DNA from: a bacterium
Lineage (GTDB): Bacteria > Sysuimicrobiota > Sysuimicrobiia > Sysuimicrobiales > Segetimicrobiaceae
DNA: 64,000 bases
NCBI GenBank assembly: GCA_035691305.1
Contig: DASSJF010000026.1
Coordinates: forward strand, 1-64,000
Direction of reading: 5' to 3'
The position numbers were made by a program, and so were the translations under genes. A model generated the notes under the pieces. It was not told where the DNA came from, ran no database searches, and saw nothing but the letters and a program-made list of their open reading frames with translations. Numbering within the stretch: position 1 is the stretch's first letter; every line of letters begins with the position of its first letter. This document shows, one piece after another, positions 1-64,000 of the stretch.

Positions 1-3
1 CTC

Positions 4-963
4 CTATCGTCGATCGACGGAGGCGCGGTTTTCGGAGTCCGTATACATGCGAAGCACTACGTCGAGCGCCGCCAGGCCGTCCTCACCGGACGGCGACGGC
101 GTCCGCCCCTCGCGGACCGCGGCGACGAACTCTCTCGCTGCGCCGAGGAAACGGTCTTCGGGTTCGCCCGGGACGGTGACGGCCTCGCCCCCCGCGGTCC
201 AGCGCAGTTCCTTGCCGGTCCGGATGTGCAGGGACCCGTCGGAGCCAAAAACCTGGGTCTCCCAGCCGCCGAACGCGGCGCGGGGGGCCTTGTGTTGGAC
301 GATGGCGCCGGCGCCGCCGGACCGAAAGCCGAGCAGCGCGGTCACCGTATCCTCGAGCTCGACTTCGTACCCGAGCGTCCGGACGTCGGCGCGGACGGAC
401 TCGACGTCGTCACCCATGAGAAAACGCGCGCGGTCGACCTGGTGGATGCCGTTGTAGAACATCATGCCGCCTCCGGCTTGGCCGCGGTCCCACACCCACG
501 CCGGCATCTCGCTCGCGCCGCTCGCCATCGTGTCGACGACGAGCCGGGGCCTGCCGATCTTGCCGTCGGCGATCATCGACCGAGCCGCGGCGACCTCCGG
601 CCGAAACCGGTGCACGAACGACACCATAATCGCCAGATTCGCGCGGCGGCCCCGCTCGACGATCGCGGCCGCGTCGCCGCGCGTGGTGGCCATTGGCTTC
701 TCGATGAGAATATGACAGCCGGCGTCGAGCGCGCGCATCCCGGCGGTCGCAAGAGAGGCATGAGGGACCGCGATCACCACCGCGTCGGGCCGTCGTGCGA
801 GCAGCGCGTCGAGATTCTCGATCGCGCGCACGCCTTCGGCCTCCGCGCGGCGACGCCCGGCGGCGTCGGGGTCCGCGGCGAGCAGTTCGATGCCGTCTAT
901 CTGGCGGAACGCGCGAAGATGCCGCGCGCCCGCGGTCCCCATGCCCAAGATGCCGACGCGCAC
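4..963 (-). CDS. Gfo/Idh/MocA family NAD(P)-dependent oxidoreductase
   Basis: Cytoplasmic dehydrogenase of the Gfo/Idh/MocA family, which oxidises or reduces sugars, inositols and related polyols; the substrate is not predictable. The N-terminal Rossmann segment GILGMGTAG (residues 4-12) and the family EKP motif (88-90) are clear, as are HRFRPEV (118-124) and the C-terminal GGGMMFYNGIHQVD stretch (164-177) that carries the usual active-site His/Asp. The length of 319 aa is slightly short but complete. The start is GTG, 3 bp after the stop of the VOC gene, so it is the last visible gene of a 13-gene minus-strand operon. It closely resembles the protein at 17899, including the HRFRPEV and GGG..Y.G.H..DR blocks, so the two are probably paralogs acting on related compounds. 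Confidence 0.9.
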   Translation of the reverse strand: MRVGILGMGTAGARHLRAFRQIDGIELLAADPDAAGRRRAEAEGVRAIENLDALLARRPDAVVIAVPHASLATAGMRALDAGCHILIEKPMATTRGDAAAIVERGRRANLAIMVSFVHRFRPEVAAARSMIADGKIGRPRLVVDTMASGASEMPAWVWDRGQAGGGMMFYNGIHQVDRARFLMGDDVESVRADVRTLGYEVELEDTVTALLGFRSGGAGAIVQHKAPRAAFGGWETQVFGSDGSLHIRTGKELRWTAGGEAVTVPGEPEDRFLGAAREFVAAVREGRTPSPSGEDGLAALDVVLRMYTDSENRASVDRR

Positions 964-966
964 GCG

Positions 967-1422
967 CTAGACGGCCCGCGGCCCGGCGTCGGGTCCCTCG
1001 CCGGGCTTGTAGACCTGCATGAACTCGGTCTCGAGACCGGTGAGCCGGTCGGAGAGAAAGGCCACCCACCCTTCGGAGTGCTTGTGCGCACCGGTCACCT
1101 TGCACGCCGCGCACGGCTTGAGCACCGCGCCCTTTGCGACCGCCGCGGCGAGTTCGCGCTCGATGTCGTCGGTCGTGTAGCAGATGTGGTGCACGCCCTC
1201 GCCGTGGTGCTCTTCGATATAGCGGGCGAAGCGACCGTCCGCGTCCCATGACCGGCACAGCTGGTACTGAATAGCCCCGAGCATGAAGTGCGCCTCGCTC
1301 GACCGGGCTTTCTCGAATTCGTGGCGTGTCACGCCCGACACGCCGAGCACATTCTCGTACTGCTTGAGCGCCCCGTCGACGTCGCGCACGGCGATCGCCA
1401 TATGCTTGATGCCGGTGATCAT
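967..1422 (-). CDS. VOC (glyoxalase/bleomycin-resistance) family protein, methylmalonyl-CoA-epimerase-like
   Basis: Small metal-dependent vicinal-oxygen-chelate enzyme of 151 aa built from two beta-alpha-beta-beta-beta modules. The opening IKHMAIAV with H7, Q54 within IQYQLC, H79 within GVHHICY and a glutamate in ETEFMQVY (131/133) match the usual four metal ligands of methylmalonyl-CoA epimerase-like members. A strong GGAGG lies 6 nt before the ATG and overlaps the stop of the upstream M20 gene. Its place behind an amidohydrolase and a carbamoylase suggests epimerisation or isomerisation of an intermediate, but this is inference. A dioxygenase or lyase role within the same superfamily cannot be excluded. 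Confidence 0.82.
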   Translation of the reverse strand: MITGIKHMAIAVRDVDGALKQYENVLGVSGVTRHEFEKARSSEAHFMLGAIQYQLCRSWDADGRFARYIEEHHGEGVHHICYTTDDIERELAAAVAKGAVLKPCAACKVTGAHKHSEGWVAFLSDRLTGLETEFMQVYKPGEGPDAGPRAV

Positions 1423-1432
1423 CGTCGGCCTC

Positions 1433-2689
1433 CTATTGTGCGAAGCGAGTAGAGAGATGGGAATCCGCGTCCTGGATCGTGTCCAAGAGGAGCTGCGCGC
1501 CGGCGGCCAGGTGCCTCGGTTCGGTGTACTCGTCCGGGGCGTGGCTGATGCCGCCTCGGCTTGGCACGAAGAGGAGCGCCGAGGCGACGTGCGGCGCGAG
1601 AATCTTGGCGTCGTGCCCGGCCCAACTCGGCATGCGTTGCACCCGCAGGCCGCGCCGCGCAGCCGCCGCCACAGCGATCCCGACCAGTCCGGGATCGAGC
1701 GGGGTCGCGGGCATCGTATCCCAAGGATCCAGCCGGAGGTCGAGACCGTAGCATGAGGCGGCGTCGCGGGCGGCGGCTTCGGCCGCTTCGCGAACCGCGG
1801 CCAACCCGTCGTAATCGGGCGCTCGCAGCTCCACTCGGACGCGGGCCCTGCCAGGAATGACGTTCGTCGCTCCGGGCTCGACGTCTACGCGGCCCGCCGT
1901 GGCAACCGCGCCGCCCTCAGCGTCAAACCCGAGTCGTCGGAGCGCCAGCACGAACGCGCTCGCGCCCCACATCGCGTCGCGCCGTGATTCCATCGGCGTG
2001 GTCCCGGCGTGGTTGGCCGCCCCCTCAAAAATGGCGGTGGTGCGGCTGATGCCCGCGATCGAAGTCGCCGCGGCCGCGTCCAAGCCCGCCGCCTCCAACC
2101 GCGGCCCCTGTTCGATGTGCAGCTCGAGGTACGCGGCGGCCGCCGGCGGCGCGCCGCGGGGTAGATCGCAGCTCCACGCGGCGACCCGCTCCGCAAACGA
2201 GCGGCCGTCCCGGTCTCGGAGCCCGACCTGGACTTCGGGACCCAACTGACCGACCACTGCGCGCGAGGTCAGGCATCCGACGCCGAACGAGTTGCCTTCT
2301 TCGTCGGCAAACGCGGCGACCGCCAGCGGGTGCGCGAGGCGGAAACCGGCATCGTGCAGAACTTGCGCGGCTTCGATCGCCGCGACCACGCCGAGGGCGC
2401 CGTCCAGAGTCCCGCCCATCGGCACGCTATCGATATGTGACCCGACTAAAATCAGCCGCTGCTCAGGGACCGGGGCCGCCGGCATGCCGAAGAGGTTTCC
2501 GGCGTCGTCCAGGCGGGGATCAAGCCCGGCATCCCGCAGCCAGGCCGCAAGGCACCGGCACGCCGCGGCATGATCCTCCGTAAAAGACAGCCGCGTCACG
2601 CCGCCGCGCGGATCCCGGCCGATCCGCCCCAACTCCTCCAGTCGACGGAGCAGGCGGCGCTCGACGATCCGCAAATCGGACGCCGTCAT
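1433..2689 (-). CDS. Zn-dependent M20 amidase (N-carbamoyl-L-amino acid hydrolase / allantoate amidohydrolase family)
   Basis: Binuclear zinc amidohydrolase of 418 aa that removes a carbamoyl group, giving a free amine, CO2 and ammonia. Ligand candidates are H85 (GSHIDSV), D96 (GTLDGALG), E130/E131 (ADEEGNSFG), H191 (LELHIEQGP) and H383 (ISHAPDEYTE). ANHAGTTPM (225-233) is typical of the carbamoylase/allantoate amidohydrolase subfamily. The ATG overlaps the hydantoinase stop as ATGA, which decides the start; a second ATG lies 15 nt upstream. The neighbouring hydantoinase/allantoinase supplies the obvious substrate: an N-carbamoyl amino acid from a hydantoin, or allantoate from allantoin. The sequence alone does not separate these two, nor a beta-ureidopropionase role. 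Confidence 0.9.
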   Translation of the reverse strand: MTASDLRIVERRLLRRLEELGRIGRDPRGGVTRLSFTEDHAAACRCLAAWLRDAGLDPRLDDAGNLFGMPAAPVPEQRLILVGSHIDSVPMGGTLDGALGVVAAIEAAQVLHDAGFRLAHPLAVAAFADEEGNSFGVGCLTSRAVVGQLGPEVQVGLRDRDGRSFAERVAAWSCDLPRGAPPAAAAYLELHIEQGPRLEAAGLDAAAATSIAGISRTTAIFEGAANHAGTTPMESRRDAMWGASAFVLALRRLGFDAEGGAVATAGRVDVEPGATNVIPGRARVRVELRAPDYDGLAAVREAAEAAARDAASCYGLDLRLDPWDTMPATPLDPGLVGIAVAAAARRGLRVQRMPSWAGHDAKILAPHVASALLFVPSRGGISHAPDEYTEPRHLAAGAQLLLDTIQDADSHLSTRFAQ

Positions 2690-4065
2690 TGGGGCCGAAG
2701 CCATTCGCCCCAGCCCGGTTCGCCGGTGACCTGCCCGTCCCGCATCACGATGTGCCCGCGAACAACCGTCATGACCGGCGCCCCTCGAAACCGCATGCCG
2801 TCGTAGAGGAGCGCGGTGTCCCGCGCTTTGGTATAGAGACGCGTGTGGTCGTGCACCCACTCCGCGCGCGTGTCGACGACCGTGACATCCGCATCGGCGC
2901 CCGGGCGGAGCGATCCCTTCCGGGGCCACAGGCCGAACAGACGGGCCGGCGTCTCGCAGACCAGCCGCGCGAGCTGCGGCAGCGTGAGCCGCTCCTCGTG
3001 CACGGCGGTCAGCATGAGCGGCACGAATTCTTCGAGCCCTGGGAGTCCGGGCGGCGCCGTCCAGATGTCGCCGCCCACGGTGCCCTTTTCCGCGGCGAGG
3101 AACGGCGAGTGATCGGTCCCGACGACGTCGATCCCCCCGCCGCGGACCGCGTCCCATAAGCGGTCCACCGCCGTCCGGTCGCGCAGCGGCGGGTTGCACT
3201 TGGCGTACGGGCCCCACGCGGCCAGCGCGTCGTCGGTCAGCATGAGGTAGTGTGGACACGTCTCCGCCGTGACCTTCAACCCGCGGTCCCTGGCCGCGGC
3301 CACCATGCCGACCGCGTCCGCGGCGCTGACGTGCGCGATCTGGAGCCGCGCGCCCGTCGCGGCCGCGATCGCGATGGTCTGCGCGACCGACGCGGTCTCG
3401 GCGACGGGCGGCCGGGCGGAGGCATGCGCGCGCCCGTCGCGGCGCCCCGCCGCGCGTACGGCTCCGGCCGTGCGGTTGATGATCTGCTGCTCCTCGCAGT
3501 GCACGACATGCAACAGACCGGTCCGAGCGGCACGCTCCATGACCCGCAGCATGTCACCCGCGTCGGGGCAGCAGATGCCGATAAATTCGTTTTCCCGGCC
3601 GGGCACCGGATCCGTGCGGAACGTCTTGAACGCGACGGCGCCCGCGGCGGCGAGCGCCTCGATCTCGTCGAGGTTGTCCGGGTTGGCGCCGGCGTACAAG
3701 CCGAAGTCCACGATCGATCGCGGCGCGACGATCGCGGCCCGCTCGCGCAGAATCGCGGCGGTATGGACGGGCGGGATCGCAATCGGCATCTCCAGGATCG
3801 TGGTGATGCCGCCCGCCGCCGCCGCCTGCGTCCCCGTGACCCAGTCTTCGCGGTCGAGCCGGCCGGGGTCGCGCAGGTGCACGTGTGTATCGATCACGCC
3901 GGGCAGCACGTGCCGGCCGGCGGCGTCGATCGTCTCGCGCGCGGCCGGCATCGCATCGTCGCGATCCGCGGCGACGATCTTGCCGCCGCTGATCGCCACC
4001 GCCCCGCGGCGCACTCCCTCGGTGTCGACGAGCGTCCCGCCGCGGATCACAAGGTCGGCGATCAC
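2686..4065 (-). CDS. Cyclic amidohydrolase (allantoinase / hydantoinase / dihydroorotase family)
   Basis: Cytoplasmic metal-dependent hydrolase of 459 aa that opens cyclic ureides. The metal site is complete: H61 and H63 in HVHLRDPG, the carboxylated lysine K147 in AFKTFRT, H189 in HCEE, H245 in IAHVSA and D318 in GTDHSPF. TCPHYL (269-274) is also present. These motifs fit allantoinase and D-hydantoinase-like enzymes better than biosynthetic dihydroorotase, because no pyrimidine genes are near. The start is GTG overlapping the preceding stop as GTGA; an upstream in-frame start would lie inside that gene. Paired with the M20 carbamoylase it forms a ring-opening and decarbamoylation module. Confidence 0.9.
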   Translation of the reverse strand: MIADLVIRGGTLVDTEGVRRGAVAISGGKIVAADRDDAMPAARETIDAAGRHVLPGVIDTHVHLRDPGRLDREDWVTGTQAAAAGGITTILEMPIAIPPVHTAAILRERAAIVAPRSIVDFGLYAGANPDNLDEIEALAAAGAVAFKTFRTDPVPGRENEFIGICCPDAGDMLRVMERAARTGLLHVVHCEEQQIINRTAGAVRAAGRRDGRAHASARPPVAETASVAQTIAIAAATGARLQIAHVSAADAVGMVAAARDRGLKVTAETCPHYLMLTDDALAAWGPYAKCNPPLRDRTAVDRLWDAVRGGGIDVVGTDHSPFLAAEKGTVGGDIWTAPPGLPGLEEFVPLMLTAVHEERLTLPQLARLVCETPARLFGLWPRKGSLRPGADADVTVVDTRAEWVHDHTRLYTKARDTALLYDGMRFRGAPVMTVVRGHIVMRDGQVTGEPGWGEWLRPQ

Positions 4066-5051
4066 CCGGTGATCTCCTCCTCCACAACGCCGTAGAACGC
4101 ACACCAGTCCCCCAGCTGCACCGACGGATTGGTGCGCATCCCGAACGGGATGCCGTCGAACGGCGCGCGCACATCCGCCAGCACCTCACCCCATAGGCCG
4201 TAGATCCGGGCGAGCCGCTCGCCCGCTTTGATGCGCTGCCGGAGCACGGAGGGCTCCGAGACCCAGAGGCCCGACGCCGGGGCCAGCACGACCGTCTTCT
4301 GATACCCGAGGGTCCACCGCCCGGCGTACTCCGGCGTACCGTCGATCATCTTGTAGTGGCGGAGGATGTTCGCAAACCCGTCCGTCAGCGCCTCCGCGTT
4401 GGCTTGAAAGCGCCCCGGGAACGTGTCGCAAAGACCGCCGAGTTCAACGGTGATCGCCGCTTTGCCGCGCTGCTTCATCGCGGCCTGGGGGCTGCCGCGT
4501 TCGCTCATCTGCTTCAACAGCAGGTCCCATCGCGGCCCCATCGCCTTTGCCAGTTCGAGCCCGGCCGGCGTGGGCGAGTAGAACATGGCATACGCCAAGT
4601 ACGAATGCGCGCCGCCGGAGTGCACGGCCACCTCCAAATCGGCGTGCTCCGTCATCGTCGTGTAGTGGGCGTACGCAATGCGCTCCGTCAGATGTCCGTC
4701 GGGCCGGCCCGGATAGATGCGGTTCAGATCGTAGGTGAACAGATCGCCCGGGTTCCCGCGCGAACTGAACTCGAAAGCAGCCACGTTCACGACCGGCACG
4801 CCGACCACGGCGCCGCGCAGCCGCGCCGGGTCCAGGCGTTCCAGCAGCCGCAGGACGGCCAGCGGTCCTTCAGGTTCGTCGCCGTGGACGGACCCATCCA
4901 GCCAGAGCAGCGGCCCATCCTCGGTCCCGTTCACCACAGTCACCGGAATCTCAATGGGTCCACCGCCGGCACGCCGGCCGACCGGTATGGCCCCCGTGGC
5001 CCGCGCGCCGGACTTGGCGCGCGCCGTGCCGATCACACACTCGCTCTTCAT
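4062..5051 (-). CDS. Succinylglutamate desuccinylase/aspartoacylase family deacylase
   Basis: Zinc hydrolase of 329 aa that cleaves N-acyl groups from amino acids or related amines. The metal-binding motif GSVHGDEPEG gives H56 and E59, the third ligand is H144 in AVHSGG, the substrate-binding pair is N110-R111 in DLNRIYPG, and the catalytic base is E203 in TVELGG. A C-terminal beta-domain follows. The ATG start lies 3 bp after the epimerase stop, and the stop overlaps the hydantoinase GTG. A paralog with the same motif spacing sits at 30267 behind another ABC transporter. The physiological acyl-amide is unknown; a role in trimming imported N-acyl compounds is inferred from the transporter in the same operon. 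Confidence 0.88.
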   Translation of the reverse strand: MKSECVIGTARAKSGARATGAIPVGRRAGGGPIEIPVTVVNGTEDGPLLWLDGSVHGDEPEGPLAVLRLLERLDPARLRGAVVGVPVVNVAAFEFSSRGNPGDLFTYDLNRIYPGRPDGHLTERIAYAHYTTMTEHADLEVAVHSGGAHSYLAYAMFYSPTPAGLELAKAMGPRWDLLLKQMSERGSPQAAMKQRGKAAITVELGGLCDTFPGRFQANAEALTDGFANILRHYKMIDGTPEYAGRWTLGYQKTVVLAPASGLWVSEPSVLRQRIKAGERLARIYGLWGEVLADVRAPFDGIPFGMRTNPSVQLGDWCAFYGVVEEEITG

Positions 5052-5054
5052 CTG

Positions 5055-6041
5055 TCACCCCCGGTCGAAGTTGTCAGTATCCACCTCGCGGAACCGGCGA
5101 AGCCAGGCAACGGTCTCCCCCAGGCCGTCGTCGAGGGAGTAGCGCGGCGCAAACCCAAGCGCCCGGATTCTCGACGTGTCGAGCGGCCCGCGGCGCTGCG
5201 CCGCGGCCCCGTCGGCGTCCGCGGCGTCGGACGCCGGATGCCATGCAAAGCCGGGCTCGATGCGCCGCAGCGCCTCGGCCACCTCGGCCAGCGGTGCGAC
5301 CGCGCCCGACGACACGTTGTAGCAGCCATGCGCCAGCGAGGGCGCGTCGATCAGCAGCCGGGCGGCGCGCGCAATGTCGGCGGCATACGTCCAGTCGCGG
5401 GCACGGTCGGCGCTACGCAGGCGAACTGTCCGTCGTTCAACCGCGGCGTGCGCCAGCACGTAGATCGCCGACATCACCGTCCGCGCTCCGGTCGGCCGCT
5501 CGGTGGGACCGTAGGGCGCCGCGATCCTCAGCGTCGCGGCGGCGAGCCGGGGTCCGTTCGCCTCGGCTACGAGCTGCTCGCCGGCGTACTTCGTCATCGT
5601 ATACAGCGACTCGAGGCGAACGGGCGCGGCCTCGGACAGCGCGTCCGCGGGATCCGTCTCCCCGTAGACGCCCGACGAGCTGATGTAGACAAACCGGCGC
5701 GTCCCGACCCGCGCGGCAACCTCCAGCATGCGGACGGTGCCGAGGATGTTGACCGCCACAACGCGTTCCGGCTCTCGAGCCTCGACCTCAGGTGTCGACG
5801 TAACGACGGCGGCGTGCACAATGGCCGCCACCGGCTCCCGCACCGCCGCCTTCAGCGTTTCCGGCGCGGTGAGGTCCACCTGGAGGAACCGCACGCTCGC
5901 CCGCACGCCGCGGAGAAAGCTTTCCGCCAGGCGGTCCGGCGGGTTCTTGTCCAGGGCGAGGACCGATCGGCCCGTTTCAGCGAGATCCTTGACGACGTGC
6001 AGCCCGATGAACCCGGTCGCGCCGGTCACCAGGACCGTCAC
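5055..6041 (-). CDS. NAD-dependent epimerase/dehydratase (extended SDR)
   Basis: Extended short-chain dehydrogenase of 328 aa. The NAD-binding motif GATGFIG (residues 7-13) and the catalytic S(122/123), Y147 and K151 (YTMTK) are all present, followed by a substrate domain with VYG and RDW motifs typical of UDP-sugar epimerases and NAD-dependent sugar dehydrogenases. The GTG start overlaps the Ldh stop as GTGA, which excludes the longer frame upstream. It is about as long as, and built like, the epimerase at 25144. In this catabolic operon it more likely acts on a free sugar-like or hydroxy-acid substrate than in nucleotide-sugar synthesis; this is inference. Confidence 0.88.
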   Translation of the reverse strand: MTVLVTGATGFIGLHVVKDLAETGRSVLALDKNPPDRLAESFLRGVRASVRFLQVDLTAPETLKAAVREPVAAIVHAAVVTSTPEVEAREPERVVAVNILGTVRMLEVAARVGTRRFVYISSSGVYGETDPADALSEAAPVRLESLYTMTKYAGEQLVAEANGPRLAAATLRIAAPYGPTERPTGARTVMSAIYVLAHAAVERRTVRLRSADRARDWTYAADIARAARLLIDAPSLAHGCYNVSSGAVAPLAEVAEALRRIEPGFAWHPASDAADADGAAAQRRGPLDTSRIRALGFAPRYSLDDGLGETVAWLRRFREVDTDNFDRG

Positions 6042-7093
6042 GGCAGCGGTGCCGGAAACGGCACGCCCACCTCGTCGCCCAGCGCGCGGAGGCGCTCGAC
6101 CGTCTCGTCGAGCAGTTCGGCGCCGCACGCCAGCGCGGCATCGCGCCGTTCCCACTCGGGATCGCCCGGCAGCCGCACCGCGTCGACGCCCGGCTGGCGG
6201 GGCGCGCCGTGCACTTCGCGTGCGACCGCGTCAACACCGGCCCGAAGCGTCTCCGACCCGGCAAAGGCCTCGGGGTCGATGACAGCCAGTAGGTGACTCA
6301 CACCCTGCGCCCGGCCGAAGTCGTACGGCGAGCCGACCGCCGAACCGGCCCGTCCTCCAGCGAGTCCGCCGGTCAACAGATCGACCATCACGGCGATGCC
6401 GTAACCCTTGTAGCCGCCGATCGGCGCGAGCAGCGCGTCGACCGCGGCGCGCGCATCGGTCACCGAACGGCCGTCGCGGTCCATCGCCCAGCCGGCCGGA
6501 ATGGGTCGGCCGGCCGCCGCGTACTCGCGGATCAGCCGTTTGCCGGACGCGGCGTTCGAGATGTCCAGGACAACCGGCCGGTCCTCGGGCCCCGGCACCG
6601 CGATGCTCCACGGATTAGTGCCGACGAGCGGGACCGAGGCGCCCCACGCCGGCATCTCCGGACTCGCGTTGGTGAACGCCAGGCCGACGAGTCCCGCGCG
6701 CGCGGCCATCAGCGCGAAATACGATGCCGTGCCGAAGTGATTGCTGTTGCGCGCGGCCACCGCGCCGATTCCGCAGGCGCGCGCTTTTTCCATCGCGAGC
6801 GACATCGCGCGATAGGCCACCACCTGGCCGAACCCGTTGCCCCCGTCGACGAGCGCGGCGGCGGGCCGGTCCCGGAGCATCCGGAAGGCGGCCCGCGGTG
6901 TGATGCCGCCCGCGCGGACCCGGCGGGCGTAGATCGCAAAGCGCACGACACCCTGGTTCTGGAGCGGCGCGGTCCGCAGTTGGGCGTCGATCAAACAGTC
7001 GGCGAGAATCGCGGCCTCGTCCTCGCCCGCCCCGACGGCGGCGATCGCGCGCACCCCAAAGTCGCGCAGCCCCGCAATCGCGTAGCGCGCCAC
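6038..7093 (-). CDS. Ldh family (malate/L-lactate/ureidoglycolate dehydrogenase type 2) oxidoreductase
   Basis: NAD(P)-dependent dehydrogenase of 351 aa in the MDH2/LDH2 family, which includes ureidoglycolate dehydrogenase, sulfolactate dehydrogenase and piperideine-2-carboxylate reductase. The family segment RNSNHFG gives active-site H119, GTNP lies at 158-161, and a C-terminal GYKGYG motif is present. It is unusual that the normally invariant SHG near residue 47, whose histidine is important in the family, reads NQG here (PLQNQGVVRF). The gene lies 6 bp after a DppC-type permease, inside the long operon. With a hydantoinase and a carbamoylase in the same operon, a ureide or imino-acid substrate is plausible, but the missing histidine leaves activity open. 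Confidence 0.85.
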   Translation of the reverse strand: MARYAIAGLRDFGVRAIAAVGAGEDEAAILADCLIDAQLRTAPLQNQGVVRFAIYARRVRAGGITPRAAFRMLRDRPAAALVDGGNGFGQVVAYRAMSLAMEKARACGIGAVAARNSNHFGTASYFALMAARAGLVGLAFTNASPEMPAWGASVPLVGTNPWSIAVPGPEDRPVVLDISNAASGKRLIREYAAAGRPIPAGWAMDRDGRSVTDARAAVDALLAPIGGYKGYGIAVMVDLLTGGLAGGRAGSAVGSPYDFGRAQGVSHLLAVIDPEAFAGSETLRAGVDAVAREVHGAPRQPGVDAVRLPGDPEWERRDAALACGAELLDETVERLRALGDEVGVPFPAPLP

Positions 7094-7099
7094 GGCGGC

Positions 7100-8011
7100 C
7101 TACCGGCCCTTCAGGCGCGGATCGAGCACCGCGCGGAGATAGTCGCCCACGAGATTGATCGCGACCACGGTGACAAAGACCAGCATCCCGGGGAAGACCA
7201 TCAGCCACGGCGCGTAGCGCATGAACTCGCGCCCCTCGCTCAGCATGGTCCCCCACTCGGGCGTCGGCGGCTGCACCCCGAGGCCCAGGAAGCCGAGCGA
7301 CGACGTGTCGAGAATGGCCGAGCCGACATAGAGCGTCGCCAGCACGATGATCGGCGGCAGCGCGTTTGGGAGCACGTGGCGGCGGATCAGGCGCGCGGCC
7401 CCGGCCCCCATGGCGCGCCCGGCCTCGATATAGGTGTGCTCGCGAATCGCGATCGCCGTTCCGCGCACGATGCGCGCGAACCGCGGGATGCCGCCGACCC
7501 CGACCGCGATCACGACGTTTTGAATGCCGACGCCGAGCACCGCGATGATCAGCAACGCGAGCATGATCGGCGGGAATCCCAGCAGGATGTCGATGGCGCC
7601 GGATCCCACGGCATCGACGCGGCCGCCGAGAAAACCCGCGGCCAGGCCCAGCAGCGATCCCAAGACGACCGAGAACGATACGGCCAGCACACCGATCGGC
7701 AACGAGATACGAGAGCCGTACAAGAGGCGGCTCAAGAGGTCCCGCCCGTACCGGTCCGTGCCAAACCAGTGCGCGGCGTTGGGCGGCGCGAGCGCGGGCC
7801 CCGTCATCATCGCCGAGGGGTCGTAGGGACTCAGCGCCGAGGCCGAGACCGCGGCAAGGGCGAGGACGGCGAGCAGGGCGGCGGCCAGCATGGCCGCCGG
7901 ATACCGGCGCGCGCGAACGAGGCGCCGCCGCAGCCCCTCCGACCAGGAGCCCGAGCCGGCCGCACGCGCCGCGGGGAACGGTTTGCTAGCCAAAGCGGAC
8001 CCGCGGATCAA
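7100..8011 (-). CDS. Peptide/opine-type ABC transporter permease, DppC family
   Basis: Inner-membrane permease of about 303 aa. A hydrophilic N-terminus, one anchor helix and then HWFGTDRYGRD are followed by the BPD_transp_1 core with the EAA loop (EAGRAMGAG...RHVLPN) that contacts the ATPase. It ends with the family VGDYLRAVLDPR signature. It forms a heterodimer with the DppB-type protein just upstream. Two TTG codons could be the start (8011 or 7993); both overlap the upstream permease gene and neither has a clear ribosome-binding site, so the exact N-terminus is uncertain. No ATP-binding subunit is encoded in the operon. Confidence 0.92.
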   Translation of the reverse strand: MIRGSALASKPFPAARAAGSGSWSEGLRRRLVRARRYPAAMLAAALLAVLALAAVSASALSPYDPSAMMTGPALAPPNAAHWFGTDRYGRDLLSRLLYGSRISLPIGVLAVSFSVVLGSLLGLAAGFLGGRVDAVGSGAIDILLGFPPIMLALLIIAVLGVGIQNVVIAVGVGGIPRFARIVRGTAIAIREHTYIEAGRAMGAGAARLIRRHVLPNALPPIIVLATLYVGSAILDTSSLGFLGLGVQPPTPEWGTMLSEGREFMRYAPWLMVFPGMLVFVTVVAINLVGDYLRAVLDPRLKGR

Positions 8012-8906
8012 TCACGCCGTATAACACGTCGACGAGCACGTTCGACAGCACGTACGCGGCGGTCGTCAGCAGCAGCACGGCCTGGACCACCGGGTAGTCC
8101 TTGGTGAGAATCGACGTGACCAGCAGCGCGCCGATGCCCTGGCGCGCGAAGACGGTTTCGGTAATCACGCCGCCGCCGACGAAGAGGCCCAGCAGCAGCC
8201 CCATCATGGTCACCACCGGGAAGAGCGCGTTCCGCAGGGCATGGCGCAGCACGACGGTCCGTTCGAGGAGACCCTTGGCGCGGGCCGTCCGGATGTAGTC
8301 CTCGCCGCGCACGTCGAGAATGCTGGAGCGGACCAACCGCGCCAAGTTGCCGATGGCGTACGAGCCGAAGACGATCGCCGGCAGGATGAGGACCGGCAGG
8401 CCGCTCCCGACGATGGGCACCCATCCGAGCCGTAGACCGAAAAAGTAGATCAGCAGCATCGCGGTCCAATACCCGGGCATGGAGATGCCGACCAGCGCGA
8501 CAAACATCGCGGCCGCGTCGACCGCTGTGTTCGGATACAACCCGGCCACCAGGCCGAGGAAAAGCCCTCCCCCGATCCCCACAACGAGGCCGGCGCCGGC
8601 GAGCTGCAGGCTGGCCGGCAACTGCTGCGCGATGACCTGGGAAACGGGCTGGCCGGTCGCAAACGACTGCCCGAAGTCGCCGTGGAGCGCGTGCACGACG
8701 AAATAGACGTACTGCGCCGGCAGCGGCCGGTTCAGCCCCAGTTTCGCCCGCAGGTTTGCCCTGACGGTGTCCGACGCCGGCCGGCCGGACAGCATCAGAT
8801 TGACCGGGTCCCCCGGGATCAAGTGGAGCACCAGAAACGCGCAGGTCGTGGCGACCACGAGGACGGGCACGGCCCACAGCAGTTTGCGCAGCATGTACCG
8901 CGACAT
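7986..8906 (-). CDS. Peptide/opine-type ABC transporter permease, DppB family
   Basis: Inner-membrane permease of 306 aa with the DppB N-terminus (MSRYMLRKLLW, then LHLIPGDP), about six transmembrane helices, the EAA loop (EDYIRTARAKGLLERTVVLR) and the family end (VLYGVIDPRVRFG). It lies 38 bp after the binding-protein gene and overlaps the DppC-type gene, the classic A-B-C order of a dipeptide, nickel or opine importer. The substrate class must be set by the binding protein and by the amidohydrolases of the operon. Confidence 0.93.
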   Translation of the reverse strand: MSRYMLRKLLWAVPVLVVATTCAFLVLHLIPGDPVNLMLSGRPASDTVRANLRAKLGLNRPLPAQYVYFVVHALHGDFGQSFATGQPVSQVIAQQLPASLQLAGAGLVVGIGGGLFLGLVAGLYPNTAVDAAAMFVALVGISMPGYWTAMLLIYFFGLRLGWVPIVGSGLPVLILPAIVFGSYAIGNLARLVRSSILDVRGEDYIRTARAKGLLERTVVLRHALRNALFPVVTMMGLLLGLFVGGGVITETVFARQGIGALLVTSILTKDYPVVQAVLLLTTAAYVLSNVLVDVLYGVIDPRVRFG

Positions 8907-8944
8907 GCGACCTCGTGACGCTCAGGCGCCGCCGAACGGCGCGC

Positions 8945-10603
8945 TCAGGCTACAGATGCGCCGTAGAACAGCACTTGCCAGTAGCCTTGCGCCCACTTGA
9001 GATTGCGGACGGCGCGCCGGAAGCCCACCGGCTGCGGACTCACGTGGACCGGAAACATGAGCCCGCGGTCCAGGACCACGCGTTGAATATCGGCGAGCGT
9101 CTTGGCTCGCTGCCTGGAGTCGATCTGGCCGTCGGCCACGCGCAGCAGCCGGTCCAGCTCGGGCGAGCCGAACCGCGACCAGTTGAACTTGAACTTGCCG
9201 GGCGCCGGGATGTTTCGGGAAAAGAGAGGGATGTCGAGGACGCTGGGGTCGACGGCCACCCACCGGATTTCGCCGATATTGTACTGGCCGTGCATGACCA
9301 TCTCGTCCTGCCGCGCCTTGGTCACCCGTTCCACGTTGAGCTTGATGCCGACATCTTTGACGGCCGCCTGAACGGCCACCTCGAGGTCGGGTTCGAGCAG
9401 CGTGATGAAGTGGATCTCGAGCGGCCGGCCGTTCTTCGTGCGCACGCCGCCCGGTCCCATCGTCCAGCCCGCCTCGTCCAGCAGCTGCCGCGCCTTGGCC
9501 GGGTCGTAGGCAAACATCTTTTCGACGCCCGGCCAGTAGCCCGGGGTCGTCGGCGTGATCGGCCCGTACGCCGGCTTGGCCACGCCGAAAAAGACCTGCT
9601 GCGCGACCTGCGGCCGGTTGATCGCATACATGTAGGCCTGCCGCACGCGCAGGTCGTTGGTCGGCTCCAGCTGTGTGTTGATGAGGTGCGCCAGCGGGAT
9701 GCCGGACACGTCGCCGATCATCATGTCGAACCCCTGGCTGCCCTGGAAACGCTTCACTTCGATCGGCGGGACCTGGTCACATACGTCGATCTCGCCCTTG
9801 TCGAGCGCGGCGACCCGGGTGGAGTTGTCGGGAATGATGCGGACGACCACGCGCCTGAGGGCACTCGGCCCCTGCCGCTTGAACGGACCCGGCGCCCAGT
9901 TATAGGCGTCGTTTCGCTCCATCACGACGCGTACGCGCGGCACCCATTCGACGAACTTGAACGGCCCCGTCCCCACCGGATTGCGCGCGAAACCGTCGTT
10001 GCCCAATTTTCGCACCGCGGCCGGCGACACGATACTGAGCAGCCACGGGTTGCTCAGATTTGTGAGCGCGGCCGCGAACGGCTCCGTCCAGTTCACCCGG
10101 ACCGTGTACGGGTCGAGCACGTCCGTGGACTTGTACGGCCCCAGAAAGTCAATCGCGCCCTGCGACCCCAGCTTCGGGTCCATGATCGTGTCAAAGGTAA
10201 ACTTGACGGCCTCGGCGTTGAACGGCGTCCCGTCGTGGAACTTGACATCGTGCCGCAGCGAGAACGTGATACTCTTGCCGTCTTTCGAGTACTCCCACCG
10301 CTGGGCCAGCCACGGATAGAACTTGCCGTCCGTATCGAGGAAGAGCAGGCTCTCGAACATCTGCATGATCGCCTGCGCCTCGTGGCGCGACTGAGTGACG
10401 CGGGGATCGAGGGTGGCATAGTCCTGGTCCTCACCCCATGTGACCGTCGCGTCGGAGCGTCCTTGCGCGGACGCCTCCCGGCTCCACCCGGCCAGCGCGG
10501 CGCCCCCGAGCGCGGCCCCCGCCGCTCCGCCCAACAGCGTGCGTCGCGAGAACGTCCCGAGTCTCGTGTCCTTCACATCGGCACCCCCATCCGTCCGTCT
10601 CAT
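8945..10603 (-). CDS. ABC transporter substrate-binding protein, family 5 (DppA/OppA type), Tat-exported
   Basis: Periplasmic or surface solute-binding protein of 552 aa. The N-terminus carries a twin-arginine signal (FSRRTLLGG, about residues 18-26) followed by an alanine-rich hydrophobic stretch ending near EASAQG. The mature part has the family-5 hallmarks: YATLDP near the start, DVKFHDGTPFNAEAVKF, GTGPFKFVEW, LRVRQAYMYAINR and DPAKARQLLDEAGW. The ATG overlaps the upstream stop as ATGA, which decides the start. It feeds the DppB/DppC pair directly downstream. Family members bind di/oligopeptides, opines, nickel-chelates or sugar-acids, so the ligand is not predictable by eye. Confidence 0.93.
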   Translation of the reverse strand: MRRTDGGADVKDTRLGTFSRRTLLGGAAGAALGGAALAGWSREASAQGRSDATVTWGEDQDYATLDPRVTQSRHEAQAIMQMFESLLFLDTDGKFYPWLAQRWEYSKDGKSITFSLRHDVKFHDGTPFNAEAVKFTFDTIMDPKLGSQGAIDFLGPYKSTDVLDPYTVRVNWTEPFAAALTNLSNPWLLSIVSPAAVRKLGNDGFARNPVGTGPFKFVEWVPRVRVVMERNDAYNWAPGPFKRQGPSALRRVVVRIIPDNSTRVAALDKGEIDVCDQVPPIEVKRFQGSQGFDMMIGDVSGIPLAHLINTQLEPTNDLRVRQAYMYAINRPQVAQQVFFGVAKPAYGPITPTTPGYWPGVEKMFAYDPAKARQLLDEAGWTMGPGGVRTKNGRPLEIHFITLLEPDLEVAVQAAVKDVGIKLNVERVTKARQDEMVMHGQYNIGEIRWVAVDPSVLDIPLFSRNIPAPGKFKFNWSRFGSPELDRLLRVADGQIDSRQRAKTLADIQRVVLDRGLMFPVHVSPQPVGFRRAVRNLKWAQGYWQVLFYGASVA

Positions 10604-12027
10604 TTCCTCGACTCCAGTAGACCCAGTTCCGCGAGAGCCTTCGCGGCTCCGTCCAAAGTGGAGAGGTCCATCCCGGCGTAGTTGGGAGAAAACACCACGC
10701 CCTTGCCTCCCGCGCGGTACGTCGCCAGGACACTGCGGCGCACGATGTCGGGCGTACACCGGGCTTGATCCTCACGCGTGCGCGGCGCGTCGACACCGAT
10801 GCCCATATAGACGTCCACCTTCCCCTTGACGGCGCGCACCGTCGCCAGGCATTGCCCGTACACGTACGTGTCGGGGTCAAAGCCGGTCTGCACGACCTCG
10901 TCCCACGGCGCCTCATCGATGCCGAGAAACCGGTACATGATCGGTGTCATTTGCTGCGGCGTGACGTCCCGTAGAATGGAGCGGTGCCAGTCCGTCATCT
11001 CCTTCACGTACACGCCGCCGGCCTGGTGCTGGTAGGTGATCGGCTTGACCCAGTCGCTCCACCCGGTCATTTCCTCCCACGGCCACTGGGCCTTGCGCAG
11101 GGGGTTCAGGTGGTTGCGGTTCCACACGTTGAGGCCGAATTTCAACGAGCCCCTGCACCACTTCACGACGCCGTACAGTTCCCGGTCCATGTCCTTGTTC
11201 CGTTCGACCCAGAACCGCTCCCAGACCAACAGTTCCGGATGGTAGTACAGGACGCGCAGGAACTCCACGAAGGCGCCGTCGGACAGTTCGCCGCCTGACC
11301 GCGCGGTCTGAAAGACGTCGTAGGCCGTGCGGTAGGCGAGCCGCGCCGCCTCGGCGTCGACCCCCCGGGCCGCCGCCAGACGGCGGCAATGCTCGCAGAA
11401 GCAGTGCGGCGCGGCGCCGCCGATCAACGCGTCGAGCGGGCTGCGACGCTCGTTGCACCACATCACGCCGTCGATATCGTAGCTGCGGCAATAGTCTTCG
11501 ACAATTGAGTGCCACCAAGTGCGGTAATCCGGATGGTTGATGCACGGGGCCGCGCCGACGCGATTGAACGCGTCGACCTCGAGCGTCTGGGGGAGGTTCG
11601 GCACGGCGACGACGTTCGCCGCGCCGTGGCCTTCGTAGTTGAACAGCGGTTCCATGACCTCCGGGTACACCCGCATGCCCCGCCGCCGGGCTTCCGGAAT
11701 GACCGTCTCCAGCACGTCGACGCCGTTCAGCGCCTCATCCTGCGCGCGGAAGCCCGTGATGAACGTGTTGCGATAATACTGCGGATGGTCGGCGATGTAG
11801 GATCCGCCGCGAAGGGGCTGCGCGTCGCGGGCGCCGTGGTCGGGCCAGCCGTCCAGCTTCCACGAGATCCGGCGCCCGACTTTCAACCCGAGCCACGAGA
11901 TCGTGCCGATCAGCAGGACGTTGATGCCGAACCGTTCTTTCAACGTGTCGAGCAGCGGCCCGACGCCTTCGTCGACGAAGCTGACGGGGCTGATCTGGAT
12001 GCCGACGAATTTCTCGGACGCGGTCAT
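10600..12027 (-). CDS. TIM-barrel-like protein of unknown function, resembling hypothetical glycoside hydrolases
   Basis: A 475-aa cytoplasmic protein (no signal peptide) that I do not firmly recognise. Alternating beta-strand/helix segments such as INVLLIGTISW, RGMRVYPEVME and DGVMWCNER (186-194) look like a TIM barrel. The cysteine cluster CFCEHC (209-214) recalls the hypothetical glycosyl-hydrolase family GHL6. Candidate catalytic acids are E123 in YPEVMEP and E193 in CNER. It is encoded between an amidohydrolase and the ABC binding protein in the long operon, with a 7-bp and a 4-bp (ATGA) junction, so it probably processes the imported compound in the cytoplasm. A metal-binding role for the Cys cluster is possible. 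Confidence 0.6.
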   Translation of the reverse strand: MTASEKFVGIQISPVSFVDEGVGPLLDTLKERFGINVLLIGTISWLGLKVGRRISWKLDGWPDHGARDAQPLRGGSYIADHPQYYRNTFITGFRAQDEALNGVDVLETVIPEARRRGMRVYPEVMEPLFNYEGHGAANVVAVPNLPQTLEVDAFNRVGAAPCINHPDYRTWWHSIVEDYCRSYDIDGVMWCNERRSPLDALIGGAAPHCFCEHCRRLAAARGVDAEAARLAYRTAYDVFQTARSGGELSDGAFVEFLRVLYYHPELLVWERFWVERNKDMDRELYGVVKWCRGSLKFGLNVWNRNHLNPLRKAQWPWEEMTGWSDWVKPITYQHQAGGVYVKEMTDWHRSILRDVTPQQMTPIMYRFLGIDEAPWDEVVQTGFDPDTYVYGQCLATVRAVKGKVDVYMGIGVDAPRTREDQARCTPDIVRRSVLATYRAGGKGVVFSPNYAGMDLSTLDGAAKALAELGLLESRK

Positions 12028-12034
12028 GGGCCGC

Positions 12035-13255
12035 TCACCAATCGTACCAATCCCGGAGCTCTCCGTTGTCGACCAGATGGGCGCCGTCTACGAACACGTG
12101 GCGCACCGCGCCGAGGACGCGGACGTCGGTCAACGGATCGCCGTTCACCGTCACGAGGTCCGCGAGCTTCCCTTCCTCCACGGTGCCGAGCCGGTCGGCG
12201 TCACCGCGCAGCTCGGCGCTGTTGACGGTCAGCATCTGGATCACGTCGAGCGGTGAGTCAACGGCCTCGTACCGGAGCAGCGCCTCCATCTCGCCCATGA
12301 TCTCGTCGTGCGGGACGCACGGGCTCCCCGCATCCGTGCCGAAGGCGAATTTGACGCCCGCTTCGCGCATGCGCCGCAGAAACGCGCCCGGCGGAGCCTG
12401 CTCGGCCTGCTTTTTGCGCGCCGCGGCGACCTCCGCGGGCATCCCCCTCGCCGGGCCGCGCTCGGTCTGCAGGACCCGGGGTGAAAACGTCGGCACCACA
12501 AACATCCGGCGCTCCACAATCCGCGCGAGCACGTCGTCGTCCACCGGACCGCCGTGTTCGATTGAATCGAACCCGGCCGCGACGACGTTCGCGATGGCCT
12601 CGCGAATCGAGGCGTGGGCCGTAATGCGGCGTCCGAGCCGGTGCGCTTCGTCCGCCGCCGCGCGCAGTTCGTCGACCGAGTACTGCGGCGTCCGTTCGTT
12701 GGCGATGACCTTGATGTGGTCGGCGCCGAGCTTCACCTGTTCGCGAACGGCCGCCCGGATGCCGTCGATGCCGTCGGCTTCGCGGCCGCACCACCAGGTG
12801 TGACCGCCCGTGCACATGATGGCCTTGCCGGCGATGAAGAGCCGCGGCCCTTTGAGCAGCCCGCGCCGCAGCGCTTCTTTGGCGTCGACGGCGCTCACAC
12901 GCATACCGACGTCGCGGAGCGCCGTCAGCCCCACGCGGAGCGACTTGCGCAGATTTGCGGCGGCCTTGATTCCGTTGATGCCGTCGGAGTCGTTCAGCGA
13001 CTCGTCCCGCAGGATCCCCGTCGGGCCGCCGTCCCACCCCCTGCCGCTCCATCCCACGTGCACGTGGTTATTGGAGAATCCGGGCAGGATCGTCTGGCCC
13101 TCGACGTTGAGCGCCGCGGCCCCCGGGGACGCGCCCAATTCGCCGGCCGCCGCGATGCGCGCGATCCGGTTGCCGTCCACCAGCACGTCGGCGGGAACCC
13201 GCGCCCCCCGCCGGACGTCCAGCACATGTCCTCCCCTCAACACCACTCGCGCCAC
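12035..13255 (-). CDS. Amidohydrolase family protein (imidazolonepropionase/prolidase-like)
   Basis: Metal-dependent amidohydrolase of 406 aa. The complete ligand set is visible: H64 and H66 (NNHVHV), carboxylated-lysine candidate K182 (ADHIKVIA), H214 (ITAHAS), H234 (SIEHGG) and D308 (FGTDAGSP). This is the arrangement of the Xaa-Pro/Xaa-Arg dipeptidase-like subgroup of the superfamily, although other amide or lactam substrates are possible. The GTG start has an AGGGAGG ribosome-binding site about 8 nt upstream; the longer frame would run into the preceding Gfo/Idh gene. Second gene of the 13-gene operon. Confidence 0.88.
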   Translation of the reverse strand: MARVVLRGGHVLDVRRGARVPADVLVDGNRIARIAAAGELGASPGAAALNVEGQTILPGFSNNHVHVGWSGRGWDGGPTGILRDESLNDSDGINGIKAAANLRKSLRVGLTALRDVGMRVSAVDAKEALRRGLLKGPRLFIAGKAIMCTGGHTWWCGREADGIDGIRAAVREQVKLGADHIKVIANERTPQYSVDELRAAADEAHRLGRRITAHASIREAIANVVAAGFDSIEHGGPVDDDVLARIVERRMFVVPTFSPRVLQTERGPARGMPAEVAAARKKQAEQAPPGAFLRRMREAGVKFAFGTDAGSPCVPHDEIMGEMEALLRYEAVDSPLDVIQMLTVNSAELRGDADRLGTVEEGKLADLVTVNGDPLTDVRVLGAVRHVFVDGAHLVDNGELRDWYDW

Positions 13256-13269
13256 GCCGCTTCCTCCCT

Positions 13270-14331
13270 TCACGTGATGGGGCGCGCCGCCGGCACATCG
13301 TGGCGCGCGTAGAACTCTTCCATAACGACGGCCCGGCCGGTCCGGTGTGACTCTTCGCACGCCGCGATCGCGCCGAGGGTCCGGAGGTGATCCGCGCCCG
13401 ACGGATGAGGCCGGGCGACGCCCTCTTGCAGCTGCGCCGCCACGTGCGCGAGGAGCAGCCGCGCGTCGTCGACGAGCGGCTGCTGATACGGCAGCTCGAT
13501 CGGCGCCGTCCGTTCCGCGTCCCGGCCGCGGGCGATGTGCAGATCCGCGAACATCTCGCGCTGGACCAGCGCGCCGTTCCCGCAGTCCGTCCGCCACTCG
13601 AATGTGGTCATCTTTGTCTGCGCCGACCACGTGCCGATGTACGTGACGAAGATCCCGCCTGCGAACTCAAACACCGCGGACACCGTGGCGTCGTGCCGGT
13701 ACATGCTCCACGTGGGATTGTGGCACCGGCATGAGACCCGTTCGAGTTCGGCGTCGTAGACGAAGCGCATCGTGTCGAGGTGATGAATGGTCTGTTCGTA
13801 CAGCATAGGGTGAAGCATCGTCAGCGGATAGCGGTTCAAACCCGGCCGGTAGCCGTCACGATTCCGCCAGTAGACGTAGCGGGCGAACTCGGGGGCGCCG
13901 ATCTCCCCTCCGCGGAAAATCTCCCGCGCTCTGGCGACGCAGTGCTGGTAACGGAAATTCACCGCGACCGTCAGCGTCCGGCCGGCACCCTCGGCGGCCT
14001 CGACGATGCGGATCGCCTCGGCGATGTCAACGGCGAGCGGCTTTTCCGAGAGGAGATGGGCGCCGTGGTCGAAAATGGTACACGCGTCTTCGAATCGGTC
14101 CATCGGCGGCGTCGCGAGCACCACGAGGTCGGGGCGCAGGGCCCCGAGCGCGGCGGCGAGCGACGTAAACCAGCCGCCGGCCGCCGGCCCGGTCTCTTGC
14201 ATGCGAGCAAGCCGCTCGTCCGACCGGTCGACGTAGCCTACGACGTTGACGCGGGGCTCTTCGTCGAGGAGGCGCGCCCAGACGCGCCCGCGGGCCCCGA
14301 GGCCGACCAAAAGCGTGCGCAACGGGTCCAT
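13270..14331 (-). CDS. Gfo/Idh/MocA family oxidoreductase
   Basis: First gene of the long minus-strand operon, 353 aa. The Rossmann motif LLVGLGARGR (7-16) and EKP (96-98) identify the family; the C-terminal domain contains the H-rich stretch YEQTIHHLDTMRF in place of the usual H..D helix. It is more divergent than the paralogs at 4 and 17899. The chosen ATG has only a weak ribosome-binding site; longer in-frame starts would reach into the shared regulatory element at 14351. The promoter must lie in the 114-bp gap to the divergent binding-protein gene, so expression is probably controlled by whatever binds that element. Confidence 0.85.
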   Translation of the reverse strand: MDPLRTLLVGLGARGRVWARLLDEEPRVNVVGYVDRSDERLARMQETGPAAGGWFTSLAAALGALRPDLVVLATPPMDRFEDACTIFDHGAHLLSEKPLAVDIAEAIRIVEAAEGAGRTLTVAVNFRYQHCVARAREIFRGGEIGAPEFARYVYWRNRDGYRPGLNRYPLTMLHPMLYEQTIHHLDTMRFVYDAELERVSCRCHNPTWSMYRHDATVSAVFEFAGGIFVTYIGTWSAQTKMTTFEWRTDCGNGALVQREMFADLHIARGRDAERTAPIELPYQQPLVDDARLLLAHVAAQLQEGVARPHPSGADHLRTLGAIAACEESHRTGRAVVMEEFYARHDVPAARPIT

Positions 14332-14350
14332 ATCGGGGCGTTCTGCCGTA

Positions 14351-14372
14351 CCCGCAGGAAATCCTGCCAAAT
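14351..14372. promoter_or_regulatory. Inverted-repeat operator, copy 1 (RpiR-operator candidate)
   Basis: Contains a perfect inverted repeat GCAGGA-AA-TCCTGC (14354-14367), flanked by CCC and CAAAT. The whole 22-bp stretch is identical to 22902-22923, and a weaker match (GGCCA, then TTTATG, then GGTGCG) follows both copies. It sits between two divergent genes, 19 bp above the Gfo/Idh start on the minus strand and 74 bp above the binding-protein start on the plus strand. A regulator binding here could control the 13-gene operon and the divergent transporter operon at once. The RpiR protein at 24222 is the only regulator nearby and the natural candidate. Confidence 0.65.
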
Positions 14373-14445
14373 CATCCGAAGGTGGCCATTTATGGTGCGG
14401 CGCCGACCGTCCGACGATGCGCCGCCATCCCGAGAGGAGCGACAC

Positions 14446-16053
14446 ATGGGCCTGCATGGCATGACCCGCCGAAGCCTACTCCTTGCCACGTGCTCGGCGC
14501 TCGCCGGTGCGTCGGCCGCCGGACGCTCTTGGGCGGCCGCGGCGCCCGGCGGCGCGCTGACGATCGCGATGCCCGCCGATGCCGAGCCGGCGTCGCTCGA
14601 CGGACAAGTCGATCCCTATGTCAGTGCGTGGTTGCTCAACTCCTTTGTCACCGACCCGCTGGTCATGCTGACGTCATCCGGCCGGTACATCCCGATGCTG
14701 GCCACGGGGTGGACGACCGCCGCCGATGGCCGCGTCTGGACACTCTCGCTGCGCCAAGGTCTCGTCTTTCAGGACGGCACGCCGTTCGACGCCGAGGCCG
14801 TGAAGTTCAACATCGACCGCGTCATGAACCCGGAGACGCACTCGGCGCTGATGGCGAGCTATCTCGGCGTGAAAAATTACCTCAAGACCGAGGTGGTCGA
14901 CCGCCTGACGGTTCGTGTCATTTATGGTTCCCCGGTTCCCGCGCTGCTGTACGGACTCAGCATCTTTCCGCTGTGGTCACCCACCGCGGTCAGGCAGTTT
15001 GGGAGCGGCTTCCAGCAGCACCTCGTTGGTGAAGGCGCCTTTCGGCTGGCCGGCTGGGCGCGCGGCGACAACGTCCGCTTCGTGAGGAACCCCGCCTATC
15101 ACGGGGCCCGCCCGTGGCAGGAGCACGAGGGGGCGCCGTTTCTCGAAAGCATTACGGTACGATTTGTCGGCGATCAAGGCGTGCTCGGACAGATCCTCAA
15201 GACGGGCGAGGCCAATCTCGTCGCGGGTCTGCCGGCGCAGGCGGTCGGCACATATGCCAACCAGCCCGGCTACGAGGTCGTGGCGGGGTACCAGTCCGGC
15301 AACGGCATGATGTTCTCGATGAATACGGCGCGCCCTGCGCTGAACGACGTGAGGGTGAGGCGCGCCCTGCGCTACGCCTACGATCAAGACCGGATGAACC
15401 AGACGCTGTACGGCGGCAGCTACGTGACCGTCAGGGGCCCGCTGACGAAGTACACGCTGTACTATTGGAAGGGCGCCGAGAACGCGTACCGGCTCGATCC
15501 GGGCCGCGCCCGCTCGCTCCTCGATGAAGCCGGCTGGAAAGACAATCCGCGCACCGGCGTTCGGGAAAAAGACGGCCGGCCCTTGACGCTGACGATCGTG
15601 ATGCTGCACCACAAGGAGATCGGCGAATACCTTGCGGCCCAGCTGCGCGCCGTTGGCGTGGACCTGCGGGTCGAAGTCGTTCCCGGCCCGGTACAGCTGC
15701 AGCGCGCGTTCAGCGGCGACTTTGACATCATCTACGAACGGCTGCGGAGCTATGAGCCCGACATCCTCGCCGACGAATTCTACTCCAAGAACTACCGTCC
15801 GGGAGGGTGGGCGTGGACGCGCTATCAGAACGCCGCGCTCGACAAGGTCCTGCTCGAGACACAGTCCACCACGGATCCGGCGCGGAGGCGGGCGCTCTTC
15901 ACCGAAGCGCAGAAGACGGTGACGGAGCAGGCCCTCTACCTCCCGACACTCGACGATCCACAGTATTACGCGATGACGCGGAAGGTCCGCGGCTTTCGGC
16001 TCGGCGCGATCGGCTCATGGTACTTCGTCAACGACGTGTCGATCAGCACGTAG
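14446..16053 (+). CDS. ABC transporter substrate-binding protein, family 5 (SBP1)
   Basis: Exported solute-binding protein of 535 aa with a Tat-like signal (MTRRSLLLAT, then an alanine-rich stretch to about residue 36). Family-5 features are all present: PASLDGQVDP, GLVFQDGTPFDAEAVKFNIDR, VRRALRYAYD and DPGRARSLLDEAGW. GAGGAG lies 7 nt before the ATG, which fixes the start; the open frame extending upstream is not used. It is a close paralog of the protein at 21229: both open the mature chain with P(A)D.EPA.LD.QVDPY and end in W(Y/F)FVNDV. It starts a plus-strand operon with DppB, DppC and Gfo/Idh genes. Confidence 0.93.
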   Translation: MGLHGMTRRSLLLATCSALAGASAAGRSWAAAAPGGALTIAMPADAEPASLDGQVDPYVSAWLLNSFVTDPLVMLTSSGRYIPMLATGWTTAADGRVWTLSLRQGLVFQDGTPFDAEAVKFNIDRVMNPETHSALMASYLGVKNYLKTEVVDRLTVRVIYGSPVPALLYGLSIFPLWSPTAVRQFGSGFQQHLVGEGAFRLAGWARGDNVRFVRNPAYHGARPWQEHEGAPFLESITVRFVGDQGVLGQILKTGEANLVAGLPAQAVGTYANQPGYEVVAGYQSGNGMMFSMNTARPALNDVRVRRALRYAYDQDRMNQTLYGGSYVTVRGPLTKYTLYYWKGAENAYRLDPGRARSLLDEAGWKDNPRTGVREKDGRPLTLTIVMLHHKEIGEYLAAQLRAVGVDLRVEVVPGPVQLQRAFSGDFDIIYERLRSYEPDILADEFYSKNYRPGGWAWTRYQNAALDKVLLETQSTTDPARRRALFTEAQKTVTEQALYLPTLDDPQYYAMTRKVRGFRLGAIGSWYFVNDVSIST

Positions 16054-16080
16054 CCCGCCGGCGCGCCGGGACGGTCTGAG

Positions 16081-17013
16081 ATGGCGGGGTACATCGGACA
16101 ACGGGTGGCCGTCCTGATCCCGGTCGTCGGGCTGGTCTTCACCGTCGTATTCGCCATCATGCACGCGCTGCCCGGAGACCCGGTGCAGCTGATGCTTGCC
16201 GGCGCCGAGGCCGGCGTCACCACGCCGGAGCGCATCGCGCAGCTGCGGACCAGCATGGGCCTCGACCAACCGCTGTATGTGCAGTACGGCCGTTTCATCG
16301 CCCACGCGCTGCGCGGCGACCTGGGCGAATCGATACGGTTTCAGTCGCCGGTGAATGAATTGATCACCGGGGCCTCGCTGCAGACCTTCCAGCTGAGCCT
16401 CGCCGGAATGGCGGCGGCGCTCCTGATCGGCATCCCGCTCGGCATCCTCGCCGGCATCCACGAAAACACGTGGTTGGACAACGCGGCGATGTTCGTCTCG
16501 CTGCTCGGCGTCTCCATGCCGCTGTTCTGGCTGGCGCTGCTGTTGATTCTTCTGGTGGCCATCCATCTGCAGTGGCTCCCGGCGATCAGCGGCCAACAGC
16601 TTCGGGGGCTCGTCCTTCCCGCCTTCACGCTCGGGTTCGTCGCCGCCGGTCTCATCAGCCGGCTGATGCGCGCCAGCCTGATCGAGGCGCTCCGGCACGA
16701 TTACGTCCGCACCGCGCTGGCGAAAGGGCTTCGCCGCCGGGTGGTCACCTCGAAACACGCGCTCCGCAACGCGCTGATTCCGGTGATCACCGTCGCCGGG
16801 CTTCAGTTCGGCGGCATGCTGAGCGGCGCGGTGATCACCGAAACCATATTCAGCCGGCCGGGCCTCGGCTCGCTCATCGTCAAGGCGATCCTGTGGCACG
16901 ATTACCCGCTCATCCAAGGCGCGGTGTTGCTCACCTCGGTGGCGTACGTCTTGGTCAATCTGGGCATCGACCTGTTGTACGCGTTGATCGATCCTCGGAT
17001 CCGCTATGCCTGA
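16081..17013 (+). CDS. Peptide/opine-type ABC transporter permease, DppB family
   Basis: Inner-membrane permease of 310 aa: N-terminal helix, PGDPVQLML at 31-39, about six transmembrane helices, EAA loop (HDYVRTALAKGLRRRVV) and the end LIDPRIRYA. It follows SBP1 by 27 bp and overlaps the DppC-type gene by 8 bp. It is the only permease pair in the 14-26 kb region and so probably serves both SBP1 and the paralog SBP2, which has no permeases of its own. Confidence 0.93.
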   Translation: MAGYIGQRVAVLIPVVGLVFTVVFAIMHALPGDPVQLMLAGAEAGVTTPERIAQLRTSMGLDQPLYVQYGRFIAHALRGDLGESIRFQSPVNELITGASLQTFQLSLAGMAAALLIGIPLGILAGIHENTWLDNAAMFVSLLGVSMPLFWLALLLILLVAIHLQWLPAISGQQLRGLVLPAFTLGFVAAGLISRLMRASLIEALRHDYVRTALAKGLRRRVVTSKHALRNALIPVITVAGLQFGGMLSGAVITETIFSRPGLGSLIVKAILWHDYPLIQGAVLLTSVAYVLVNLGIDLLYALIDPRIRYA

Positions 17014-17902
17014 GGTCGCCGCAAGCCGCCTGCCGAAGACCGTACAGCCGTCGCGACGGGCGGGCCGCGGGTCTTCGATCACATGGAAGATCTTTGTGCG
17101 GAACAAAGGAGCGCTCGCGGGCGCCGTCATTCTGGCCGGATGGATCGCCGTCGCGGTCCTGGCGCCCCACGTCGTCCCGTTCGACCCGCTCGGACTCGTC
17201 GCACCGAGCCGGCAGCCGCCCTCGCTCGCTCATCCAATGGGAACGGATCTGCTCGGCCGCGATATCTTCAGCCGCCTGATCTTCGGCGCGCGGCTCTCGC
17301 TTGCCATCGGGCTGATCAGCGTCGTCATCGGCATGACCGCCGGGTCGCTCATGGGCCTCGTGGCCGGCTACTATGGCCGCCGGCTCGACGCGACGCTGAT
17401 GCGCATTGTGGATGCGATGCTGGCGTTTCCGGGCCTGCTGCTCGCCCTCGTCGTGATCGCCTCCCTCGGGCCGGGACTGGTCAACGTCATGCTGGCGGTC
17501 GGCATTTCGTCCGTGCCGCTCTACGCACGGCTCGTCCGGGGGTCCTGCCTCACGGTGCGTGAGGTCGAATATGTGCAGGCGGCGCGGGCGCTCGGCGGTC
17601 GGGACCGCCGCATCATGTTCCGGCACATCCTACCCAACGTGCTCGGTCCGCTCGTCGTCCTGTCTACCCTGCAGGTCGGGAGTGCGATCCTCGTCGGGTC
17701 GGCCCTCAGCTACCTCGGCATGGGCGCGCAGCCCCCCACGCCTGAATGGGGGCTCATGACCTCCGACGGGCAACCGTACCTGGCCTCGGCATGGTGGATC
17801 TCCACGTTCCCGGGATTTGCGATCTTTTCCGCGGCGATGGCCGTGAACTTGCTGGGGGACGGCCTCCGCGCGGCGCTCGATCCCCGGTCGACCTACCGAT
17901 GA
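17006..17902 (+). CDS. Peptide/opine-type ABC transporter permease, DppC family
   Basis: Inner-membrane permease of 298 aa with a basic N-terminus, one anchor helix, HPMGTDLLGRDIFSR, a five-helix core with the EAA loop (VEYVQAARALGGRDRRI) and the end LLGDGLRAALDPR. The ATG lies inside the DppB stop region (8-bp overlap). The stop overlaps the next ATG as ATGA, showing translational coupling to the Gfo/Idh gene. Partner of the DppB-type protein; no ATPase is encoded nearby. Confidence 0.93.
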   Translation: MPEVAASRLPKTVQPSRRAGRGSSITWKIFVRNKGALAGAVILAGWIAVAVLAPHVVPFDPLGLVAPSRQPPSLAHPMGTDLLGRDIFSRLIFGARLSLAIGLISVVIGMTAGSLMGLVAGYYGRRLDATLMRIVDAMLAFPGLLLALVVIASLGPGLVNVMLAVGISSVPLYARLVRGSCLTVREVEYVQAARALGGRDRRIMFRHILPNVLGPLVVLSTLQVGSAILVGSALSYLGMGAQPPTPEWGLMTSDGQPYLASAWWISTFPGFAIFSAAMAVNLLGDGLRAALDPRSTYR

Positions 17903-18891
17903 GCCGCGCCGGCCGCCCGGGATCGGTACGCGTTGGGATTATCGGGGCGGGCATCGCGGGAGAGCGCCACGCCGCCGCGTTTGGCGCCCATCCGGACGCG
18001 ATCGTCGCCGCCGTCGTGGACGTCGATCCCGAGCGGGGACGGCCGCTCGCGGCGCGATTCGGCGCCGCCTGGTTCGCCGACTATCGGGACGCGTTCGCGC
18101 ACGGCATCGATGCGGCAGTGGTCTGCCTCCCGCACGCGCTGCATGCCGGCTGCGCACTGGAGGCGGCGCGGGCGAAGATTCATCTGCTGCTCGAGAAACC
18201 GATCGCCAACACCATTGAGGACGCCCACCGCATCGTGGACGCGGCCGGCGCGGCGGACACCCGGTTGATGATCGGTTACGTCCACCGGTTTCGCCCTGAA
18301 GTGCAGGCGGCCCGCGAGCTGATCCGGGCGGGACGTCTGGGGCGGCCGGCCACAGCGCTCGATCGGTTCATCAGCGGCGGCATGCGCGACACGCCCGGGT
18401 GGGTATGGGACCGGTCGCTGGCCGGCGGCGGCGTCGTGATGTACGGCGGCGTGCACGCGATCGACCGCCTGCGCTGGCTGCTGGACGACGAAATCACCGA
18501 AGTCTATGCGCGATCCTCGACGTACAGTAACGCCGCGGACGTCGAGGACGGGCTGTGCGCGGTCCTGACGTTCGCGTCCGGCGCGACCGCGGTCCTGTAC
18601 GAAAACGCGCCCGGGTATGGGCGGCTTGGACCGTGGACGACCGAGGTGTTCGGCAGCGAAGGCGCGCTCATCATCACGACCGGGGCGAGCGTGGAGTGCC
18701 GTACCGCCCGGGGTGCCGAGCGGCAGACGTACAGCGAGGATCGGCGGTTTGAACGTCAGGCCGAGGAGTTCCTCGGCGCCATCCGCGAGCGCCGGCGGCC
18801 GTCCGTGGACGGTTACGACGGGATCCGCGGCCTTGAAGTGGCGCTGGCCCTGTACCGGTCGGCCCGGTCGGGCAGGCCGGCGCCTGTCTAG
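17899..18891 (+). CDS. Gfo/Idh/MocA family oxidoreductase, paralog of the protein at 4-963
   Basis: NAD(P)-dependent oxidoreductase of 330 aa. GIIGAGIAGERH is the Rossmann motif, EKP follows near residue 97, and HRFRPEVQAA plus GGGVVMYGGVHAIDR form the catalytic half. The same blocks occur in the protein at 4-963, which indicates recent shared ancestry. The ATG overlaps the permease stop as ATGA; frames opening further upstream are inside the permease gene. As the last gene of the SBP1 transporter operon it probably oxidises the imported compound or a product of it. Confidence 0.9.
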   Translation: MSRAGRPGSVRVGIIGAGIAGERHAAAFGAHPDAIVAAVVDVDPERGRPLAARFGAAWFADYRDAFAHGIDAAVVCLPHALHAGCALEAARAKIHLLLEKPIANTIEDAHRIVDAAGAADTRLMIGYVHRFRPEVQAARELIRAGRLGRPATALDRFISGGMRDTPGWVWDRSLAGGGVVMYGGVHAIDRLRWLLDDEITEVYARSSTYSNAADVEDGLCAVLTFASGATAVLYENAPGYGRLGPWTTEVFGSEGALIITTGASVECRTARGAERQTYSEDRRFERQAEEFLGAIRERRRPSVDGYDGIRGLEVALALYRSARSGRPAPV

Positions 18892-18915
18892 CCGGTCACA
18901 GGCGCGAACGGCGGC

Positions 18916-19956
18916 TCAGCGCGGCGCCGTCAAAAACGCCGACAGCAGGTCGACACAGGCCTCCAGGTCCGTCTCATCCACCGTTTCATATGGGCTGTGC
19001 GTGTACCGACACGGGAAGGCGACCATCGCCGTGGGGATCCCTTCCTGCAGCCATTCCCGGCCATCGCTCGAAAAGTTTTGGAAGACCGCGTGCTGCAGCG
19101 AAATACCGGCGGTCGAGGCGCAGCGGGCCAGCCCCGCGGTGAGACCGGCACTGTAGGCGACAGCCATGTCTTTGTGCACTACGACCGGTCCCCGGCCGAG
19201 CCCGACGGGCATTTGACGTTCGTCGACGAGCGGCACGTCGCCGGCCAGGCCGACTTCCAGGACGAGACCGAGGTCGAAACCGCGAATGGCGGACCGTGCG
19301 CCGATCAGCCCGATTTCCTCCATGACCGTGGACCCGAACCACACGTCGTACTGCAGGCGGCCGCGCTCGACCCGGCCGGCCAGCTCCGTCATCACGGCGA
19401 GCGCGGCGCGGTCGTCCATGGCCTTGCCGACGATGTTCCGTCCATTTCTTCGGGTCGGGACCACGTTCACCACCGGCAGGCCCGGGTGCACACCCATCGC
19501 CTCGACGCCTGCGCGGCTTCGCACGCCGAGGTCAACGTAGAAATCCATCCAGTCGAGGCCGTGCCGCTCGTAGTGCGCGCGCTGCTGCCGGGTCAGCACG
19601 TGCCCGGTCGCGCTCACGAACGTGCCCTCCACGATGCCGGCCGATGTCACGATGGCGGCGGGCAGGCCGAGCGGCACCGGTTCGGGCGGACGCTGCTCGC
19701 CGAGGCCGCGCCCCGCGGTCAACCAAAGAAACCCGGCGGCATCGATGCTCTTGACGCGAAAACTGATCTCGTCGGCGTGCGCGCCAATGAGGATCTTCGG
19801 GCCGTGTCCGCCCAAGCGCGCGAGCACGTTGCCGATGGGTGTGGTGTCGACCTCCATACCGGCGTTACGCCACCGCTGCGCCAACCACTCCTGCACCGGC
19901 GACTCGCCGCCGGTGGGTCCCGTGAGCTCGGTCAGCGTCTTGACCAGGGTGAACAT
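18916..19956 (-). CDS. M42 family metallo-aminopeptidase
   Basis: Cytoplasmic cocatalytic-metal aminopeptidase/glucanase-type protein of 346 aa. Metal ligands can be followed in order: H60 and D62 in GAHADE, D181/D182 in GKAMDDRAAL, the catalytic pair E213-E214 in MEEIGL, E234 in LEVG (the usual residue is Asp) and H320 in RYTHSPYE. The length matches the family. The start at the ATG of MFTLVK is chosen because the M42 fold begins there; a GGGAGG lies about 15 nt upstream, which is long. It is the last gene of a minus-strand operon with SBP2 and the DegT aminotransferase, and would release amino acids from imported peptides. Confidence 0.88.
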   Translation of the reverse strand: MFTLVKTLTELTGPTGGESPVQEWLAQRWRNAGMEVDTTPIGNVLARLGGHGPKILIGAHADEISFRVKSIDAAGFLWLTAGRGLGEQRPPEPVPLGLPAAIVTSAGIVEGTFVSATGHVLTRQQRAHYERHGLDWMDFYVDLGVRSRAGVEAMGVHPGLPVVNVVPTRRNGRNIVGKAMDDRAALAVMTELAGRVERGRLQYDVWFGSTVMEEIGLIGARSAIRGFDLGLVLEVGLAGDVPLVDERQMPVGLGRGPVVVHKDMAVAYSAGLTAGLARCASTAGISLQHAVFQNFSSDGREWLQEGIPTAMVAFPCRYTHSPYETVDETDLEACVDLLSAFLTAPR

Positions 19957-20012
19957 GGCGGCGGACTCGTCACCTCCCGCATTCGCGCCGGCGCCGTCCG
20001 GGCCGGGCGCCG

Positions 20013-21170
20013 CTACGCGGCGGCCGGCACGCACTCGCGTACGGCGGCGGCGACTTCGGCGAGCTGCTCGTCGCTCATCGTTGGGAAAATCGGCAGACAA
20101 ACCAGACGGTCCGCGATCGATTCGGCGATCGGGAAAGCGCCGGCGCCAAAGCCCAGGTGCCGGTACACCGGCTGCAGATGCAGAAGCGGCGTGTAATACG
20201 CGTGCGTCGCGATGCCGCGTGCGGCGAGGTGCCGCCGCACGTGGTCCTTGTCCTGAACCAATATCGGAAACGTTCGATAGACGTGCGTGACGCCCGGCTC
20301 CTCGTGCGGGAGCACCGCGGCCAGCCCGTCGAGAAGCTCGCGGTACCGCTCGGCAATACGCCGCCGGCGCACAATGCAATCATCGAGCGAGGGCAGCTTG
20401 GCCGTCAGGACCGCCGCGTGCAGACTGTCCAATCGTTCATTGAAGCCCTCGGCGATGAGCCGCCACAGGCGGACCCCCGCGACCAACCCGTCCTGGTCGT
20501 CCATGCTCAGGTCGTGCCCGTAGTTGCGGAGCACTTTGACCCGCGCGGCGATATCGTCGTCGCCCGTGGTCACGATGCCCGCGTCGCCCGTGGCGCCGAG
20601 GATTTTCGTCGGCGCCAGGCTGAAGCAGCCGGCGTCTCCGATGGTACCGACCTTTCGCCCCCGGTATGTCGCGCCGACCGCGAGCGCCGCGTCTTCGATC
20701 ACACGGACTCCCTCGCTGCGGGCGATGTCCAGAATGGGATCCATATCGGCCGGATGACCGAACAGATGGACCGGCAGAATCACCTTGGTTCGGCGCGTGA
20801 TCTTTTCACGCAGGCGGCCCGGGTCCATGTTGAACGTCCTGGGATGCACGTCGACCCAGACGATCGAAGCGCCGCAGTGGCTGATCGCCATCGTAGTCGG
20901 AATATCGGTGTTGGGGACCGTGATGACTTCATCGCCCGGCCCCGCGCGGCACGCCAGCAGCGCCAACTGCACGGCCGCGGTCCCGGACCCCACGCCCACG
21001 GCGTGCCGCGCGCCGCAGTAGCGGGCGAAGTGCTCCTCGAACGCGCGCACCTCGTGGCCCATCGTCAGGGTGCCGCTCTCGAGCACGCGACGGATGGCCG
21101 CGTCGATCGCGGACTGCATCGACAGATAATCGGCCCGCAGATCGTACATCGGCACGCGCATGTGAGTCAC
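20013..21170 (-). CDS. DegT/DnrJ/EryC1/StrS family PLP-dependent aminotransferase
   Basis: Sugar-type aminotransferase of 385 aa. The PLP lysine is K189 in SLAPTKILG, with D160 in EDAALAVGA, the GSGTAAVQLAL cofactor-binding segment near 61-71 and the family HLFGHPADMD block (135-144). Such enzymes normally transfer an amino group to keto-sugars attached to nucleotides. Here it sits between a transporter binding protein and an aminopeptidase and no nucleotide-sugar biosynthesis genes are near, so a degradative or modifying role on an amino sugar is possible but unproven. Confidence 0.9.
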   Translation of the reverse strand: MTHMRVPMYDLRADYLSMQSAIDAAIRRVLESGTLTMGHEVRAFEEHFARYCGARHAVGVGSGTAAVQLALLACRAGPGDEVITVPNTDIPTTMAISHCGASIVWVDVHPRTFNMDPGRLREKITRRTKVILPVHLFGHPADMDPILDIARSEGVRVIEDAALAVGATYRGRKVGTIGDAGCFSLAPTKILGATGDAGIVTTGDDDIAARVKVLRNYGHDLSMDDQDGLVAGVRLWRLIAEGFNERLDSLHAAVLTAKLPSLDDCIVRRRRIAERYRELLDGLAAVLPHEEPGVTHVYRTFPILVQDKDHVRRHLAARGIATHAYYTPLLHLQPVYRHLGFGAGAFPIAESIADRLVCLPIFPTMSDEQLAEVAAAVRECVPAAA

Positions 21171-21228
21171 CGAACGCTACCGGAACCGCGGACCACCTTG
21201 AGGACGCGGGGCCGGTACGCGTCCGGGG

Positions 21229-22836
21229 TCACTTCTCGAGATAGACGTCGTTGACGAAGAACCAGTTGCCGATGGCGCCCAGTTTGAATCCTTGGACGGT
21301 CTTCTGCATGGCGTAATACACCGGGTCGTCCACGGTCGGCAGCGCCAGCGCGAAATCCGTTATCATGCGTTGGGCCTGGGTCCACAGCCGCTGCCGGTCC
21401 GTTTGGGACGAGGCGCCTTGCGTCTTCAGCAGCACCGCGTCGAGCGCGTCGTTGTGAAACCGCGACCACGCCCATCCGCCCGGCTTGTCGTTCTTCGAAT
21501 ACCAGATGGCGAACAAGCTCCCATCGGGTTCGAAGGTGCGCTGCCGCTCGTAGATGAAGTCGAAATCGCCGCTTTGTGCCCGCTGCAGCTGCACCGGTCC
21601 CGGCACCACGGCCACCTTCAGGTCGACCCCGATCTGCCGGAACTGCGCCGAGAGGTACTCCCCGATCTCTTTGTGATGCAGCATGACGATGGTGAAGCTG
21701 AGCGGTTTGCCGCCCTGCTCGCGGATGCCCGTCTGCGGATTGAGCTTCCACCCCGCCTCGTCCAGGAGCTGGCGGGCCTTCGCCGGATCATAGGAATACG
21801 CGGTCTCCGCGCCCTTCCAGTAGAAACGGCTCGACGGCGTCAACGGGCCCTTCGCCGTGACGTAATCACCGCCGTAGAGCGTCTCGTTCACCTTCACGGG
21901 ATCGTACGCGAACCGAAGCGCCTTGCGCACGCGGATGTCGCTCAGCCCGGGCCGGCTCGTGTTCATGACGAACTGCATGCCCGTGCCGGGTTGATATCCC
22001 AGGACGACCCGATAGTTTGGGTTGCCCCGGTACTCCTTGAGACTCTGGGACGGCACCTTGACGACGAGATTGACTTCCCCGGACTTCAGGACCTGTCCGA
22101 GCACCCCGGGGTCTCCGACGAACCGGACGTTGATGCCGTCGAGGTACGCCGCCCCGGCGTGCGATTGCACCGACGGAGAGCCGGCATAGCCCGCGTCGCG
22201 CGAGAACCTCACGTGATCGCCGCGGGCCCATTCGGCCAATTTGAAGGGGCCCGCCCCGGTAAGATGCTGGGGGAAGCTTGCGCCGTATTGTTTGACGGCC
22301 GCGGGCGACCACATCGGCGCCACACTGAGGCCCCACAGCGCAATCGGAACCGGCCCCGAATATGTGATCTTCACGGTCGAATCGTCGACCGCCTCAACCT
22401 TCTGGAAGTTGCCGGCGCCGAGAAAGTCGGCCAGTTCCGCCGAGTGCGTGTTGGGATCCATGATCCGCTCGATATTGAATTTCACCGCCGCGGCGTTGAA
22501 CGGCGTGCCGTCCTGGAACTTGACCCCCTTCCGGACGGTAAGAGTCCAGACTTTGCCGTCTGGAGACACCGTCCAGGCCGTGGCGAGCGCCGCGACGTAC
22601 CGTCCGTCCGAGTTGAGGCGGATCAGAGGATCGGCGACGAAGGAGTTCAAGAGTTTGGTGCTGTCGTAGGGGTCAACCTGAGAATCGAGGTTGGCCGGCT
22701 CTTCGTCGGCCGGCCAGGCGATGGCCAACGTCCCGCCTTGTACCGCGGCGGGACGGGCGGGCAGTGCCATCACGGCCACGAGGCTCACGAACACCGCCAG
22801 CCCAGTCGCGCTGACAATCCACCTGCGGTCGTTCAC
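21229..22836 (-). CDS. ABC transporter substrate-binding protein, family 5 (SBP2)
   Basis: Exported solute-binding protein of 535 aa with a Sec-type signal (hydrophobic stretch about residues 10-30). Family-5 hallmarks are GVKFQDGTPFNAAAVKFNIERI, GAGPFKLAEWARGD, IRVRKALRFAYDP and DPAKARQLLDEAGW. It is a close paralog of SBP1 (14446), including the closing WFFVNDV. The GTG start has GGGAGGTGA 8-9 nt upstream. No permease follows it: the next genes are the DegT aminotransferase and the M42 peptidase, so it probably docks onto the DppB/C pair at 16081-17902. The shared 22-bp element lies about 66 bp above its start. Confidence 0.93.
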   Translation of the reverse strand: MNDRRWIVSATGLAVFVSLVAVMALPARPAAVQGGTLAIAWPADEEPANLDSQVDPYDSTKLLNSFVADPLIRLNSDGRYVAALATAWTVSPDGKVWTLTVRKGVKFQDGTPFNAAAVKFNIERIMDPNTHSAELADFLGAGNFQKVEAVDDSTVKITYSGPVPIALWGLSVAPMWSPAAVKQYGASFPQHLTGAGPFKLAEWARGDHVRFSRDAGYAGSPSVQSHAGAAYLDGINVRFVGDPGVLGQVLKSGEVNLVVKVPSQSLKEYRGNPNYRVVLGYQPGTGMQFVMNTSRPGLSDIRVRKALRFAYDPVKVNETLYGGDYVTAKGPLTPSSRFYWKGAETAYSYDPAKARQLLDEAGWKLNPQTGIREQGGKPLSFTIVMLHHKEIGEYLSAQFRQIGVDLKVAVVPGPVQLQRAQSGDFDFIYERQRTFEPDGSLFAIWYSKNDKPGGWAWSRFHNDALDAVLLKTQGASSQTDRQRLWTQAQRMITDFALALPTVDDPVYYAMQKTVQGFKLGAIGNWFFVNDVYLEK

Positions 22837-22901
22837 GAACCGTCACCTCCCGAAGCAGCACCGCCGGTCAGACCGGACGGGTGACGCCTTATACCTGACG
22901 G

Positions 22902-22923
22902 CCCGCAGGAAATCCTGCCAAAT
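22902..22923. promoter_or_regulatory. Inverted-repeat operator, copy 2 (RpiR-operator candidate)
   Basis: Exact second copy of the 22-bp element at 14351-14372, with GCAGGA (22905-22910), AA, TCCTGC (22913-22918). It lies between SBP2 (minus strand) and the aminotransferase-RpiR-epimerase operon (plus strand). A TATAAG-like -10 candidate for SBP2 lies at 22893-22888 on the minus strand, which would put the repeat across its -35 region, as expected for a repressor site. The regulator gene at 24222 lies in the operon it would control. Confidence 0.65.
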
Positions 22924-22993
22924 GGGCCAATTTATGAAAGGTGCGTTGCCGACACTAGAGGAGCTTCGGCCGGCGGAGGTACAAGCGGTTCCC

Positions 22994-24187
22994 ATGGCAG
23001 AGACGACGGTGCCGACACTGCTCGAGCGTATGATTTCGCGCCGCGCCCGCGATGTCGGGCAGGGTTTCCCCCGCCAAACCTCGGTCCCGACGACAGGGAT
23101 GATCACGCTGTCAAGCGGCACGCCCGACTTCGCCACGCCTCCGCACATCATCGACGCAGCCAAGCAGGCGCTCGACGGCCGGCATACCACGTACACCGAG
23201 TGGGCCGGCATCCCAGAATTGCGCCGAGCCATCGCGCGGAAGCTTCAACAGGATAACGGCATTACCGCCGACCCGGACTCGGAAATCCTCGTCACGACCG
23301 GGACGCAAGAAGCGCTGCAGGTCATCTGTCAGACGTTTCTTGATCCCGGCGACGAAATCCTGATCCACGCTCCCTACTACGACGAATACCGGCGCGATGC
23401 GCTGCTGGCCGGCGCGCGGCTCGTGGCCGTGCCGACGAAGCGGGAGCACGACTTCGCCGTCGACGCCGAGGTCCTGGCGGAACGAATTACCGACCGCACG
23501 AAGGCGATCATCGTGGTTTCTCCGAGCAATCCCGCGGGCGCCGTGCAACCGCGCGCCGCGCTCGAGCGCGTTGCCGCGCTGGCGCAAGAACGGGATCTCC
23601 TGATCATCGCCGACGAGCTGTACGAAAAATTCGTCTACGATGGACTGCGGCAGCACAGCATCGCATCGTTCCCGGACATGTTTTCTCGGACGATCACCAT
23701 CAATGGGTTCTCGAAATGCTATTCGATGACCGGCTTTCGCATCGGGTACATTGCCGCGCCCGCCGCGCTCCTCCGGGCGATGCTGCCGATCAAACACGGC
23801 ATGACAATCTGCGCACCGTCGGTGTCGCAGTGGGCGGCGATGGCGGCGCTGACCGGCCCCCACGAGTGGTTCGGCGGCGTGCTGAAAGAGTATGACGCGC
23901 GACGCCGGCTGTGGATGGAGGCCCTCGACGCGGGCGGTCTGACCTATGGTCGTCCGCAGGGTGCCTACTATGTCTACTTCAACGTCGCATCCACGGGCCT
24001 GACGGGGCGTGAGTTTTCGGAGCGCCTCCGCCGCGACTACCATATAATCCTGGGCTCCGGCGGGGCAATCGGCGGCGACTGGGCTTCGTACCTCCGCGGC
24101 TCGCTGGCCGTGCCGTCGGACCCGCTGCGGGAGGGCCTGGACCGGCTCACCCAGGCCGTCGAGCGATACCGCCGAGACGCGAAGTAG
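22994..24187 (+). CDS. Class I/II PLP-dependent aminotransferase
   Basis: Aspartate-aminotransferase-fold enzyme of 397 aa from this start. PLP contacts are N179 (SPSNPAG), D207 (IADELY), K241 (NGFSKCYSM) and R249 (TGFRIGY), all in family positions. The ATG of MAETT follows a GGAGGT by 13 nt; earlier in-frame ATGs at 22934 and 22924 are possible but would begin on or beside the operator. First gene of a plus-strand operon with RpiR and epimerase genes. Family members act on amino acids and 2-oxo acids; the exact amino donor is not evident. Confidence 0.87.
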   Translation: MAETTVPTLLERMISRRARDVGQGFPRQTSVPTTGMITLSSGTPDFATPPHIIDAAKQALDGRHTTYTEWAGIPELRRAIARKLQQDNGITADPDSEILVTTGTQEALQVICQTFLDPGDEILIHAPYYDEYRRDALLAGARLVAVPTKREHDFAVDAEVLAERITDRTKAIIVVSPSNPAGAVQPRAALERVAALAQERDLLIIADELYEKFVYDGLRQHSIASFPDMFSRTITINGFSKCYSMTGFRIGYIAAPAALLRAMLPIKHGMTICAPSVSQWAAMAALTGPHEWFGGVLKEYDARRRLWMEALDAGGLTYGRPQGAYYVYFNVASTGLTGREFSERLRRDYHIILGSGGAIGGDWASYLRGSLAVPSDPLREGLDRLTQAVERYRRDAK

Positions 24188-24221
24188 CACGGACGCCACA
24201 TCCCTGACGAGGGGCTGAGCC

Positions 24222-25109
24222 GTGTCCGAGACCGATCACCTGGAAGTCTTCGAGCGCATCCGATCCAAATACCCGGACCTCAGCCCGAGCTTCAAGAAGA
24301 TCGCGGACTACCTCCTGGACCGGTATCGCGATGCCGCCTTCTTGCCGGCGTCCGGTGTCGCGGCAAGCGCGGAGGTCAGTGAATCGGTCGTCGTCCGGTT
24401 TGCGGGTGCGCTGGGATATGACGGCTATCCGGAAATGCTGCGCGCAATTCAGCGCGTTGTGAAGCGCGAACTGGCGCCGTTCCGCCGCCTGCCCGGAGAG
24501 AACGTCGCCGAAGACTCAGTCCCCTCGGACGATGTCCTCGGGCAGATCATCGCCACGGATATCGAGAACCTCCGCTTCACCGCCGCGGACCCGGTCACGG
24601 TCGCCTCGTTCCCGCGGGCGGTTGACATGCTGACCGAGGCGCATGAGGTCTTCGCCCTCGGCATCCGCGGACTCGGGAACCTCGCCGGCATGCTCGGATT
24701 TCTGCTCACGATCTCAGGGATCCGGACGCACATCCTGGCCCACGGGGACGCGGAGTTGTTCGAACACCTCCGTTTCATCGAAAAGAGCGATGTTCTGGTC
24801 GCCTTTTCGTTCCAACGCTACACCAGGCGAACCGTCGACGCGCTCGATCTCGCGAAACGCAGAGGCGCGCGAACGATTGTGATCACGGAATCGCTCAGGT
24901 CGCCTGCCGCGCAGGTCGCCGACCTTTCCCTCATCTGTGCGCTCAAGAGCCGATCCTTCTTCAACTCGTACACCGCGGCGGTCACCCTCGTGAATGCGCT
25001 GACGACCGGTGTGGTGAACCGGCGCCTCCGCGCCAGCCGGCGGGCGCTCGAAACCCTCGATGAACTGCTGCCGGACGAGGATTTCTTCGGCCGGGACAAC
25101 GGATTCTAG
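24222..25109 (+). CDS. RpiR/MurR family transcriptional regulator with SIS domain
   Basis: Transcription factor of 295 aa. The N-terminal RpiR helix-turn-helix (about residues 8-85, with SPSFKKIADYLL and SESVVVRFAGALGYDGY) is followed by a SIS phosphosugar-binding domain (about 130-270, including FALGIRGLGNLAG and DVLVAFSFQRYTRRT). Members sense sugar phosphates or amino-sugar phosphates and bind inverted repeats. It starts with GTG in the aminotransferase operon, downstream of one copy of the 22-bp operator candidate. It is the only regulator in the first 43 kb, so it is the likely controller of both divergent promoter regions. Confidence 0.88.
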   Translation: MSETDHLEVFERIRSKYPDLSPSFKKIADYLLDRYRDAAFLPASGVAASAEVSESVVVRFAGALGYDGYPEMLRAIQRVVKRELAPFRRLPGENVAEDSVPSDDVLGQIIATDIENLRFTAADPVTVASFPRAVDMLTEAHEVFALGIRGLGNLAGMLGFLLTISGIRTHILAHGDAELFEHLRFIEKSDVLVAFSFQRYTRRTVDALDLAKRRGARTIVITESLRSPAAQVADLSLICALKSRSFFNSYTAAVTLVNALTTGVVNRRLRASRRALETLDELLPDEDFFGRDNGF

Positions 25110-25143
25110 ATCGACGCAGCACCGCACGGACGGAGCCGGCGAC

Positions 25144-26127
25144 ATGGCGACCGTGTTGGTCACCGGCGGAACCGGCGCGGTCGGGGCCCATCTGGTCCGC
25201 AGATTGGCCCTCGAGGGACATGATGTCATCTGCCTCTCCCGGCATGCCGCGGCGGATGACACGCGGCGGGATGCCTTTTTGGGCGCGGCGGGACGGCGGG
25301 TCGTGTTCGTGCCGGGAGACGTGGCCCGCCTCGAGGACCTGGAAGCCGTCTGGTCGCAGCATCACCCGACGCACGTCGTTCATGCGGCGGCGATCACCCC
25401 GACGCCGACGATGGAACGCTCGATGGCGGCCGCGGTGGTGTCGGCCAACGTATTGGGCACGGCCAACGTCCTGGAGACGGCGGGCCGCCGGGGCGCGACG
25501 CGCGTGATCTATGTCAGTTCCGCGGGTGTGTACGGCGAAACCGGTGATGCCGCGCCGGTCCCCGAGGCCGCGCCGCTGCGCGGGAACAGCCTTTACGCGA
25601 TTACCAAGAAGACCGGCGAGCAGCTCTGTGAGTTCTACGAACGCCTCTCCGGGGTTCCCGTCGCCGCGGTGCGCGTCGGATGGGTGTACGGGGCGATGGA
25701 GCGACCGATGCCGGGGTCGCGCGAGCAGATGTCGCTGATCTATGAGTGTGTCCGCCTGGCGCTAAGCGGTGAGGAGCTGCGGCTCCACGAGCTCGATCCC
25801 GTCCGGGACTGGATCAACGCGGATGATCTGGCCCGCGCCATCTCGGCGCTGCTGTTCGCCGGCGCGCTCCCGCATCGTCTCTACAACTGCGCCGGACCGA
25901 GAGGCTACAGCCATTCGGAGCTGCTGGACACGCTGGCCCGTGTCCTCCCGTTGCGGTATCGCAAGTCGGAGCGTGCTGACAGTGCAAACGTGGCTCCCTC
26001 GCTGACCCGCCGGCGTCGCGGTCCACTAAACGTCGAGCGGCTGCTGACGGATACGGGCTATCGCCCGCGCATCGATTTGGAAACCGGACTGCGCCGGTAC
26101 GTCGAATGGGTCAAAACCCAGGGTTGA
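25144..26127 (+). CDS. NAD-dependent epimerase/dehydratase (extended SDR)
   Basis: Extended SDR of 327 aa with GGTGAVG (8-14), serine in VSSAGVYG and the catalytic Y151 and K155 (YAITKK). The order of motifs and the length match the epimerase at 5055, suggesting paralogy across the two regulated operons. The ATG is preceded by a GGAG. It follows the RpiR gene by 34 bp and ends the operon. UDP-glucose epimerase-like by family, but context favours catabolic dehydrogenation or epimerisation of an imported sugar-like substrate. Confidence 0.87.
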   Translation: MATVLVTGGTGAVGAHLVRRLALEGHDVICLSRHAAADDTRRDAFLGAAGRRVVFVPGDVARLEDLEAVWSQHHPTHVVHAAAITPTPTMERSMAAAVVSANVLGTANVLETAGRRGATRVIYVSSAGVYGETGDAAPVPEAAPLRGNSLYAITKKTGEQLCEFYERLSGVPVAAVRVGWVYGAMERPMPGSREQMSLIYECVRLALSGEELRLHELDPVRDWINADDLARAISALLFAGALPHRLYNCAGPRGYSHSELLDTLARVLPLRYRKSERADSANVAPSLTRRRRGPLNVERLLTDTGYRPRIDLETGLRRYVEWVKTQG

Positions 26128-26228
26128 AAAATGCTGGTATGGAAGGACTCGCGCCCGGAGATCGTTAAGGAAGCGCCCAATCCGCAAGGGGTCTTGGCGA
26201 TCGTTTGCGTGGAGAGAGGAGGAGGTCG

Positions 26229-27377
26229 ATGCGCAAGGGCATGGGAGACGCACTGACTCGCCGACAATTGCTCCACACCACCGCCCGGACGGGAGCGGCG
26301 TTTGGACTCGCGACGATGGGCGGGTTGTCGTGGCCGTCCGCAGCCGTGTTCGGCCAGACGCCGGTAGCCGGAGGCCGCAAAGTCCAGTTGACGGAATTCA
26401 TCTGGATCGGCGGCGGGCAGGGAGTCGTGCCGCGCGAAGTCAAGGCGTCGTTCGAGAAACAGCACCCGAACGTCGACATCGAACTCTACGAGGGGACGAA
26501 CGCGGTCACGTATCCGAAGATCGTGGCCCAACGCCAGGTCGATCCCAACAAGCCTCTCATTCACTTCGGGTTCTTCAACGTGGACGCGCAGACGAAGGGC
26601 GAGCACGACGACATCTGGATGAGCCTCGACCCGAAGAAGATTCCGAACATCGCGAACGTCTACCCCAGCTACCGTCGACCGAACAACACCGGCATCGGGT
26701 GGGGGCTGAGCGGCGTCGGCATCCTGTACAACAAGACGCTGGTCAAGGAGCCACCGACCAGCTGGAACGACATCTTCGCACCGCGCTTCAAGGGCAAGGT
26801 GATGCTGTTCGACTATGCCTGGGGGTTCAACGGGCTGTTGGGCGTCGCGCACGCCAACGGCGGCGATGCCAAGCACATCGACGCTACGTTCGAGCAATTC
26901 AGCAAAGCGGCGAAGGAGGGCCAGTTCCTGGCAACGTTCACCACCAACGAACAGGTGAAGGACGCGCTGGCCCGCGGCGAGGCGCTCATCGCTCCCTACT
27001 TCACGAGCTTTGCGATCACGTGGAACGAGGAGAGCCCGGGCGGCAACGGCCCCTTCGCCTATTCGGTGCCGAAGGAAGGCATGGTCGCGTTCACCTACTA
27101 CTTCAACGTGATCAAAGGCAGCAATCCGGATCAGGTGGACGTGGCCTCGGACATCATCAACGAATACCTGTCCAACCAAGTGATCTCGCGTTACTGCAAT
27201 CTCACGGCTACCGTCCCCGCGATCAAGGGTGTCGCTCTGGATCCGAAGTACCGCAAGGAGCCCGTGTTCCAGCCGGCCGCCATCCAGCGGGCCATCCAAC
27301 CGGATTGGGCGACCGTGAACGAGCAGAATAACGCGTGGAAGCAGCGGTGGGACCGTGAGGTGAAGGCCAAGATGTAA
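26229..27377 (+). CDS. ABC transporter substrate-binding protein (PotD/Fe3+-type)
   Basis: Exported binding protein of 382 aa. A twin-arginine-like signal (LTRRQLLHTT) precedes an alanine/glycine-rich hydrophobic segment up to about residue 45. The mature chain has the polyamine/iron cluster features (FEKQHPNVDIELYEG, WNDIFAPRFKGKVMLFD, YYFNVIKGSNPDQV). A strong GGAGGAGGT precedes the ATG. It begins an operon with a PotA-type ATPase and two PotB/PotC-type permeases and differs in family from the six Dpp-type binding proteins elsewhere in the window. The ligand could be a polyamine, thiamine, an opine or a small amide. Confidence 0.9.
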   Translation: MRKGMGDALTRRQLLHTTARTGAAFGLATMGGLSWPSAAVFGQTPVAGGRKVQLTEFIWIGGGQGVVPREVKASFEKQHPNVDIELYEGTNAVTYPKIVAQRQVDPNKPLIHFGFFNVDAQTKGEHDDIWMSLDPKKIPNIANVYPSYRRPNNTGIGWGLSGVGILYNKTLVKEPPTSWNDIFAPRFKGKVMLFDYAWGFNGLLGVAHANGGDAKHIDATFEQFSKAAKEGQFLATFTTNEQVKDALARGEALIAPYFTSFAITWNEESPGGNGPFAYSVPKEGMVAFTYYFNVIKGSNPDQVDVASDIINEYLSNQVISRYCNLTATVPAIKGVALDPKYRKEPVFQPAAIQRAIQPDWATVNEQNNAWKQRWDREVKAKM

Positions 27378-27412
27378 ACGGGCTCATTCAAGCAGCCCAG
27401 GGGTCCACGGGG

Positions 27413-28525
27413 GTGCCGGCAGGCGAGGCGAGGCGTTCCGGACCGGCCGTCGAGCTGAGAAGCGTCACCAAGCGCTTCGGCGGCATCGAGGCCGTCCGGA
27501 ACGTGTGCCTTGAGATTCGGGGGAACGAGTTTTTTTCGCTCCTCGGTCCGAGCGGCTGTGGGAAGACGACAATTCTCCGCATGATCAGCGGGTTCGAGCG
27601 TCCGTCCGAGGGCGAGGTCTACCTCAACGGACGCCTCGCGAATGACATCCCGGCCTACCGGCGTGACACCAATCTCATTTTTCAGCACCTCGCGCTGTTC
27701 CCCCACCTCGATGTCTACGACAACATCGCGTTCGGATTGCGCCTCAAGCGGTTCGACCGCAACACGATCCGGGGCAAGGTCCTGCGGGTCCTGGACCTGG
27801 TGGACCTTCGCGGCTTCGAGGCGCGGCGCGTGCACCAGTTGAGCGGCGGCCAGAAGCAGCGCGTGGCGATCGCGCGCGCACTCGTCAACGAACCTCCCGT
27901 CCTGCTTCTGGACGAGCCGCTCGGCGCGCTCGACCTTCGGCTCCGGATGCAGATGCAGGTAGAGCTCAAAGAGATTCAACACCGCGTCGGCACGACGTTC
28001 GTCTACGTAACGCACGACCAAACCGAGGCCATGACGATGTCGGACCGGATCGCCGTGTTGCGCGACGGCGTCGTCGAACAAGTCGGCAGCGGCCGCGATA
28101 TCTACGAGCTGCCGCGAACTCGCTTCGTGGCCACGTTCCTGGGCGAGAGCAATCTCCTCGAGGGGCGGGTGACAGAGGCGAAGCCGGATCGCGTAGTCGT
28201 GTCCGTCTTCGGAATAACGTTTGGGGCTCGGCCGAACGGTCCCGTCGAGGCGGGAATGGCCGTCCACCTCAGTGTCCGGCCCGAACGGCTACGGATCGCC
28301 ACACGGACCGCCCGGGAGGCGCTCGGCGACGAATTCGACAATCGCTTCGCCGCGTCGATCGAGACGCTCACGTTCAAAGGCGCCGTCGCGGAGTACCGGC
28401 TGCTGGCATCGTTCGGTCAACGCGTCACGGCCCAGGTGCCCGCCGACGGGCGCACGCTGCTGCGGCCCGGCGATGCCGTCGACGTCGCGTGGCGAGCGCA
28501 GGACGGCGTGGTGCTGACGGAATGA
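27413..28525 (+). CDS. ABC transporter ATP-binding protein, PotA family
   Basis: Cytoplasmic ATPase of 370 aa: Walker A GPSGCGKT (45-52), a Q-loop in LIFQHLALFPH, signature LSGGQKQRVAIARAL, Walker B LLLDEPLGALD, the H-loop histidine in THDQTEA, and a C-terminal TOBE domain (about 240-365). It is the only ABC ATPase gene in the window. The start is GTG, 35 bp after the binding-protein stop. The stop overlaps the permease ATG as ATGA, so the four subunits are translated together. Confidence 0.94.
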   Translation: MPAGEARRSGPAVELRSVTKRFGGIEAVRNVCLEIRGNEFFSLLGPSGCGKTTILRMISGFERPSEGEVYLNGRLANDIPAYRRDTNLIFQHLALFPHLDVYDNIAFGLRLKRFDRNTIRGKVLRVLDLVDLRGFEARRVHQLSGGQKQRVAIARALVNEPPVLLLDEPLGALDLRLRMQMQVELKEIQHRVGTTFVYVTHDQTEAMTMSDRIAVLRDGVVEQVGSGRDIYELPRTRFVATFLGESNLLEGRVTEAKPDRVVVSVFGITFGARPNGPVEAGMAVHLSVRPERLRIATRTAREALGDEFDNRFAASIETLTFKGAVAEYRLLASFGQRVTAQVPADGRTLLRPGDAVDVAWRAQDGVVLTE

Positions 28526-29430
28526 CGATCTCCATGGCGGGGCGCGCGCCGCGTCCGCGCGTCCGGGGCGACCGGCCGCGCGCGCTCACGGTCACCGGCC
28601 TGGTTGGCCCGGCGGCGCTCTTCATCGTCAGCACCCTGATAACGGCGCTCGCCATCCTGCTCGTTAACAGCGCGTTCCACTTCACCGGGACGCAGGTGCA
28701 GCCGATCCTGACGTTTGAGGCGTACGGCCGCTTCGTCCGGGACCCGTTCTACGCAGACGTCGTCTTCCAAGAGTTCCGTCTCGCCCTCATCACCACCGCG
28801 GCGTGTCTGGTCATCGGCTACCCGTCCGCCTACGCGATCACCAAGATCCGCCGCCCCGGTTGGGTCATCGTGGCGTACATCCTCGTCTTCTCGCCGCTGC
28901 TGACCAGCAGCATCGTGCGGGCCTACGGCTGGCTCATCATCCTCGCGCGCGGCGGCATCGTAAACTGGGCGCTGCTCCACCTGCACCTCGCCGCGTCGCC
29001 GATCCGGCTGATCTTCAATTTCACTGGGGTGACCATCGCGCTCGTCCACGTGCTGCTGCCGTTCACGGTCTTTCCGATTCTGAGCGTGCTGCTGCGTATG
29101 GATCCGGAGGTCCGAGAGGCGGCCGCGGACCTCGGCGCAAATCGGCTCCAGGCGTTCCTGCGGGTGACGTGGCCGCTGTCCTTCCCCGGCGTTTACGCCG
29201 CGGCGCAATTGACGTTCATTCTCGCCATGAACGCCTACGTCACGCCGCAGCTGCTCGGCGGCGGTCGCGTCCAGGTCCTTCCGCTCCTCATTTATCAAAA
29301 CATCTCCGACCTCAACTGGCCCCTGGCCGCGGTGGAGGCGATCGCGCTCATCGCCCTGGTGTGGACGATCATTCTTGTATCCACCGTGGTCTTCCGGAAA
29401 TCGATCGCCGTCGCCGGGCGCAGCGCGTGA
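28522..29430 (+). CDS. ABC transporter permease, PotB family
   Basis: Inner-membrane permease of 302 aa with six or more hydrophobic helices and the EAA loop (VREAAADLGANRLQAFLRVTWPL) that binds the PotA-type ATPase. The ATG lies in an ATGA overlap with the ATPase stop and the stop makes a GTGA overlap with the next permease. Partner of the PotC-type protein; substrate passage is specific to the binding protein at 26229. Confidence 0.92.
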   Translation: MTISMAGRAPRPRVRGDRPRALTVTGLVGPAALFIVSTLITALAILLVNSAFHFTGTQVQPILTFEAYGRFVRDPFYADVVFQEFRLALITTAACLVIGYPSAYAITKIRRPGWVIVAYILVFSPLLTSSIVRAYGWLIILARGGIVNWALLHLHLAASPIRLIFNFTGVTIALVHVLLPFTVFPILSVLLRMDPEVREAAADLGANRLQAFLRVTWPLSFPGVYAAAQLTFILAMNAYVTPQLLGGGRVQVLPLLIYQNISDLNWPLAAVEAIALIALVWTIILVSTVVFRKSIAVAGRSA

Positions 29431-30245
29431 CGGCCGAACGCGCGGATCGTCTCACCGTCGCCCTCTGGGTCTACTTGGGCTTGGTGGGCGTGTACATGCT
29501 GGCTCCGCTCGCGCTGGTCATCGCCGACTCGGTCAACACATCGACCTACGGGACGTTCCCCTTCCCCGGGGTGACGCTGCGATGGTACGTCAACGCCCTC
29601 TTCCAGGTACCCGAATTCCGCAGCGGGATGACCAATTCGCTGCTGGTCGCCGTGGGCGCCACCGCGCTGGCGCTCGTACTCGGGACGCCGGCGGCGTACG
29701 GGCTTACGCGCTACCGGTTCCCCGTCCGGGGTCTGACCCAGTCCTTGCTCCTGCTCCCCCTCATCGTGCCCGCGATCGTGTTCGGGGCCGCGCTGTTTCT
29801 CTTGTACATTCGGGTCGGCCTGTACGGTACACGCACCGGCCTCATTCTGGGACACGCGCTCCTCGGGCTTCCGTTTGTCGTGTCCATCGTCGCCGCCAGC
29901 CTCCAGACGCTTGGCCGGGAATATGAGGAGGCCGCGATGGACCTGGGCGCCAACCCGCTGCGTACCTTCTTTGCGGTGACGATTCCGTCGATCCGGCCCG
30001 GGCTCACCGTTGCGGCGTTGTTCGCCTTTGTGACATCGTTCGACCAGGTCGAGGTCTCGCTGTTCCTGACGCGTCCCAGGAACAACACTCTGCCCATCGC
30101 CATGCTCAACTACGAGGAAAACTACCAGGACCCGACGCTGGCCGCGATCTCCACGGTGCTTATCGGGTTCACGGTCGTGCTCGTGCTCGTCGCGGTCTCA
30201 CTGCTCAAGACGCAGGAATACCGCCGGCTCATCGAACGCGGTTGA
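29427..30245 (+). CDS. ABC transporter permease, PotC family
   Basis: Inner-membrane permease of 272 aa. It starts with a GTG in a GTGA overlap with the PotB-type gene; the longer open frame upstream is antisense-quality noise inside that gene. The EAA loop reads YEEAAMDLGANPLRTFFAVTIPS. The family helices and the end LKTQEYRRLIERG are clear. It completes the transporter encoded from 26229. Confidence 0.92.
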   Translation: MTAERADRLTVALWVYLGLVGVYMLAPLALVIADSVNTSTYGTFPFPGVTLRWYVNALFQVPEFRSGMTNSLLVAVGATALALVLGTPAAYGLTRYRFPVRGLTQSLLLLPLIVPAIVFGAALFLLYIRVGLYGTRTGLILGHALLGLPFVVSIVAASLQTLGREYEEAAMDLGANPLRTFFAVTIPSIRPGLTVAALFAFVTSFDQVEVSLFLTRPRNNTLPIAMLNYEENYQDPTLAAISTVLIGFTVVLVLVAVSLLKTQEYRRLIERG

Positions 30246-30266
30246 TGCGCGCCAAGGAGGACGGCC

Positions 30267-31253
30267 ATGGGCGACGTCTTTGAGATGGGAACGGCCCGGG
30301 CGGGGCGGGGCACGCTGGCGACGGGGTACATCGAAAGCGCCTACCTGCGCGATGGCTCGCGCGTCCAAATCCCGCTGATCGTCCTGCACGGTGGAGCACC
30401 GGGCCCTGTCCTGTGGGTCGGCTCGACGATACACGGAGACGAGATTCCCGGCTGCGAAGTCATCCGGCGTCTCACCCGGGAGCACGTCGATCCGAGAACG
30501 CTCCGCGGCACGCTGGTGGCCGTGCCCGTGCAGCACCCGGTGGCGTACGGAACTTCGTCGCGGCTCACCTTTCACGACGGTGTGAACATCAACCGTGTGT
30601 TTCCCGGCAACGCCCGCGGGACGCTGACGGAACGAATCGCGTACGATCTATTCCACAAGGGCGTGGCCGCGGCGGACGTGGTGCTGGACATCCACTCCAA
30701 CGCGATCGGCGCGGTCAGCTTTAACATCGTCCGGGTCGGGGGCTCCGGCCCGGCGTGGGACTCCCAGTGGGATCTCGCGGAAGCGTTCGGGATCACCGTC
30801 GCCGTCGGCCGGTTGGGCCAGACCGGGTTGAGCGGCATGCTGCAGGACGCGGCGCTGGACGCTGGCAAGCCCGCGCTCACCGTGGAACTTTCCGGCGGCT
30901 ATGTCTGGGAGGAGCCGTCCGTCCGGGCGGGAGTGACCGGCGTGATGAACGTCCTGAGGCATTTGAAGATGCTCGACGGACCGGCAGAACCGCAGACCGA
31001 GGTCCCCGTGATCGGCGGCAGGCTGACGAACCGCCATTATCTCGCCTGCGACCACGGCGGGCTGGTACGGCCGCTCGTGCCGCTCGGCGCGCCCGTCAAG
31101 CGCGACGAGCCCGTCGCCGTGCTCTACGACGTGTTCGGAAACGACGTTGAAACCATTCGGAGCCCGATCGACGGATGGGTGATCACATATCCGGTCACCG
31201 GCAACCGCACCGCGGCCAGCGGCGACAGCATCGCCTTTGTGTTCGGACTATAG
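30267..31253 (+). CDS. Succinylglutamate desuccinylase/aspartoacylase family deacylase, paralog of 4062-5051
   Basis: Zinc N-deacylase of 328 aa. Ligands H56 and E59 in STIHGDEIPG, N109-R110 in VNINRVFPG, H143 in LDIHSN and catalytic E207 in TVELSGG fall at almost the same positions as in the paralog at 4062. An AAGGAGG precedes the ATG, and the gene follows the PotC-type permease by 21 bp. As the last gene of the transporter operon it probably deacylates the imported amide or acyl-amine. Confidence 0.88.
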   Translation: MGDVFEMGTARAGRGTLATGYIESAYLRDGSRVQIPLIVLHGGAPGPVLWVGSTIHGDEIPGCEVIRRLTREHVDPRTLRGTLVAVPVQHPVAYGTSSRLTFHDGVNINRVFPGNARGTLTERIAYDLFHKGVAAADVVLDIHSNAIGAVSFNIVRVGGSGPAWDSQWDLAEAFGITVAVGRLGQTGLSGMLQDAALDAGKPALTVELSGGYVWEEPSVRAGVTGVMNVLRHLKMLDGPAEPQTEVPVIGGRLTNRHYLACDHGGLVRPLVPLGAPVKRDEPVAVLYDVFGNDVETIRSPIDGWVITYPVTGNRTAASGDSIAFVFGL

Positions 31254-31284
31254 CGCGCGCCCGGGCCGGTGGGCGGACTCTGGC

Positions 31285-32394
31285 TTAACCGTACTCGGGC
31301 AGTTCGTCCGCGGCCATGATGCCGGTCCAGACCTGCGGCCCGTCCTCGGTGAGGACCAGCATGTCTTCGAGATGAACCGCGCCCAGCCCCGGCACGCGGT
31401 CCATCACCTCCACGCATAGCACCATCCCGGGCAGCAGCGGATCGTGTACGTCCGGCGTCATGACGGGATCCTCTACGACCCCGTAGCCGACGCTGTGGCC
31501 GACGTACCGATAGGCGAAGGACACGCCGCGCGCTTTCACACGCTCGAGAAAGTACTCGTACACGGCGCCGGCCGGCACGCCCGGGCGCAAGAACGCGACG
31601 ACGTCTTTCTGGACCGCACGCACCCGACGATACATCGCCCGCTGGTCCGGGGTGGCCTCGCCGATGACCACGGTGCGGGCCATATCGGTGTACAATCCGG
31701 AGAAGAACCCGACGCAGTCGACGCGGAGAAGGTCGCCGCGGTCGATCAGCCGGCTGGAAGGATGCGCGTGGACGTCCAACGTGCGCTCCGCGCCGGACGC
31801 GAGCGTGATAAATGGAATGACGCCGCCCCCGATGGTCAGCATCGCGTCCTGCATGCGCGCGTACACCTGTCGCTCGGTAGCGTCACCGCCGGCCGCGAGC
31901 GAAAATGCGATCTGAATGGCGCGCTCCGCCGCGCGGGCGCAGCGCTCGTGCTCTCGGAGGTCGTTCGGCAGCCGGACCTGGCGGCGCGACCGGAACAACT
32001 CGCCGGCATCCTCGACGCGCGCGTCGGGCACGAGCGAAGCAAGCCGGCGCGCGTCCGCGGCCGGAAGGAAGTCGAGTTCGACGAGGAGCGCGCCGCGGTC
32101 GAGGCCGCGCTGCGCGAGCTGCGCCGCGAGCCCTTCGACCGGACCGGTGACGTACGTGGCGACGTCCGGGATGAGCCCCCGGGATCGCGCGGTTCCTTCG
32201 AGCACCGCCTGCACGAGCAGCATCGGTTCGCCGGTGGCGGGAATGACGACGAACGCAAACCTCCGGCGGATCATCACCTGGCTGGCGAAGTGCACGCCGG
32301 CCAGGTGGCGAACGCTTTCCGGCGAGGCCGCGATCGCGGCCGACGCCTGTCGCTCCCTGACTTCGCGCTGGACCGCATCCCACGGAGCCGCCAT
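31285..32394 (-). CDS. M24 family metallopeptidase (Xaa-Pro aminopeptidase/creatinase fold)
   Basis: Pita-bread-fold hydrolase of 369 aa. The five metal ligands are intact: D226 (RVDCVGFFSGL), D237 (YTDMART), H300 (VGHSVGYG), E329 (CVEVMDR) and E343 (HLEDMLV). The N-terminal creatinase-like domain spans about residues 1-140. It lies 20 bp after hyuB and so reads as the third gene of a hyuA-hyuB-M24 set. Members include prolidases, aminopeptidase P and creatine or ectoine-derivative hydrolases; next to hyuAB an amide or ureide substrate is conceivable. Confidence 0.9.
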   Translation of the reverse strand: MAAPWDAVQREVRERQASAAIAASPESVRHLAGVHFASQVMIRRRFAFVVIPATGEPMLLVQAVLEGTARSRGLIPDVATYVTGPVEGLAAQLAQRGLDRGALLVELDFLPAADARRLASLVPDARVEDAGELFRSRRQVRLPNDLREHERCARAAERAIQIAFSLAAGGDATERQVYARMQDAMLTIGGGVIPFITLASGAERTLDVHAHPSSRLIDRGDLLRVDCVGFFSGLYTDMARTVVIGEATPDQRAMYRRVRAVQKDVVAFLRPGVPAGAVYEYFLERVKARGVSFAYRYVGHSVGYGVVEDPVMTPDVHDPLLPGMVLCVEVMDRVPGLGAVHLEDMLVLTEDGPQVWTGIMAADELPEYG

Positions 32395-32414
32395 CGCGTC
32401 CGCCTCCTCCGATG

Positions 32415-34436
32415 TTATCCCGGCCGCACGCGGCCGGCCATCTGCTGCGCTATGTCGCCCACGAGACCGGCCAGACCGGCGGGTCTCGTGGTCCGCCCGG
32501 CTCGGACGCGTGCGTCCACCTCGATCATCGCCCGCTGCTTCAGATAGTTGCGAAGCGACAGCGGATAGCCGGCGAGCGCGGCGTTGAGCGCGGTCTGCAT
32601 CGCGTCGGTCCAGACCGCCTCGAAGGCGTCCCGTTCGGGCCCGTAGTCGAATTCGAGCCGCCGCGCGGGCCGGCCGCTCCGCACAACCTGCGTCGCCGCC
32701 GCGTCGAGTTCGCCGTCCTGGAGCACGACGCCGTAGTCGGCTCGGGCCGATTCGGACGAGACGAGACCGCGCCGGACATCGGCGAGAACGCGGAGCGGGT
32801 CTCGCTCGTACGGGTCACCGTAGCCGCCGCCGCCCTGCGAGAGAAACGTCATCGTGTCCCCGGGCTGGAGCAGCAACTCATCGATGCGGCCGGTCGGCGC
32901 CTCGTCGGCTGCGCCGCGGTTCTTGAACGCGGTGCCGGGACGGCCCGGCATCCCGCCGAGCCGTCCCCATGGCCGAAAATGCATGCGCTCCATGCCGCGG
33001 GCCGTCATGACGGTATCGGGCGAAAAGACGCGGATCGTAAGCTCGATACCCATGCCTCCCCTGTACCGGCCGGGACCGCCTGAGTCCGGGCGCAGACCGT
33101 AGTGCTCCACCAGGAGCGGCATGTCGGCTTCCAGGGTCTCCGCCGGCACGTTGCGGAGATACCCGACCGAGAAATCCATCCCGTCGATGCCGTCCGCCAT
33201 CGGGCGCCCGCCGCATCCCCCGCAGATCGGCTGGACCACGCCCACCAACCGCTTCCCCGTCCGCATATCATCCATGGCCAAAAGCACAATGCACGCCTGA
33301 CCGGCGCCCGCCGCGGGCAGCCGGTCCGGCTGCGCGAGGCTCAGTGCGCCAATCAGGACGTCCATCAACCGAATGAAGGTGGCGGCCCGAACGCCGACGG
33401 CCGCGGGCGGCTGTGGGTTCAGCAAACTGCCGAGCGGGGCGCTGTTCCGGACCATTCGGACCATGCCGGTGTTCCATGGCACCGCCGGGTCGAGGGTGCG
33501 AAAATACCGCACGAGCGTGGGGACGAACATGAAATGCCCCTGCTTGTTGGACGATGGGAGATTAAACGCCGCGCGGACTTGAGGGTCGGTGCCCTCGAAG
33601 TCCAGCAACACCTCCTCCCCGCGCACGACGAGCCGGCAGCGCAGCCGGATGGGATAGCCGCCCGGACCGTCCTCGAGATAGTCCCAGAACGTGTACTCGC
33701 CATCCGGGATCTCGCGGATCATCGCGCGCACCCGGCGTTCCGCGTAGCCGAGAAGATCCTCGATGCCGCGCTCGACCTGCGCGACGCCGTACCGCGCGAC
33801 CAGCTCGTGGAGCCGCCGCTCTCCCGTGTGCAGCGCCGCCATCAATGCCCGGAGGTCTCCCCAGTTCTGCTCCGGGATGCGGCAGTTATCGAGGAAGATG
33901 CGGAGGATCCGCTCGTCGAGCTGTCCGCGCTCATACAGCTTGACGGGAGCCAGGCGTATACCTTCCTGATAGATGTCGTAGGCGGCCGGCGTGATGCTGC
34001 CGGGCACTTTGCCGCCCACGTCCGACGAATGCACAAAGCAACACCCGAACGCGATAACGCGGCCCTCCGCGAAGATCGGTTTGATGAGGTAGACGTCGGC
34101 GAGATGGGTCGATACGCCCGCGGTCGCGTAGGGATCGTTCGCGATCGCGATGTCCCCTTCGTGCCACTCGGGGATCGCGTCGATGATGCCTTCCCCGGGG
34201 ATGCCGAGCGATAAGTTCACCCCCGTCACGACCGGGGACCCGAAGGTTTCGCCCGCGGGCGACAAGAGGAACGTGCCGAAGTCCGCGGTCTCCTTGACGA
34301 ACACCGTGAACCCGGTGCGGAGTACGACGTTGGCCATTTCCTCCGCGATCGCCTGAATCCGATTCTTGAAAATCCCAAGGAACACCGGATCGGCCGTCGT
34401 GGAGCGCTCTTCGCCGAGACCCGCGCGCGCCGCCAT
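32415..34436 (-). CDS. hyuB: Hydantoinase/oxoprolinase family, subunit B
   Basis: Large-subunit-B type protein of 673 aa. The PF02538-type core runs from about residue 20 (FKNRIQAIAEEM) through the NDPY...THLADVYLIKPIF block to the GGGGYGDP motif near residue 545. An extra C-terminal segment of about 120 residues follows, which makes it longer than many HyuB proteins. Its ATG overlaps the hyuA stop (TAATG), so the two subunits are coupled. HyuAB enzymes use ATP to open five-membered cyclic amides such as hydantoins, oxoproline and N-methylhydantoin, and related proteins carboxylate acetone; the substrate here is undecided. Confidence 0.92.
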   Translation of the reverse strand: MAARAGLGEERSTTADPVFLGIFKNRIQAIAEEMANVVLRTGFTVFVKETADFGTFLLSPAGETFGSPVVTGVNLSLGIPGEGIIDAIPEWHEGDIAIANDPYATAGVSTHLADVYLIKPIFAEGRVIAFGCCFVHSSDVGGKVPGSITPAAYDIYQEGIRLAPVKLYERGQLDERILRIFLDNCRIPEQNWGDLRALMAALHTGERRLHELVARYGVAQVERGIEDLLGYAERRVRAMIREIPDGEYTFWDYLEDGPGGYPIRLRCRLVVRGEEVLLDFEGTDPQVRAAFNLPSSNKQGHFMFVPTLVRYFRTLDPAVPWNTGMVRMVRNSAPLGSLLNPQPPAAVGVRAATFIRLMDVLIGALSLAQPDRLPAAGAGQACIVLLAMDDMRTGKRLVGVVQPICGGCGGRPMADGIDGMDFSVGYLRNVPAETLEADMPLLVEHYGLRPDSGGPGRYRGGMGIELTIRVFSPDTVMTARGMERMHFRPWGRLGGMPGRPGTAFKNRGAADEAPTGRIDELLLQPGDTMTFLSQGGGGYGDPYERDPLRVLADVRRGLVSSESARADYGVVLQDGELDAAATQVVRSGRPARRLEFDYGPERDAFEAVWTDAMQTALNAALAGYPLSLRNYLKQRAMIEVDARVRAGRTTRPAGLAGLVGDIAQQMAGRVRPG

Positions 34437-36481
34437 TACACGGCCTCCCCGATGAGATTGCCGAGGCCGTCGGAGCGCACCCGATATCCGGCCGGGACAA
34501 AAGTGGTCGTGTCATACTGTTCGACGATTACCGGGCCTGCGATCCACCGGTCTGCACCGACCGCAGCGCGGGGAAGCACCGACGCCTTCGTCTCCCGCCC
34601 GTCGAGGAACACCGACCGCGTCTCGCCGCGAGACGCGTCGGTGCGTCCGGCCCGCGCCTCCAGCCGCGCAACCTTCGCGGTCACTCCTACGACGGTCGCG
34701 CGGAGGTTCACGAACATGAGCGGTGCGTCGGGGTCGCTCACGCCGAACACCGAATGGTACAGCTCATGAAAGCGCCGTCCGATCGCTGTCCGATCGCCGC
34801 GCTCCGCGCCCGGCACGGCGACTTCGATCTCAAACGCCTGCCCTTCGTAGCGCATGTCGGCGCTGTAGAGGACGTACGATGACTCGAGAGCGATCCCGCG
34901 CGCGCTCTCTTCACGAAGCCATTGGCCTCCCTGGTCCTCCAGTCGGGCGTACCCTTCTTCGAGTTCCTGCTCGGTCAGGTCCTTGCCGCTTCGATACAGC
35001 GTGTGCACGAAATCGTTGCGCAGGTCGGCAACGATGCATCCGAGCGCACAGAGCGTACCGGGCGACGGGGGTACAAGCACCCGCCCGATCCCAACCTCGC
35101 CGGCCAGCAAGAACGCATGGGTGGGTCCGGCGCCTCCGTAGGCAAGCAGGGTGAAGTCCCGGGGGTCTACGCCGCGCCTGGCCATGAGGGGGGTGAACTG
35201 CGCGTACATGTTCGAGGTCGTCACGTCCATGATGGCCTGCGCGGCCGCCCGCGAAGAGATCCCCAGTGCGCGGCCCAACTCTTCCAGCGCGCGGGCGGCG
35301 AGAGTGGCGTCGAGCGGCATCTGTCCGCCGAGGAACCGGTCCGGGGCGATGATCCCGAGGTGAACATACGCGTCCGTCACCGTGGGAAGGCGACCGCCTC
35401 GACCGTAGCAGGCCGGACCCGGATCGGCGCCGGCGCTCTGCGGGCCGACTTTCAAGACGCCCGCGGCGTCGAGCCACGCAACTGATCCTCCCCCGGCGCC
35501 GATCGAAGAGACGTCGACGGCCGGCATGATGACCGGGAAATCGCCGACCGAGTTCTCAGTCGAATAGGCCGGCTGCCCCTCGGTGACGACCGCCACATCG
35601 GCACTGGTGCCGCCCATGTCCAGCGTAACGATGTGTGACGCGCCGGCGAGCCGCGCGACGTGCGCGGCACCGATCACACCCGACGCCGGTCCCGACAGCA
35701 GCGTGTGCACCGGTTCCTCAGCGGCGCGGGCGGCCGTCATGACGCCGCCGTTCGATTTGGTCGAAAGGACCTGCGCGCGAAGACCGTGCCGCGCGGCACC
35801 CGCGTCCAATCCTCGAAAGTACCCCGCCATCCGCGCGCCGATGTAGGCGTTCATCACCGCCACCAGGCAGCGCTCATACTCGCGCTGTTGCGGCCAGAGA
35901 TCCGCGCTCACGCAGACGAATAATTCCGGCCGTTCGGATCGCACGATGTCCCGCGCCCGGCGCTCGTGCGCCGCGTTCCGGTACGCGTGCATGAAGCAGA
36001 CCGCGATCGCTTGGACGCCGTCACCGGCCAGCCGCCGCGCAGCCTCACGCACCCCCGCCTCGTCGAGCGGACGGTGAACCCCGCCGTCGGCGAAGAGACG
36101 CTCGTCGATCTCTACCACGAGATCGCGGGGCACGAGCGGCACGGGCTTTTCTCCATAGAAGTCCGTCGTGTTCTCGAGGCGCAGCCGGCGGATCTCGAGA
36201 ATGTCGCGGAAGCCCTTGGTTACAAGCAGGCCCGTGCGTGCGCCGTTCCGTTCGATCAAGGTGTTTACGGCCAGCGTGGTGCCGTGGACGAAGAGGGCCA
36301 CGTCCTCCGCCGCGATGCCGGCGGCCGCAAGCTCGGAAAGCGCCTGAAAGACCGCCGCTTCCGGCGCCGAGGGCACCGACGGGGTCTTGAGCGTCGCGAC
36401 CACGGATCCCGTTTCATCCGCCACCATGACGTCGGTGAATGTCCCGCCGATGTCGACCCCGAGCCGGTAGCGTGCCGCCAT
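34436..36481 (-). CDS. hyuA: Hydantoinase/oxoprolinase family, subunit A
   Basis: ATPase subunit of 681 aa. The ASKHA-type nucleotide motif DIGGTFTD (10-17), VHGTT (65-69), the NTLIERNGARTGLLVTKGF region and the second phosphate motif DMGGTSADVA (288-297) are all present. The ATG is chosen because a GAGGGGGG tract lies 8-10 nt upstream and the protein then starts exactly at the family N-terminus. The 200-bp gap above it contains an inverted repeat and may carry a separate promoter, although it could also be read from the gntR operon. It works with HyuB in ATP-dependent cyclic amide opening. Confidence 0.93.
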   Translation of the reverse strand: MAARYRLGVDIGGTFTDVMVADETGSVVATLKTPSVPSAPEAAVFQALSELAAAGIAAEDVALFVHGTTLAVNTLIERNGARTGLLVTKGFRDILEIRRLRLENTTDFYGEKPVPLVPRDLVVEIDERLFADGGVHRPLDEAGVREAARRLAGDGVQAIAVCFMHAYRNAAHERRARDIVRSERPELFVCVSADLWPQQREYERCLVAVMNAYIGARMAGYFRGLDAGAARHGLRAQVLSTKSNGGVMTAARAAEEPVHTLLSGPASGVIGAAHVARLAGASHIVTLDMGGTSADVAVVTEGQPAYSTENSVGDFPVIMPAVDVSSIGAGGGSVAWLDAAGVLKVGPQSAGADPGPACYGRGGRLPTVTDAYVHLGIIAPDRFLGGQMPLDATLAARALEELGRALGISSRAAAQAIMDVTTSNMYAQFTPLMARRGVDPRDFTLLAYGGAGPTHAFLLAGEVGIGRVLVPPSPGTLCALGCIVADLRNDFVHTLYRSGKDLTEQELEEGYARLEDQGGQWLREESARGIALESSYVLYSADMRYEGQAFEIEVAVPGAERGDRTAIGRRFHELYHSVFGVSDPDAPLMFVNLRATVVGVTAKVARLEARAGRTDASRGETRSVFLDGRETKASVLPRAAVGADRWIAGPVIVEQYDTTTFVPAGYRVRSDGLGNLIGEAV

Positions 36482-36576
36482 GATGGTTCCCCCCTCGACG
36501 ACAGCGACTTTTTCCGCGGACGACGCCGCTCCTGCCGTCACGGGTTCTATCGGGTCGTGGCAGTCTACTGACGCTC

Positions 36577-36590
36577 GCCGTCTGGACGGC
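36577..36590. promoter_or_regulatory. Perfect inverted repeat upstream of hyuA
   Basis: GCCGTC-TG-GACGGC, 6-bp arms with a 2-bp spacer, in the 200-bp gene-free stretch between hyuA and the allophanate-hydrolase-like gene. It could be an operator for a separate hyuA promoter or the stem of a weak attenuator. No T-run follows on either strand, so a classical terminator is unlikely. The rest of the gap shows nothing else I can support. Confidence 0.35.
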
Positions 36591-36682
36591 CCGTAAAGAG
36601 CCGGCGGTCAGATCGGCACGACGACTTGCGGCATTACGAAGCTATTGCTGTCGATGCCGGGCATAACGCACCGGCGGGCGGC

Positions 36683-37108
36683 TCACGTCTCGATGGATCG
36701 CCGGGAGGCCGGTCCCTCCACGCGGTTCAAAGTGGCCGCGGCGTACGCGCGCCACCCGCCGTAGGACGAGATGTCACGGTGTCCCGCCTCGGCCAGTGCG
36801 CGCGGGTAGAGGATGCCCGCCACCCGCCGCCCGTCTTCGAGCACGACCTCCCCGCGGTACAAACCGGGGGGCTCTCCCGCCTCGATCCGCCGGCAGAGGT
36901 CCTCGGTCACGCGATACAACTCTCCCGACACGGACACCCCGCCCTCGGAGGTTTCGAACATGCCGGGGTGCCGGTCGCCGATCGAGTACAGCCGGTAGAT
37001 CGGGGCCGTGCGGGCCTCGCCCAGAAACACGGCCCCGTCGAGGTTGCCGTGAAGGGCGAGGCCCCGCATCAGCGTCCCGTTGACGAACAGCTCAACCGCC
37101 ATTGCCAC
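36683..37108 (-). CDS. Stand-alone gamma-glutamylcyclotransferase-fold protein resembling the allophanate hydrolase C-terminal domain
   Basis: Small protein of 139-141 aa. VELFVNGTLMRG at the N-terminus, EARTAPIYRLYSI, HPGMF and an acidic E..PPGLYRG segment match the cyclotransferase-like fold found both in gamma-glutamylcyclotransferases and as the C-terminal domain of allophanate hydrolase (AtzF). In AtzF that domain decarboxylates the product of the amidase domain; here no amidase domain is attached. Starts at GTG 37108 or ATG 37102 both overlap the NCS2 permease stop. Encoded close to a biuret-hydrolase-like gene, which would make allophanate, so the resemblance may be meaningful. Confidence 0.72.
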   Translation of the reverse strand: MAMAVELFVNGTLMRGLALHGNLDGAVFLGEARTAPIYRLYSIGDRHPGMFETSEGGVSVSGELYRVTEDLCRRIEAGEPPGLYRGEVVLEDGRRVAGILYPRALAEAGHRDISSYGGWRAYAAATLNRVEGPASRRSIET

Positions 37109-38702
37109 CGCCGGGCGCGGAAGCCGGCGCCGGCACCTCGCGGAGGTTTCGCATTCCCTCGGTGCTCAGCTGTCCCGCGTGCCAGGCGGCCACCGTGAAC
37201 GTAACGGCCATGAAGAGGTAGCCCAGGGTGACCTGCGGCGACATGTTTAATCCCACGGGACCAATCGAGTTGATCAGCCCGAAGAACGACAGGACCGCGC
37301 CGGCCAGCGTCGTCACGATCGCCTTGACGAACTGGCGGTCGATGACGAACGCCGCGATCGCGCCGAGCACCATGCCCGCGAGCACCGCCCCGCCCGCGAA
37401 CAGCGCCATCCCGTGGTAGATGTCCCCGGCGCCCGGCTTGTCGAGGCCCAGCTTGATCGCATCGGTGCCGGCCGCGCCGAGCGCGTCGTCCACCAATCCC
37501 TTCGCCCACAGCGCGACGTTCGGCAGCAGGGCAAGCACAACCGCCGGAGCGTGCCGCGCCGGCGTCGTCTGGAAGGCCTGAGCGCCGATCACCAACCCGA
37601 TGAACAACAGAATCGGCAGCAGGGCCTGAATCGGGATCACGGCAAGCAGCAGCGCCACGAGGCCGAAGAACACCACGCCCGCCACCACGAAGCCCGTCGC
37701 CAGCGAGTACCCGATGCGGCCGCCCACGGCCTTCCAGCCGGGGTGTCCGATGTAGACGGCGGGGGGGAACGGGCTGCCGAGAAACGACCCGATGATCGCG
37801 CCGAAACCGTCCGCCAGCAGGATGGAGCGCAGGTTGTAGCTGTCGCCGGCGGCGGACGCGCTTTCCACGTTGTTCATGCCCTCGGTGAAGTTGTAGACGC
37901 CGAGCGGAATCGCCGTCGCCAGCAGCGGGCCCATGTCCCGCAGACCGCTCAGCACTTTCCCGTCGGCCGCCGGGAGATGCAGGCCGAACTGCCGGAACGA
38001 CTCGCCGACGGCGGACGGCACCAGGATCCCCGTCCATCCCAGGAGTTGGGCGATCCATCCCACCGCCGTGCCGACGACGACCGCCGCCAGCCCGCCGGGG
38101 ATGTTGAACGGCAGGCGCACGTTGGCGACCCAGCTCACCAGGATGATGGCGAAGGCGATGAAGCCGATCCAGGGGACTTCCCACATCTGAAACGCCGGCC
38201 GCATGGAGATGAAGACGATCGAGATTCCGGCGAGCGTCCCCAGCATCGCCGCCCGCGGCGTGAACGCGCGGATCGAGGGCCCGATGAAGGCGCCGATCAG
38301 GATGATCACGCCGATGATGAACGCCCACGCAAGGCCGGCGGTCCAGGCCTTGATCGGATCGTGGGTCGCCAGCACGATCGGCAGCATGATGACGAACACC
38401 ACGATGAACATGTGCGGCACGCTCGGCCCGTAGGGCATCGCCGCGACGTCGCTGCGCCGCTCCGTACGCGCGAGCCGGTAGGCCAGGTACGCGTAGAAGA
38501 TGTTGCCGAGCGGCAGCGCGATGCCGAGCGCCGGGAGGATCCGGCCGAACACGATCCCCTCCGGCAGTTTGATCACGCCGAGCACCAGGCTGCTCAGCAC
38601 GATGACATTGAGGATGACGTTCGTCCCGAGGCCGAAGAACGCGTTCCAGTCGCCGGGCACCCACAACCGCGGCCGAAACTCACCCGCCGAAGCCGCCATC
38701 AT
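37092..38702 (-). CDS. NCS2 family (xanthine/uracil/purine) permease
   Basis: Polytopic inner-membrane transporter of 536 aa with about 12-14 hydrophobic helices. Features include the N-terminal DWNAFFGLGTNVILN, the AMPYGPSVPH segment, NFTEGMNNVESASAAGDSYN and FPPAVYIGHPGWK in the core, and a hydrophilic end. It belongs to the NCS2 purine/pyrimidine symporters, closest in style to the AzgA-like branch; the ligand could be a purine, a pyrimidine or a ureide such as allantoin. Two ATGs in tandem start the gene, directly after a run of ten G on the coding strand. It sits in the nitrogen-scavenging gene run between the isochorismatase and the allophanate-hydrolase-like gene. Confidence 0.88.
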   Translation of the reverse strand: MMAASAGEFRPRLWVPGDWNAFFGLGTNVILNVIVLSSLVLGVIKLPEGIVFGRILPALGIALPLGNIFYAYLAYRLARTERRSDVAAMPYGPSVPHMFIVVFVIMLPIVLATHDPIKAWTAGLAWAFIIGVIILIGAFIGPSIRAFTPRAAMLGTLAGISIVFISMRPAFQMWEVPWIGFIAFAIILVSWVANVRLPFNIPGGLAAVVVGTAVGWIAQLLGWTGILVPSAVGESFRQFGLHLPAADGKVLSGLRDMGPLLATAIPLGVYNFTEGMNNVESASAAGDSYNLRSILLADGFGAIIGSFLGSPFPPAVYIGHPGWKAVGGRIGYSLATGFVVAGVVFFGLVALLLAVIPIQALLPILLFIGLVIGAQAFQTTPARHAPAVVLALLPNVALWAKGLVDDALGAAGTDAIKLGLDKPGAGDIYHGMALFAGGAVLAGMVLGAIAAFVIDRQFVKAIVTTLAGAVLSFFGLINSIGPVGLNMSPQVTLGYLFMAVTFTVAAWHAGQLSTEGMRNLREVPAPASAPGGGNGG

Positions 38703-38705
38703 CCA

Positions 38706-38715
38706 CCCCCCCCCC
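38706..38715. repeat. Homopolymer of ten C (G10 on the coding strand) at the NCS2 permease start
   Basis: Ten consecutive C on the plus strand, so G10 then TGG then the ATG of the NCS2 gene on the minus strand. The G-run occupies the place of the ribosome-binding site. A length change by slippage would alter the purine-rich spacing and possibly translation. It could also be an assembly or sequencing artefact, because such runs are error-prone. Confidence 0.7.
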
Positions 38716-38745
38716 GACTGATCCTACCCCGTACCGGTGCGCCGC

Positions 38746-39447
38746 TTACCCGCGCGCCGTTCCCGCGGCGCCGGCCACCGGCGCCTTGGCCAGCGCGTCA
38801 AGAAAGCGCGTGGAGTCGCTCACCCAGCCGAAAATGCCGCCCTGCGCCTTGATCATCTTGATGCCGACCGCCTGAAACTCCGGGAAGTACGACGCCACGC
38901 AGTCCTCGAGGACGAGGCAATCGTACCCGCGGTCGTTGGCCTCGCGGACGGTCGTGTGCACGCACACCTCGGTCGTCACGCCGCAGACGATAAGTTGCTG
39001 AATCCCGCGCGTGCGAAGAATCGCATCGAGGTCGGTGGCGTAGAACGCCCCCTTGCCCGGCTTGTCGACGAGGGGCTCGCCCGGAGCGGGCTTGAGCTCG
39101 TCGACGATGTCGTGCCCGTACTCGCCGCGCACGAGGATCCGCCCCATCGGCCCCGGGTCGCCGATGCCGGTCTTGAGGTGCCCCCGCACCTTCTTCGCGC
39201 GGGGCAGATCCGCGAGGTCGGGGCGGTGCCCCTCGCGCGTGTGCACCACGAGGACGCCCGCGCGGCGGGCCGCCTGGAGCACGCGCACGGTGGGCGGCAC
39301 CGCCCTGAGCAGCAGCGACGTGTCGTTGCCCAGCGCCTCCCCAAACCCGCCCTTGTAGACGAAGTCCCGCTGCATGTCGATGATCACCAGCGCCGCCGTC
39401 GCGGGATCGAACTCGAACTCGTACGGTTCCGCTCGGACACTCAGCAT
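38746..39447 (-). CDS. Isochorismatase-family cysteine amidohydrolase, biuret-hydrolase-like
   Basis: Cysteine hydrolase of 233 aa. The catalytic triad is D24 (IIDMQRDF), K132 (DKPGKGAF) and C162 ([11 protein letters not shown]), with the cis-peptide motif GVTTE. The [13 protein letters not shown] and REANDRGY blocks recall bacterial biuret hydrolases, which convert biuret to allophanate and ammonia; N-carbamoylsarcosine and ureidoacrylate amidases share the fold. The ATG overlaps the carbamate kinase stop (TGATG) and has a GGAGG 5 nt upstream. Neighbours (carbamate kinase, carbamoyltransferase-like proteins, ammonium transporter) support a ureide or biuret nitrogen role. Confidence 0.88.
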
Positions 39448-40451
39448 CACGCCTCCCCCCTTCTCGCCTGTAGGATGCCGTCGGGCACCACACGCGTGCC
39501 GGTCTTTCCGGCGACCGCTTCGGGCAGCCGGTACGGCGACGTGATCAGCACCTCGGTGCCCCCGCGCTCGAGAAACTTGATGGCCGCCCGGATCTTGGGG
39601 CCCATGCTGCCTTCGGGGAACTCCCCTGCCGCGAGATAGGCCCGCGCCTCCGACACCGTCAACCGGTCGAGGAGGCGCTGGTCGGGTTTGCGGAAGTGCA
39701 CGGCGACCTGGTCCACGCCGGTCGAGATGATCAAGAGCGAAATGCCGAGCTCGCTCGCCAGCAGCGCCGACGCGAGATCCTTGTCGATGACCGCCTCGAC
39801 CCCCTCGTATACTCCCGGGGCCCGTTCCGCGACCGGGATGCCGCCGCCGCCGGCCGCGATGACGACGTAGCCGGCGTCCACGAGTGTACGGATCTGCGGC
39901 GTCTCGACGATGCGCAGCGGCTGCGGCGACGGCACGACGCGCCGGTACCCGCGTCCCGCGTCTTCGACCATCTGCCATCCGGCCCGCGCTCGCTTGACGG
40001 CCGCCTGCTCGACCGTGAAATAGGGCCCGATCGGCTTGCTCGGCTCGCGGAACGCCGGGTCCGCCTCGTCGACGACCGTGTGGGTCAAGAGATACCCCAC
40101 GCGGTCGCGCAGGCCGAGCGCGGCCAGCTCACCGGACATCGCGTTGCTTAAAATGTGGCCGATCCCGCCCTGGGAGTCTGCCCCGCACATGTCCAGGGTC
40201 AGCGCGGGGATGGGCGCCGACTCGCCGATCAGCTCGGAGCGCAGCAAGATGAAGCCGACCTGCGGACCGTTGCCGTGCGTGACGACGACTCGCCACCCGT
40301 CGGCCGCCAGCCGCGCAATCGGCCGGGCGGTCTCGCGCGCGTTCTCCATCTGCTCGGCGATCGAGCCGTGCTGGCCGTCCCGAATCAGGGCGTTGCCGCC
40401 GATCGCGACGAGCAGGCTCCGCGAGCCGGGCGTCTCGGCGGGGCCGGTCAC
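39447..40451 (-). CDS. arcC: Carbamate kinase
   Basis: Amino-acid-kinase-fold enzyme of 334 aa that converts carbamoyl phosphate and ADP into ATP, CO2 and ammonia. Nucleotide/phosphate loops AIGGNALI (16-23) and THGNGPQVG (58-66), the GGGGIPV segment and [10 protein letters not shown] are clear. The GTG start overlaps the DUF1116 stop as GTGA. No arginine deiminase or ornithine carbamoyltransferase genes are near; instead it follows fdrA and DUF1116, as in the E. coli allantoin cluster where oxamate carbamoyltransferase supplies carbamoyl phosphate. Confidence 0.93.
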
Positions 40452-41902
40452 GCGGCGGCCTCCACGCCGGCCCGGCGCGCGAGCGCCCGCAGCGCGTCGA
40501 CGAAGCACGGAAGGGGGGCCCGCGTGATGCCGGCGCCGATCTGCCCCACGCCGGCCCGGCGGTGCGCGATGCCGGTGTTGATCACCGGCAGTTCTCCCGT
40601 TTCCACGACGCGGCGAACGTCGATCGCCGTCGGCGTCCCGAGGAAGTCCAGCGCCGCCAGCGTGTACGCGGGATTGCGCGCGAGGGTGATCCGGTACATG
40701 GCGCGCGTGAAGGCGACCGCGTCCGCCGGCGTCCCGCCGACGAAACGCACGATCGCGGGGGCGGCCGCCATGGCGAAGCCGCCGAGGCCGCACGTTTCCG
40801 TGATCGCGCTGTCGCCGAGATCCGGGTTCGCGTCGGCCGCACTGTAGCCCGGGAAATACAGACCGTCGGGGACGGGCACCGGAGCGGTGAACCACGCGTT
40901 TCCGAGGCCGCTCACCCGAAGCCCGAACTCGACGCCGTTACGCGCCATCGCGGTGACCACCGACGAGCCGTCGATCCCGTGGGCTGCGTCGAGCGTGGCC
41001 TTGCACGCCGCCATCGACAGATTGAGATAGAAGTGGTCGTTGCCCCGCAAGAATTCGAAGACGGACGCCGCGTCGTCCGGGGCGCTCGTCCGCACCAGCG
41101 CGAGCGCCGCGGCCCGGGTGAAGAGCGATGTCGCGGCGACGTTGCGGTTGTGGCACTCGTCGCCCATCTGCAGCGCCTGCGCCGTCAGGTTGGCGAGATC
41201 CACCGGCTCCTGCCGCAGCGCTCGGGAGAGCGCCGGCCCCAGCGTCTCGGCCATCCAGCGCAGACGCGCGATGACGGACGCGTCGTAGGCGCCGTAGCGG
41301 AGCACCTTGCCAAGCCCTTCGTTGAGCGTGGCAAAGGCCCGGTTGCCGAAGGTACGGTTTTCCACCACGACCACCGGCATCGACGGCGAGACGAGACCCG
41401 CCATCGGTCCGACCGCGGCGTGCTCGTGGCACGGGGCGAACCGGATCTCCCCGCTTCCCGCCAGCGCTTCCGCGGCCTCGGGTGTCGGGGCCCAGCGCTC
41501 GAAGAGGATCGCGCCGATCACGGCGCCGCGCATCGGACCGCACATCCGGTCCCACGTGATCGGCGGACCGCTGTGCAGCAGCGTCCGCGGCGTCATGCCC
41601 GGGACGGCGTCGATCGCCGGGCGGACGTCGAGCAACGCCGGCCGCCCGGCGACGATCCGGCTCGACGCCTCCGCGTTGGCCTCTGCGACGCGTGCCCCCG
41701 CCGGATCGTCTCGATCGTCCTCGAGGCGCGCCACCAGCAGGCCGAGCGGACGGTCGCCGTCGGCCGGCGGCCGCCAATCGAGTTGCAGACACGACGCGCC
41801 GTGCGCGCGCACCGGCTCGGCGAACCCCGCGACGCCGATGTTCACGGCGCGGGCGCCGTCCGGAAAGAACGCGGCGCGGGCCTCCGCCCGGCCGGCCGTC
41901 AT
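40448..41902 (-). CDS. DUF1116 family protein, AllG-like subunit of an oxamate/ureide carbamoyltransferase
   Basis: Cytoplasmic protein of 484 aa of the DUF1116 (YlbE) family. Recognisable blocks are AVNIGVAGFAEPVRAHG, LDWRPPADGD, HSGPPITWDRMCGPMRGA, GDECHNRN and GNDHFYLNLSM. In E. coli, YlbE (AllG) works with FdrA (AllF) and YlbF (AllH) to turn oxalurate and phosphate into oxamate and carbamoyl phosphate. The ATG overlaps the fdrA stop as ATGA. No AllH/DUF2877 gene is found in the window, so either this version is a two-subunit enzyme or the third subunit is elsewhere. Confidence 0.88.
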   Translation of the reverse strand: MTAGRAEARAAFFPDGARAVNIGVAGFAEPVRAHGASCLQLDWRPPADGDRPLGLLVARLEDDRDDPAGARVAEANAEASSRIVAGRPALLDVRPAIDAVPGMTPRTLLHSGPPITWDRMCGPMRGAVIGAILFERWAPTPEAAEALAGSGEIRFAPCHEHAAVGPMAGLVSPSMPVVVVENRTFGNRAFATLNEGLGKVLRYGAYDASVIARLRWMAETLGPALSRALRQEPVDLANLTAQALQMGDECHNRNVAATSLFTRAAALALVRTSAPDDAASVFEFLRGNDHFYLNLSMAACKATLDAAHGIDGSSVVTAMARNGVEFGLRVSGLGNAWFTAPVPVPDGLYFPGYSAADANPDLGDSAITETCGLGGFAMAAAPAIVRFVGGTPADAVAFTRAMYRITLARNPAYTLAALDFLGTPTAIDVRRVVETGELPVINTGIAHRRAGVGQIGAGITRAPLPCFVDALRALARRAGVEAAA

Positions 41903-43455
41903 GACGCGCCTCCATGACCGCCGCGCGCGCGACGGTCTGTCCCGGCCGGCGCCGAAGCGCCGCCGCCCGACGCGATCCGAGCGGCGAGCCGTGCCGCGGC
42001 GGCGTTGCTGGGCGCGAGCGCGATCCCGGCCGCGCTCAACGTCGCCCGCTGACGCCGGAGATCCTGGGGATCGTCGGCGGTGCCGCACACGGACGCGACG
42101 ACGGCGAGGTCGCGCCCCGCGCGGTGCGCTTCATCGACCGCGTCCCGAACCGCCGGGGCCAACGCCCCGGCCGGATCGGGGTGGGAATTGTAACCGAGCA
42201 CCACATCGAGCAGGACGACGGCCACCGCGGGCTCGCGCGATGCCTCCACGATGAACTGGTTGCGGAGACTCGGATCGATCATGGGGTGCGGCCGGCCCAC
42301 CGTGTATTCGTCGTCGCCGAGATCGATAATCTTCACGCGGCCGGCGGAGCCGTCGCCGAGCGCGGCGGCAAGCACGAGCTTGGCCTCGCCGGCGAGCGAG
42401 CCACCGCAGAAGAGTCCCCGGACGTCGCGCTGGGCCGGCGCGAATCGGTACGCCGGAAGCGCCCCTGGCTCGTCTTCCTCCGGCCAACTCAGCATCGCGA
42501 CTGCCACGCCGCGCTCGAGCGCCACGGCGTTCCGCGCAGCGTCCTCGAACGTGACCGCCGCGTCGAGTCCCGGCGCGGCGGCCGATCCCAGGAAATTGAC
42601 GACGACCGGCTTGCCGCACTCGCGCGCCGCGGCGAGGACGCGGTCCGCGACCGCGGGGGCCGGCGGCTTCGAGATGAGCACGATCACAGCCGTGCCGTCG
42701 TCACCGGAGAGACGGCGCAACGCACACAGCGTCATCCGGCCACCGACGTCCGCGCTCAAGTCGCGGCCGCCGACGCCGATCATCTGGGAGACGCCCTCCC
42801 CCAGCCGGTCGATCAGGCAGGACACCTGCTGGAGACCGGTGCCGGAGGCGCCGATCAGCCCGATGCGGCCGCGGCGAATCACGTTGGTGAACCCGAGCGG
42901 GATGCCGTCCAGCATTGCGGTGCCGCAGTCGGGACCCATCACGAGCAGATTCTTGCGTTCGGCAACCGTTTTCAGCTCGACTTCGTCCCTCACCGGCACG
43001 TTGTCGCTAAACAGGAAGACGTGCAGACCGCGCTTGAGCGCCTTGAGGGCCTCGGCGGTCGCGTAGGGGCCGGGCGTCGAGATGAGGGCCAGATTCGCAT
43101 TGTCGATCTCGGCCAGCGCGTCGTGGAGCGTAACGGGCGAAGCGGGACGGCGCTCATCCGCGGCGGTGCGCGTCGAGCCGGTAAACGCCGAAGCGGCCCA
43201 GTCGAGCGCTGCTTCTGCCGCGGCCTGGCTCTCCGCGCAGACCGCGACCACCAGGTCGGCCGGCTTCGCCTCCGCCGCGGGATCGGTCATAAGCCCCGCA
43301 TCCGCGAGCATGCCGAGGTTGGCGGGCGTACCCATGACGATGCCCGCCCGGAGTACACCGGGGCGGCGCTGCACCTCGCCGGCGATGCGCATCGACTCGA
43401 CCGAATCCCGATACGTGCGGGGGAACACCCGCTGCCGCACGACGCCCGCCATCAC
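41899..43455 (-). CDS. fdrA: FdrA/AllF-like protein (CoA-ligase-fold subunit of a carbamoyltransferase)
   Basis: Protein of 518 aa with succinyl-CoA-synthetase-like folds. A CoA-binding-type Rossmann region includes GPDCGTAML and GLIGASGTGLQQVS, followed by a ligase-like part with KPVVVNFLG and LDVVLGYNSHPDP. It corresponds to E. coli FdrA (AllF). The start is GTG 43455 (GTGA overlap with the gntR stop) or the ATG one codon later. Coupled to DUF1116 and carbamate kinase it should form the phosphorolytic carbamoyltransferase that feeds ATP synthesis from a carbamoyl-containing amide. Confidence 0.88.
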   Translation of the reverse strand: MMAGVVRQRVFPRTYRDSVESMRIAGEVQRRPGVLRAGIVMGTPANLGMLADAGLMTDPAAEAKPADLVVAVCAESQAAAEAALDWAASAFTGSTRTAADERRPASPVTLHDALAEIDNANLALISTPGPYATAEALKALKRGLHVFLFSDNVPVRDEVELKTVAERKNLLVMGPDCGTAMLDGIPLGFTNVIRRGRIGLIGASGTGLQQVSCLIDRLGEGVSQMIGVGGRDLSADVGGRMTLCALRRLSGDDGTAVIVLISKPPAPAVADRVLAAARECGKPVVVNFLGSAAAPGLDAAVTFEDAARNAVALERGVAVAMLSWPEEDEPGALPAYRFAPAQRDVRGLFCGGSLAGEAKLVLAAALGDGSAGRVKIIDLGDDEYTVGRPHPMIDPSLRNQFIVEASREPAVAVVLLDVVLGYNSHPDPAGALAPAVRDAVDEAHRAGRDLAVVASVCGTADDPQDLRRQRATLSAAGIALAPSNAAAARLAARIASGGGASAPAGTDRRARGGHGGAS

Positions 43456-44192
43456 CGCGGCTCCTGGACGAAGTAGATCTGTGCCAGCGCCTTCACGCTC
43501 TCTTTGCTGTCCAGGATGTGGCGCTCCATCCGGTCCGCCGCCTCGCGCGGAGCGCGCGCTTGGATCAGCGCGAGGATCTCGAGGTGATCTCTACGGGTGG
43601 ATGCCGCCCGTTCGGCGCGCGAATAGTCGATGCGCCGGATGATCCGGATGCGCTCGTTGATCCTCCGAAGGAGCTCCACCAGCTCGGTGTTGCCGGTGAC
43701 CGCGGCGATGCCGAGGTGCAGCCGTTCGTCGACCTGCAGCCAGTCCAGTGCAGTCATCGCGCCTCGCCGCTCGTCCAACCGCTCCCAGTCCTCCGTGATC
43801 CGGGCCAGCGACGCGTGGGGAGCTCCCTCCGCCGCGGTCCGGGCCGCGTGCCGTTCGATGGCGATGCGGAGATCGTAGACCTGATTGACCTCGGCAAGCG
43901 TATACGCCCGCACCGAATAGCCCTGGCGGGGCACCAGCACGAGCCAGCCTTCCTGCTCGAGCCGGCGCAGCGCTTCGCGTGCCGGCGTCCGGCTGACACC
44001 GAGTTCTGTGGCCACCTGAATCTCGCTGATGCGCTCGGCGGGTCGCAGCTGAAGAGTAAGGATGCGCTCTTTGAGCGTCTTGTACACGGCCTCGCCGCGG
44101 GGTTGGTCGCTCGGGCCGCGCTGCCGTGACGAACGGCGCGCGCGCGGCGCCCGGCCTTTGCCGGTCACTCTATTCGCGCGGGGCAGCGGCAT
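43452..44192 (-). CDS. GntR family transcriptional regulator, FCD (FadR-type) subfamily
   Basis: DNA-binding regulator of 246 aa. A basic N-terminal tail of about 30 residues precedes the winged helix (about 33-100, including ISEIQVATELGVSRTPAREALRRLEQEG written here only as its type region). The all-helical FCD ligand-binding domain follows (about 108-235, with YDLRIAIERHAARTAAEG). FCD ligands are carboxylic acids bound through a metal. It heads the minus-strand nitrogen operon and faces amt across a 205-bp gap that holds three GTATAC hexamers, the expected type of GntR half-site. Confidence 0.92.
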   Translation of the reverse strand: MPLPRANRVTGKGRAPRARRSSRQRGPSDQPRGEAVYKTLKERILTLQLRPAERISEIQVATELGVSRTPAREALRRLEQEGWLVLVPRQGYSVRAYTLAEVNQVYDLRIAIERHAARTAAEGAPHASLARITEDWERLDERRGAMTALDWLQVDERLHLGIAAVTGNTELVELLRRINERIRIIRRIDYSRAERAASTRRDHLEILALIQARAPREAADRMERHILDSKESVKALAQIYFVQEPR

Positions 44193-44219
44193 CGGTCTCC
44201 TATCGAACCGTTATCTGCA

Positions 44220-44249
44220 GTATACCGACTTGTATACAGCGGCGTATAC
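44220..44249. promoter_or_regulatory. GntR operator array: three GTATAC hexamers at 12-bp spacing
   Basis: Self-complementary GTATAC occurs at 44220-44225, 44232-44237 and 44244-44249, exactly 12 bp apart. The array begins 27 bp above the gntR start and about 150 bp above amt. FCD-type GntR regulators often bind short T.GTATAC-type palindromes. The array probably controls gntR-fdrA-DUF1116-arcC and amt together. The remaining intergenic DNA up to the amt ribosome-binding site shows nothing else clear. Confidence 0.7.
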
Positions 44250-44397
44250 GATTACTCCTCCCCTTGCGGAGGGCGGCGGCCAAGCGGTCACGCGATCGGG
44301 GCACGAGGCCGCCGGCGGAACGCGCGCCGGCGGTGAGCAAGGTAATCTCCCTGGTCATCGCAAACCACTGCGTCTAGGTCGGTCACCGGAGGGTGCC

Positions 44398-45660
44398 ATG
44401 CTGCACCTCGATACCGGCAACACTGCCTTCATGATTCTCTGTTCAAGCCTCGTGATGCTCATGACGCCGGGTTTGGCGTTCTTTTATGGCGGGCTGGTCG
44501 GCCGGAAGAACGTCCTCGCCATCATGATGCAAAGCTTCGTCTCGATGGGCTGGACCACCGTGCTGTGGTGGCTCGTCGGGTTCTCGATGTGCTTCAGCGG
44601 CGACCTGAAGTCGGGCACCGACATCGGCGGAATCATCGGCAACTTTCACTGGGCGTTTCTCCGCGGCGTAACGCTGTCGACGCCGTCGCCCAACGACACG
44701 ATTCCGCTGATCGTGTTCTGCGCCTACCAGATGATGTTTGCCATTATTACGCCGGCGCTGATCACGGGCGCCTTTACCAATCGCGTGACCTTCAAAGCGT
44801 ACTTCCTATTCCTCACCGCGTGGTTGCTGCTGGTCTACTTCCCCTTCGTGCACATGGTGTGGGGCGGCGGGCTCCTGGCGTCCTGGGGGGTCAAGGACTT
44901 TGCCGGCGGCATCGTGGTCCACAACATCGCGGGCATGGCCGCGCTGGCGTCGGTGCTCTACGTGGGCAAGCGTCGGGTCGCGGATGAGGGGCCTCACAGC
45001 ATCCCGCTCGTGGCGCTGGGCACCGGCCTGCTTTGGTTCGGGTGGTACGGTTTCAACGCGGGCAGCGAATTCCGGGTGGACTCCGTCACCGCCGTGGCCT
45101 TCCTCAATACCGACCTCGCCGCATCGTTTGCCGCGATCGCGTGGCTGGTAATGGACTGGCTGCTCACCGGGCGGCCGCGCTTCCTCGGCCTGCTGACGGG
45201 AGCGGTCGCCGGCCTGGCCACGATCACGCCGGCCGCGGGGTTCGTGTCGCCGGCCGCGGCGTGCTTGATCGGCATCGTATCGGGCGTCGTCTGTTATTAT
45301 GCAGTCGCCCTGAAAAATCGCCTGCGGTGGGACGACGCTCTGGACGTGTGGGGGGTCCACGGGGTCGGCGGCTACCTCGGGATCGTCATGCTGGGCCTGA
45401 CGGCCTCAACCGCGTGGAATCCGGCCGCGTCCGGAGGGGTGGACGGATTGTTCCGCGGGGGCACGCACTTCTTTCTGGTCCAATGGGGAAGCGTGACGCT
45501 CGCGGCGGCGTGGGCGTTCTTCTTCACGCTGGGGATGCTCTGGGCGATCGAACACATCACCCCGGTGAAGGTGCCGGAACTCACAGAAGTCACGGGTCTC
45601 GACGAGGGTATTCACGGCGAAAAGGCCTACATCTTGGAAGGCGCGCCGTTGGCCCCGTAG
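44398..45660 (+). CDS. amt: Ammonium transporter (Amt/MEP/Rh family)
   Basis: Inner-membrane ammonium channel of 420 aa with about eleven transmembrane helices. The recruitment-site aspartate is D167 (KDFAGG), the pore twin histidines are H175 (GGIVVHNIAG) and H321 (WGVHGVGG), and the C-terminal tail ends with the conserved GLDEGIHGEKAY. GGAGG precedes the ATG by 5 nt. Divergent from gntR, so it would take up or recapture the ammonia released by the ureide/biuret enzymes. No glnK lies next to it. Confidence 0.95.
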   Translation: MLHLDTGNTAFMILCSSLVMLMTPGLAFFYGGLVGRKNVLAIMMQSFVSMGWTTVLWWLVGFSMCFSGDLKSGTDIGGIIGNFHWAFLRGVTLSTPSPNDTIPLIVFCAYQMMFAIITPALITGAFTNRVTFKAYFLFLTAWLLLVYFPFVHMVWGGGLLASWGVKDFAGGIVVHNIAGMAALASVLYVGKRRVADEGPHSIPLVALGTGLLWFGWYGFNAGSEFRVDSVTAVAFLNTDLAASFAAIAWLVMDWLLTGRPRFLGLLTGAVAGLATITPAAGFVSPAAACLIGIVSGVVCYYAVALKNRLRWDDALDVWGVHGVGGYLGIVMLGLTASTAWNPAASGGVDGLFRGGTHFFLVQWGSVTLAAAWAFFFTLGMLWAIEHITPVKVPELTEVTGLDEGIHGEKAYILEGAPLAP

Positions 45661-45728
45661 GTTCGCCCGCGGCGCCGCGCGGCGGACGGGGGCCCTTGAT
45701 CGGCCTGCCGGACGGGGATCGAAGCACG

Positions 45729-48089
45729 ATGCCGACACGACGAGTACCATCGCTGTGCCATTGGGGCGCGTTTACGGCCGTGGTCGAAGGAGACCGGGTC
45801 GTCAAATGCGAGCCGTTTTTCAAGGATCCGTGTCCGTCGCCGATGCTCAGCGCCCTCCCGGCCATGATACATTCACCGCTCCGCGTTCAACGGCCGGCGG
45901 TGCGCGAGAGTTGGTTGCGGGAACGCGAAGGCAGCGACGGAGCCCGACGCGGTGCGGAGCGATTCGTAGAAGTGTCGTGGGACACAGCGCTGACGCTTGT
46001 CGCGGAAGAACTCTTGCGCGTGCGCACACAATTCGGCCCGCAGGCAATTTTCGGCGGGTCATACGGTTGGTCTTCGGCCGGACGATTCCATCACGCGCGC
46101 ACACTCGTGCGGCGCTTTCTCTTCTCGGGCGGCGGCTGTGTCGATCAGATCGGCAACTACAGCTGGGGTTGCGCGCAGACCCTGCTTCCCCATGTCATCG
46201 GCTCCTACGAGCCGGTCGCGGGCAAAGTGACCCACTGGACCAACGTCGTCAAGCATACGAAGTTGTTCGTGGCCTTCGGAGGGCTCGCGATCAAGAACGG
46301 GCAAGTGACATCCGGGGGCGCCGGGGAACACACGATGACGCAATGGCTGCGCCGCGCCCGTGACGCGGGGTGTGACTTTGTCGTTGTGAGCCCAACGCAG
46401 GGAGACTGTCCGGATTTTCTGCGACCATCCTGGATCCCGATCCGGCCCAACACCGACGCCGCGCTCATGCTCGGCCTCGCGTACGTACTTCTTGCGGAGC
46501 GGAAAGCCGACGAGGCGTTCCTCTCGCGCCACTGCGTTGGCTTCGACAAATTCAAACCCTATCTCAACGGCGACTGCGACGGCACGCCCAAGACACCGGA
46601 CTGGGCCGCCGCCATCACGGGCGTCCCCCCGGAAACGATCTACTCCCTTGCTCGCCGCATGGCCGCCGCGCGCACGATGCTCAGTGCCTCGTGGTCTCTA
46701 CAGCGCGCGCATCACGGCGAACAGCCGTACTGGATGCTGATTGCCCTTGCCGCGATGCTCGGTCAAATCGGTTTGCCGGGCGGCGGATTCGGGTTCGGAC
46801 ACGGATCGATCAACGGCGTCGGCAATCCGCGGCCGGACGTACCTGCTCCCACGATGGACCACGGGGACAACCCCGCGGCCCGAGCGATTCCGGTGGCCCG
46901 TGTCGCAGACATGCTGCTGCAGGCGGGCGCCGAATACGAGTTCAACGGTCGGCACGACCGGTATCCCGACATCCGGCTCGTTTATTGGGCCGGAGGCAAC
47001 CCCTTTCACCATCACCAAGATCTGAACCGGCTGCGCGCGGCATGGGCGAAGCCTGAGACAGTCGTTGTGCACGAGAGTTGGTGGACCGCCACGGCCCGCC
47101 GCGCCGACGTCGTGCTGCCCGCCACCACGACGCTGGAACGCAACGACGTGGGGGGCGCCTCGCGCGATCGCTTCATCTTCGCCATGCATCAGGCAATCAA
47201 CCCGGTGGCGGCGAGCCGGAATGACTTCGACAGTTTCCGCGACCTCGCGGCGCGCGGCGGATTCGAGCGTGCATTTACGGAAGGCCGCGACGAGGCGGCT
47301 TGGATGAAGCATATCTATCGGCAGGCGCGCGCTGCCAACGCCGCAGTCGGCGTGGCGTTACCGGATTTCGAAGAGTTCTGGGAACGAGGATACGCCGAGC
47401 AGCCCGTGCCCGATGAGGACTTTGTGCTCTTCGCCGAGTTCCGCCGTGATCCCGAGCGCTATCCGTTGAAGACACCTTCCGGACGGATCGAACTCTATTC
47501 TGACACGATCAGAACGTTCGGCTATGACGACTGCCCGCCACACCCGGCGTGGCTGCCTCCTAAGGAGTGGCTCGGGGCGGAGGAAACACGCAGGTACCCT
47601 CTCCACCTGATCTCCATTCAACCGCCCAACCGGTTGCACTCGCAAATGGATCCGGGGCCCGTCGCGACAAGTCAAAAGATCGCGGGGCGGGAAAAACTGC
47701 GCATTGGACCGGAAGATGCGGCTCGGCGTGATCTTCGATCGGGCGACACGGCACGGGTGTTCAACGACCGCGGCGCTTGTCTCGCCGGCATCGAAATTGC
47801 CTCCGGGATAACGCCCGGGGTTGTAGTCATGGCAACCGGTGCGTGGTACGATCCGGCGGGACAGGGCGATCGACCGCTCGACCGCCACGGAAACCCCAAT
47901 GTGCTTTCACTCGATATCGGGACTTCGAAGCTCGCGCAGGGCCCGAGCGCGTTGTCAGCGCTGGTGGAGGTGGAGTTGTGGCGCGGGGGCCCCGCTGCCG
48001 TGCAGGCCTTTGAAGCGCCGGAAATAGTGCAACTGCGGCCCGGCTCTGGGTCGGACGTGCCGGAAAGAGATCAGGTAACCAGGCGCTAA
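45729..48089 (+). CDS. Molybdopterin-dependent oxidoreductase, biotin sulfoxide/DMSO/TMAO reductase type
   Basis: Single-subunit bis-MGD molybdoenzyme of 786 aa. S145 in GNYSWG is the expected Mo-ligating serine, SYGWSSAG holds the active-site Tyr-Trp pair found in DMSO and biotin sulfoxide reductases, and the C-terminal domain has RLHSQMDPG and DRGACLAG. No Tat signal and no N-terminal Fe-S cysteine motif are seen, so a cytoplasmic BisC-like enzyme reducing a sulfoxide or N-oxide is likely. The ribosome-binding site is weak; the start is placed where family similarity begins. No maturation chaperone or cytochrome subunit is adjacent. Confidence 0.9.
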   Translation: MPTRRVPSLCHWGAFTAVVEGDRVVKCEPFFKDPCPSPMLSALPAMIHSPLRVQRPAVRESWLREREGSDGARRGAERFVEVSWDTALTLVAEELLRVRTQFGPQAIFGGSYGWSSAGRFHHARTLVRRFLFSGGGCVDQIGNYSWGCAQTLLPHVIGSYEPVAGKVTHWTNVVKHTKLFVAFGGLAIKNGQVTSGGAGEHTMTQWLRRARDAGCDFVVVSPTQGDCPDFLRPSWIPIRPNTDAALMLGLAYVLLAERKADEAFLSRHCVGFDKFKPYLNGDCDGTPKTPDWAAAITGVPPETIYSLARRMAAARTMLSASWSLQRAHHGEQPYWMLIALAAMLGQIGLPGGGFGFGHGSINGVGNPRPDVPAPTMDHGDNPAARAIPVARVADMLLQAGAEYEFNGRHDRYPDIRLVYWAGGNPFHHHQDLNRLRAAWAKPETVVVHESWWTATARRADVVLPATTTLERNDVGGASRDRFIFAMHQAINPVAASRNDFDSFRDLAARGGFERAFTEGRDEAAWMKHIYRQARAANAAVGVALPDFEEFWERGYAEQPVPDEDFVLFAEFRRDPERYPLKTPSGRIELYSDTIRTFGYDDCPPHPAWLPPKEWLGAEETRRYPLHLISIQPPNRLHSQMDPGPVATSQKIAGREKLRIGPEDAARRDLRSGDTARVFNDRGACLAGIEIASGITPGVVVMATGAWYDPAGQGDRPLDRHGNPNVLSLDIGTSKLAQGPSALSALVEVELWRGGPAAVQAFEAPEIVQLRPGSGSDVPERDQVTRR

Positions 48090-48153
48090 CTGCGGCGGCA
48101 AGCGAGCAACGCTGTTGCTCGGGACGAGGCCATGTGCGAAAGCCTTGAAAATA

Positions 48154-48231
48154 TGGAGCCGGCGATCGGAATTTGAACCGAGGACCTGCGCAGGTTCGGC
48201 GAGCCGAGGGCTACCGCCCTAACTTCGCGGG
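48154..48231 (-). pseudogene. Degenerate tRNA-Thr-like sequence
   Basis: On the minus strand the last 35 or so bases (48188-48154) look like the 3' half of a tRNA: GCAGGTC, a TTCAAAT loop in a T arm, the acceptor strand CGCCGGC and the terminal TCCA. This matches the common bacterial tRNA-Thr 3' end. The 5' half is degenerate: the matching acceptor strand GCCGGCG is absent, the anticodon arm cannot be drawn with a 7-nt loop, and the T arm has an extra T. The first bases overlap the 3' end of the permease gene at 48219. It looks like a tRNA remnant or an attachment-site copy rather than a working tRNA. Confidence 0.6.
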
Positions 48232-49055
48232 TCGAATGCGTCGCGAAGGCCGTCCCCTACGAGGTTGAACGCCAGCACGGCGATGCTGATGGCGACGCCC
48301 GGACACGCGGCCATCCAGGGCGCATTCAGGACGAAGCGGCGACCGTCGGCCACCATCGTGCCCCAGGAAGCCAGCGGGGGTTGCACGCCGATCCCAAGGA
48401 AACTGAGGGCCGCCTCCGCATTGATGGCTCCGGCCATGGCGAGGGACCCGAGCACAAGGAGCGGCGCGCTTGCATTCGGCAGAATATGGCGGATCATGAT
48501 TCGAAACCGTCGCGACCCCATCGCGGTGGCCGCGGCGACGTATTCCTGCCTCTGAACCAGCAACGTCTGGGCCCGCGACATACGGGCGAAATCCGGCAAC
48601 CGCGTGAACGCGATGACAAGAATGAGGTCACCAAAGTGCGCCCCAACGATGGCAATGAGTCCGATTGCCAGTACGATGTCGGGAAACGCCATCAGCACAT
48701 CGATGACGCGCATCAAGACATCGTCCCACCAGCCGCCGAGGACGGCGGCCGACATCCCTACCGAGACACCGGCGGCCGCGGCCGCGCCGACGCTCAGCAC
48801 GCCGACGAGCAGCGACGTGCGTCCTCCGTAGATGACTCGGCTCAAGATATCCCGTCCGAATTGATCTGTTCCGAACCAGTGGCCGGCGGACGGCGGTAGA
48901 CTGCGCGCGGACGCGTCCATGCCTACCATCGAGTGCGGCGCGACGGCAGGCGCCAGTACGGCGAGGACCACGAGCCCCACAATCAGGAAGCCGCCGGCGA
49001 CGGAGCTCGGATTGCGTACCAACGACCGCCACCGGCGCGACGGCGCGCCGGTCAT
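48219..49055 (-). CDS. Peptide/opine-type ABC transporter permease, DppC family
   Basis: Inner-membrane permease of 278 aa: basic N-terminus, anchor helix, HWFGTDQFGRDILSR, EAA loop (QEYVAAATAMGSRRFRI) and the end VGDGLRDAFDPRS. The family end is slightly clipped, and the stop falls within the degenerate tRNA-like sequence, which suggests the 3' end was formed by a junction there. It follows its DppB partner by 6 bp and is the last gene of a long minus-strand operon. Confidence 0.92.
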   Translation of the reverse strand: MTGAPSRRWRSLVRNPSSVAGGFLIVGLVVLAVLAPAVAPHSMVGMDASARSLPPSAGHWFGTDQFGRDILSRVIYGGRTSLLVGVLSVGAAAAAGVSVGMSAAVLGGWWDDVLMRVIDVLMAFPDIVLAIGLIAIVGAHFGDLILVIAFTRLPDFARMSRAQTLLVQRQEYVAAATAMGSRRFRIMIRHILPNASAPLLVLGSLAMAGAINAEAALSFLGIGVQPPLASWGTMVADGRRFVLNAPWMAACPGVAISIAVLAFNLVGDGLRDAFDPRS

Positions 49056-49061
49056 CGGCGT

Positions 49062-49991
49062 CTACCCATATCGGATTCTCGGATCGCACGCGGCATAAAG
49101 GAGATCCACGGCGAGGTTGACCAGTACGTAGAGCAGGGATGTGACTAGAATCGTCCCCTGCAGCAGAGGATAGTCCCGTCCGCTGATAGCTTCGACCAAC
49201 AACCGGCCCATGCCGGGGATATTGAAGACTGTCTCCGTCAACACGGTTCCGCTGAGGACCGTACCGAACTGCAGCCCGATGACCGTGATGATTGGGACAA
49301 GCGCATTGCGTAGAGCGTGAAAATACACGACTCGGCTAGCTGCCACACCCTTGGCGCGCGCCGTCCGGATGTAATCTTCGCGCAATGCCTCGAGCATGCT
49401 CGACCGTGTAATGCGCATCGCGAGTGCCGCAAATGAAGTCCCGAGCGCGACACACGGTAGAATGAGTGCCTGCCACCCGAACTCGTCGACCGAGCCGCCG
49501 GGCGGCAACCAGCCGAGTTGCAGGGAGAACACGATGATCAAGAGCAGTCCGAGCCAGAAGATCGGCATGGAGACGCCGACCATGGCCGCCAAACGGCTCA
49601 CATGATCGGCGAGCGCACCGGCGCGGACCGCCGCCGTAACCCCCAACGGGATGGCGATTGCCAGCGCCACCCCCATCGCGCCCACGGCCAGCAGCATCGT
49701 TGTCGGCAGGCGCTCCCCGAGCAACGCAGCGACGCCGTTGCTCTGCGTGATGCTCCGCCCGAGGTCGCCGCGAGCAATGTTACTCAGCCACAGCACGTAC
49801 TGCACGCTCAGGGGGCGATCGAGCCCCAACGCGTGCCGCTGGTCCGCGGCGTAGCTCGGGTCATAAAACTTCCCGAGCATCAACACGACCGGGTCGCCGG
49901 GCGCGAGGTGTATGAGACAGAACACGAACACGGTGACGCCGAGCACCACCGGCACGATCAGGATTAATCTGCGGACGAGGTACCGTTGCAT
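49062..49991 (-). CDS. Peptide/opine-type ABC transporter permease, DppB family
   Basis: Inner-membrane permease of 309 aa with MQRYLVRRLI, LIHLAPGDP, about six helices, EAA loop (EDYIRTARAKGVAASRV) and the end CDPRIRYG. An ATG is preferred over a GTG two codons upstream because the family N-terminus begins M.RYL.RRL. It lies 63 bp after the binding-protein gene and forms the channel with the DppC-type protein downstream. Confidence 0.92.
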   Translation of the reverse strand: MQRYLVRRLILIVPVVLGVTVFVFCLIHLAPGDPVVLMLGKFYDPSYAADQRHALGLDRPLSVQYVLWLSNIARGDLGRSITQSNGVAALLGERLPTTMLLAVGAMGVALAIAIPLGVTAAVRAGALADHVSRLAAMVGVSMPIFWLGLLLIIVFSLQLGWLPPGGSVDEFGWQALILPCVALGTSFAALAMRITRSSMLEALREDYIRTARAKGVAASRVVYFHALRNALVPIITVIGLQFGTVLSGTVLTETVFNIPGMGRLLVEAISGRDYPLLQGTILVTSLLYVLVNLAVDLLYAACDPRIRYG

Positions 49992-50054
49992 CAACACGCC
50001 GCGGGCGGAGCCGCGGCTGGGACGCGGGTCCGCCCGATGCCGCCTACCCGGACG

Positions 50055-51629
50055 CTACTTGTCGAGCCAGACGGTCTCAAGCGGAAACCAGTTCTGGACG
50101 TCCATTCCCATTCCACGAACGTACGACTGGACGACGTCGACGTTCTTGCCCCAACTCAGCAGCACCCGAGGAGCATCGTGCATGGCGATCGTATTGATCT
50201 GACGATCGATGACGATCGCCTGCTGCCGATCGAGCGTGCTGAGCGCCCTGTCGAGCAGCGGGGGCATCGCCGCGTTCTTGTACCCGCACGCACGGTTGTA
50301 CCAGGTGAGCTCGAACGGCGCGTCGGCCGAATAGGAATTCCACGTATACTGCTTGGTCAGCTTGCCGAACTTGAGACGATACAATCCCACATCGAAAGTA
50401 GGCGTTTGTCCGGCCGGAGGATTCCAGAGGCCGGCGAGCGCCGCCTTCTCCACGACGTTGGGCACGACCTTGACGCCGATTTGCGCCAGCTGATTCTGGA
50501 CCAATTGCACCTCGTCGACATACTCGGACACGTTCGTCGTGTGAAGGGAAAACGTCAGCGGATGACCGTCGTTGAATCCGGCCTGCGCGAGCAGATCCTT
50601 GGCCTTGGCGGGATCGTACGAGTACGAGGTCGTTTCCCACTGTTTCTCGTAAGCCGGATGCCACGAGGGGAAGATCCCCGAGGCCGGCTCCGCGTACCCG
50701 AGGAACACTGTCTGCGCGATCGCTTTCCTGTCGACCGCGTATGAGATCGCTTGGCGGACGCGCAGGTCGCTGAACGGCGCTTTGCAGGTGTTGAAGTACA
50801 TGAAGTTGAGCGTACTGCCCGGGGCCGACACGACCGTGAAGCGCGGATCCTTCGCCAGCCGCTTCGCGTCGGCGAGATCGGGCTCAAACACGACGTCGGC
50901 CCGTCGCGCCCGCAGCGCGATCATGCGGAGAGATTCTTCAGGCGTAGGCCGGAAAACGATCCGGTCCACGTAGGGCAATCCGGGTTTCCAATAGTGCGGG
51001 TTTCTGACGATCACGATCCGCTGATCGGGGACCCACTCCTGGAACATGAACGGTCCCGTGCCGACTGCCGCCTTGGATCCATAGTCCTTGCCCCACTTCT
51101 GGATCGCCGCGGGAGAATGGAAGCGGATCTCGTCGTCCGTCAGCAGCGAGGCAATGAAGTCGGCGTTGGGTTTAGGCGTCACAACTTCGACGGTGTACTT
51201 GTCGACGACGCGCACGCTTTTGATCAGCGTTTGGTACTGGCGGGCCGCATAGCCGACCTTGGGGTCCAACATCCGGTCCCAGTTGAACTTGACCGCGTCC
51301 GCGTCGAACGGCGTACCATCCTGGAACATAACGCCGTGCCGGAGGTGGAAGGTATACGTCACGTTGTCCGGTGCGACGGTCCAGGACGTCGCGAGGGCCG
51401 GGACCGCCTCGCCGTGCGGCCCGACGTTGACGAGGCTGTCGGAGATCTGATCGTCGACCATCTCGCCTTCGAAGCCACCGTCTACAACGGGATTCAAGTT
51501 CAGCATGTCCTCTTTCACGATCGCGTTCAGCGTGCCGCCGCGCTTGATCGATTGGCCGGCCGCGATACCCAAGGCAAGCGGGACCATGAGGACCGCCGCC
51601 GCGATCAGCCGCGCTGGTGCCTGGCGCAT
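50055..51629 (-). CDS. ABC transporter substrate-binding protein, family 5
   Basis: Exported binding protein of 524 aa with a Sec signal (hydrophobic stretch about residues 8-25). Family-5 features are GVMFQDGTPFDADAVKFNWDRM, GTGPFMFQEWVPD, LRVRQAISYAVDR and DPAKAKDLLAQAGF. The ATG is fixed by AAAGGAGG 7 nt upstream; a GTG two codons earlier is too close to it. It follows an M14-like hydrolase gene by 50 bp and precedes its two permeases, giving a hydrolase-SBP-B-C operon. Confidence 0.93.
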   Translation of the reverse strand: MRQAPARLIAAAVLMVPLALGIAAGQSIKRGGTLNAIVKEDMLNLNPVVDGGFEGEMVDDQISDSLVNVGPHGEAVPALATSWTVAPDNVTYTFHLRHGVMFQDGTPFDADAVKFNWDRMLDPKVGYAARQYQTLIKSVRVVDKYTVEVVTPKPNADFIASLLTDDEIRFHSPAAIQKWGKDYGSKAAVGTGPFMFQEWVPDQRIVIVRNPHYWKPGLPYVDRIVFRPTPEESLRMIALRARRADVVFEPDLADAKRLAKDPRFTVVSAPGSTLNFMYFNTCKAPFSDLRVRQAISYAVDRKAIAQTVFLGYAEPASGIFPSWHPAYEKQWETTSYSYDPAKAKDLLAQAGFNDGHPLTFSLHTTNVSEYVDEVQLVQNQLAQIGVKVVPNVVEKAALAGLWNPPAGQTPTFDVGLYRLKFGKLTKQYTWNSYSADAPFELTWYNRACGYKNAAMPPLLDRALSTLDRQQAIVIDRQINTIAMHDAPRVLLSWGKNVDVVQSYVRGMGMDVQNWFPLETVWLDK

Positions 51630-51679
51630 GCCCACCCCTCCTTTAACAGCTCAGTCGCTTTGCCGAAACCCGTTCCGGG

Positions 51680-52762
51680 TCAATGCTGAAGTGTCTCGAA
51701 GACCGAAACCGCGGCAAGGGCCGCCCAGACATGGTACTGAGCCCGCTGCTGCAACGGGGCGCTGCGCCCCACCTCGAGGCCGAATCCCGGGCCATATCGC
51801 GCCGTGGTATAGGCAAGTTGGGTCTCCTGCATGTCGGATTTGACGACCTCTTCTACGAGGATGCCATCGCCGAGGTCGTACATGTTCACGCCGCCGTCCG
51901 GGAAGTGCGGCGCCAGTTGCTTCAGGTTGAGCAGGCCGACGTTGTGCCGCTTCATTTCAGCGATGATGCCATTCGCGATTCGCTCGGCGGGCTTATTGCC
52001 GGCAATCGGCGGGATAATCATGTAGAAACCGGCCCCAAATCCCTCGTGCAGGTCCAGACTCAGACCGGGCCGCACGCGGTCGATCACGGCCTGCACGACT
52101 TTGATGTCCGCGGGCGCCGACGGCACGCCGAACAGCCGGTTCAAGTTTTTCAACTCACCCTCCGCGGTGATCGGGCACGTATAGGCGCGTTCAAAAACGC
52201 CGCAGCCTTCGCTTTGTGGCTGGTTGGTCGGAACGACGACGCGCTTTCCGGCGAGTTGTTCGCGGAGCTCCGGACGCTCCGCGAGCAGCGCCTTGATCTT
52301 GAGCCAGACTTTGCTCGGGCCGAACACCGTCGGCGTAAATTCCATCGCCGCAAACCCGAAGTCGCCGATGAGGGCCAGAGTCAGGCCGTCTTCATCGACG
52401 ACGACCTTGCCGCGGCGCCTGAGGATCGCCGCCAGTTCGGTGTTTGTAGAGAAGTCCGGCGCGGCACCTCCGAGGGCGAAGGCAAGATACCGGTGATAAC
52501 CCTCGAGGCCCATCGGGTCGCGGTTTGGCACAAGATAGACCGTGTGGTCGGTCTTCAGCTCGCGCAGCAGCCGCAGCGCCGATACAACGCCGGCGGGCTC
52601 CGAAGCGTGGCTGCCCGCCGTGATGACGATGGGCGGCGACTTCGCGCCGCCGTACTTCACCAGATAGATCGGGAGGCCGTTGGCGACCCGATGAATGACG
52701 GAATACTCGTGCCCCGACTCTTTGATCTCACTGAGAATCTCGTCGTTCGTGTTTACCGCCAT
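51680..52762 (-). CDS. M14/aspartoacylase-superfamily zinc hydrolase
   Basis: Zinc carboxypeptidase-fold hydrolase of 360 aa. H52 and E55 in GSHASEPAG and H239 in LDLHEGFG are the metal ligands, NLNR (207-210) is the substrate-binding Asn-Arg, and E in GLEVG near the end is the likely base. PNRDPMG also matches the superfamily. It differs from the two HGDE-type deacylases at 4062 and 30267. Encoded first in front of an SBP-permease set, it likely cleaves an amide or peptide bond of the same transported compounds; the substrate is unknown. Confidence 0.82.
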   Translation of the reverse strand: MAVNTNDEILSEIKESGHEYSVIHRVANGLPIYLVKYGGAKSPPIVITAGSHASEPAGVVSALRLLRELKTDHTVYLVPNRDPMGLEGYHRYLAFALGGAAPDFSTNTELAAILRRRGKVVVDEDGLTLALIGDFGFAAMEFTPTVFGPSKVWLKIKALLAERPELREQLAGKRVVVPTNQPQSEGCGVFERAYTCPITAEGELKNLNRLFGVPSAPADIKVVQAVIDRVRPGLSLDLHEGFGAGFYMIIPPIAGNKPAERIANGIIAEMKRHNVGLLNLKQLAPHFPDGGVNMYDLGDGILVEEVVKSDMQETQLAYTTARYGPGFGLEVGRSAPLQQRAQYHVWAALAAVSVFETLQH

Positions 52763-52843
52763 TGATCACCCTCTCGGGACTGCGTCTGGAGCGCCATCAC
52801 GGTCTGCCGCCTGGCCTCACCCCCTGCGCGCCGCCGAGACGCC

Positions 52844-53701
52844 TCATCGGTTGCGCAGTTTCGGATCCATCGCGTCGCGCAGTGCGTCGCCGAGCAGGTT
52901 GAACGACCATACCGCAAAGAAGATCGCCAGCGATGGAAATACCACCAGCTGCGGCGCGGCGCGCAGATACTGCCGGCCGGAGCTGGCGATCGCCCCCCAC
53001 TCCGGTGTCGGCGCATTGACGCCGAGGCCGAGGAAACTCAGCGCCGCGGCCGCGAGGATCGCGGTCCCCATTTCGAGTGTGGCGTAGGTCACGATCGGCG
53101 CAGTCGTCTGCGGTAGGATGTGGCGGATAACGACACGTACGTCGGTCGCGCCGACGGCGCGGGCCGCTTCGACGAACGTCTCCTCTTTGAACGTGAGGAT
53201 GTGGGCTCGGACCAGCCTCGCAAACGGCGGGATGCGCCCGAGGCCGATCGCGATGAACAGGTTGGCAAACCCGGGACCAAGAATCGCCACGACGGCGATC
53301 GCCCGCAGCATGAACGGGAACGCCATGATAATGTCCACCAGGCGCATCAAAATCGCGTCCGCGCGGCGCGAAACGCCGGACAGAACGCCCATCGCTCCGC
53401 CAGCCGCGAGCCCGAACACGACCGACAAAAGGCCGATGGCGAGCGAGACCCGAGCGCCGAAAATAATCCGGCTCAGAATGTCCCGGCCGACTTCGTCCTG
53501 TCCAAGCCAATGGGCCCGCGACGGTGGCTGCAGGCGGTCTAGCAGCGACGTCGTCAGGGGATTGAACGGCGCGATCAGCGGTGCTGCCACGGCCGCAAGC
53601 ACGTACACCGCGAGCACAGCCGCCGCGATCCGGGCGGCTCGTTCGCGCCACAGGCGCGACGCCACATCCCTCCAGTAACCGCGCGGCGTGCCGGCGCTCA
53701 C
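52844..53701 (-). CDS. Peptide/opine-type ABC transporter permease, DppC family
   Basis: Inner-membrane permease of 285 aa: anchor helix, HWLGQDEVGRDILSR, EAA loop (ETFVEAARAVGATDVRV) and LLGDALRDAMDPKLR at the end. The GTG start overlaps the DppB stop as GTGA; the longer open frame upstream lies inside the DppB gene in another frame. An 80-bp gap with no recognisable signal separates it from the M14-like gene, so the next set may be cotranscribed. Confidence 0.92.
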   Translation of the reverse strand: MSAGTPRGYWRDVASRLWRERAARIAAAVLAVYVLAAVAAPLIAPFNPLTTSLLDRLQPPSRAHWLGQDEVGRDILSRIIFGARVSLAIGLLSVVFGLAAGGAMGVLSGVSRRADAILMRLVDIIMAFPFMLRAIAVVAILGPGFANLFIAIGLGRIPPFARLVRAHILTFKEETFVEAARAVGATDVRVVIRHILPQTTAPIVTYATLEMGTAILAAAALSFLGLGVNAPTPEWGAIASSGRQYLRAAPQLVVFPSLAIFFAVWSFNLLGDALRDAMDPKLRNR

Positions 53702-54642
53702 GAGTAGCGCACGCGGGGATCGACGACGGCGTACCCGAGGTCCACGAGGAGATTCATGCCGACGGCGAAGGCGGCTTTGACCATGAGCACGCCCTGAATC
53801 AGCGGCATGTCCTTGACAAGAATTGCGGCGACGACGAGGCGTCCCAGGCCCGGCCAGGCAAAGATCGTTTCGACGACGACGGCACCGGACAGAAGCTGCG
53901 CGAAGACCACCCCGAAGAGCGTCAATACCGGCAGCAGCCCGGGACGCAGAGCGTGCTTGATGACGACCGTAAGGCGCGGCAGTCCCTTGGCGCGAGCGGT
54001 GCGGACGTAGTCGGTGCCGAGTGTTTCCAACAGAGATGTCCGTGTCATTCGCGCGACCGGCGCCAGCATCTCGAAGCCGAGCGCGAGCGCGGGCAGCACT
54101 AAGTACCGAAGGCCCTGCCACGACGTGAAATTCGGACCGCGCCCACCGAGCGGGAACCATCCCGCTTTGAACGCCAGCACGAACAGCACCAGCAGCGCGA
54201 TCGAAAACCCGGGAAACGAGACACCCAGCACGGCCGCACTCATCACGGCGCGATCGACGTAGGTGCCTCTTGCCGCGGCGGCCACCGTGCCGAGCGCGAC
54301 GCCCAAAGCTGTGGACCAGGCGACCGCGGCAACCGCGAGGATGACCGTGTTGGGCAGCGCGCGGGCGAGCTGTCCAAACACCGGAGTTCCGGTGACGATG
54401 GATGTGCCGAAATCGGCGTGGAAGAGCACGCCGCTCAAGAACCGCCAATACTGGATGGGAAGCGGCAGATTCAAGCCGAGGTTCTCGCGGATCTGATCGA
54501 CGATGCGCCGGGGAGCATGCTCACCGGCGATGAAGAGCGCCGGATCTCCCGGAATGAGATGCAGAAGAAAAAACGCGGCCGTCATCGCCCCGAGTATAAC
54601 GGGGACGCTGATCAGCGTTCGGCGGAGTGCGTAGCTCCGCAT
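53698..54642 (-). CDS. Peptide/opine-type ABC transporter permease, DppB family
   Basis: Inner-membrane permease of 314 aa with MRSYALRRTL, LLHLIPGDP, about six helices, EAA loop (TDYVRTARAKGLPRLTV) and the end VVDPRVRYS. The ATG is used rather than a GTG one codon upstream. It follows the binding-protein stop by 13 bp and is coupled to the DppC-type gene. Confidence 0.92.
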   Translation of the reverse strand: MRSYALRRTLISVPVILGAMTAAFFLLHLIPGDPALFIAGEHAPRRIVDQIRENLGLNLPLPIQYWRFLSGVLFHADFGTSIVTGTPVFGQLARALPNTVILAVAAVAWSTALGVALGTVAAAARGTYVDRAVMSAAVLGVSFPGFSIALLVLFVLAFKAGWFPLGGRGPNFTSWQGLRYLVLPALALGFEMLAPVARMTRTSLLETLGTDYVRTARAKGLPRLTVVIKHALRPGLLPVLTLFGVVFAQLLSGAVVVETIFAWPGLGRLVVAAILVKDMPLIQGVLMVKAAFAVGMNLLVDLGYAVVDPRVRYS

Positions 54643-54655
54643 CACACCGCGGCCG

Positions 54656-56287
54656 TCACTGCGTCCGGATGCTCCACACGTCGAGCAGTTTCCCGAGGGC
54701 GGTGTTGAGCCAGACGGCGCCGGTAAAATCTCGAAGCGTGCGGCTGTTTACGAGATTGAGCTCAGTGATCCAATAAATCGGCACAACCAGGGCTTGGTCG
54801 GCCACGACCATCTTCTGCAGCTGCGCCGCCGCGTCGAGCGCAGCCCGCTCATCCGGGGCCGAATGGAACGTCTGGATCCACCGATCGGTCTGTGCGTCCT
54901 TCCACCCGAACGGATTAGTCCCCGGGACGTTCGTGGAGAGCAAGTATTGATCGAATTCGTCCGCCGTGCCTTCGAAATTGTAGATTTCCATTTCGACCCC
55001 GCCCGCGCGGCGCAAGGGATAGAGCCGTCCGCGCTCCAGCAGTTCGATGTCGGCGCCGATGCCGATCGAGGCCAGGCTTTCCTTGATCACGACGGCGATA
55101 TCCTGATATCTCGGCAGGCCCATGAGCTTGAGACCCTTGAGCACCACGCCGCCCTTCTCACGAAAGCCTTCGGCGTTGACCTTCCAGCCTGCCGTATCGA
55201 GGAGTTGCCTCGCCTTCGCCGGATCGTAACCGGGAGCGACACGCTCGATCCCCTTCCAATAGCCGTACGCCAACGGATGCAAGATATCGACCGCCGGCGT
55301 CCCGGTCGGGAAAAGGATCGACGCGGCGATGCGCTTCCGGTCCACGGCCCGGGCGACCGCCTCCCGCACCGCGAGGTCTCTGAGATGGGGGAACGCCGTA
55401 TTCAAGATCAAACCCCGGGTGTCGGTGACCGGCCGCCGCGTTACATCAACCCGTCCCCGCAGGCCCGGCGCCCGCGCGAGCAGGCTCGGATCGGTGCTGT
55501 GGGTGAACAGATCGACGTCGCCGTTCTCGAGCATCAGTTCGGCGGTGGTGAGTTCGGGGACCACACGCCACACCAACCGCCGAATACGCGCGGGACCGCG
55601 GTTCTGGTATCCTGCCGGGCCCCACTTGTAGTTGTCAAACCGCTCATAAATGATCTGCTCGTTGAAGGAGCGCGAAACGAACCTGAACGGCCCGGTGCCG
55701 TCCACAACCGTTCGGCCGAATTCTTTGCCCGCCCGGTCGACGGACTCGCGGTTGAGCACCGATGTCGCCGGATTCGACATGACGTCGAGGAACATTCGGT
55801 CCGGTCGAGTCAAGTGCACGACGACCGTCGCCGGATCCGGTGTCTCGACACGGTCGACGATGGTAACCAGGTAGCCAAACGGCGAGCCGGATTGCTTGTC
55901 CTTAAGACGCTCCAGCGAATACTTCACGTCCGCCGATGTCATGTGGCGGCCGCTGTGGAACTCGATATCCTTGCGAAGAGTAAATGTGTAGGTCTTGCCG
56001 TCCGCGCCGACACGCCATGACGAAGCGAGGAGCGGCACCAGCCGTAACTGATTGTCTTTCGCGAGCAGCGTATCGAACATCAACAAGCCCTGTTCCTGGC
56101 TGGCGGTGCCCGTCCCAACGGTCGGATCAAGGCTTTCGGGATCGGAGCGGTCGACGTGGATCAAGATCCCATTGGTCGAAATGCTCTCGGCGCCCGAAGC
56201 CGGATTGCTCCACGGGAGCACGTACAACGCGAGCAGCGTGGTCAGAACCGCCACGGGCAAACGCAATTCGTTGCGAATCAGACGCAT
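54656..56287 (-). CDS. ABC transporter substrate-binding protein, family 5
   Basis: Exported binding protein of 543 aa with a Sec signal (about residues 9-32, ending near ASGAES). DPESLDPT, DIEFHSGRHMTSADVKYSLERL, GTGPFRFVSR, LAVREAVARAVDR and DPAKARQLLDTAGW identify family 5. The ATG has GGGGGAGG 5-6 nt upstream, which excludes the longer frame. It belongs to the operon of the SorC regulator, after PrpD-family, M24 and cyclodeaminase-family genes, so its ligand is probably what those enzymes degrade. Confidence 0.93.
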   Translation of the reverse strand: MRLIRNELRLPVAVLTTLLALYVLPWSNPASGAESISTNGILIHVDRSDPESLDPTVGTGTASQEQGLLMFDTLLAKDNQLRLVPLLASSWRVGADGKTYTFTLRKDIEFHSGRHMTSADVKYSLERLKDKQSGSPFGYLVTIVDRVETPDPATVVVHLTRPDRMFLDVMSNPATSVLNRESVDRAGKEFGRTVVDGTGPFRFVSRSFNEQIIYERFDNYKWGPAGYQNRGPARIRRLVWRVVPELTTAELMLENGDVDLFTHSTDPSLLARAPGLRGRVDVTRRPVTDTRGLILNTAFPHLRDLAVREAVARAVDRKRIAASILFPTGTPAVDILHPLAYGYWKGIERVAPGYDPAKARQLLDTAGWKVNAEGFREKGGVVLKGLKLMGLPRYQDIAVVIKESLASIGIGADIELLERGRLYPLRRAGGVEMEIYNFEGTADEFDQYLLSTNVPGTNPFGWKDAQTDRWIQTFHSAPDERAALDAAAQLQKMVVADQALVVPIYWITELNLVNSRTLRDFTGAVWLNTALGKLLDVWSIRTQ

Positions 56288-56323
56288 GAGGCCTCCCCCC
56301 GTCGCTCCTTCGCACAATAAACT

Positions 56324-57313
56324 CTAGATGGCCAACGGAAACCCCAGGCCCGCACCCACCGCCTTGCGGTACACGTGATGCGCGACGGCAACGTCTTGGG
56401 ATACCAAACCAACCGTCTTGATGACGATGCGCTCCTCTGGCCGTTCGCGACCAGGTTTGCACCCTGCGACGACTTCCCAAATCGCGCCGTAGATGCCGCC
56501 CTCAGGCATCAATCCGGCCTGCACGACCGGACGTAACAAGGCCGCGACATCGTCCACCTCATCGGCCACAACCTTGTCGGCGCTGCCGTACAGTCGGTGG
56601 TCGATCTCGTCGTTCCCCACGGTCACTACACAGGCGCCCGGCGCCACCCAGTCACGCATCACGAGCGGCGTGCCGGCCGTCGTCGCCACAAAGATAAGAT
56701 CGGCGCCTTCGCACGCCTCCCGAACCGTATCGCACCGTTCGACGACCAGCCCGATCTCGCCGCTCATCTCCGCCGCGAAGCGCACGGCCGACTCGGGGCG
56801 ACGGGATGAGACCCGCACCACGGTGAGCGGAAAGGTCTCGCGAAGCGCGAGCAGGCCCGTGCGGGCGAGATTGCCGGCGCCGACGATCGCGACCACCCGA
56901 GTATTGGGACGGGCCAGATGTTTGGCGCCGACTACGGCGGCGGCCGTCGTGCGGATGGAGTAATTCCAATGTTCGTCCACCATCGCGAGCAGGACGCCCG
57001 TCCGCGGATCGGTCAGCAGGACCAAGCGGGTCGACTGCGGGGCACTTGTCCCCGAGCCGTCGGGATTGACGACGTAGGCGACAATACGAACACCGAGGAT
57101 GGGAATCGACTCGAGCACACAACCCTTCACGTGCGAGTATATCGGCTGCGTGCGACCGTGGATCGTGAAGCGCGGCGGCTCGCACATGGTGATCTCGCCG
57201 CGCGCGTGCATGGCGAAGACCTCTTCCGTCACGTGAAGCGCGTCGCGCACAGACAACAGCCGGCGCGTGTGCGCGAGCGGGACATAGAGTGGACTGGAAA
57301 CGGCCGCGGTCAC
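56324..57313 (-). CDS. Ornithine cyclodeaminase/mu-crystallin family protein
   Basis: NAD(P)-dependent enzyme of 329 aa. The cofactor motif IVGAGNLAR (143-151), RTTAAAVVGAKHLA upstream of it and VTVGNDEID are typical. The residue where cyclodeaminases usually have a catalytic lysine appears to be R77 (GVRIVAY), which favours an imine reductase or dehydrogenase (ketimine reductase, opine-like or iminosuccinate reductase) over ornithine cyclodeaminase. The stop is 37 bp above the SBP start; the GTG start overlaps the M24 stop as GTGA. Works presumably on an imino or N-substituted amino acid. Confidence 0.87.
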   Translation of the reverse strand: MTAAVSSPLYVPLAHTRRLLSVRDALHVTEEVFAMHARGEITMCEPPRFTIHGRTQPIYSHVKGCVLESIPILGVRIVAYVVNPDGSGTSAPQSTRLVLLTDPRTGVLLAMVDEHWNYSIRTTAAAVVGAKHLARPNTRVVAIVGAGNLARTGLLALRETFPLTVVRVSSRRPESAVRFAAEMSGEIGLVVERCDTVREACEGADLIFVATTAGTPLVMRDWVAPGACVVTVGNDEIDHRLYGSADKVVADEVDDVAALLRPVVQAGLMPEGGIYGAIWEVVAGCKPGRERPEERIVIKTVGLVSQDVAVAHHVYRKAVGAGLGFPLAI

Positions 57314-58431
57314 CGGCCCGCTCCGATGATGCTGAGCACTTCCGCGCCGCGCGATAACAGCTCGCCGCCCGACTCGGTCACTACCACATCTTCCTCGATG
57401 TGGATTCGCTGGCCCGAGGCGCTCATAAACCTCGGCTCGGGCGTCAGAATCATCCCCGGCTCCAGCACTGTCTCGTCCACCAGGCTGATCGAAGGCGGAT
57501 CGGAAGCAACCCCAAACCCGTGGCCCACCCGCTTATTCGCGTCAAGCGGCGGCAGACCAAGGCGCACCATGTCCTCGCTCGTCTGGCGAGCCAGGTCGCA
57601 GCAACGGACACCCGGCCCGATCCGTTTGATCAGGTTGTGGGTAAGTTCCCAGATCATCGCGAACTCGCGCTTTTGCTGATCGCTCGGCGGCCCGAACACG
57701 GCCATCCGCGCGAGATCCGACCGGTAGCCTTCGTAGGTCAGGCCGAAGTCACACCACAGCCAGTCGCCACGGCGGTAAGTGTGACGGAACGCATGGCCCT
57801 CGAGTCCGAACTCCATGTGCCCGAGTTGACCGCCGGTGTCGAGCATCTCGCCCTCAAAGATCCGTTGCGCCCGGGCAACATCCATACCGGGCTCGAGCCG
57901 CGCCAACGTCCTGGCCCAAGCTTCCGTAGCCATGCGGCACGCGGCACGCATCCGGTCCACCTCCCAGGCCGCCTTCACCATGCGAATGTGGTTGAAAACG
58001 GCGCTCGCGTCTACGATGGTCATCGACGGCAGCGCCCGCTGGACGGCCAGGAAATCATTGTACGAGATGCCGAGCCGCTGAAACTCACCGATCTCACATC
58101 CGAGATTCGCGCGGCTGAGGCCAAGCTCGCGCAACGCTTGCGGAATCAGTTCAAGCGGAAACGGCACGTCGATGTAGGTTCTGATGTTGGTCACCGGTGC
58201 GGTCGCGCGGACCTGAGGTTCATCGCGGCCGTATACGATCATGCAGGGCTCCGCCCGCAGCGGCAGGATCATGATCATGGGACGCTGCCGGCCGTCGAAC
58301 TGCTCGCTCCGATGACCGGTGAACAGCCAGTAGTTGTACTTTTCCGTCACCAGCAGCGCGTCGATGCCGCGCGGTTCCATGAGGCACCGCGCGCGCGCCC
58401 ACTGTTCTCGAATTCCGTCACCGTCCGCCAT
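57310..58431 (-). CDS. M24 family metallopeptidase (Xaa-Pro aminopeptidase/creatinase fold)
   Basis: Hydrolase of 373 aa with ligands D228 (CDFGL), D239 (RSDLARM), H304 (VGHGFGV), E332 (PEPRFM) and E346 (IEEDVVVTE). A creatinase-like N-terminal domain precedes the catalytic domain (about 150-373). GGGGAGAG lies before the ATG, and the gene overlaps the PrpD-family stop by 14 bp. Second M24 gene of the window; not closely similar to the one at 31285. Could act on an Xaa-Pro-like peptide or on a creatine-like or ectoine-like C-N bond. Confidence 0.9.
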   Translation of the reverse strand: MADGDGIREQWARARCLMEPRGIDALLVTEKYNYWLFTGHRSEQFDGRQRPMIMILPLRAEPCMIVYGRDEPQVRATAPVTNIRTYIDVPFPLELIPQALRELGLSRANLGCEIGEFQRLGISYNDFLAVQRALPSMTIVDASAVFNHIRMVKAAWEVDRMRAACRMATEAWARTLARLEPGMDVARAQRIFEGEMLDTGGQLGHMEFGLEGHAFRHTYRRGDWLWCDFGLTYEGYRSDLARMAVFGPPSDQQKREFAMIWELTHNLIKRIGPGVRCCDLARQTSEDMVRLGLPPLDANKRVGHGFGVASDPPSISLVDETVLEPGMILTPEPRFMSASGQRIHIEEDVVVTESGGELLSRGAEVLSIIGAGR

Positions 58432-59830
58432 TCGGTCTCTCCCCCGCCCACTGCATCGGCTCTAGCAGCACGTCGGCCAGCTCTGTGACGTTCGTCATCG
58501 ACGGAAGCCGCCCGCTCAACGCGACGATGTCCGACCGCGGTGTCGCCAGCCCGACGTTGCGCATGACAAACTCCGTGCGTGTGAACGGGCTTTCCGGGCT
58601 GCCGCGATGCGCGCGCCTTCGTCCAACAACTGTGCGCCCATCGCGCGTTACGATCGACACAGACGCGGAAGACCGGGACGCGGGAGAGCCGCCTGCGGCC
58701 GCCTCGGGGCCGATGCCGACCAGCGCGGCCAGACGCAACACACCAGGGTCGGCCAGCCGATCGGGGGCGAACGCCTCGTAGAACGTGTCGGAAGAAGGAA
58801 CGTCAGGTGCCTTCAACAGAGCGGCGCCCAACGAGAATGGCAGACTCCGCTGCGCCTCCCGGGTGCCAGCGGGCCGGCGCTGGCGGTCGAAGGACGCGGC
58901 CAAAACCGCCGCCATGGCCGGAGGAAGGGTAACATCGATGTGTTCGATGTCTTGGGGAGCGATCCGGTGTTCCCGGACGAGGTCGATCGCGGTGTCCACC
59001 GCTGAATGGAAATCGGTGCTGTGTGCATACGGCTTGTAGGCTACGTCGTGAACCGTCCAGCGGCTCAGCGGCGCGAAGAGCGGGGCCGTGTCATAAGCGG
59101 CCTCACCCGCAACCGCCCACAGCAGACCACCCGGCGCTTCCAACATATCGGCCGGGCCCTGGAGATCGCGCCGGGCCAACAAGGCCGCGCCGACGCCCGC
59201 CGACGCGGCCCAGCCGGCCTGGAGCGGTTTAGTCGTCGCGGCGGGTCCGAAGTGCACGAGACCGGCCGCGCGCGTGGCTGCGATCGCCATCGCGTGGGCC
59301 TGCTGCGGAGCGGTGAGGCCCAGCACCGTGGCCGCCGCCGCCGCGGCGGCCACGGTGCCGAACACCGACGTCGGATGAAACCCGCGGCGGTACATCGTTC
59401 CCACCACGGAGGTGCGTCCCAAACGGCAGGCGATTTCGTACCCGACCAGCACGGCGCGCAGCAATTCCGGCCCCGAGGCAGCCACCGCCTCGGCGGCCGC
59501 AAGCGCCGCCGGCACGACCACGGCCATCGGATGCATGTCGGTCGGAGCGTGAAAATCATCCAGCCCGAGCGCATGGGCCGCGGTCCCGTTCACGAATGCG
59601 GCGAAGACGGCAGGAACCCGGAATCCGCCGACGGCGGCCGACGTTCGAGTACCGCTCATTTCCTCCACATGCCCCCGAACCGCGGCCACCTCGGCCCGGT
59701 TCCGGGCGGCAAGACACAGGGCGAGACAATCGGCCACCCGGTCGGCCGCCGCGGCGGCAGCGTCGTCAGGCACCGGCGCGGCGCTGATCCGAGCCAATGC
59801 GGCCGACGCGGTCTCCAACGGCTTAGTCAC
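58418..59830 (-). CDS. MmgE/PrpD family protein
   Basis: Protein of 470 aa of the 2-methylcitrate dehydratase fold: ADCLALCLAAR near residue 35, FVNGTAAHALGLDDFH, a GYEIACRLG helix and RRGFHPTSVFG, then a C-terminal domain with SRWTVHDVAYKPYAHS. The family includes 2-methylcitrate dehydratase, cis-aconitate decarboxylase and iminodisuccinate epimerase. No other methylcitrate-cycle gene is present, so propionate metabolism is unlikely; dehydration or epimerisation of a polycarboxylate is a better guess. The GTG start overlaps the SorC-family stop (GTGA). Confidence 0.88.
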   Translation of the reverse strand: MTKPLETASAALARISAAPVPDDAAAAAADRVADCLALCLAARNRAEVAAVRGHVEEMSGTRTSAAVGGFRVPAVFAAFVNGTAAHALGLDDFHAPTDMHPMAVVVPAALAAAEAVAASGPELLRAVLVGYEIACRLGRTSVVGTMYRRGFHPTSVFGTVAAAAAAATVLGLTAPQQAHAMAIAATRAAGLVHFGPAATTKPLQAGWAASAGVGAALLARRDLQGPADMLEAPGGLLWAVAGEAAYDTAPLFAPLSRWTVHDVAYKPYAHSTDFHSAVDTAIDLVREHRIAPQDIEHIDVTLPPAMAAVLAASFDRQRRPAGTREAQRSLPFSLGAALLKAPDVPSSDTFYEAFAPDRLADPGVLRLAALVGIGPEAAAGGSPASRSSASVSIVTRDGRTVVGRRRAHRGSPESPFTRTEFVMRNVGLATPRSDIVALSGRLPSMTNVTELADVLLEPMQWAGERPNGGR

Positions 59831-60867
59831 GGACCGCGCATGTCCCCGGCGGTTGCCGCGTTACTTGCGCGTGCGCCCGGCGACACCGCCGCGGCCCGTG
59901 CGTCACGATCCAGCGCAACGCGTGCGGTTCCTTCGTCGGTAATGAGCGCGTCGATGTAGCCTCCGCGCAACGCGCCGAGCAGAGCCGGTACTTTGGCGGC
60001 ACCGTGAACCACACAGATCTTCATCGGTATCCGCCGCAACTCGTCGAGATCGAGCCCCACGGTCCGGGGGTACGGGTCTTCTTTCAACGGCCGTCCCTCA
60101 ACGTCGATGAACCGCCCCAGGATATCCCCGACCGCTCCGCGCGCCCGCAGACGCGCCATCAACGCCGGCCGCAGCATCCCCACCCGAACCATCGCCGCGC
60201 GATCCGACGCGGCGCCGATGCCGAAAATCGCCTTGGTTGCCCGGCGGCCCGCTTTGAGCACCTCGCTGATGGTACGGTCGGACGCGATCGCGCGGCAGAG
60301 CGCCGGAGAGTCGACGATCGTCGGCACCAGGAGAAACAGTGCCCGGCCGCCCAACCGCTCGGCGGTTGTGCCGGCCAGATCGAAGGCATTCATATCCACC
60401 GGACCCTTGGCCAGCGCTCCGTTGAGCACAACAACGGTCAGTCCTCGGATCGGCCGCCGCGGCAGATATTGCGCCACGGCGTGCAGCGTGGATCCCCAAG
60501 ACGTCCCCAACACGTCCCCGGCGCGCAGGACGTGCGCCAGGTAGTCGGCCGCCGCTGAGCCCACCTCGGCGGCCGCCGCTTCAGCCGGCGCTCGCACGAC
60601 GACCGCGTCGGCAAGCCCGAACCGCCGCTTCAGGCCGCTGCCGAGTTCGAGCAGCGGCGTCGATGCATGGTTGATCCGGATCTCGAGCACGGCACGCTGC
60701 TGCGCGCGCCGCAGCGCCCGCATCACGCGCTGGCGGCTCATCCCAAGCAGCCGGCCTATCGCCTCCTGCGTCTTCCCGTCGCGATGATAGTACCAGGCGA
60801 TGCGCGCCAGTAGCGCGGTGTCGCCGTCTTCATGGCGCGCCGTAACATTTGTTATAGACGTCGCCAT
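59827..60867 (-). CDS. SorC/DeoR-type sugar-binding transcriptional regulator
   Basis: Regulator of 346 aa. The HTH lies at about residues 25-52 (YYHRDGKTQEAIGRLLGMS then RQRVMRAL), followed by the SorC sugar-binding domain (about 65-325) with GTSWGSTL and DALITDEGTA. The family forms tetramers that bind two operators and respond to phosphorylated sugars. Start candidates are ATG 60867, ATG 60882 and GTG 60951; none has a clear ribosome-binding site and 60867 gives the usual family length. It heads an eleven-gene minus-strand run and faces a divergent transporter operon. One of its probable operators lies inside its own first codons. Confidence 0.87.
   Translation of the reverse strand: MATSITNVTARHEDGDTALLARIAWYYHRDGKTQEAIGRLLGMSRQRVMRALRRAQQRAVLEIRINHASTPLLELGSGLKRRFGLADAVVVRAPAEAAAAEVGSAAADYLAHVLRAGDVLGTSWGSTLHAVAQYLPRRPIRGLTVVVLNGALAKGPVDMNAFDLAGTTAERLGGRALFLLVPTIVDSPALCRAIASDRTISEVLKAGRRATKAIFGIGAASDRAAMVRVGMLRPALMARLRARGAVGDILGRFIDVEGRPLKEDPYPRTVGLDLDELRRIPMKICVVHGAAKVPALLGALRGGYIDALITDEGTARVALDRDARAAAVSPGARASNAATAGDMRGP
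60843..60854. promoter_or_regulatory. SorC operator candidate, site 1
   Basis: Perfect palindrome TAACA-TT-TGTTA, unusually AT-rich for this DNA, at codons 5-8 of the chosen SorC frame. The complement TAACAAATGTTA is matched at 10 of 12 bases by site 2. The two centres are 126 bp apart, about twelve helical turns, as needed for a looping tetramer. Confidence 0.6.
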
Positions 60868-60968
60868 ATGTTCTACAGACATCCGCGACGGCAGGTGATT
60901 TTCCTGCGCGGTGCCCGCAGGAGGCGAGGCGGCGGGATGTCGTACCACCAATCAACATAGACGGTCCA

Positions 60969-60980
60969 GGACAAATGTTA
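60969..60980. promoter_or_regulatory. SorC operator candidate, site 2
   Basis: GGACAAATGTTA, followed by CG; the 12 bases ACAAATGTTACG (60970-60981) are the exact reverse complement of 60841-60852. It lies just above the GGAGGT of the divergent binding-protein gene, a position where a bound repressor would block transcription of that operon. Between the two sites lies a looser repeat GCAGG-7 nt-CCTGC (60891-60907) whose meaning is unclear. Confidence 0.6.
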
Positions 60981-61003
60981 CGGGCGTGTTCGGAGGTGTT
61001 TCA

Positions 61004-62566
61004 ATGGCGGGTGGCTGCAGTTGGGGGGAACGTCTTCGCCTTGTGTGTGCGCTCATCGTCGCCGCCGTCATTTGCGGCCCAGCAGGCGCCACGGCGGTCG
61101 ATGCGCAGGGCGGTGTGTTACGGGTCGCGCGCGGCGGCCAAGGCCGCAGTCTGGACCCGCACATCCGTGCCCGGTTCGACGACCGGATCGTGATCGCGAC
61201 CATCTACGAGCCCCTGATCGATTCTGACAAAGACGGACGGCTTGTTCCGGTGCTTGCGACATCATGGGACATCGGCTCCACCGGCAAGGTCATTACTTTT
61301 CATCTGCGACGCGGCGTCACGTTCCAAGACGGCACGCCCTTTGACGCCTCCGTAGTCAGGTGGAACATCGAACGCGTACTCGATCCCGCCACTGGATCCG
61401 ACCATCGTCAGAAATTCGAGGGCATCATCCAGGGCGTCCAGGTCGTCGACGCCGCGACCGTTCGGATCTACCTGACGCGGCCTTACCCGGCGCTCTTCTC
61501 CGATCTCACGGAGCGCCCCGGGCAGATGGTGTCGCCCGCGGCGGTGAAGAAGTACGGAAGGGACTTCGCTCTCCACCCGACGGGCACGGGTCCTTTCAAG
61601 TTCGTTGAATGGATTCCAGGCAGCCGCGTGGCCGTGGAGCGCAACAACGCCTACTGGAACCGCGGTGCCATCAAGTCGGACGGTATCACCTTCTTTGACA
61701 TTCCGGAACGGGCCGCGTCCGTCGCGCGCCTGCGCAGCGGCGAACTCGATCTCATCGCGAGCACCGGCTCGGGCGACCTCATAACCGGCGGCCCCGAGGT
61801 TCTCACCGTTCAGGGACAGCGTGGTTTGAAGGCGATGCCGAGCCGGAGCTACCAGTGGGAGTCGCTGCAGATGCGGGTCGATCGGCCGCCGTACGATAAT
61901 CGCAGCCTGCGCCAAGCGATCGCTTACGCCATCAACCGCGACCAAATTCTCAAGACCATCTATCGCGGCCTCGGGATCCCCGCCGCCAAGTATTCGCTCG
62001 AAGGATGGTGGGCCGATCCGGCCTATCGAGGGATTACATATAATCCGGCGCTGGCCGCCGCAAAGCTTCGCGAATCCGGGTATCTCGGGAGTCCCGCACA
62101 GCTGACGTTATCAATGCAGGCCTCCGACGCCCAGGTGGGCGAGCTTATCCAGGCGCAACTCCAGGCGATCGGGCTGAAGGTTAGAATTCAGTTGGCATCC
62201 GAAACTGATTTCTACCCGCAGCAGGAGCAGGGTCTGATCCCCTTCTCCGGGCCGACCCGATGGACGCCGCGGGTGGATCCGCACGGTCTCGCGAACATCT
62301 TGTTCCATTCAACGAAAGGCAACTCAAATACAACGCACTACCACAATCCGCAGGTCGACGCGCTTTTGGATGAAGCGTCATCGATCAATGACATGTCGAA
62401 ACGCGCAGCGCTCTACAGGCAGATCGAGCGTCTGGTTATGGACGATGCGCCCTACGTAATCTACTACGCGTCACCGGGCTACGCGCTCATGAAAGAAAAC
62501 GTTCAGGGCTACCAGTGGGGGTTTGACATGGTGCCCCGCGTGGCGAGGGTCTGGCTGCAGCCGTAG
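61004..62566 (+). CDS. ABC transporter substrate-binding protein, family 5
   Basis: Exported binding protein of 520 aa with a Sec signal (hydrophobic about residues 10-27, ending near VDAQG). Family-5 features are GRSLDPH, GVTFQDGTPFDASVVRWNIERV, GTGPFKFVEWIPG and LRQAIAYAINRD. GGAGGT lies 6 nt before the ATG, fixing the start. It begins the plus-strand operon divergent from the SorC regulator and is followed directly by its permeases. Confidence 0.93.
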   Translation: MAGGCSWGERLRLVCALIVAAVICGPAGATAVDAQGGVLRVARGGQGRSLDPHIRARFDDRIVIATIYEPLIDSDKDGRLVPVLATSWDIGSTGKVITFHLRRGVTFQDGTPFDASVVRWNIERVLDPATGSDHRQKFEGIIQGVQVVDAATVRIYLTRPYPALFSDLTERPGQMVSPAAVKKYGRDFALHPTGTGPFKFVEWIPGSRVAVERNNAYWNRGAIKSDGITFFDIPERAASVARLRSGELDLIASTGSGDLITGGPEVLTVQGQRGLKAMPSRSYQWESLQMRVDRPPYDNRSLRQAIAYAINRDQILKTIYRGLGIPAAKYSLEGWWADPAYRGITYNPALAAAKLRESGYLGSPAQLTLSMQASDAQVGELIQAQLQAIGLKVRIQLASETDFYPQQEQGLIPFSGPTRWTPRVDPHGLANILFHSTKGNSNTTHYHNPQVDALLDEASSINDMSKRAALYRQIERLVMDDAPYVIYYASPGYALMKENVQGYQWGFDMVPRVARVWLQP

Positions 62567-63511
62567 ATGCGCCGGTACGTCGTCACCCGAGCGCTGATTA
62601 TCGTCCCTACGTTGCTCTTGGCAAGCGCCGCGATCTTCGCTTTGATGCAACTGGCGGTCGGGGGCGATCCCGCGCTCTACATCATGGGCCGCGAAGGATC
62701 GGCCGCGCAGGCGGACGCGCTGCGAAAGGATCTCCACCTGGACCGGCCGCTCATCGTTCAGTACGTGGACTGGCTGCGTCACGTCGCGCGCGGTGACTTC
62801 GGGCGTTCATTTCAGTACCCGCTCAATGTGCGCGCGGTTATCTTGAGCCGGCTGCCCGCCACGCTTGAACTCGCGGGCCTCGGCGCCGGTGTCGCGGTCG
62901 CCGTCGCGATTCCCGCGGGCGTTTACATGGCCCTCGTGCCTCGCGGGTTCGGCCGACTCGCCTCGGCCTCTACGATCGCGGCCCTGTGTCTCCCGGACTT
63001 CTGCCTGGGAATCCTGCTCATCTATCTGTTCAGCGTAATGCTGCACTGGCTGCCGAGCAGCGGATATGTCCCGCTGCGTTACGGGCTGGGACATAATCTG
63101 GCGGGCATGGTTCTGCCGGTCATGAGCCTGGCGACGTGGTACGCGGCGGCATGGGCCCGTTACGTCCGTTCGGCTTTTCTTGAAACGCTGGACGCCGATT
63201 TCGTGCGCGTCGCGCGGGCCAAGGGGTTGGCCGAGCGTGCCGTATCATACAGGCACGTGCTCCGGAACGCAATTCTGCCGACCCTGACGATCGTCGGGCA
63301 GAACATCGCGGCGATGTTCGGCGGCGTCGTCGCTGTAGAAACGGTGTTTGGCAATCCGGGCATCGGTCGCCTGTTCAGCACGGCGGTCCTCGGCCGGGAT
63401 TACCCCGTGATCCAAGGCGTCATCGTCATGCTGACCTTTGTCGTGTGTATAAGCAGTCTGATTGTCGACGTGCTCTACGGGCTGGTCGACCCTCGGATTC
63501 GTTATGGGTAA
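62567..63511 (+). CDS. Peptide/opine-type ABC transporter permease, DppB family
   Basis: Inner-membrane permease of 314 aa: MRRYVVTRAL, LMQLAVGGDPALYIMG in place of the usual PGDP, about six helices, EAA loop (ADFVRVARAKGLAERAV) and the end LVDPRIRYG. The ATG follows the binding-protein stop with no gap (TAGATG). The stop overlaps the next start by 8 bp. Confidence 0.93.
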   Translation: MRRYVVTRALIIVPTLLLASAAIFALMQLAVGGDPALYIMGREGSAAQADALRKDLHLDRPLIVQYVDWLRHVARGDFGRSFQYPLNVRAVILSRLPATLELAGLGAGVAVAVAIPAGVYMALVPRGFGRLASASTIAALCLPDFCLGILLIYLFSVMLHWLPSSGYVPLRYGLGHNLAGMVLPVMSLATWYAAAWARYVRSAFLETLDADFVRVARAKGLAERAVSYRHVLRNAILPTLTIVGQNIAAMFGGVVAVETVFGNPGIGRLFSTAVLGRDYPVIQGVIVMLTFVVCISSLIVDVLYGLVDPRIRYG

Positions 63512-64000
63512 ACCGATGAAGCGCCGTTGGCTCGGCCGAGTGCGAAGCCTCATCCTGACACCCGGGGGGTTATCCGCCGCGGCCGTGGCGTGCTGGTTGG
63601 TCGCAGCCGCGGTGGTGCCGCGGCTACTCGCACCCTTCGATCCGCTCGCGATTCGGGCGTCGGAAACGTTGCTCCCGCCGAGCGGTGCTCACCTGGCCGG
63701 TACCGACGCCCTGGGACGGGATATTTTCAGCCAAATTACCTACGGAGCTCGCACCACTCTGTGGGTCGCGGGTACTGCGATGGTACTGGCCCTTGCCGTC
63801 GGGACAACGCTGGGACTTGTGGCGGGCTACTGGGGCGGTTCGTCGATCGACGAGATCGTAATGCGTCTCGTTGACGTATTGTACGTGTTTCCCAGCATCG
63901 TGTTGGCGCTTGCGGTGGTCGCCGCCCTCGGCCCTGATCGTCCGGGGAGCATCGCCGTCGCGCTCGCGCTGGCGGTGGTCCCGGGCTACGCGCGGCTAGT
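63504..64000 (+). CDS. Peptide/opine-type ABC transporter permease, DppC family (partial, runs off the window)
   Basis: First 165 or so residues of a DppC-type permease. An open frame from ATG 63504 (8-bp overlap with the DppB stop) or ATG 63516 reads through a basic N-terminus, an anchor helix, HLAGTDALGRDIFSQ and the first core helices to PGYARLV at the edge. The EAA loop and the C-terminus are outside the window. It completes the transporter at 61004-64000; whether ATPase genes follow cannot be seen. Confidence 0.9.
   Translation, partial: MGKPMKRRWLGRVRSLILTPGGLSAAAVACWLVAAAVVPRLLAPFDPLAIRASETLLPPSGAHLAGTDALGRDIFSQITYGARTTLWVAGTAMVLALAVGTTLGLVAGYWGGSSIDEIVMRLVDVLYVFPSIVLALAVVAALGPDRPGSIAVALALAVVPGYARL

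Follow-up and report, generated by a model that had tools for sequence, protein, structure and literature searches.

Why does the same palindrome stand at two divergent promoter regions beside the gene of an RpiR-family regulator, and could it be the operator of that protein? We have analyzed the source genome (G000; 3,578,218 bases in 87 contigs, 96% complete), in which the window, that is, the whole stretch of 64,000 bases studied here, corresponds to G000:C26:1-64000. The 22-mer CCCGCAGGAAATCCTGCCAAAT is found in two identical copies, at 14351-14372 (site A) and 22902-22923 (site B), and both contain a perfect 6-2-6 inverted repeat GCAGGA-AA-TCCTGC (14354-14367 and 22905-22918). Beyond the 22-mer a weaker similarity between A and B runs on (CCAAAT...CCA(A)TTTATG). 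Site A is located between the Gfo/Idh operon (minus strand, ATG at 14331) and the SBP1 operon (plus strand, ATG at 14446), and site B between the SBP2 operon (minus strand, start at 22836) and the aminotransferase-RpiR-epimerase operon (plus strand, ATG at 22994). The original prediction had described the 22-bp identity, the 6-bp inverted repeat with its 2-bp spacer, the weaker similarity past it and the position of both copies between divergent operons, and the sequence and the gene map bear it out on all of them. The sites and the genes at both sides are as follows:

4..13225, minus strand: the other 12 genes of the 13-gene run (amidohydrolase, GHL10-like, SBP_bac_5, two permeases, Ldh_2, epimerase, AspA-like, amidohydrolase, M20 peptidase, glyoxalase-like, Gfo/Idh)
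13270..14331, minus strand: Gfo/Idh oxidoreductase, first gene of the 13-gene run, with operator A 22 bp upstream of its ATG
14354..14367, no strand: candidate operator A, core GCAGGA-AA-TCCTGC, between the gfo/idh and SBP1 operons; orthologous place kept in G005, G007 and G009
14446..16053, plus strand: SBP1, SBP_bac_5 solute-binding protein
16081..17013, plus strand: Opp-type permease, SBP1 operon
17006..17902, plus strand: Opp-type permease, SBP1 operon
17899..18891, plus strand: Gfo/Idh oxidoreductase, SBP1 operon
18916..20034, minus strand: M42 peptidase, SBP2 operon
20013..21161, minus strand: DegT-family aminotransferase, SBP2 operon
21229..22836, minus strand: SBP2, SBP_bac_5 solute-binding protein
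22905..22918, no strand: candidate operator B, core GCAGGA-AA-TCCTGC, between the SBP2 and aminotransferase-RpiR operons; kept in G001, G007 and G009, degenerate in G005
22994..24187, plus strand: aminotransferase class I/II, first gene of the RpiR operon
24222..25109, plus strand: RpiR-family regulator (HTH_6 and SIS), proposed binder of operators A and B on the evidence of Pfam, orthologues and tree
25144..26127, plus strand: NAD-dependent epimerase/dehydratase, third gene of the RpiR operon

The four flanking operons, whose co-transcription is assumed, hold 13+4+3+3 = 23 genes. The prediction of about 22 genes in one regulon thus had the right gene set, with a count of 23, and that they would form one regulon is a reading of the operator positions. 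The contig starts at window base 1, so that the 13-gene run may extend further. The proposed regulon (4-26127) codes for three SBP_bac_5 proteins and two pairs of Opp-type permeases and has no ABC ATPase gene; the ATPases must therefore be shared from elsewhere. Further along the window, between 32415 and 45660, there is a cluster that looks like ureide/oxamate nitrogen catabolism (hydantoinase A/B, allophanate-hydrolase C-terminal-like, isochorismatase, an amino-acid kinase similar to carbamate kinase, AllG oxamate carbamoyltransferase subunit, CoA-ligase-like, a GntR regulator and an ammonium transporter).

Shuffled versions of the window never gave a match to the 22-mer, even allowing up to 3 mismatches, and by our own arithmetic the probability of sharing a 22-mer by chance between intergenic stretches of 114 bp and 157 bp is about 1e-9. 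Over the whole genome, the 18-bp core GCAGGAAATCCTGCCAAA matches perfectly at two places, with no further match at 1-2 mismatches and a single one at 3. The latter, on contig C39, was rejected as being at chance level (we estimate about two chance matches at up to 3 mismatches). The palindrome GCAGGANNTCCTGC is found at four places, sites A and B and two inside ORFs, and the latter two (C4 and C53) were discarded as operators for this reason, as were the one-mismatch palindromes within ORFs on C73, C75 and C79. These counts bear on a different origin of the two copies, as a repeat dispersed in the genome or as a remnant of a duplication or a mobile element. The identity does reach 8 bp past the palindrome in the source genome and not in its relatives. 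However, the genome-wide scan that the original prediction had called for, with many unrelated copies as the mark of a repeat, gave exactly two copies in 3.58 Mb, both in the cluster, which already refutes a dispersed intergenic repeat. Besides, across genera only the core is kept, at fixed orthologous places and with fixed spacing to the flanking elements. We regard such an origin as very improbable.

An inverted repeat between genes could also act in the RNA, as a terminator or attenuator hairpin. The 2-nt spacer is too short for a proper hairpin loop, nothing resembling a terminator was found and both sites are located between divergent genes, upstream of both; a role in RNA is thus hardly credible.

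We compared 43 genomes of the order. Orthologues of the RpiR protein are present in G001, G005, G007 and G009 (84, 72, 70 and 70% identity) and a 42% identical homologue in G013. Allowing no mismatch, the core GCAGGAWWTCCTGC was found 18 times, in 11 of these genomes. Ten of the places lie between genes, each linked to an RpiR gene of the group (sites A and B in G000, G007 and G009, and one site each in G001, G005, G013 and G020), and the other eight are within ORFs with the related cluster not nearby. All six genomes with an RpiR orthologue of the clade carry the site beside it, and a seventh, G020, with a distant homologue, has two. Generic ABC components aside, RpiR is the only gene common to all the linked places.

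The arrangement of the cluster varies among these genomes. In G005 it is collinear, with site A exact and site B degenerate (GCAGGAAACCTTGC). A relocation is seen in G007 and G009, where the block of genes from SBP3 through the last Gfo/Idh now follows the RpiR operon, on the other side of the RpiR gene and co-directional with the operon; the Gfo/Idh-amidohydrolase-GHL10 genes remain at site A, and both sites persist. A GntR-like gene is found beside the relocated block in both genomes (L178 and L180), and gene order there is fluid while the operators persist. G001 has only the RpiR half with site B and is devoid of an orthologue of the site-A Gfo/Idh. Orthologues of RpiR and of that Gfo/Idh are both missing from G002, which belongs to the same genus, and so is any intergenic site. 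More distantly, in G013 (family f3) the core is located about 120 bp before the RpiR homologue, divergent from hydantoinase-like genes, and in G020 (family f6) two tandem copies (0 and 1 mismatch), 39 bp apart, precede a 33% identical homologue. For the upstream regions of these two genomes, none of 200 shuffles was as good as the real sites.

The core GCAGGAWWTCCTGC has been kept although flanking DNA and gene order changed. In the intergenic alignments the palindrome is the longest invariant block, and the flanks of the 22-mer (CCC at the left and CAAAT at the right) are not common to A and B in the relatives, indicating that the additional identity of the 22-mer is peculiar to this genome. 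The conserved candidate operator is, in these alignments, the 14-16-bp core and not the 22-mer. The orientation of its central dinucleotide is constant at 9 of 9 sites in the five close genomes, with AA read toward SBP1 or the aminotransferase. The comparison of upstream regions that the original prediction had suggested thus gave the core at both orthologous places beside RpiR orthologues, and the co-occurrence of site and gene across genomes gives good support to the link between them, at which the original prediction had only guessed.

The same comparison helps to judge whether the palindromes would be bound by another transcription factor with its gene elsewhere, such as the GntR/FCD protein (43452-44192) or the SorC-like one (59827-60867), the RpiR gene being a mere neighbor. 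The window does contain these further regulators, and a GntR-like gene adjoins the RpiR gene in G007 and G009. Yet the clusters of G013 and G020 mostly differ, and still the site is directly before RpiR, the sole specific gene that they share; genomes without the RpiR clade have no linked intergenic sites. Another factor seems to us unlikely.

The motif extends to some relatives of the regulator and not to others. No convincing site was found in the 400 bp upstream of more distant RpiR homologues in G026, G023, G013b, G017 and G032, and the cases of G026, G023 and G013b (SESTVVRFA) indicate that the motif does not accompany every relative. Weak versions are found before more distant RpiR genes (G285, G149 and genus g9), for example TGAAGGAACTCTTGCAA at -59 to -84, and are only suggestive as sites. 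Weak motifs of the type TG[CA]AGGAANTCTTGCA likewise precede more distant RpiR genes, at -59 to -84, at L209, L210, L154-L157, L171 and L173; two of the genomes concerned do not belong to the order. Upstream of the other RpiR gene of the source genome (C73, L008) there is a one-mismatch match with a different center. The form TGCAGGAWWTCCTGCA, searched in 386 genomes, had 8 matches outside the order, and in no case was a relative of this RpiR encoded within 1.5 kb. One-mismatch matches in genomes outside the order were set aside as chance-like. A scan of 84,980 genomes with the extended motif GCAGGANNTCCTGCCAAA gave scattered, unrelated organisms among the matches listed, and we have discarded it as a general marker.

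Around the palindromes there are short elements at fixed distances:

14391..14396, plus strand: -10-like TATGGT, exactly 23 bp from operator A toward SBP1; position conserved, function putative
22888..22893, minus strand: -10-like TATAAG, exactly 11 bp from operator B toward SBP2; function putative
22946..22950, plus strand: TTGCC block, exactly 28-32 bp past operator B toward the aminotransferase

A -10-like hexamer is found 23 bp from site A toward SBP1 in four of four genomes (TATGGT, TACACT, TATACT and TATACT), and the element at 11 bp from site B toward SBP2 in four of five (TATAAG, TATACG, TATTAC and TATTAC), being absent in G005. TTGCC at 28-32 bp does not vary among five B sites and recurs in the G013 site (toward RpiR; L207, about 897-901), and may be a half-site or a promoter element. 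No consensus sigma-70 promoter was found at either divergent region, and neither was a TTGACA-like -35 box. If the -10-like hexamers are real, transcription would start about 7 bp downstream of 14396 (plus strand) and of 22888 (minus strand), and the palindrome would be centered near -42 relative to SBP1 and near -30 relative to SBP2. With this geometry the regulator could activate one operon and repress the other, or else repress both.

There is prior evidence of a similar layout in Streptococcus pneumoniae, in which SpNanR, an RpiR activator, binds ManNAc-6-P, and a half palindrome follows its operator about 23 bp downstream (PMC12713135). The RpiR studied here could likewise be mainly an activator with a second contact at TTGCC, as proposed for the pneumococcal protein, a sub-hypothesis that is compatible with RpiR as the binder and that we consider possible but rather unlikely. 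A center near -42 is the class II activator position, with no -35 consensus, and the TTGCC at fixed spacing downstream of B recalls the SpNanR half-site (PMC12713135). On the other hand, with the -10-like element 11 bp off toward SBP2 the palindrome covers the -35 region, as is usual in repression; most members of the RpiR family are repressors, and TTGCC resembles half of the palindrome only loosely.

The Pfam domains assign the protein to the RpiR family, with HTH_6 at the N-terminus (PF01418, E 1.2e-12, 48.1 bits against a cut-off of 28.3) and SIS at the C-terminus (PF01380, E 2.8e-16, 59.9 bits against 25). As in other members of the family, a palindromic site is found upstream of the presumptive target operons and linked to the regulator across genomes. 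It is one of two HTH_6 genes of the source genome, the other being the one on C73. In a tree of 33 homologues the proteins of G000, G001, G005, G007, G009 and G013 group together at 100/99 support, and the recognition helix is near-identical in the six (SESVV[VI]RFA). The G020 homologue is in the neighboring branch, together with homologues that carry weak versions of the motif. The protein did not reach the cut-off of any of the curated NCBIfam equivalog models scored, which included HexR, MurR and AlsR and not RccR (best 77.8 bits against 378; HexR 63.2 against 296, AlsR 64.7 against 400 and MurR 34.8 against 408).

The phosphosugar-binding motif SxSGxT is not found in its SIS domain, which has SFQRYT instead. 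This motif is typical of RpiR regulators but does not define them, and other HTH_6 and SIS proteins are also devoid of it. VvNanR (4ivn) has SSSGST at this position, and SHSGST is read in other RpiR proteins of the order. The RY form recurs in 3sho, filed as RpiR family, which by sequence is the closest of the solved structures. Besides, no sugar kinase appears among the Pfam matches of the 23 genes. A SIS domain without SxSGxT and a candidate regulon without a sugar kinase suggest that the effector may be unphosphorylated. The Gfo/Idh, DegT, amidohydrolase, AspA-like and M20 and M42 peptidase genes would fit an amino-sugar, a peptide or an N-acyl compound.

Among the operators compared, the closest are those of RccR and HexR, RpiR-family regulators of Pseudomonas, with TGTAGT-N3-ACTACA (PMC5489143), which the TGCAGGAWWTCCTGCA form of the core resembles. 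The similarities include an HTH_6 and SIS regulator, a 15-bp TG..CA palindrome with an A/T center, its location before target operons and the regulator gene, and a small regulon conserved across species. However, the core here is TGCAGGA-WW-TCCTGCA, the SIS motif is SFxRYT and not SxSGxT, and the candidate regulon comprises oligopeptide-type ABC uptake, amidohydrolases and dehydrogenases; the effector of RccR is KDPG (PMC5489143). SpNanR shares the family and one near-palindrome per promoter with a conserved downstream element at fixed distance, but the operator TCTGAAAGTACTTTTAGA is unrelated, and SpNanR is an activator for which binding of ManNAc-6-P was demonstrated, while the pair described here is predicted from sequence. 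IolR of Caulobacter, with GGAA-N6-TTCC (PMC2597717), is also an RpiR regulator with a palindrome conserved across genera upstream of a catabolic module, but half-site and spacing differ and the inositol pathway is that of IolR. A literature search for the operator sequence found nothing usable.

The palindromes are very probably operators of the RpiR protein encoded at 24222-25109. The genomes directly provide the sites, which are conserved, occur together with the regulator and keep a fixed distance from promoter-like elements; from this we infer binding, direction of control and effector. An RpiR dimer would bind GCAGGAWWTCCTGC at each divergent promoter region and control both flanking operons, its own included, so that about 23 genes would be under joint control for the uptake and breakdown of some compound. 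As to direction, we lean toward repression relieved by a pathway intermediate, with activation or mixed action somewhat less probable. A more elaborate version seems doubtful, namely an RpiR branch without the phosphosugar motif that senses an unphosphorylated intermediate, contacts the palindrome and the fixed TTGCC, and activates one operon while repressing its divergent partner from the same site.

This would be a new predicted RpiR regulator/operator pair within a known kind of system, an ordinary regulatory circuit in an uncultured lineage. It provides a testable pair and, in an order that has been little studied, a defined 23-gene candidate regulon. A single signal would link three solute-binding proteins with about a dozen enzymes, which helps to narrow down the substrate, and the pair offers a test of how RpiR proteins without the phosphosugar motif may sense their ligands.

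Follow-up and report, generated by a model that had tools for sequence, protein, structure and literature searches.

The window analysed here is a 64,000-nt stretch (positions 1-64,000 of the forward strand) of contig DASSJF010000026.1 in assembly GCA_035691305.1, which represents a member of the Segetimicrobiaceae (Sysuimicrobiota). On the minus strand of this window lie, in order, genes for a GntR-type regulator, FdrA, AllG, carbamate kinase, an isochorismatase-like hydrolase, a permease and a stand-alone allophanate hydrolase C-domain (AH_C). The first five genes overlap one another (GntR-FdrA by 1 base, FdrA-AllG and AllG-carbamate kinase by 4 bases each, carbamate kinase-hydrolase by 1 base); the permease gene follows the hydrolase gene after a gap of 43 bases and overlaps the AH_C gene by 11 bases. 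The features are as follows.

43452-44192, minus strand: regulator of the GntR/FCD family, first gene of the operon (Pfam GntR and FCD)
41899-43452, minus strand: FdrA, AllF-like with YahF architecture (Ligase_CoA and CoA_binding domains; match to 3DMY)
40448-41902, minus strand: AllG/DUF1116 (PF06545, 2.7e-96; 3CLQ, 1.6e-132)
39447-40451, minus strand: carbamate kinase with a GTG start (above the cut-off of the PRK12352 carbamate kinase subfamily)
38746-39447, minus strand: TrtA-type isochorismatase-like hydrolase, probable triuret hydrolase (TrtA 6XIX, 1e-83)
37092-38702, minus strand: NCS2-like permease, probable ureide importer (adjoins TrtA in most of 80 loci; predicted fold)
36683-37102, minus strand: stand-alone AH_C (PF21986, 7.4e-32; 5C5Z; C-domain of 4GYR)
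44371-45660, plus strand: ammonium transporter amt, associated with the operon but not part of its core (PF00909, 1.5e-103)

The coupling of FdrA, AllG (DUF1116) and carbamate kinase through 4-base overlaps, described in the initial annotation of this DNA, is confirmed by the coordinates, and the Pfam and NCBIfam names agree with it. FdrA passes the FdrA subfamily model (479 bits against a cut-off of 433) and is thus recognised as an AllF subunit, as the DUF1116 protein is recognised as an AllG subunit by its profile and structure matches. The AH_C gene at 36683-37102 had escaped that annotation. Conversely, amt, which had been joined to the cluster, is present but is encoded on the other strand and diverges from gntR; in one relative (L060) it flanks the cluster at its opposite end, and none was found at the locus of another (L070). 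The permease does adjoin the hydrolase gene but lies outside the interval previously given for the cluster, and a sequence-based assignment to the NCS2 family was abandoned, since the protein matches no Pfam, NCBIfam or PDB profile. It is NCS2-like by predicted fold alone, which resembles the UraA, SLC26 and SLC23 transporters (probability 1.00, TM about 0.5). It is a probable importer of the ureide.

The same seven genes occur in the same order in two relatives of the same family (L060 in genome G026 and L070 in genome G032), in which the GntR gene also lies upstream of FdrA (69-73% identity), and the gene set is present in Chloroflexota as well (L131, L133). Partial sets, or sets with a different permease, were found in Mycobacterium (L143, L144), in Alpha- and Gammaproteobacteria and on an E. 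coli plasmid (L073). We rejected a chance neighbourhood because these genes occur together again in relatives and in further phyla. A HyuA-HyuB pair of the hydantoinase/oxoprolinase type, with caprolactamases as its nearest models, lies 141 bases downstream of AH_C (32415-36541); it was discarded as a core member, as no such pair was seen next to AH_C at either L060 or L070.

The hydrolase and its genomic context

Among solved structures, the hydrolase best matches the triuret hydrolase TrtA (6XIX; 1e-83, 284 bits), followed by the biuret hydrolase BiuH (6XJM; 1.8e-73, 250 bits), and RutB is a far weaker match than either. At 13 diagnostic positions taken from PMC7948467, which are catalytic, substrate-binding or separate TrtA from BiuH, the protein is identical to 6XIX throughout. 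It has the triad D24, K129 and C162, the binding residues E72, K132 and Q202, and, as in 6XIX, F, N, A, E, Y and I at positions 35, 41, 134, 160, 187 and 205, respectively, whereas BiuH sequences have Y, Y, D, T and V at positions 35, 41, 160, 187 and 205, none of which occurs in the window protein. It also fails the NCBIfam BiuH equivalog cut-off (284 bits against 370). An identity as BiuH was rejected on the diagnostic residues and this cut-off, and because all 13 diagnostic residues match those of the crystallised TrtA we read the enzyme as TrtA-type and, judging by sequence, as probably a triuret hydrolase. The isochorismatase-fold enzyme of the initial annotation therefore stands, but its label should be triuret-hydrolase-like rather than biuret-hydrolase-like; likewise, D24 and C162 were correctly named as motif residues, but K129 serves as the catalytic lysine, and K132, which had been listed, binds the substrate (PMC7948467).

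The hydrolase belongs to the same superfamily as BiuH and RutB, and the E. coli version of the operon, which carries a CodB-like permease, has been taken to serve pyrimidine use (PMC12928451). By extension, the substrate of the window enzyme might be a different ureide, biuret or ureidoacrylate for example, and the operon might serve pyrimidine nitrogen use; given how much weaker the RutB match is, and that every position separating TrtA from BiuH is TrtA-like, we regard this as very improbable.

The products of TrtA acting on triuret are ammonia and carboxybiuret, and the latter breaks down to biuret, half of it within about 20 min (PMC7948467). The window operon resembles the TrtA-TrtB-BiuH-AtzF pathway of Herbaspirillum (PMC7948467) in the identity of its TrtA diagnostic residues but has FdrA-AllG, carbamate kinase and AH_C in place of BiuH and AtzF. 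No other relative of the hydrolase exceeding 31% identity over a long match was found in the window genome, indicating that it has no BiuH-like protein; no AtzF-like or full allophanate hydrolase was found there, the stand-alone C-domain being the only part present, and urease is absent from this genome. Convincing urease was seen in only three genomes of the class (G035, G036 and G038), two of which are complete and without AllG and AllH.

When a single genome of each species was scanned and the best 80 relatives across many phyla were kept, the same permease followed TrtA at most of these 80 orthologous loci, often accompanied by a hydrolytic route (BiuH, amidase); the permease of the window operon is also that of most TrtA loci with BiuH or an amidase, a likeness to the triuret pathway. 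FdrA is present at 12 of the 80 loci, together with AllG at 11 and carbamate kinase at 10 of the 12 (L162 is an incomplete locus and L155 lacks carbamate kinase). AH_C occurs at 9 of the 12 loci with FdrA and at 1 of the 68 without it (Fisher p = 9e-9, a value that ignores relatedness). BiuH was found at 1/12 loci with and 21/68 without FdrA (p = 0.16), and an AtzF-like amidase at 2/12 and 28/68 (p = 0.19), neither difference being significant alone; 28 of the 68 loci without FdrA had neither BiuH nor the amidase within the stretch examined. BiuH occurs together with FdrA at L155, and the AtzF-like amidase with FdrA at L136 and L146. In Peptoclostridium (L226), a comparable operon has two permeases of this kind, but its hydrolase differs at 2 of the 13 diagnostic positions.

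Subunit architecture and the probable location of AllH

A domain of about 50 residues divides the FdrA-AllG pairs into two types. In one, comprising E. coli AllF and the AllH-linked pairs of this class, it forms the C terminus of FdrA; in the other, comprising YahG, the window AllG and the other pairs linked to TrtA or to the cyanuric acid hydrolase AtzD, it forms the N terminus of AllG. Residues 16-60 or so of the window AllG correspond to the FdrA-type C-domain, matching FdrA residues 510-554 and the C-domain queries, and the window FdrA, lacking the C-terminal domain of E. coli AllF, does not have the AllF architecture; the domain was absent from every FdrA of the YahG-type group that was examined. 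The YahFG architecture is common to every TrtA- or AtzD-linked pair in which both genes are present and sets these pairs apart from E. coli AllFG and from the AllH-linked pairs of the class. The nearest AllG relatives without TrtA (L058 and L061) have only FdrA beside them and no recognised pathway gene, and they therefore give no clue to the substrate.

In its tight coupling of FdrA, DUF1116 and carbamate kinase the operon resembles E. coli AllFGH with AllK (PMC11326118, PMC9843812), where phosphorolysis leads to carbamoyl phosphate and ATP; we propose the same chemistry here. The two systems differ in that the operon here contains no AllH gene, the C-domain of about 50 amino acids is on AllG and not on FdrA, and TrtA, AH_C and the permease are linked in place of allantoin genes.

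As the initial annotation held, the cluster contains no DUF2877 (AllH) gene, which is also true of the G026 and G032 clusters. Searches of the assembled window genome, by profile and by the protein of a relative, found no AllH either, but an assembly gap is the best explanation of this wider absence. In the class, 38 of 43 genomes have AllG (1-3 copies) and 35 of the 43 have AllH, nearly always as a single copy, which lies near another FdrA-AllG pair whose architecture is different. Among genomes of the phylum that are at least 90% complete, AllH accompanies AllG everywhere except in the window genome, and two such genomes lack both genes. In a genome of the same genus (G023), AllH lies at 15154-16131 of stretch L054; contig C82 of the window genome tracks this stretch to about 14,170 and then ends, and base 1 of contig C46 lies opposite position 16,328, leaving a gap of about 2.15 kb that spans the syntenic AllH site. 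Because the contigs break exactly around this site, we doubt a genome-wide loss of AllH and rejected it in favour of the gap, the apparent absence being very probably an assembly artefact. Besides the AllG of the operon, the window genome encodes two more (L051 on contig C82 and L052 on contig C41 of G000), one of which has an AllF-type FdrA and is near this assembly gap, and the other no recognisable FdrA beside it.

The initial annotation had suggested that the carbamoyltransferase works with two subunits in an organism without AllH. The search result in the assembled genome is in keeping with this, as are two Mycobacterium genomes, Mycobacterium sp. shizuoka-1 (L144) and MAG nzgw95 (L143), which carry TrtA-FdrA-AllG-carbamate kinase-AH_C and in which AllH was found by neither profile nor motif. 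However, the motif pattern missed an Edwardsiella AllH that the profile detected, so that it is the profile that carries the weight and the silence of the motif in Mycobacterium is weak evidence. Furthermore, E. coli requires all three genes in vivo (PMC11326118), and in relatives of the window organism, where AllG carriers of at least 90% completeness all have AllH, this gene is single-copy and apart from the FdrA-AllG pair of the TrtA operon, its counterpart in the window genome most likely falling in the gap between C82 and C46. We thus consider a two-subunit enzyme improbable here. Elsewhere, AllH lies on a separate contig (L147) or between TrtA and FdrA (L145), and the two Mycobacterium genomes may hold genuinely AllH-less systems of TrtA, AllF, AllG and carbamate kinase.

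Cyanuric acid hydrolase links and a proposed ATP-conserving route

On plasmids of Klebsiella, Citrobacter and Aminobacter (L074, L229 and L071), AllH-AllF-AllG-carbamate kinase lies beside a ring-opening amidohydrolase that passes the AtzD equivalog cut-off. AtzD and TrtA share the product carboxybiuret (PMC7948467), and in the AllG tree the AtzD-linked Klebsiella sequence groups with those of the TrtA-linked E. coli plasmid L073 and of Edwardsiella (L192) with support of 100/99, although TrtA-linked AllG sequences do not form a single clade. It is mainly because TrtA and AtzD, with one product, join closely related carbamoyltransferases that we propose carboxybiuret or biuret as the substrate. 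The direction of the earlier idea, a biuret-type substrate other than oxalurate with energy gained via carbamate kinase, is thereby supported, both by architecture and by the links to TrtA and cyanuric acid hydrolase. Fragments of AllG were also seen on atzC plasmids of Paenarthrobacter and Agrobacterium (6001-6237 of L227 and 6001-6465 of L228), that of L227 adjoining atzC and that of L228 both arcC and atzC.

The AllF/AllG architecture of the window is shared by the E. coli operon yahEFG-yahI and the ExPEC region GR29 (PMC12928451). The GR29-type cluster L073 (5825-13035), found on E. coli plasmids of which many are poultry-derived, has a TrtA-type hydrolase, AllF, AllG, carbamate kinase and AH_C, as here, but includes AllH within the operon (AllH-AllF-AllG-carbamate kinase-AH_C) and a CodB-like permease, and the yah operon lacks TrtA. 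The structure 5C5Z looks like a solved L073-type AH_C. The C-domain of allophanate hydrolase is a decarboxylase in the K. lactis enzyme, and by analogy AH_C is a candidate N-carboxylate decarboxylase. Its absence from the AtzD-linked cassettes speaks against a required role as carboxybiuret decarboxylase.

We favour, with moderate confidence, the view that the operon imports and degrades triuret or a close ureide and conserves ATP through FdrA-AllG and carbamate kinase. The gene content, the TrtA residues, the recurrent association, the lack of BiuH-like and AtzF-like relatives in the genome and the gap at the AllH site are direct observations, and from them we infer the following substrates and reactions, together with the part played by AH_C and that of AllH as a shared subunit. 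The permease would bring in triuret or a close ureide, and TrtA would release ammonia from triuret to give carboxybiuret, which would pass to biuret and CO2 either spontaneously or via the stand-alone AH_C. FdrA-AllG, probably assisted by the single AllH expected elsewhere in the genome, would then use phosphate to split carboxybiuret or biuret into carbamoyl phosphate and allophanate or urea, and carbamate kinase would form ATP, ammonia and CO2 from carbamoyl phosphate and ADP. The module would in this way do the work of two enzymes not found in the window genome, biuret hydrolase and allophanate hydrolase, and urea would remain over, as oxamate does in E. coli (PMC11326118). Against this pathway stand the absence of urease from the genome, with which urea would stay unused, and the fact that oxalurate is the substrate of the family's only characterised member, an enzyme dependent on all three subunits (PMC11326118).

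FdrA-AllG and carbamate kinase could instead constitute an ordinary oxamate carbamoyltransferase system for oxalurate that happens to lie beside a separate triuret gene in a ureide island. The family names fit, no substrate other than oxalurate has been demonstrated for the family (PMC11326118), and the same view has been taken of nitrifier clusters, in which allFGHK beside biuH, trtA and atzF was assigned to oxalurate degradation (PMC12625717). Those clusters, like the window operon, co-locate the carbamoyltransferase with triuret and biuret genes, but they contain BiuH and, in comammox, AtzF too, whereas no BiuH-like or AtzF-like protein that could process the TrtA product was found here. 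Moreover, the window genome has a second pair, of AllF architecture, whose relatives adjoin AllH and which could serve oxalurate, and the pairs linked to TrtA and AtzD have an architecture of their own. We therefore hold oxalurate to be an unlikely substrate of this operon. The association itself is not wholly undescribed, as had been supposed, since PMC12625717 and PMC12928451 report such clusters and assign them oxalurate or pyrimidine substrates; among the non-subscription papers searched, cyanuric acid and carbamate kinase appeared together only in PMC12625717.

More broadly, a phosphorolytic, ATP-yielding branch of triuret and cyanuric acid catabolism may exist in several phyla and on plasmids, with a carboxybiuret or biuret carbamoyltransferase made of YahFG-type FdrA-AllG pairs in place of biuret hydrolase and allophanate hydrolase, with one AllH shared by several such pairs in the present lineage and with AllH dispensable in some Mycobacterium, a generalisation that we offer tentatively and with slightly less than even confidence. 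The triuret, biuret and cyanuric acid routes cited are hydrolytic and conserve no energy. If the ATP-conserving route proposed here is correct, bacteria would gain ATP from fertiliser and triazine residues in a manner comparable to arginine or allantoin, and the two published guesses on such clusters (oxalurate and pyrimidine) would be corrected. It would also provide a testable substrate for a large FdrA-DUF1116 group that lacks one, E. coli YahFG-type relatives included.
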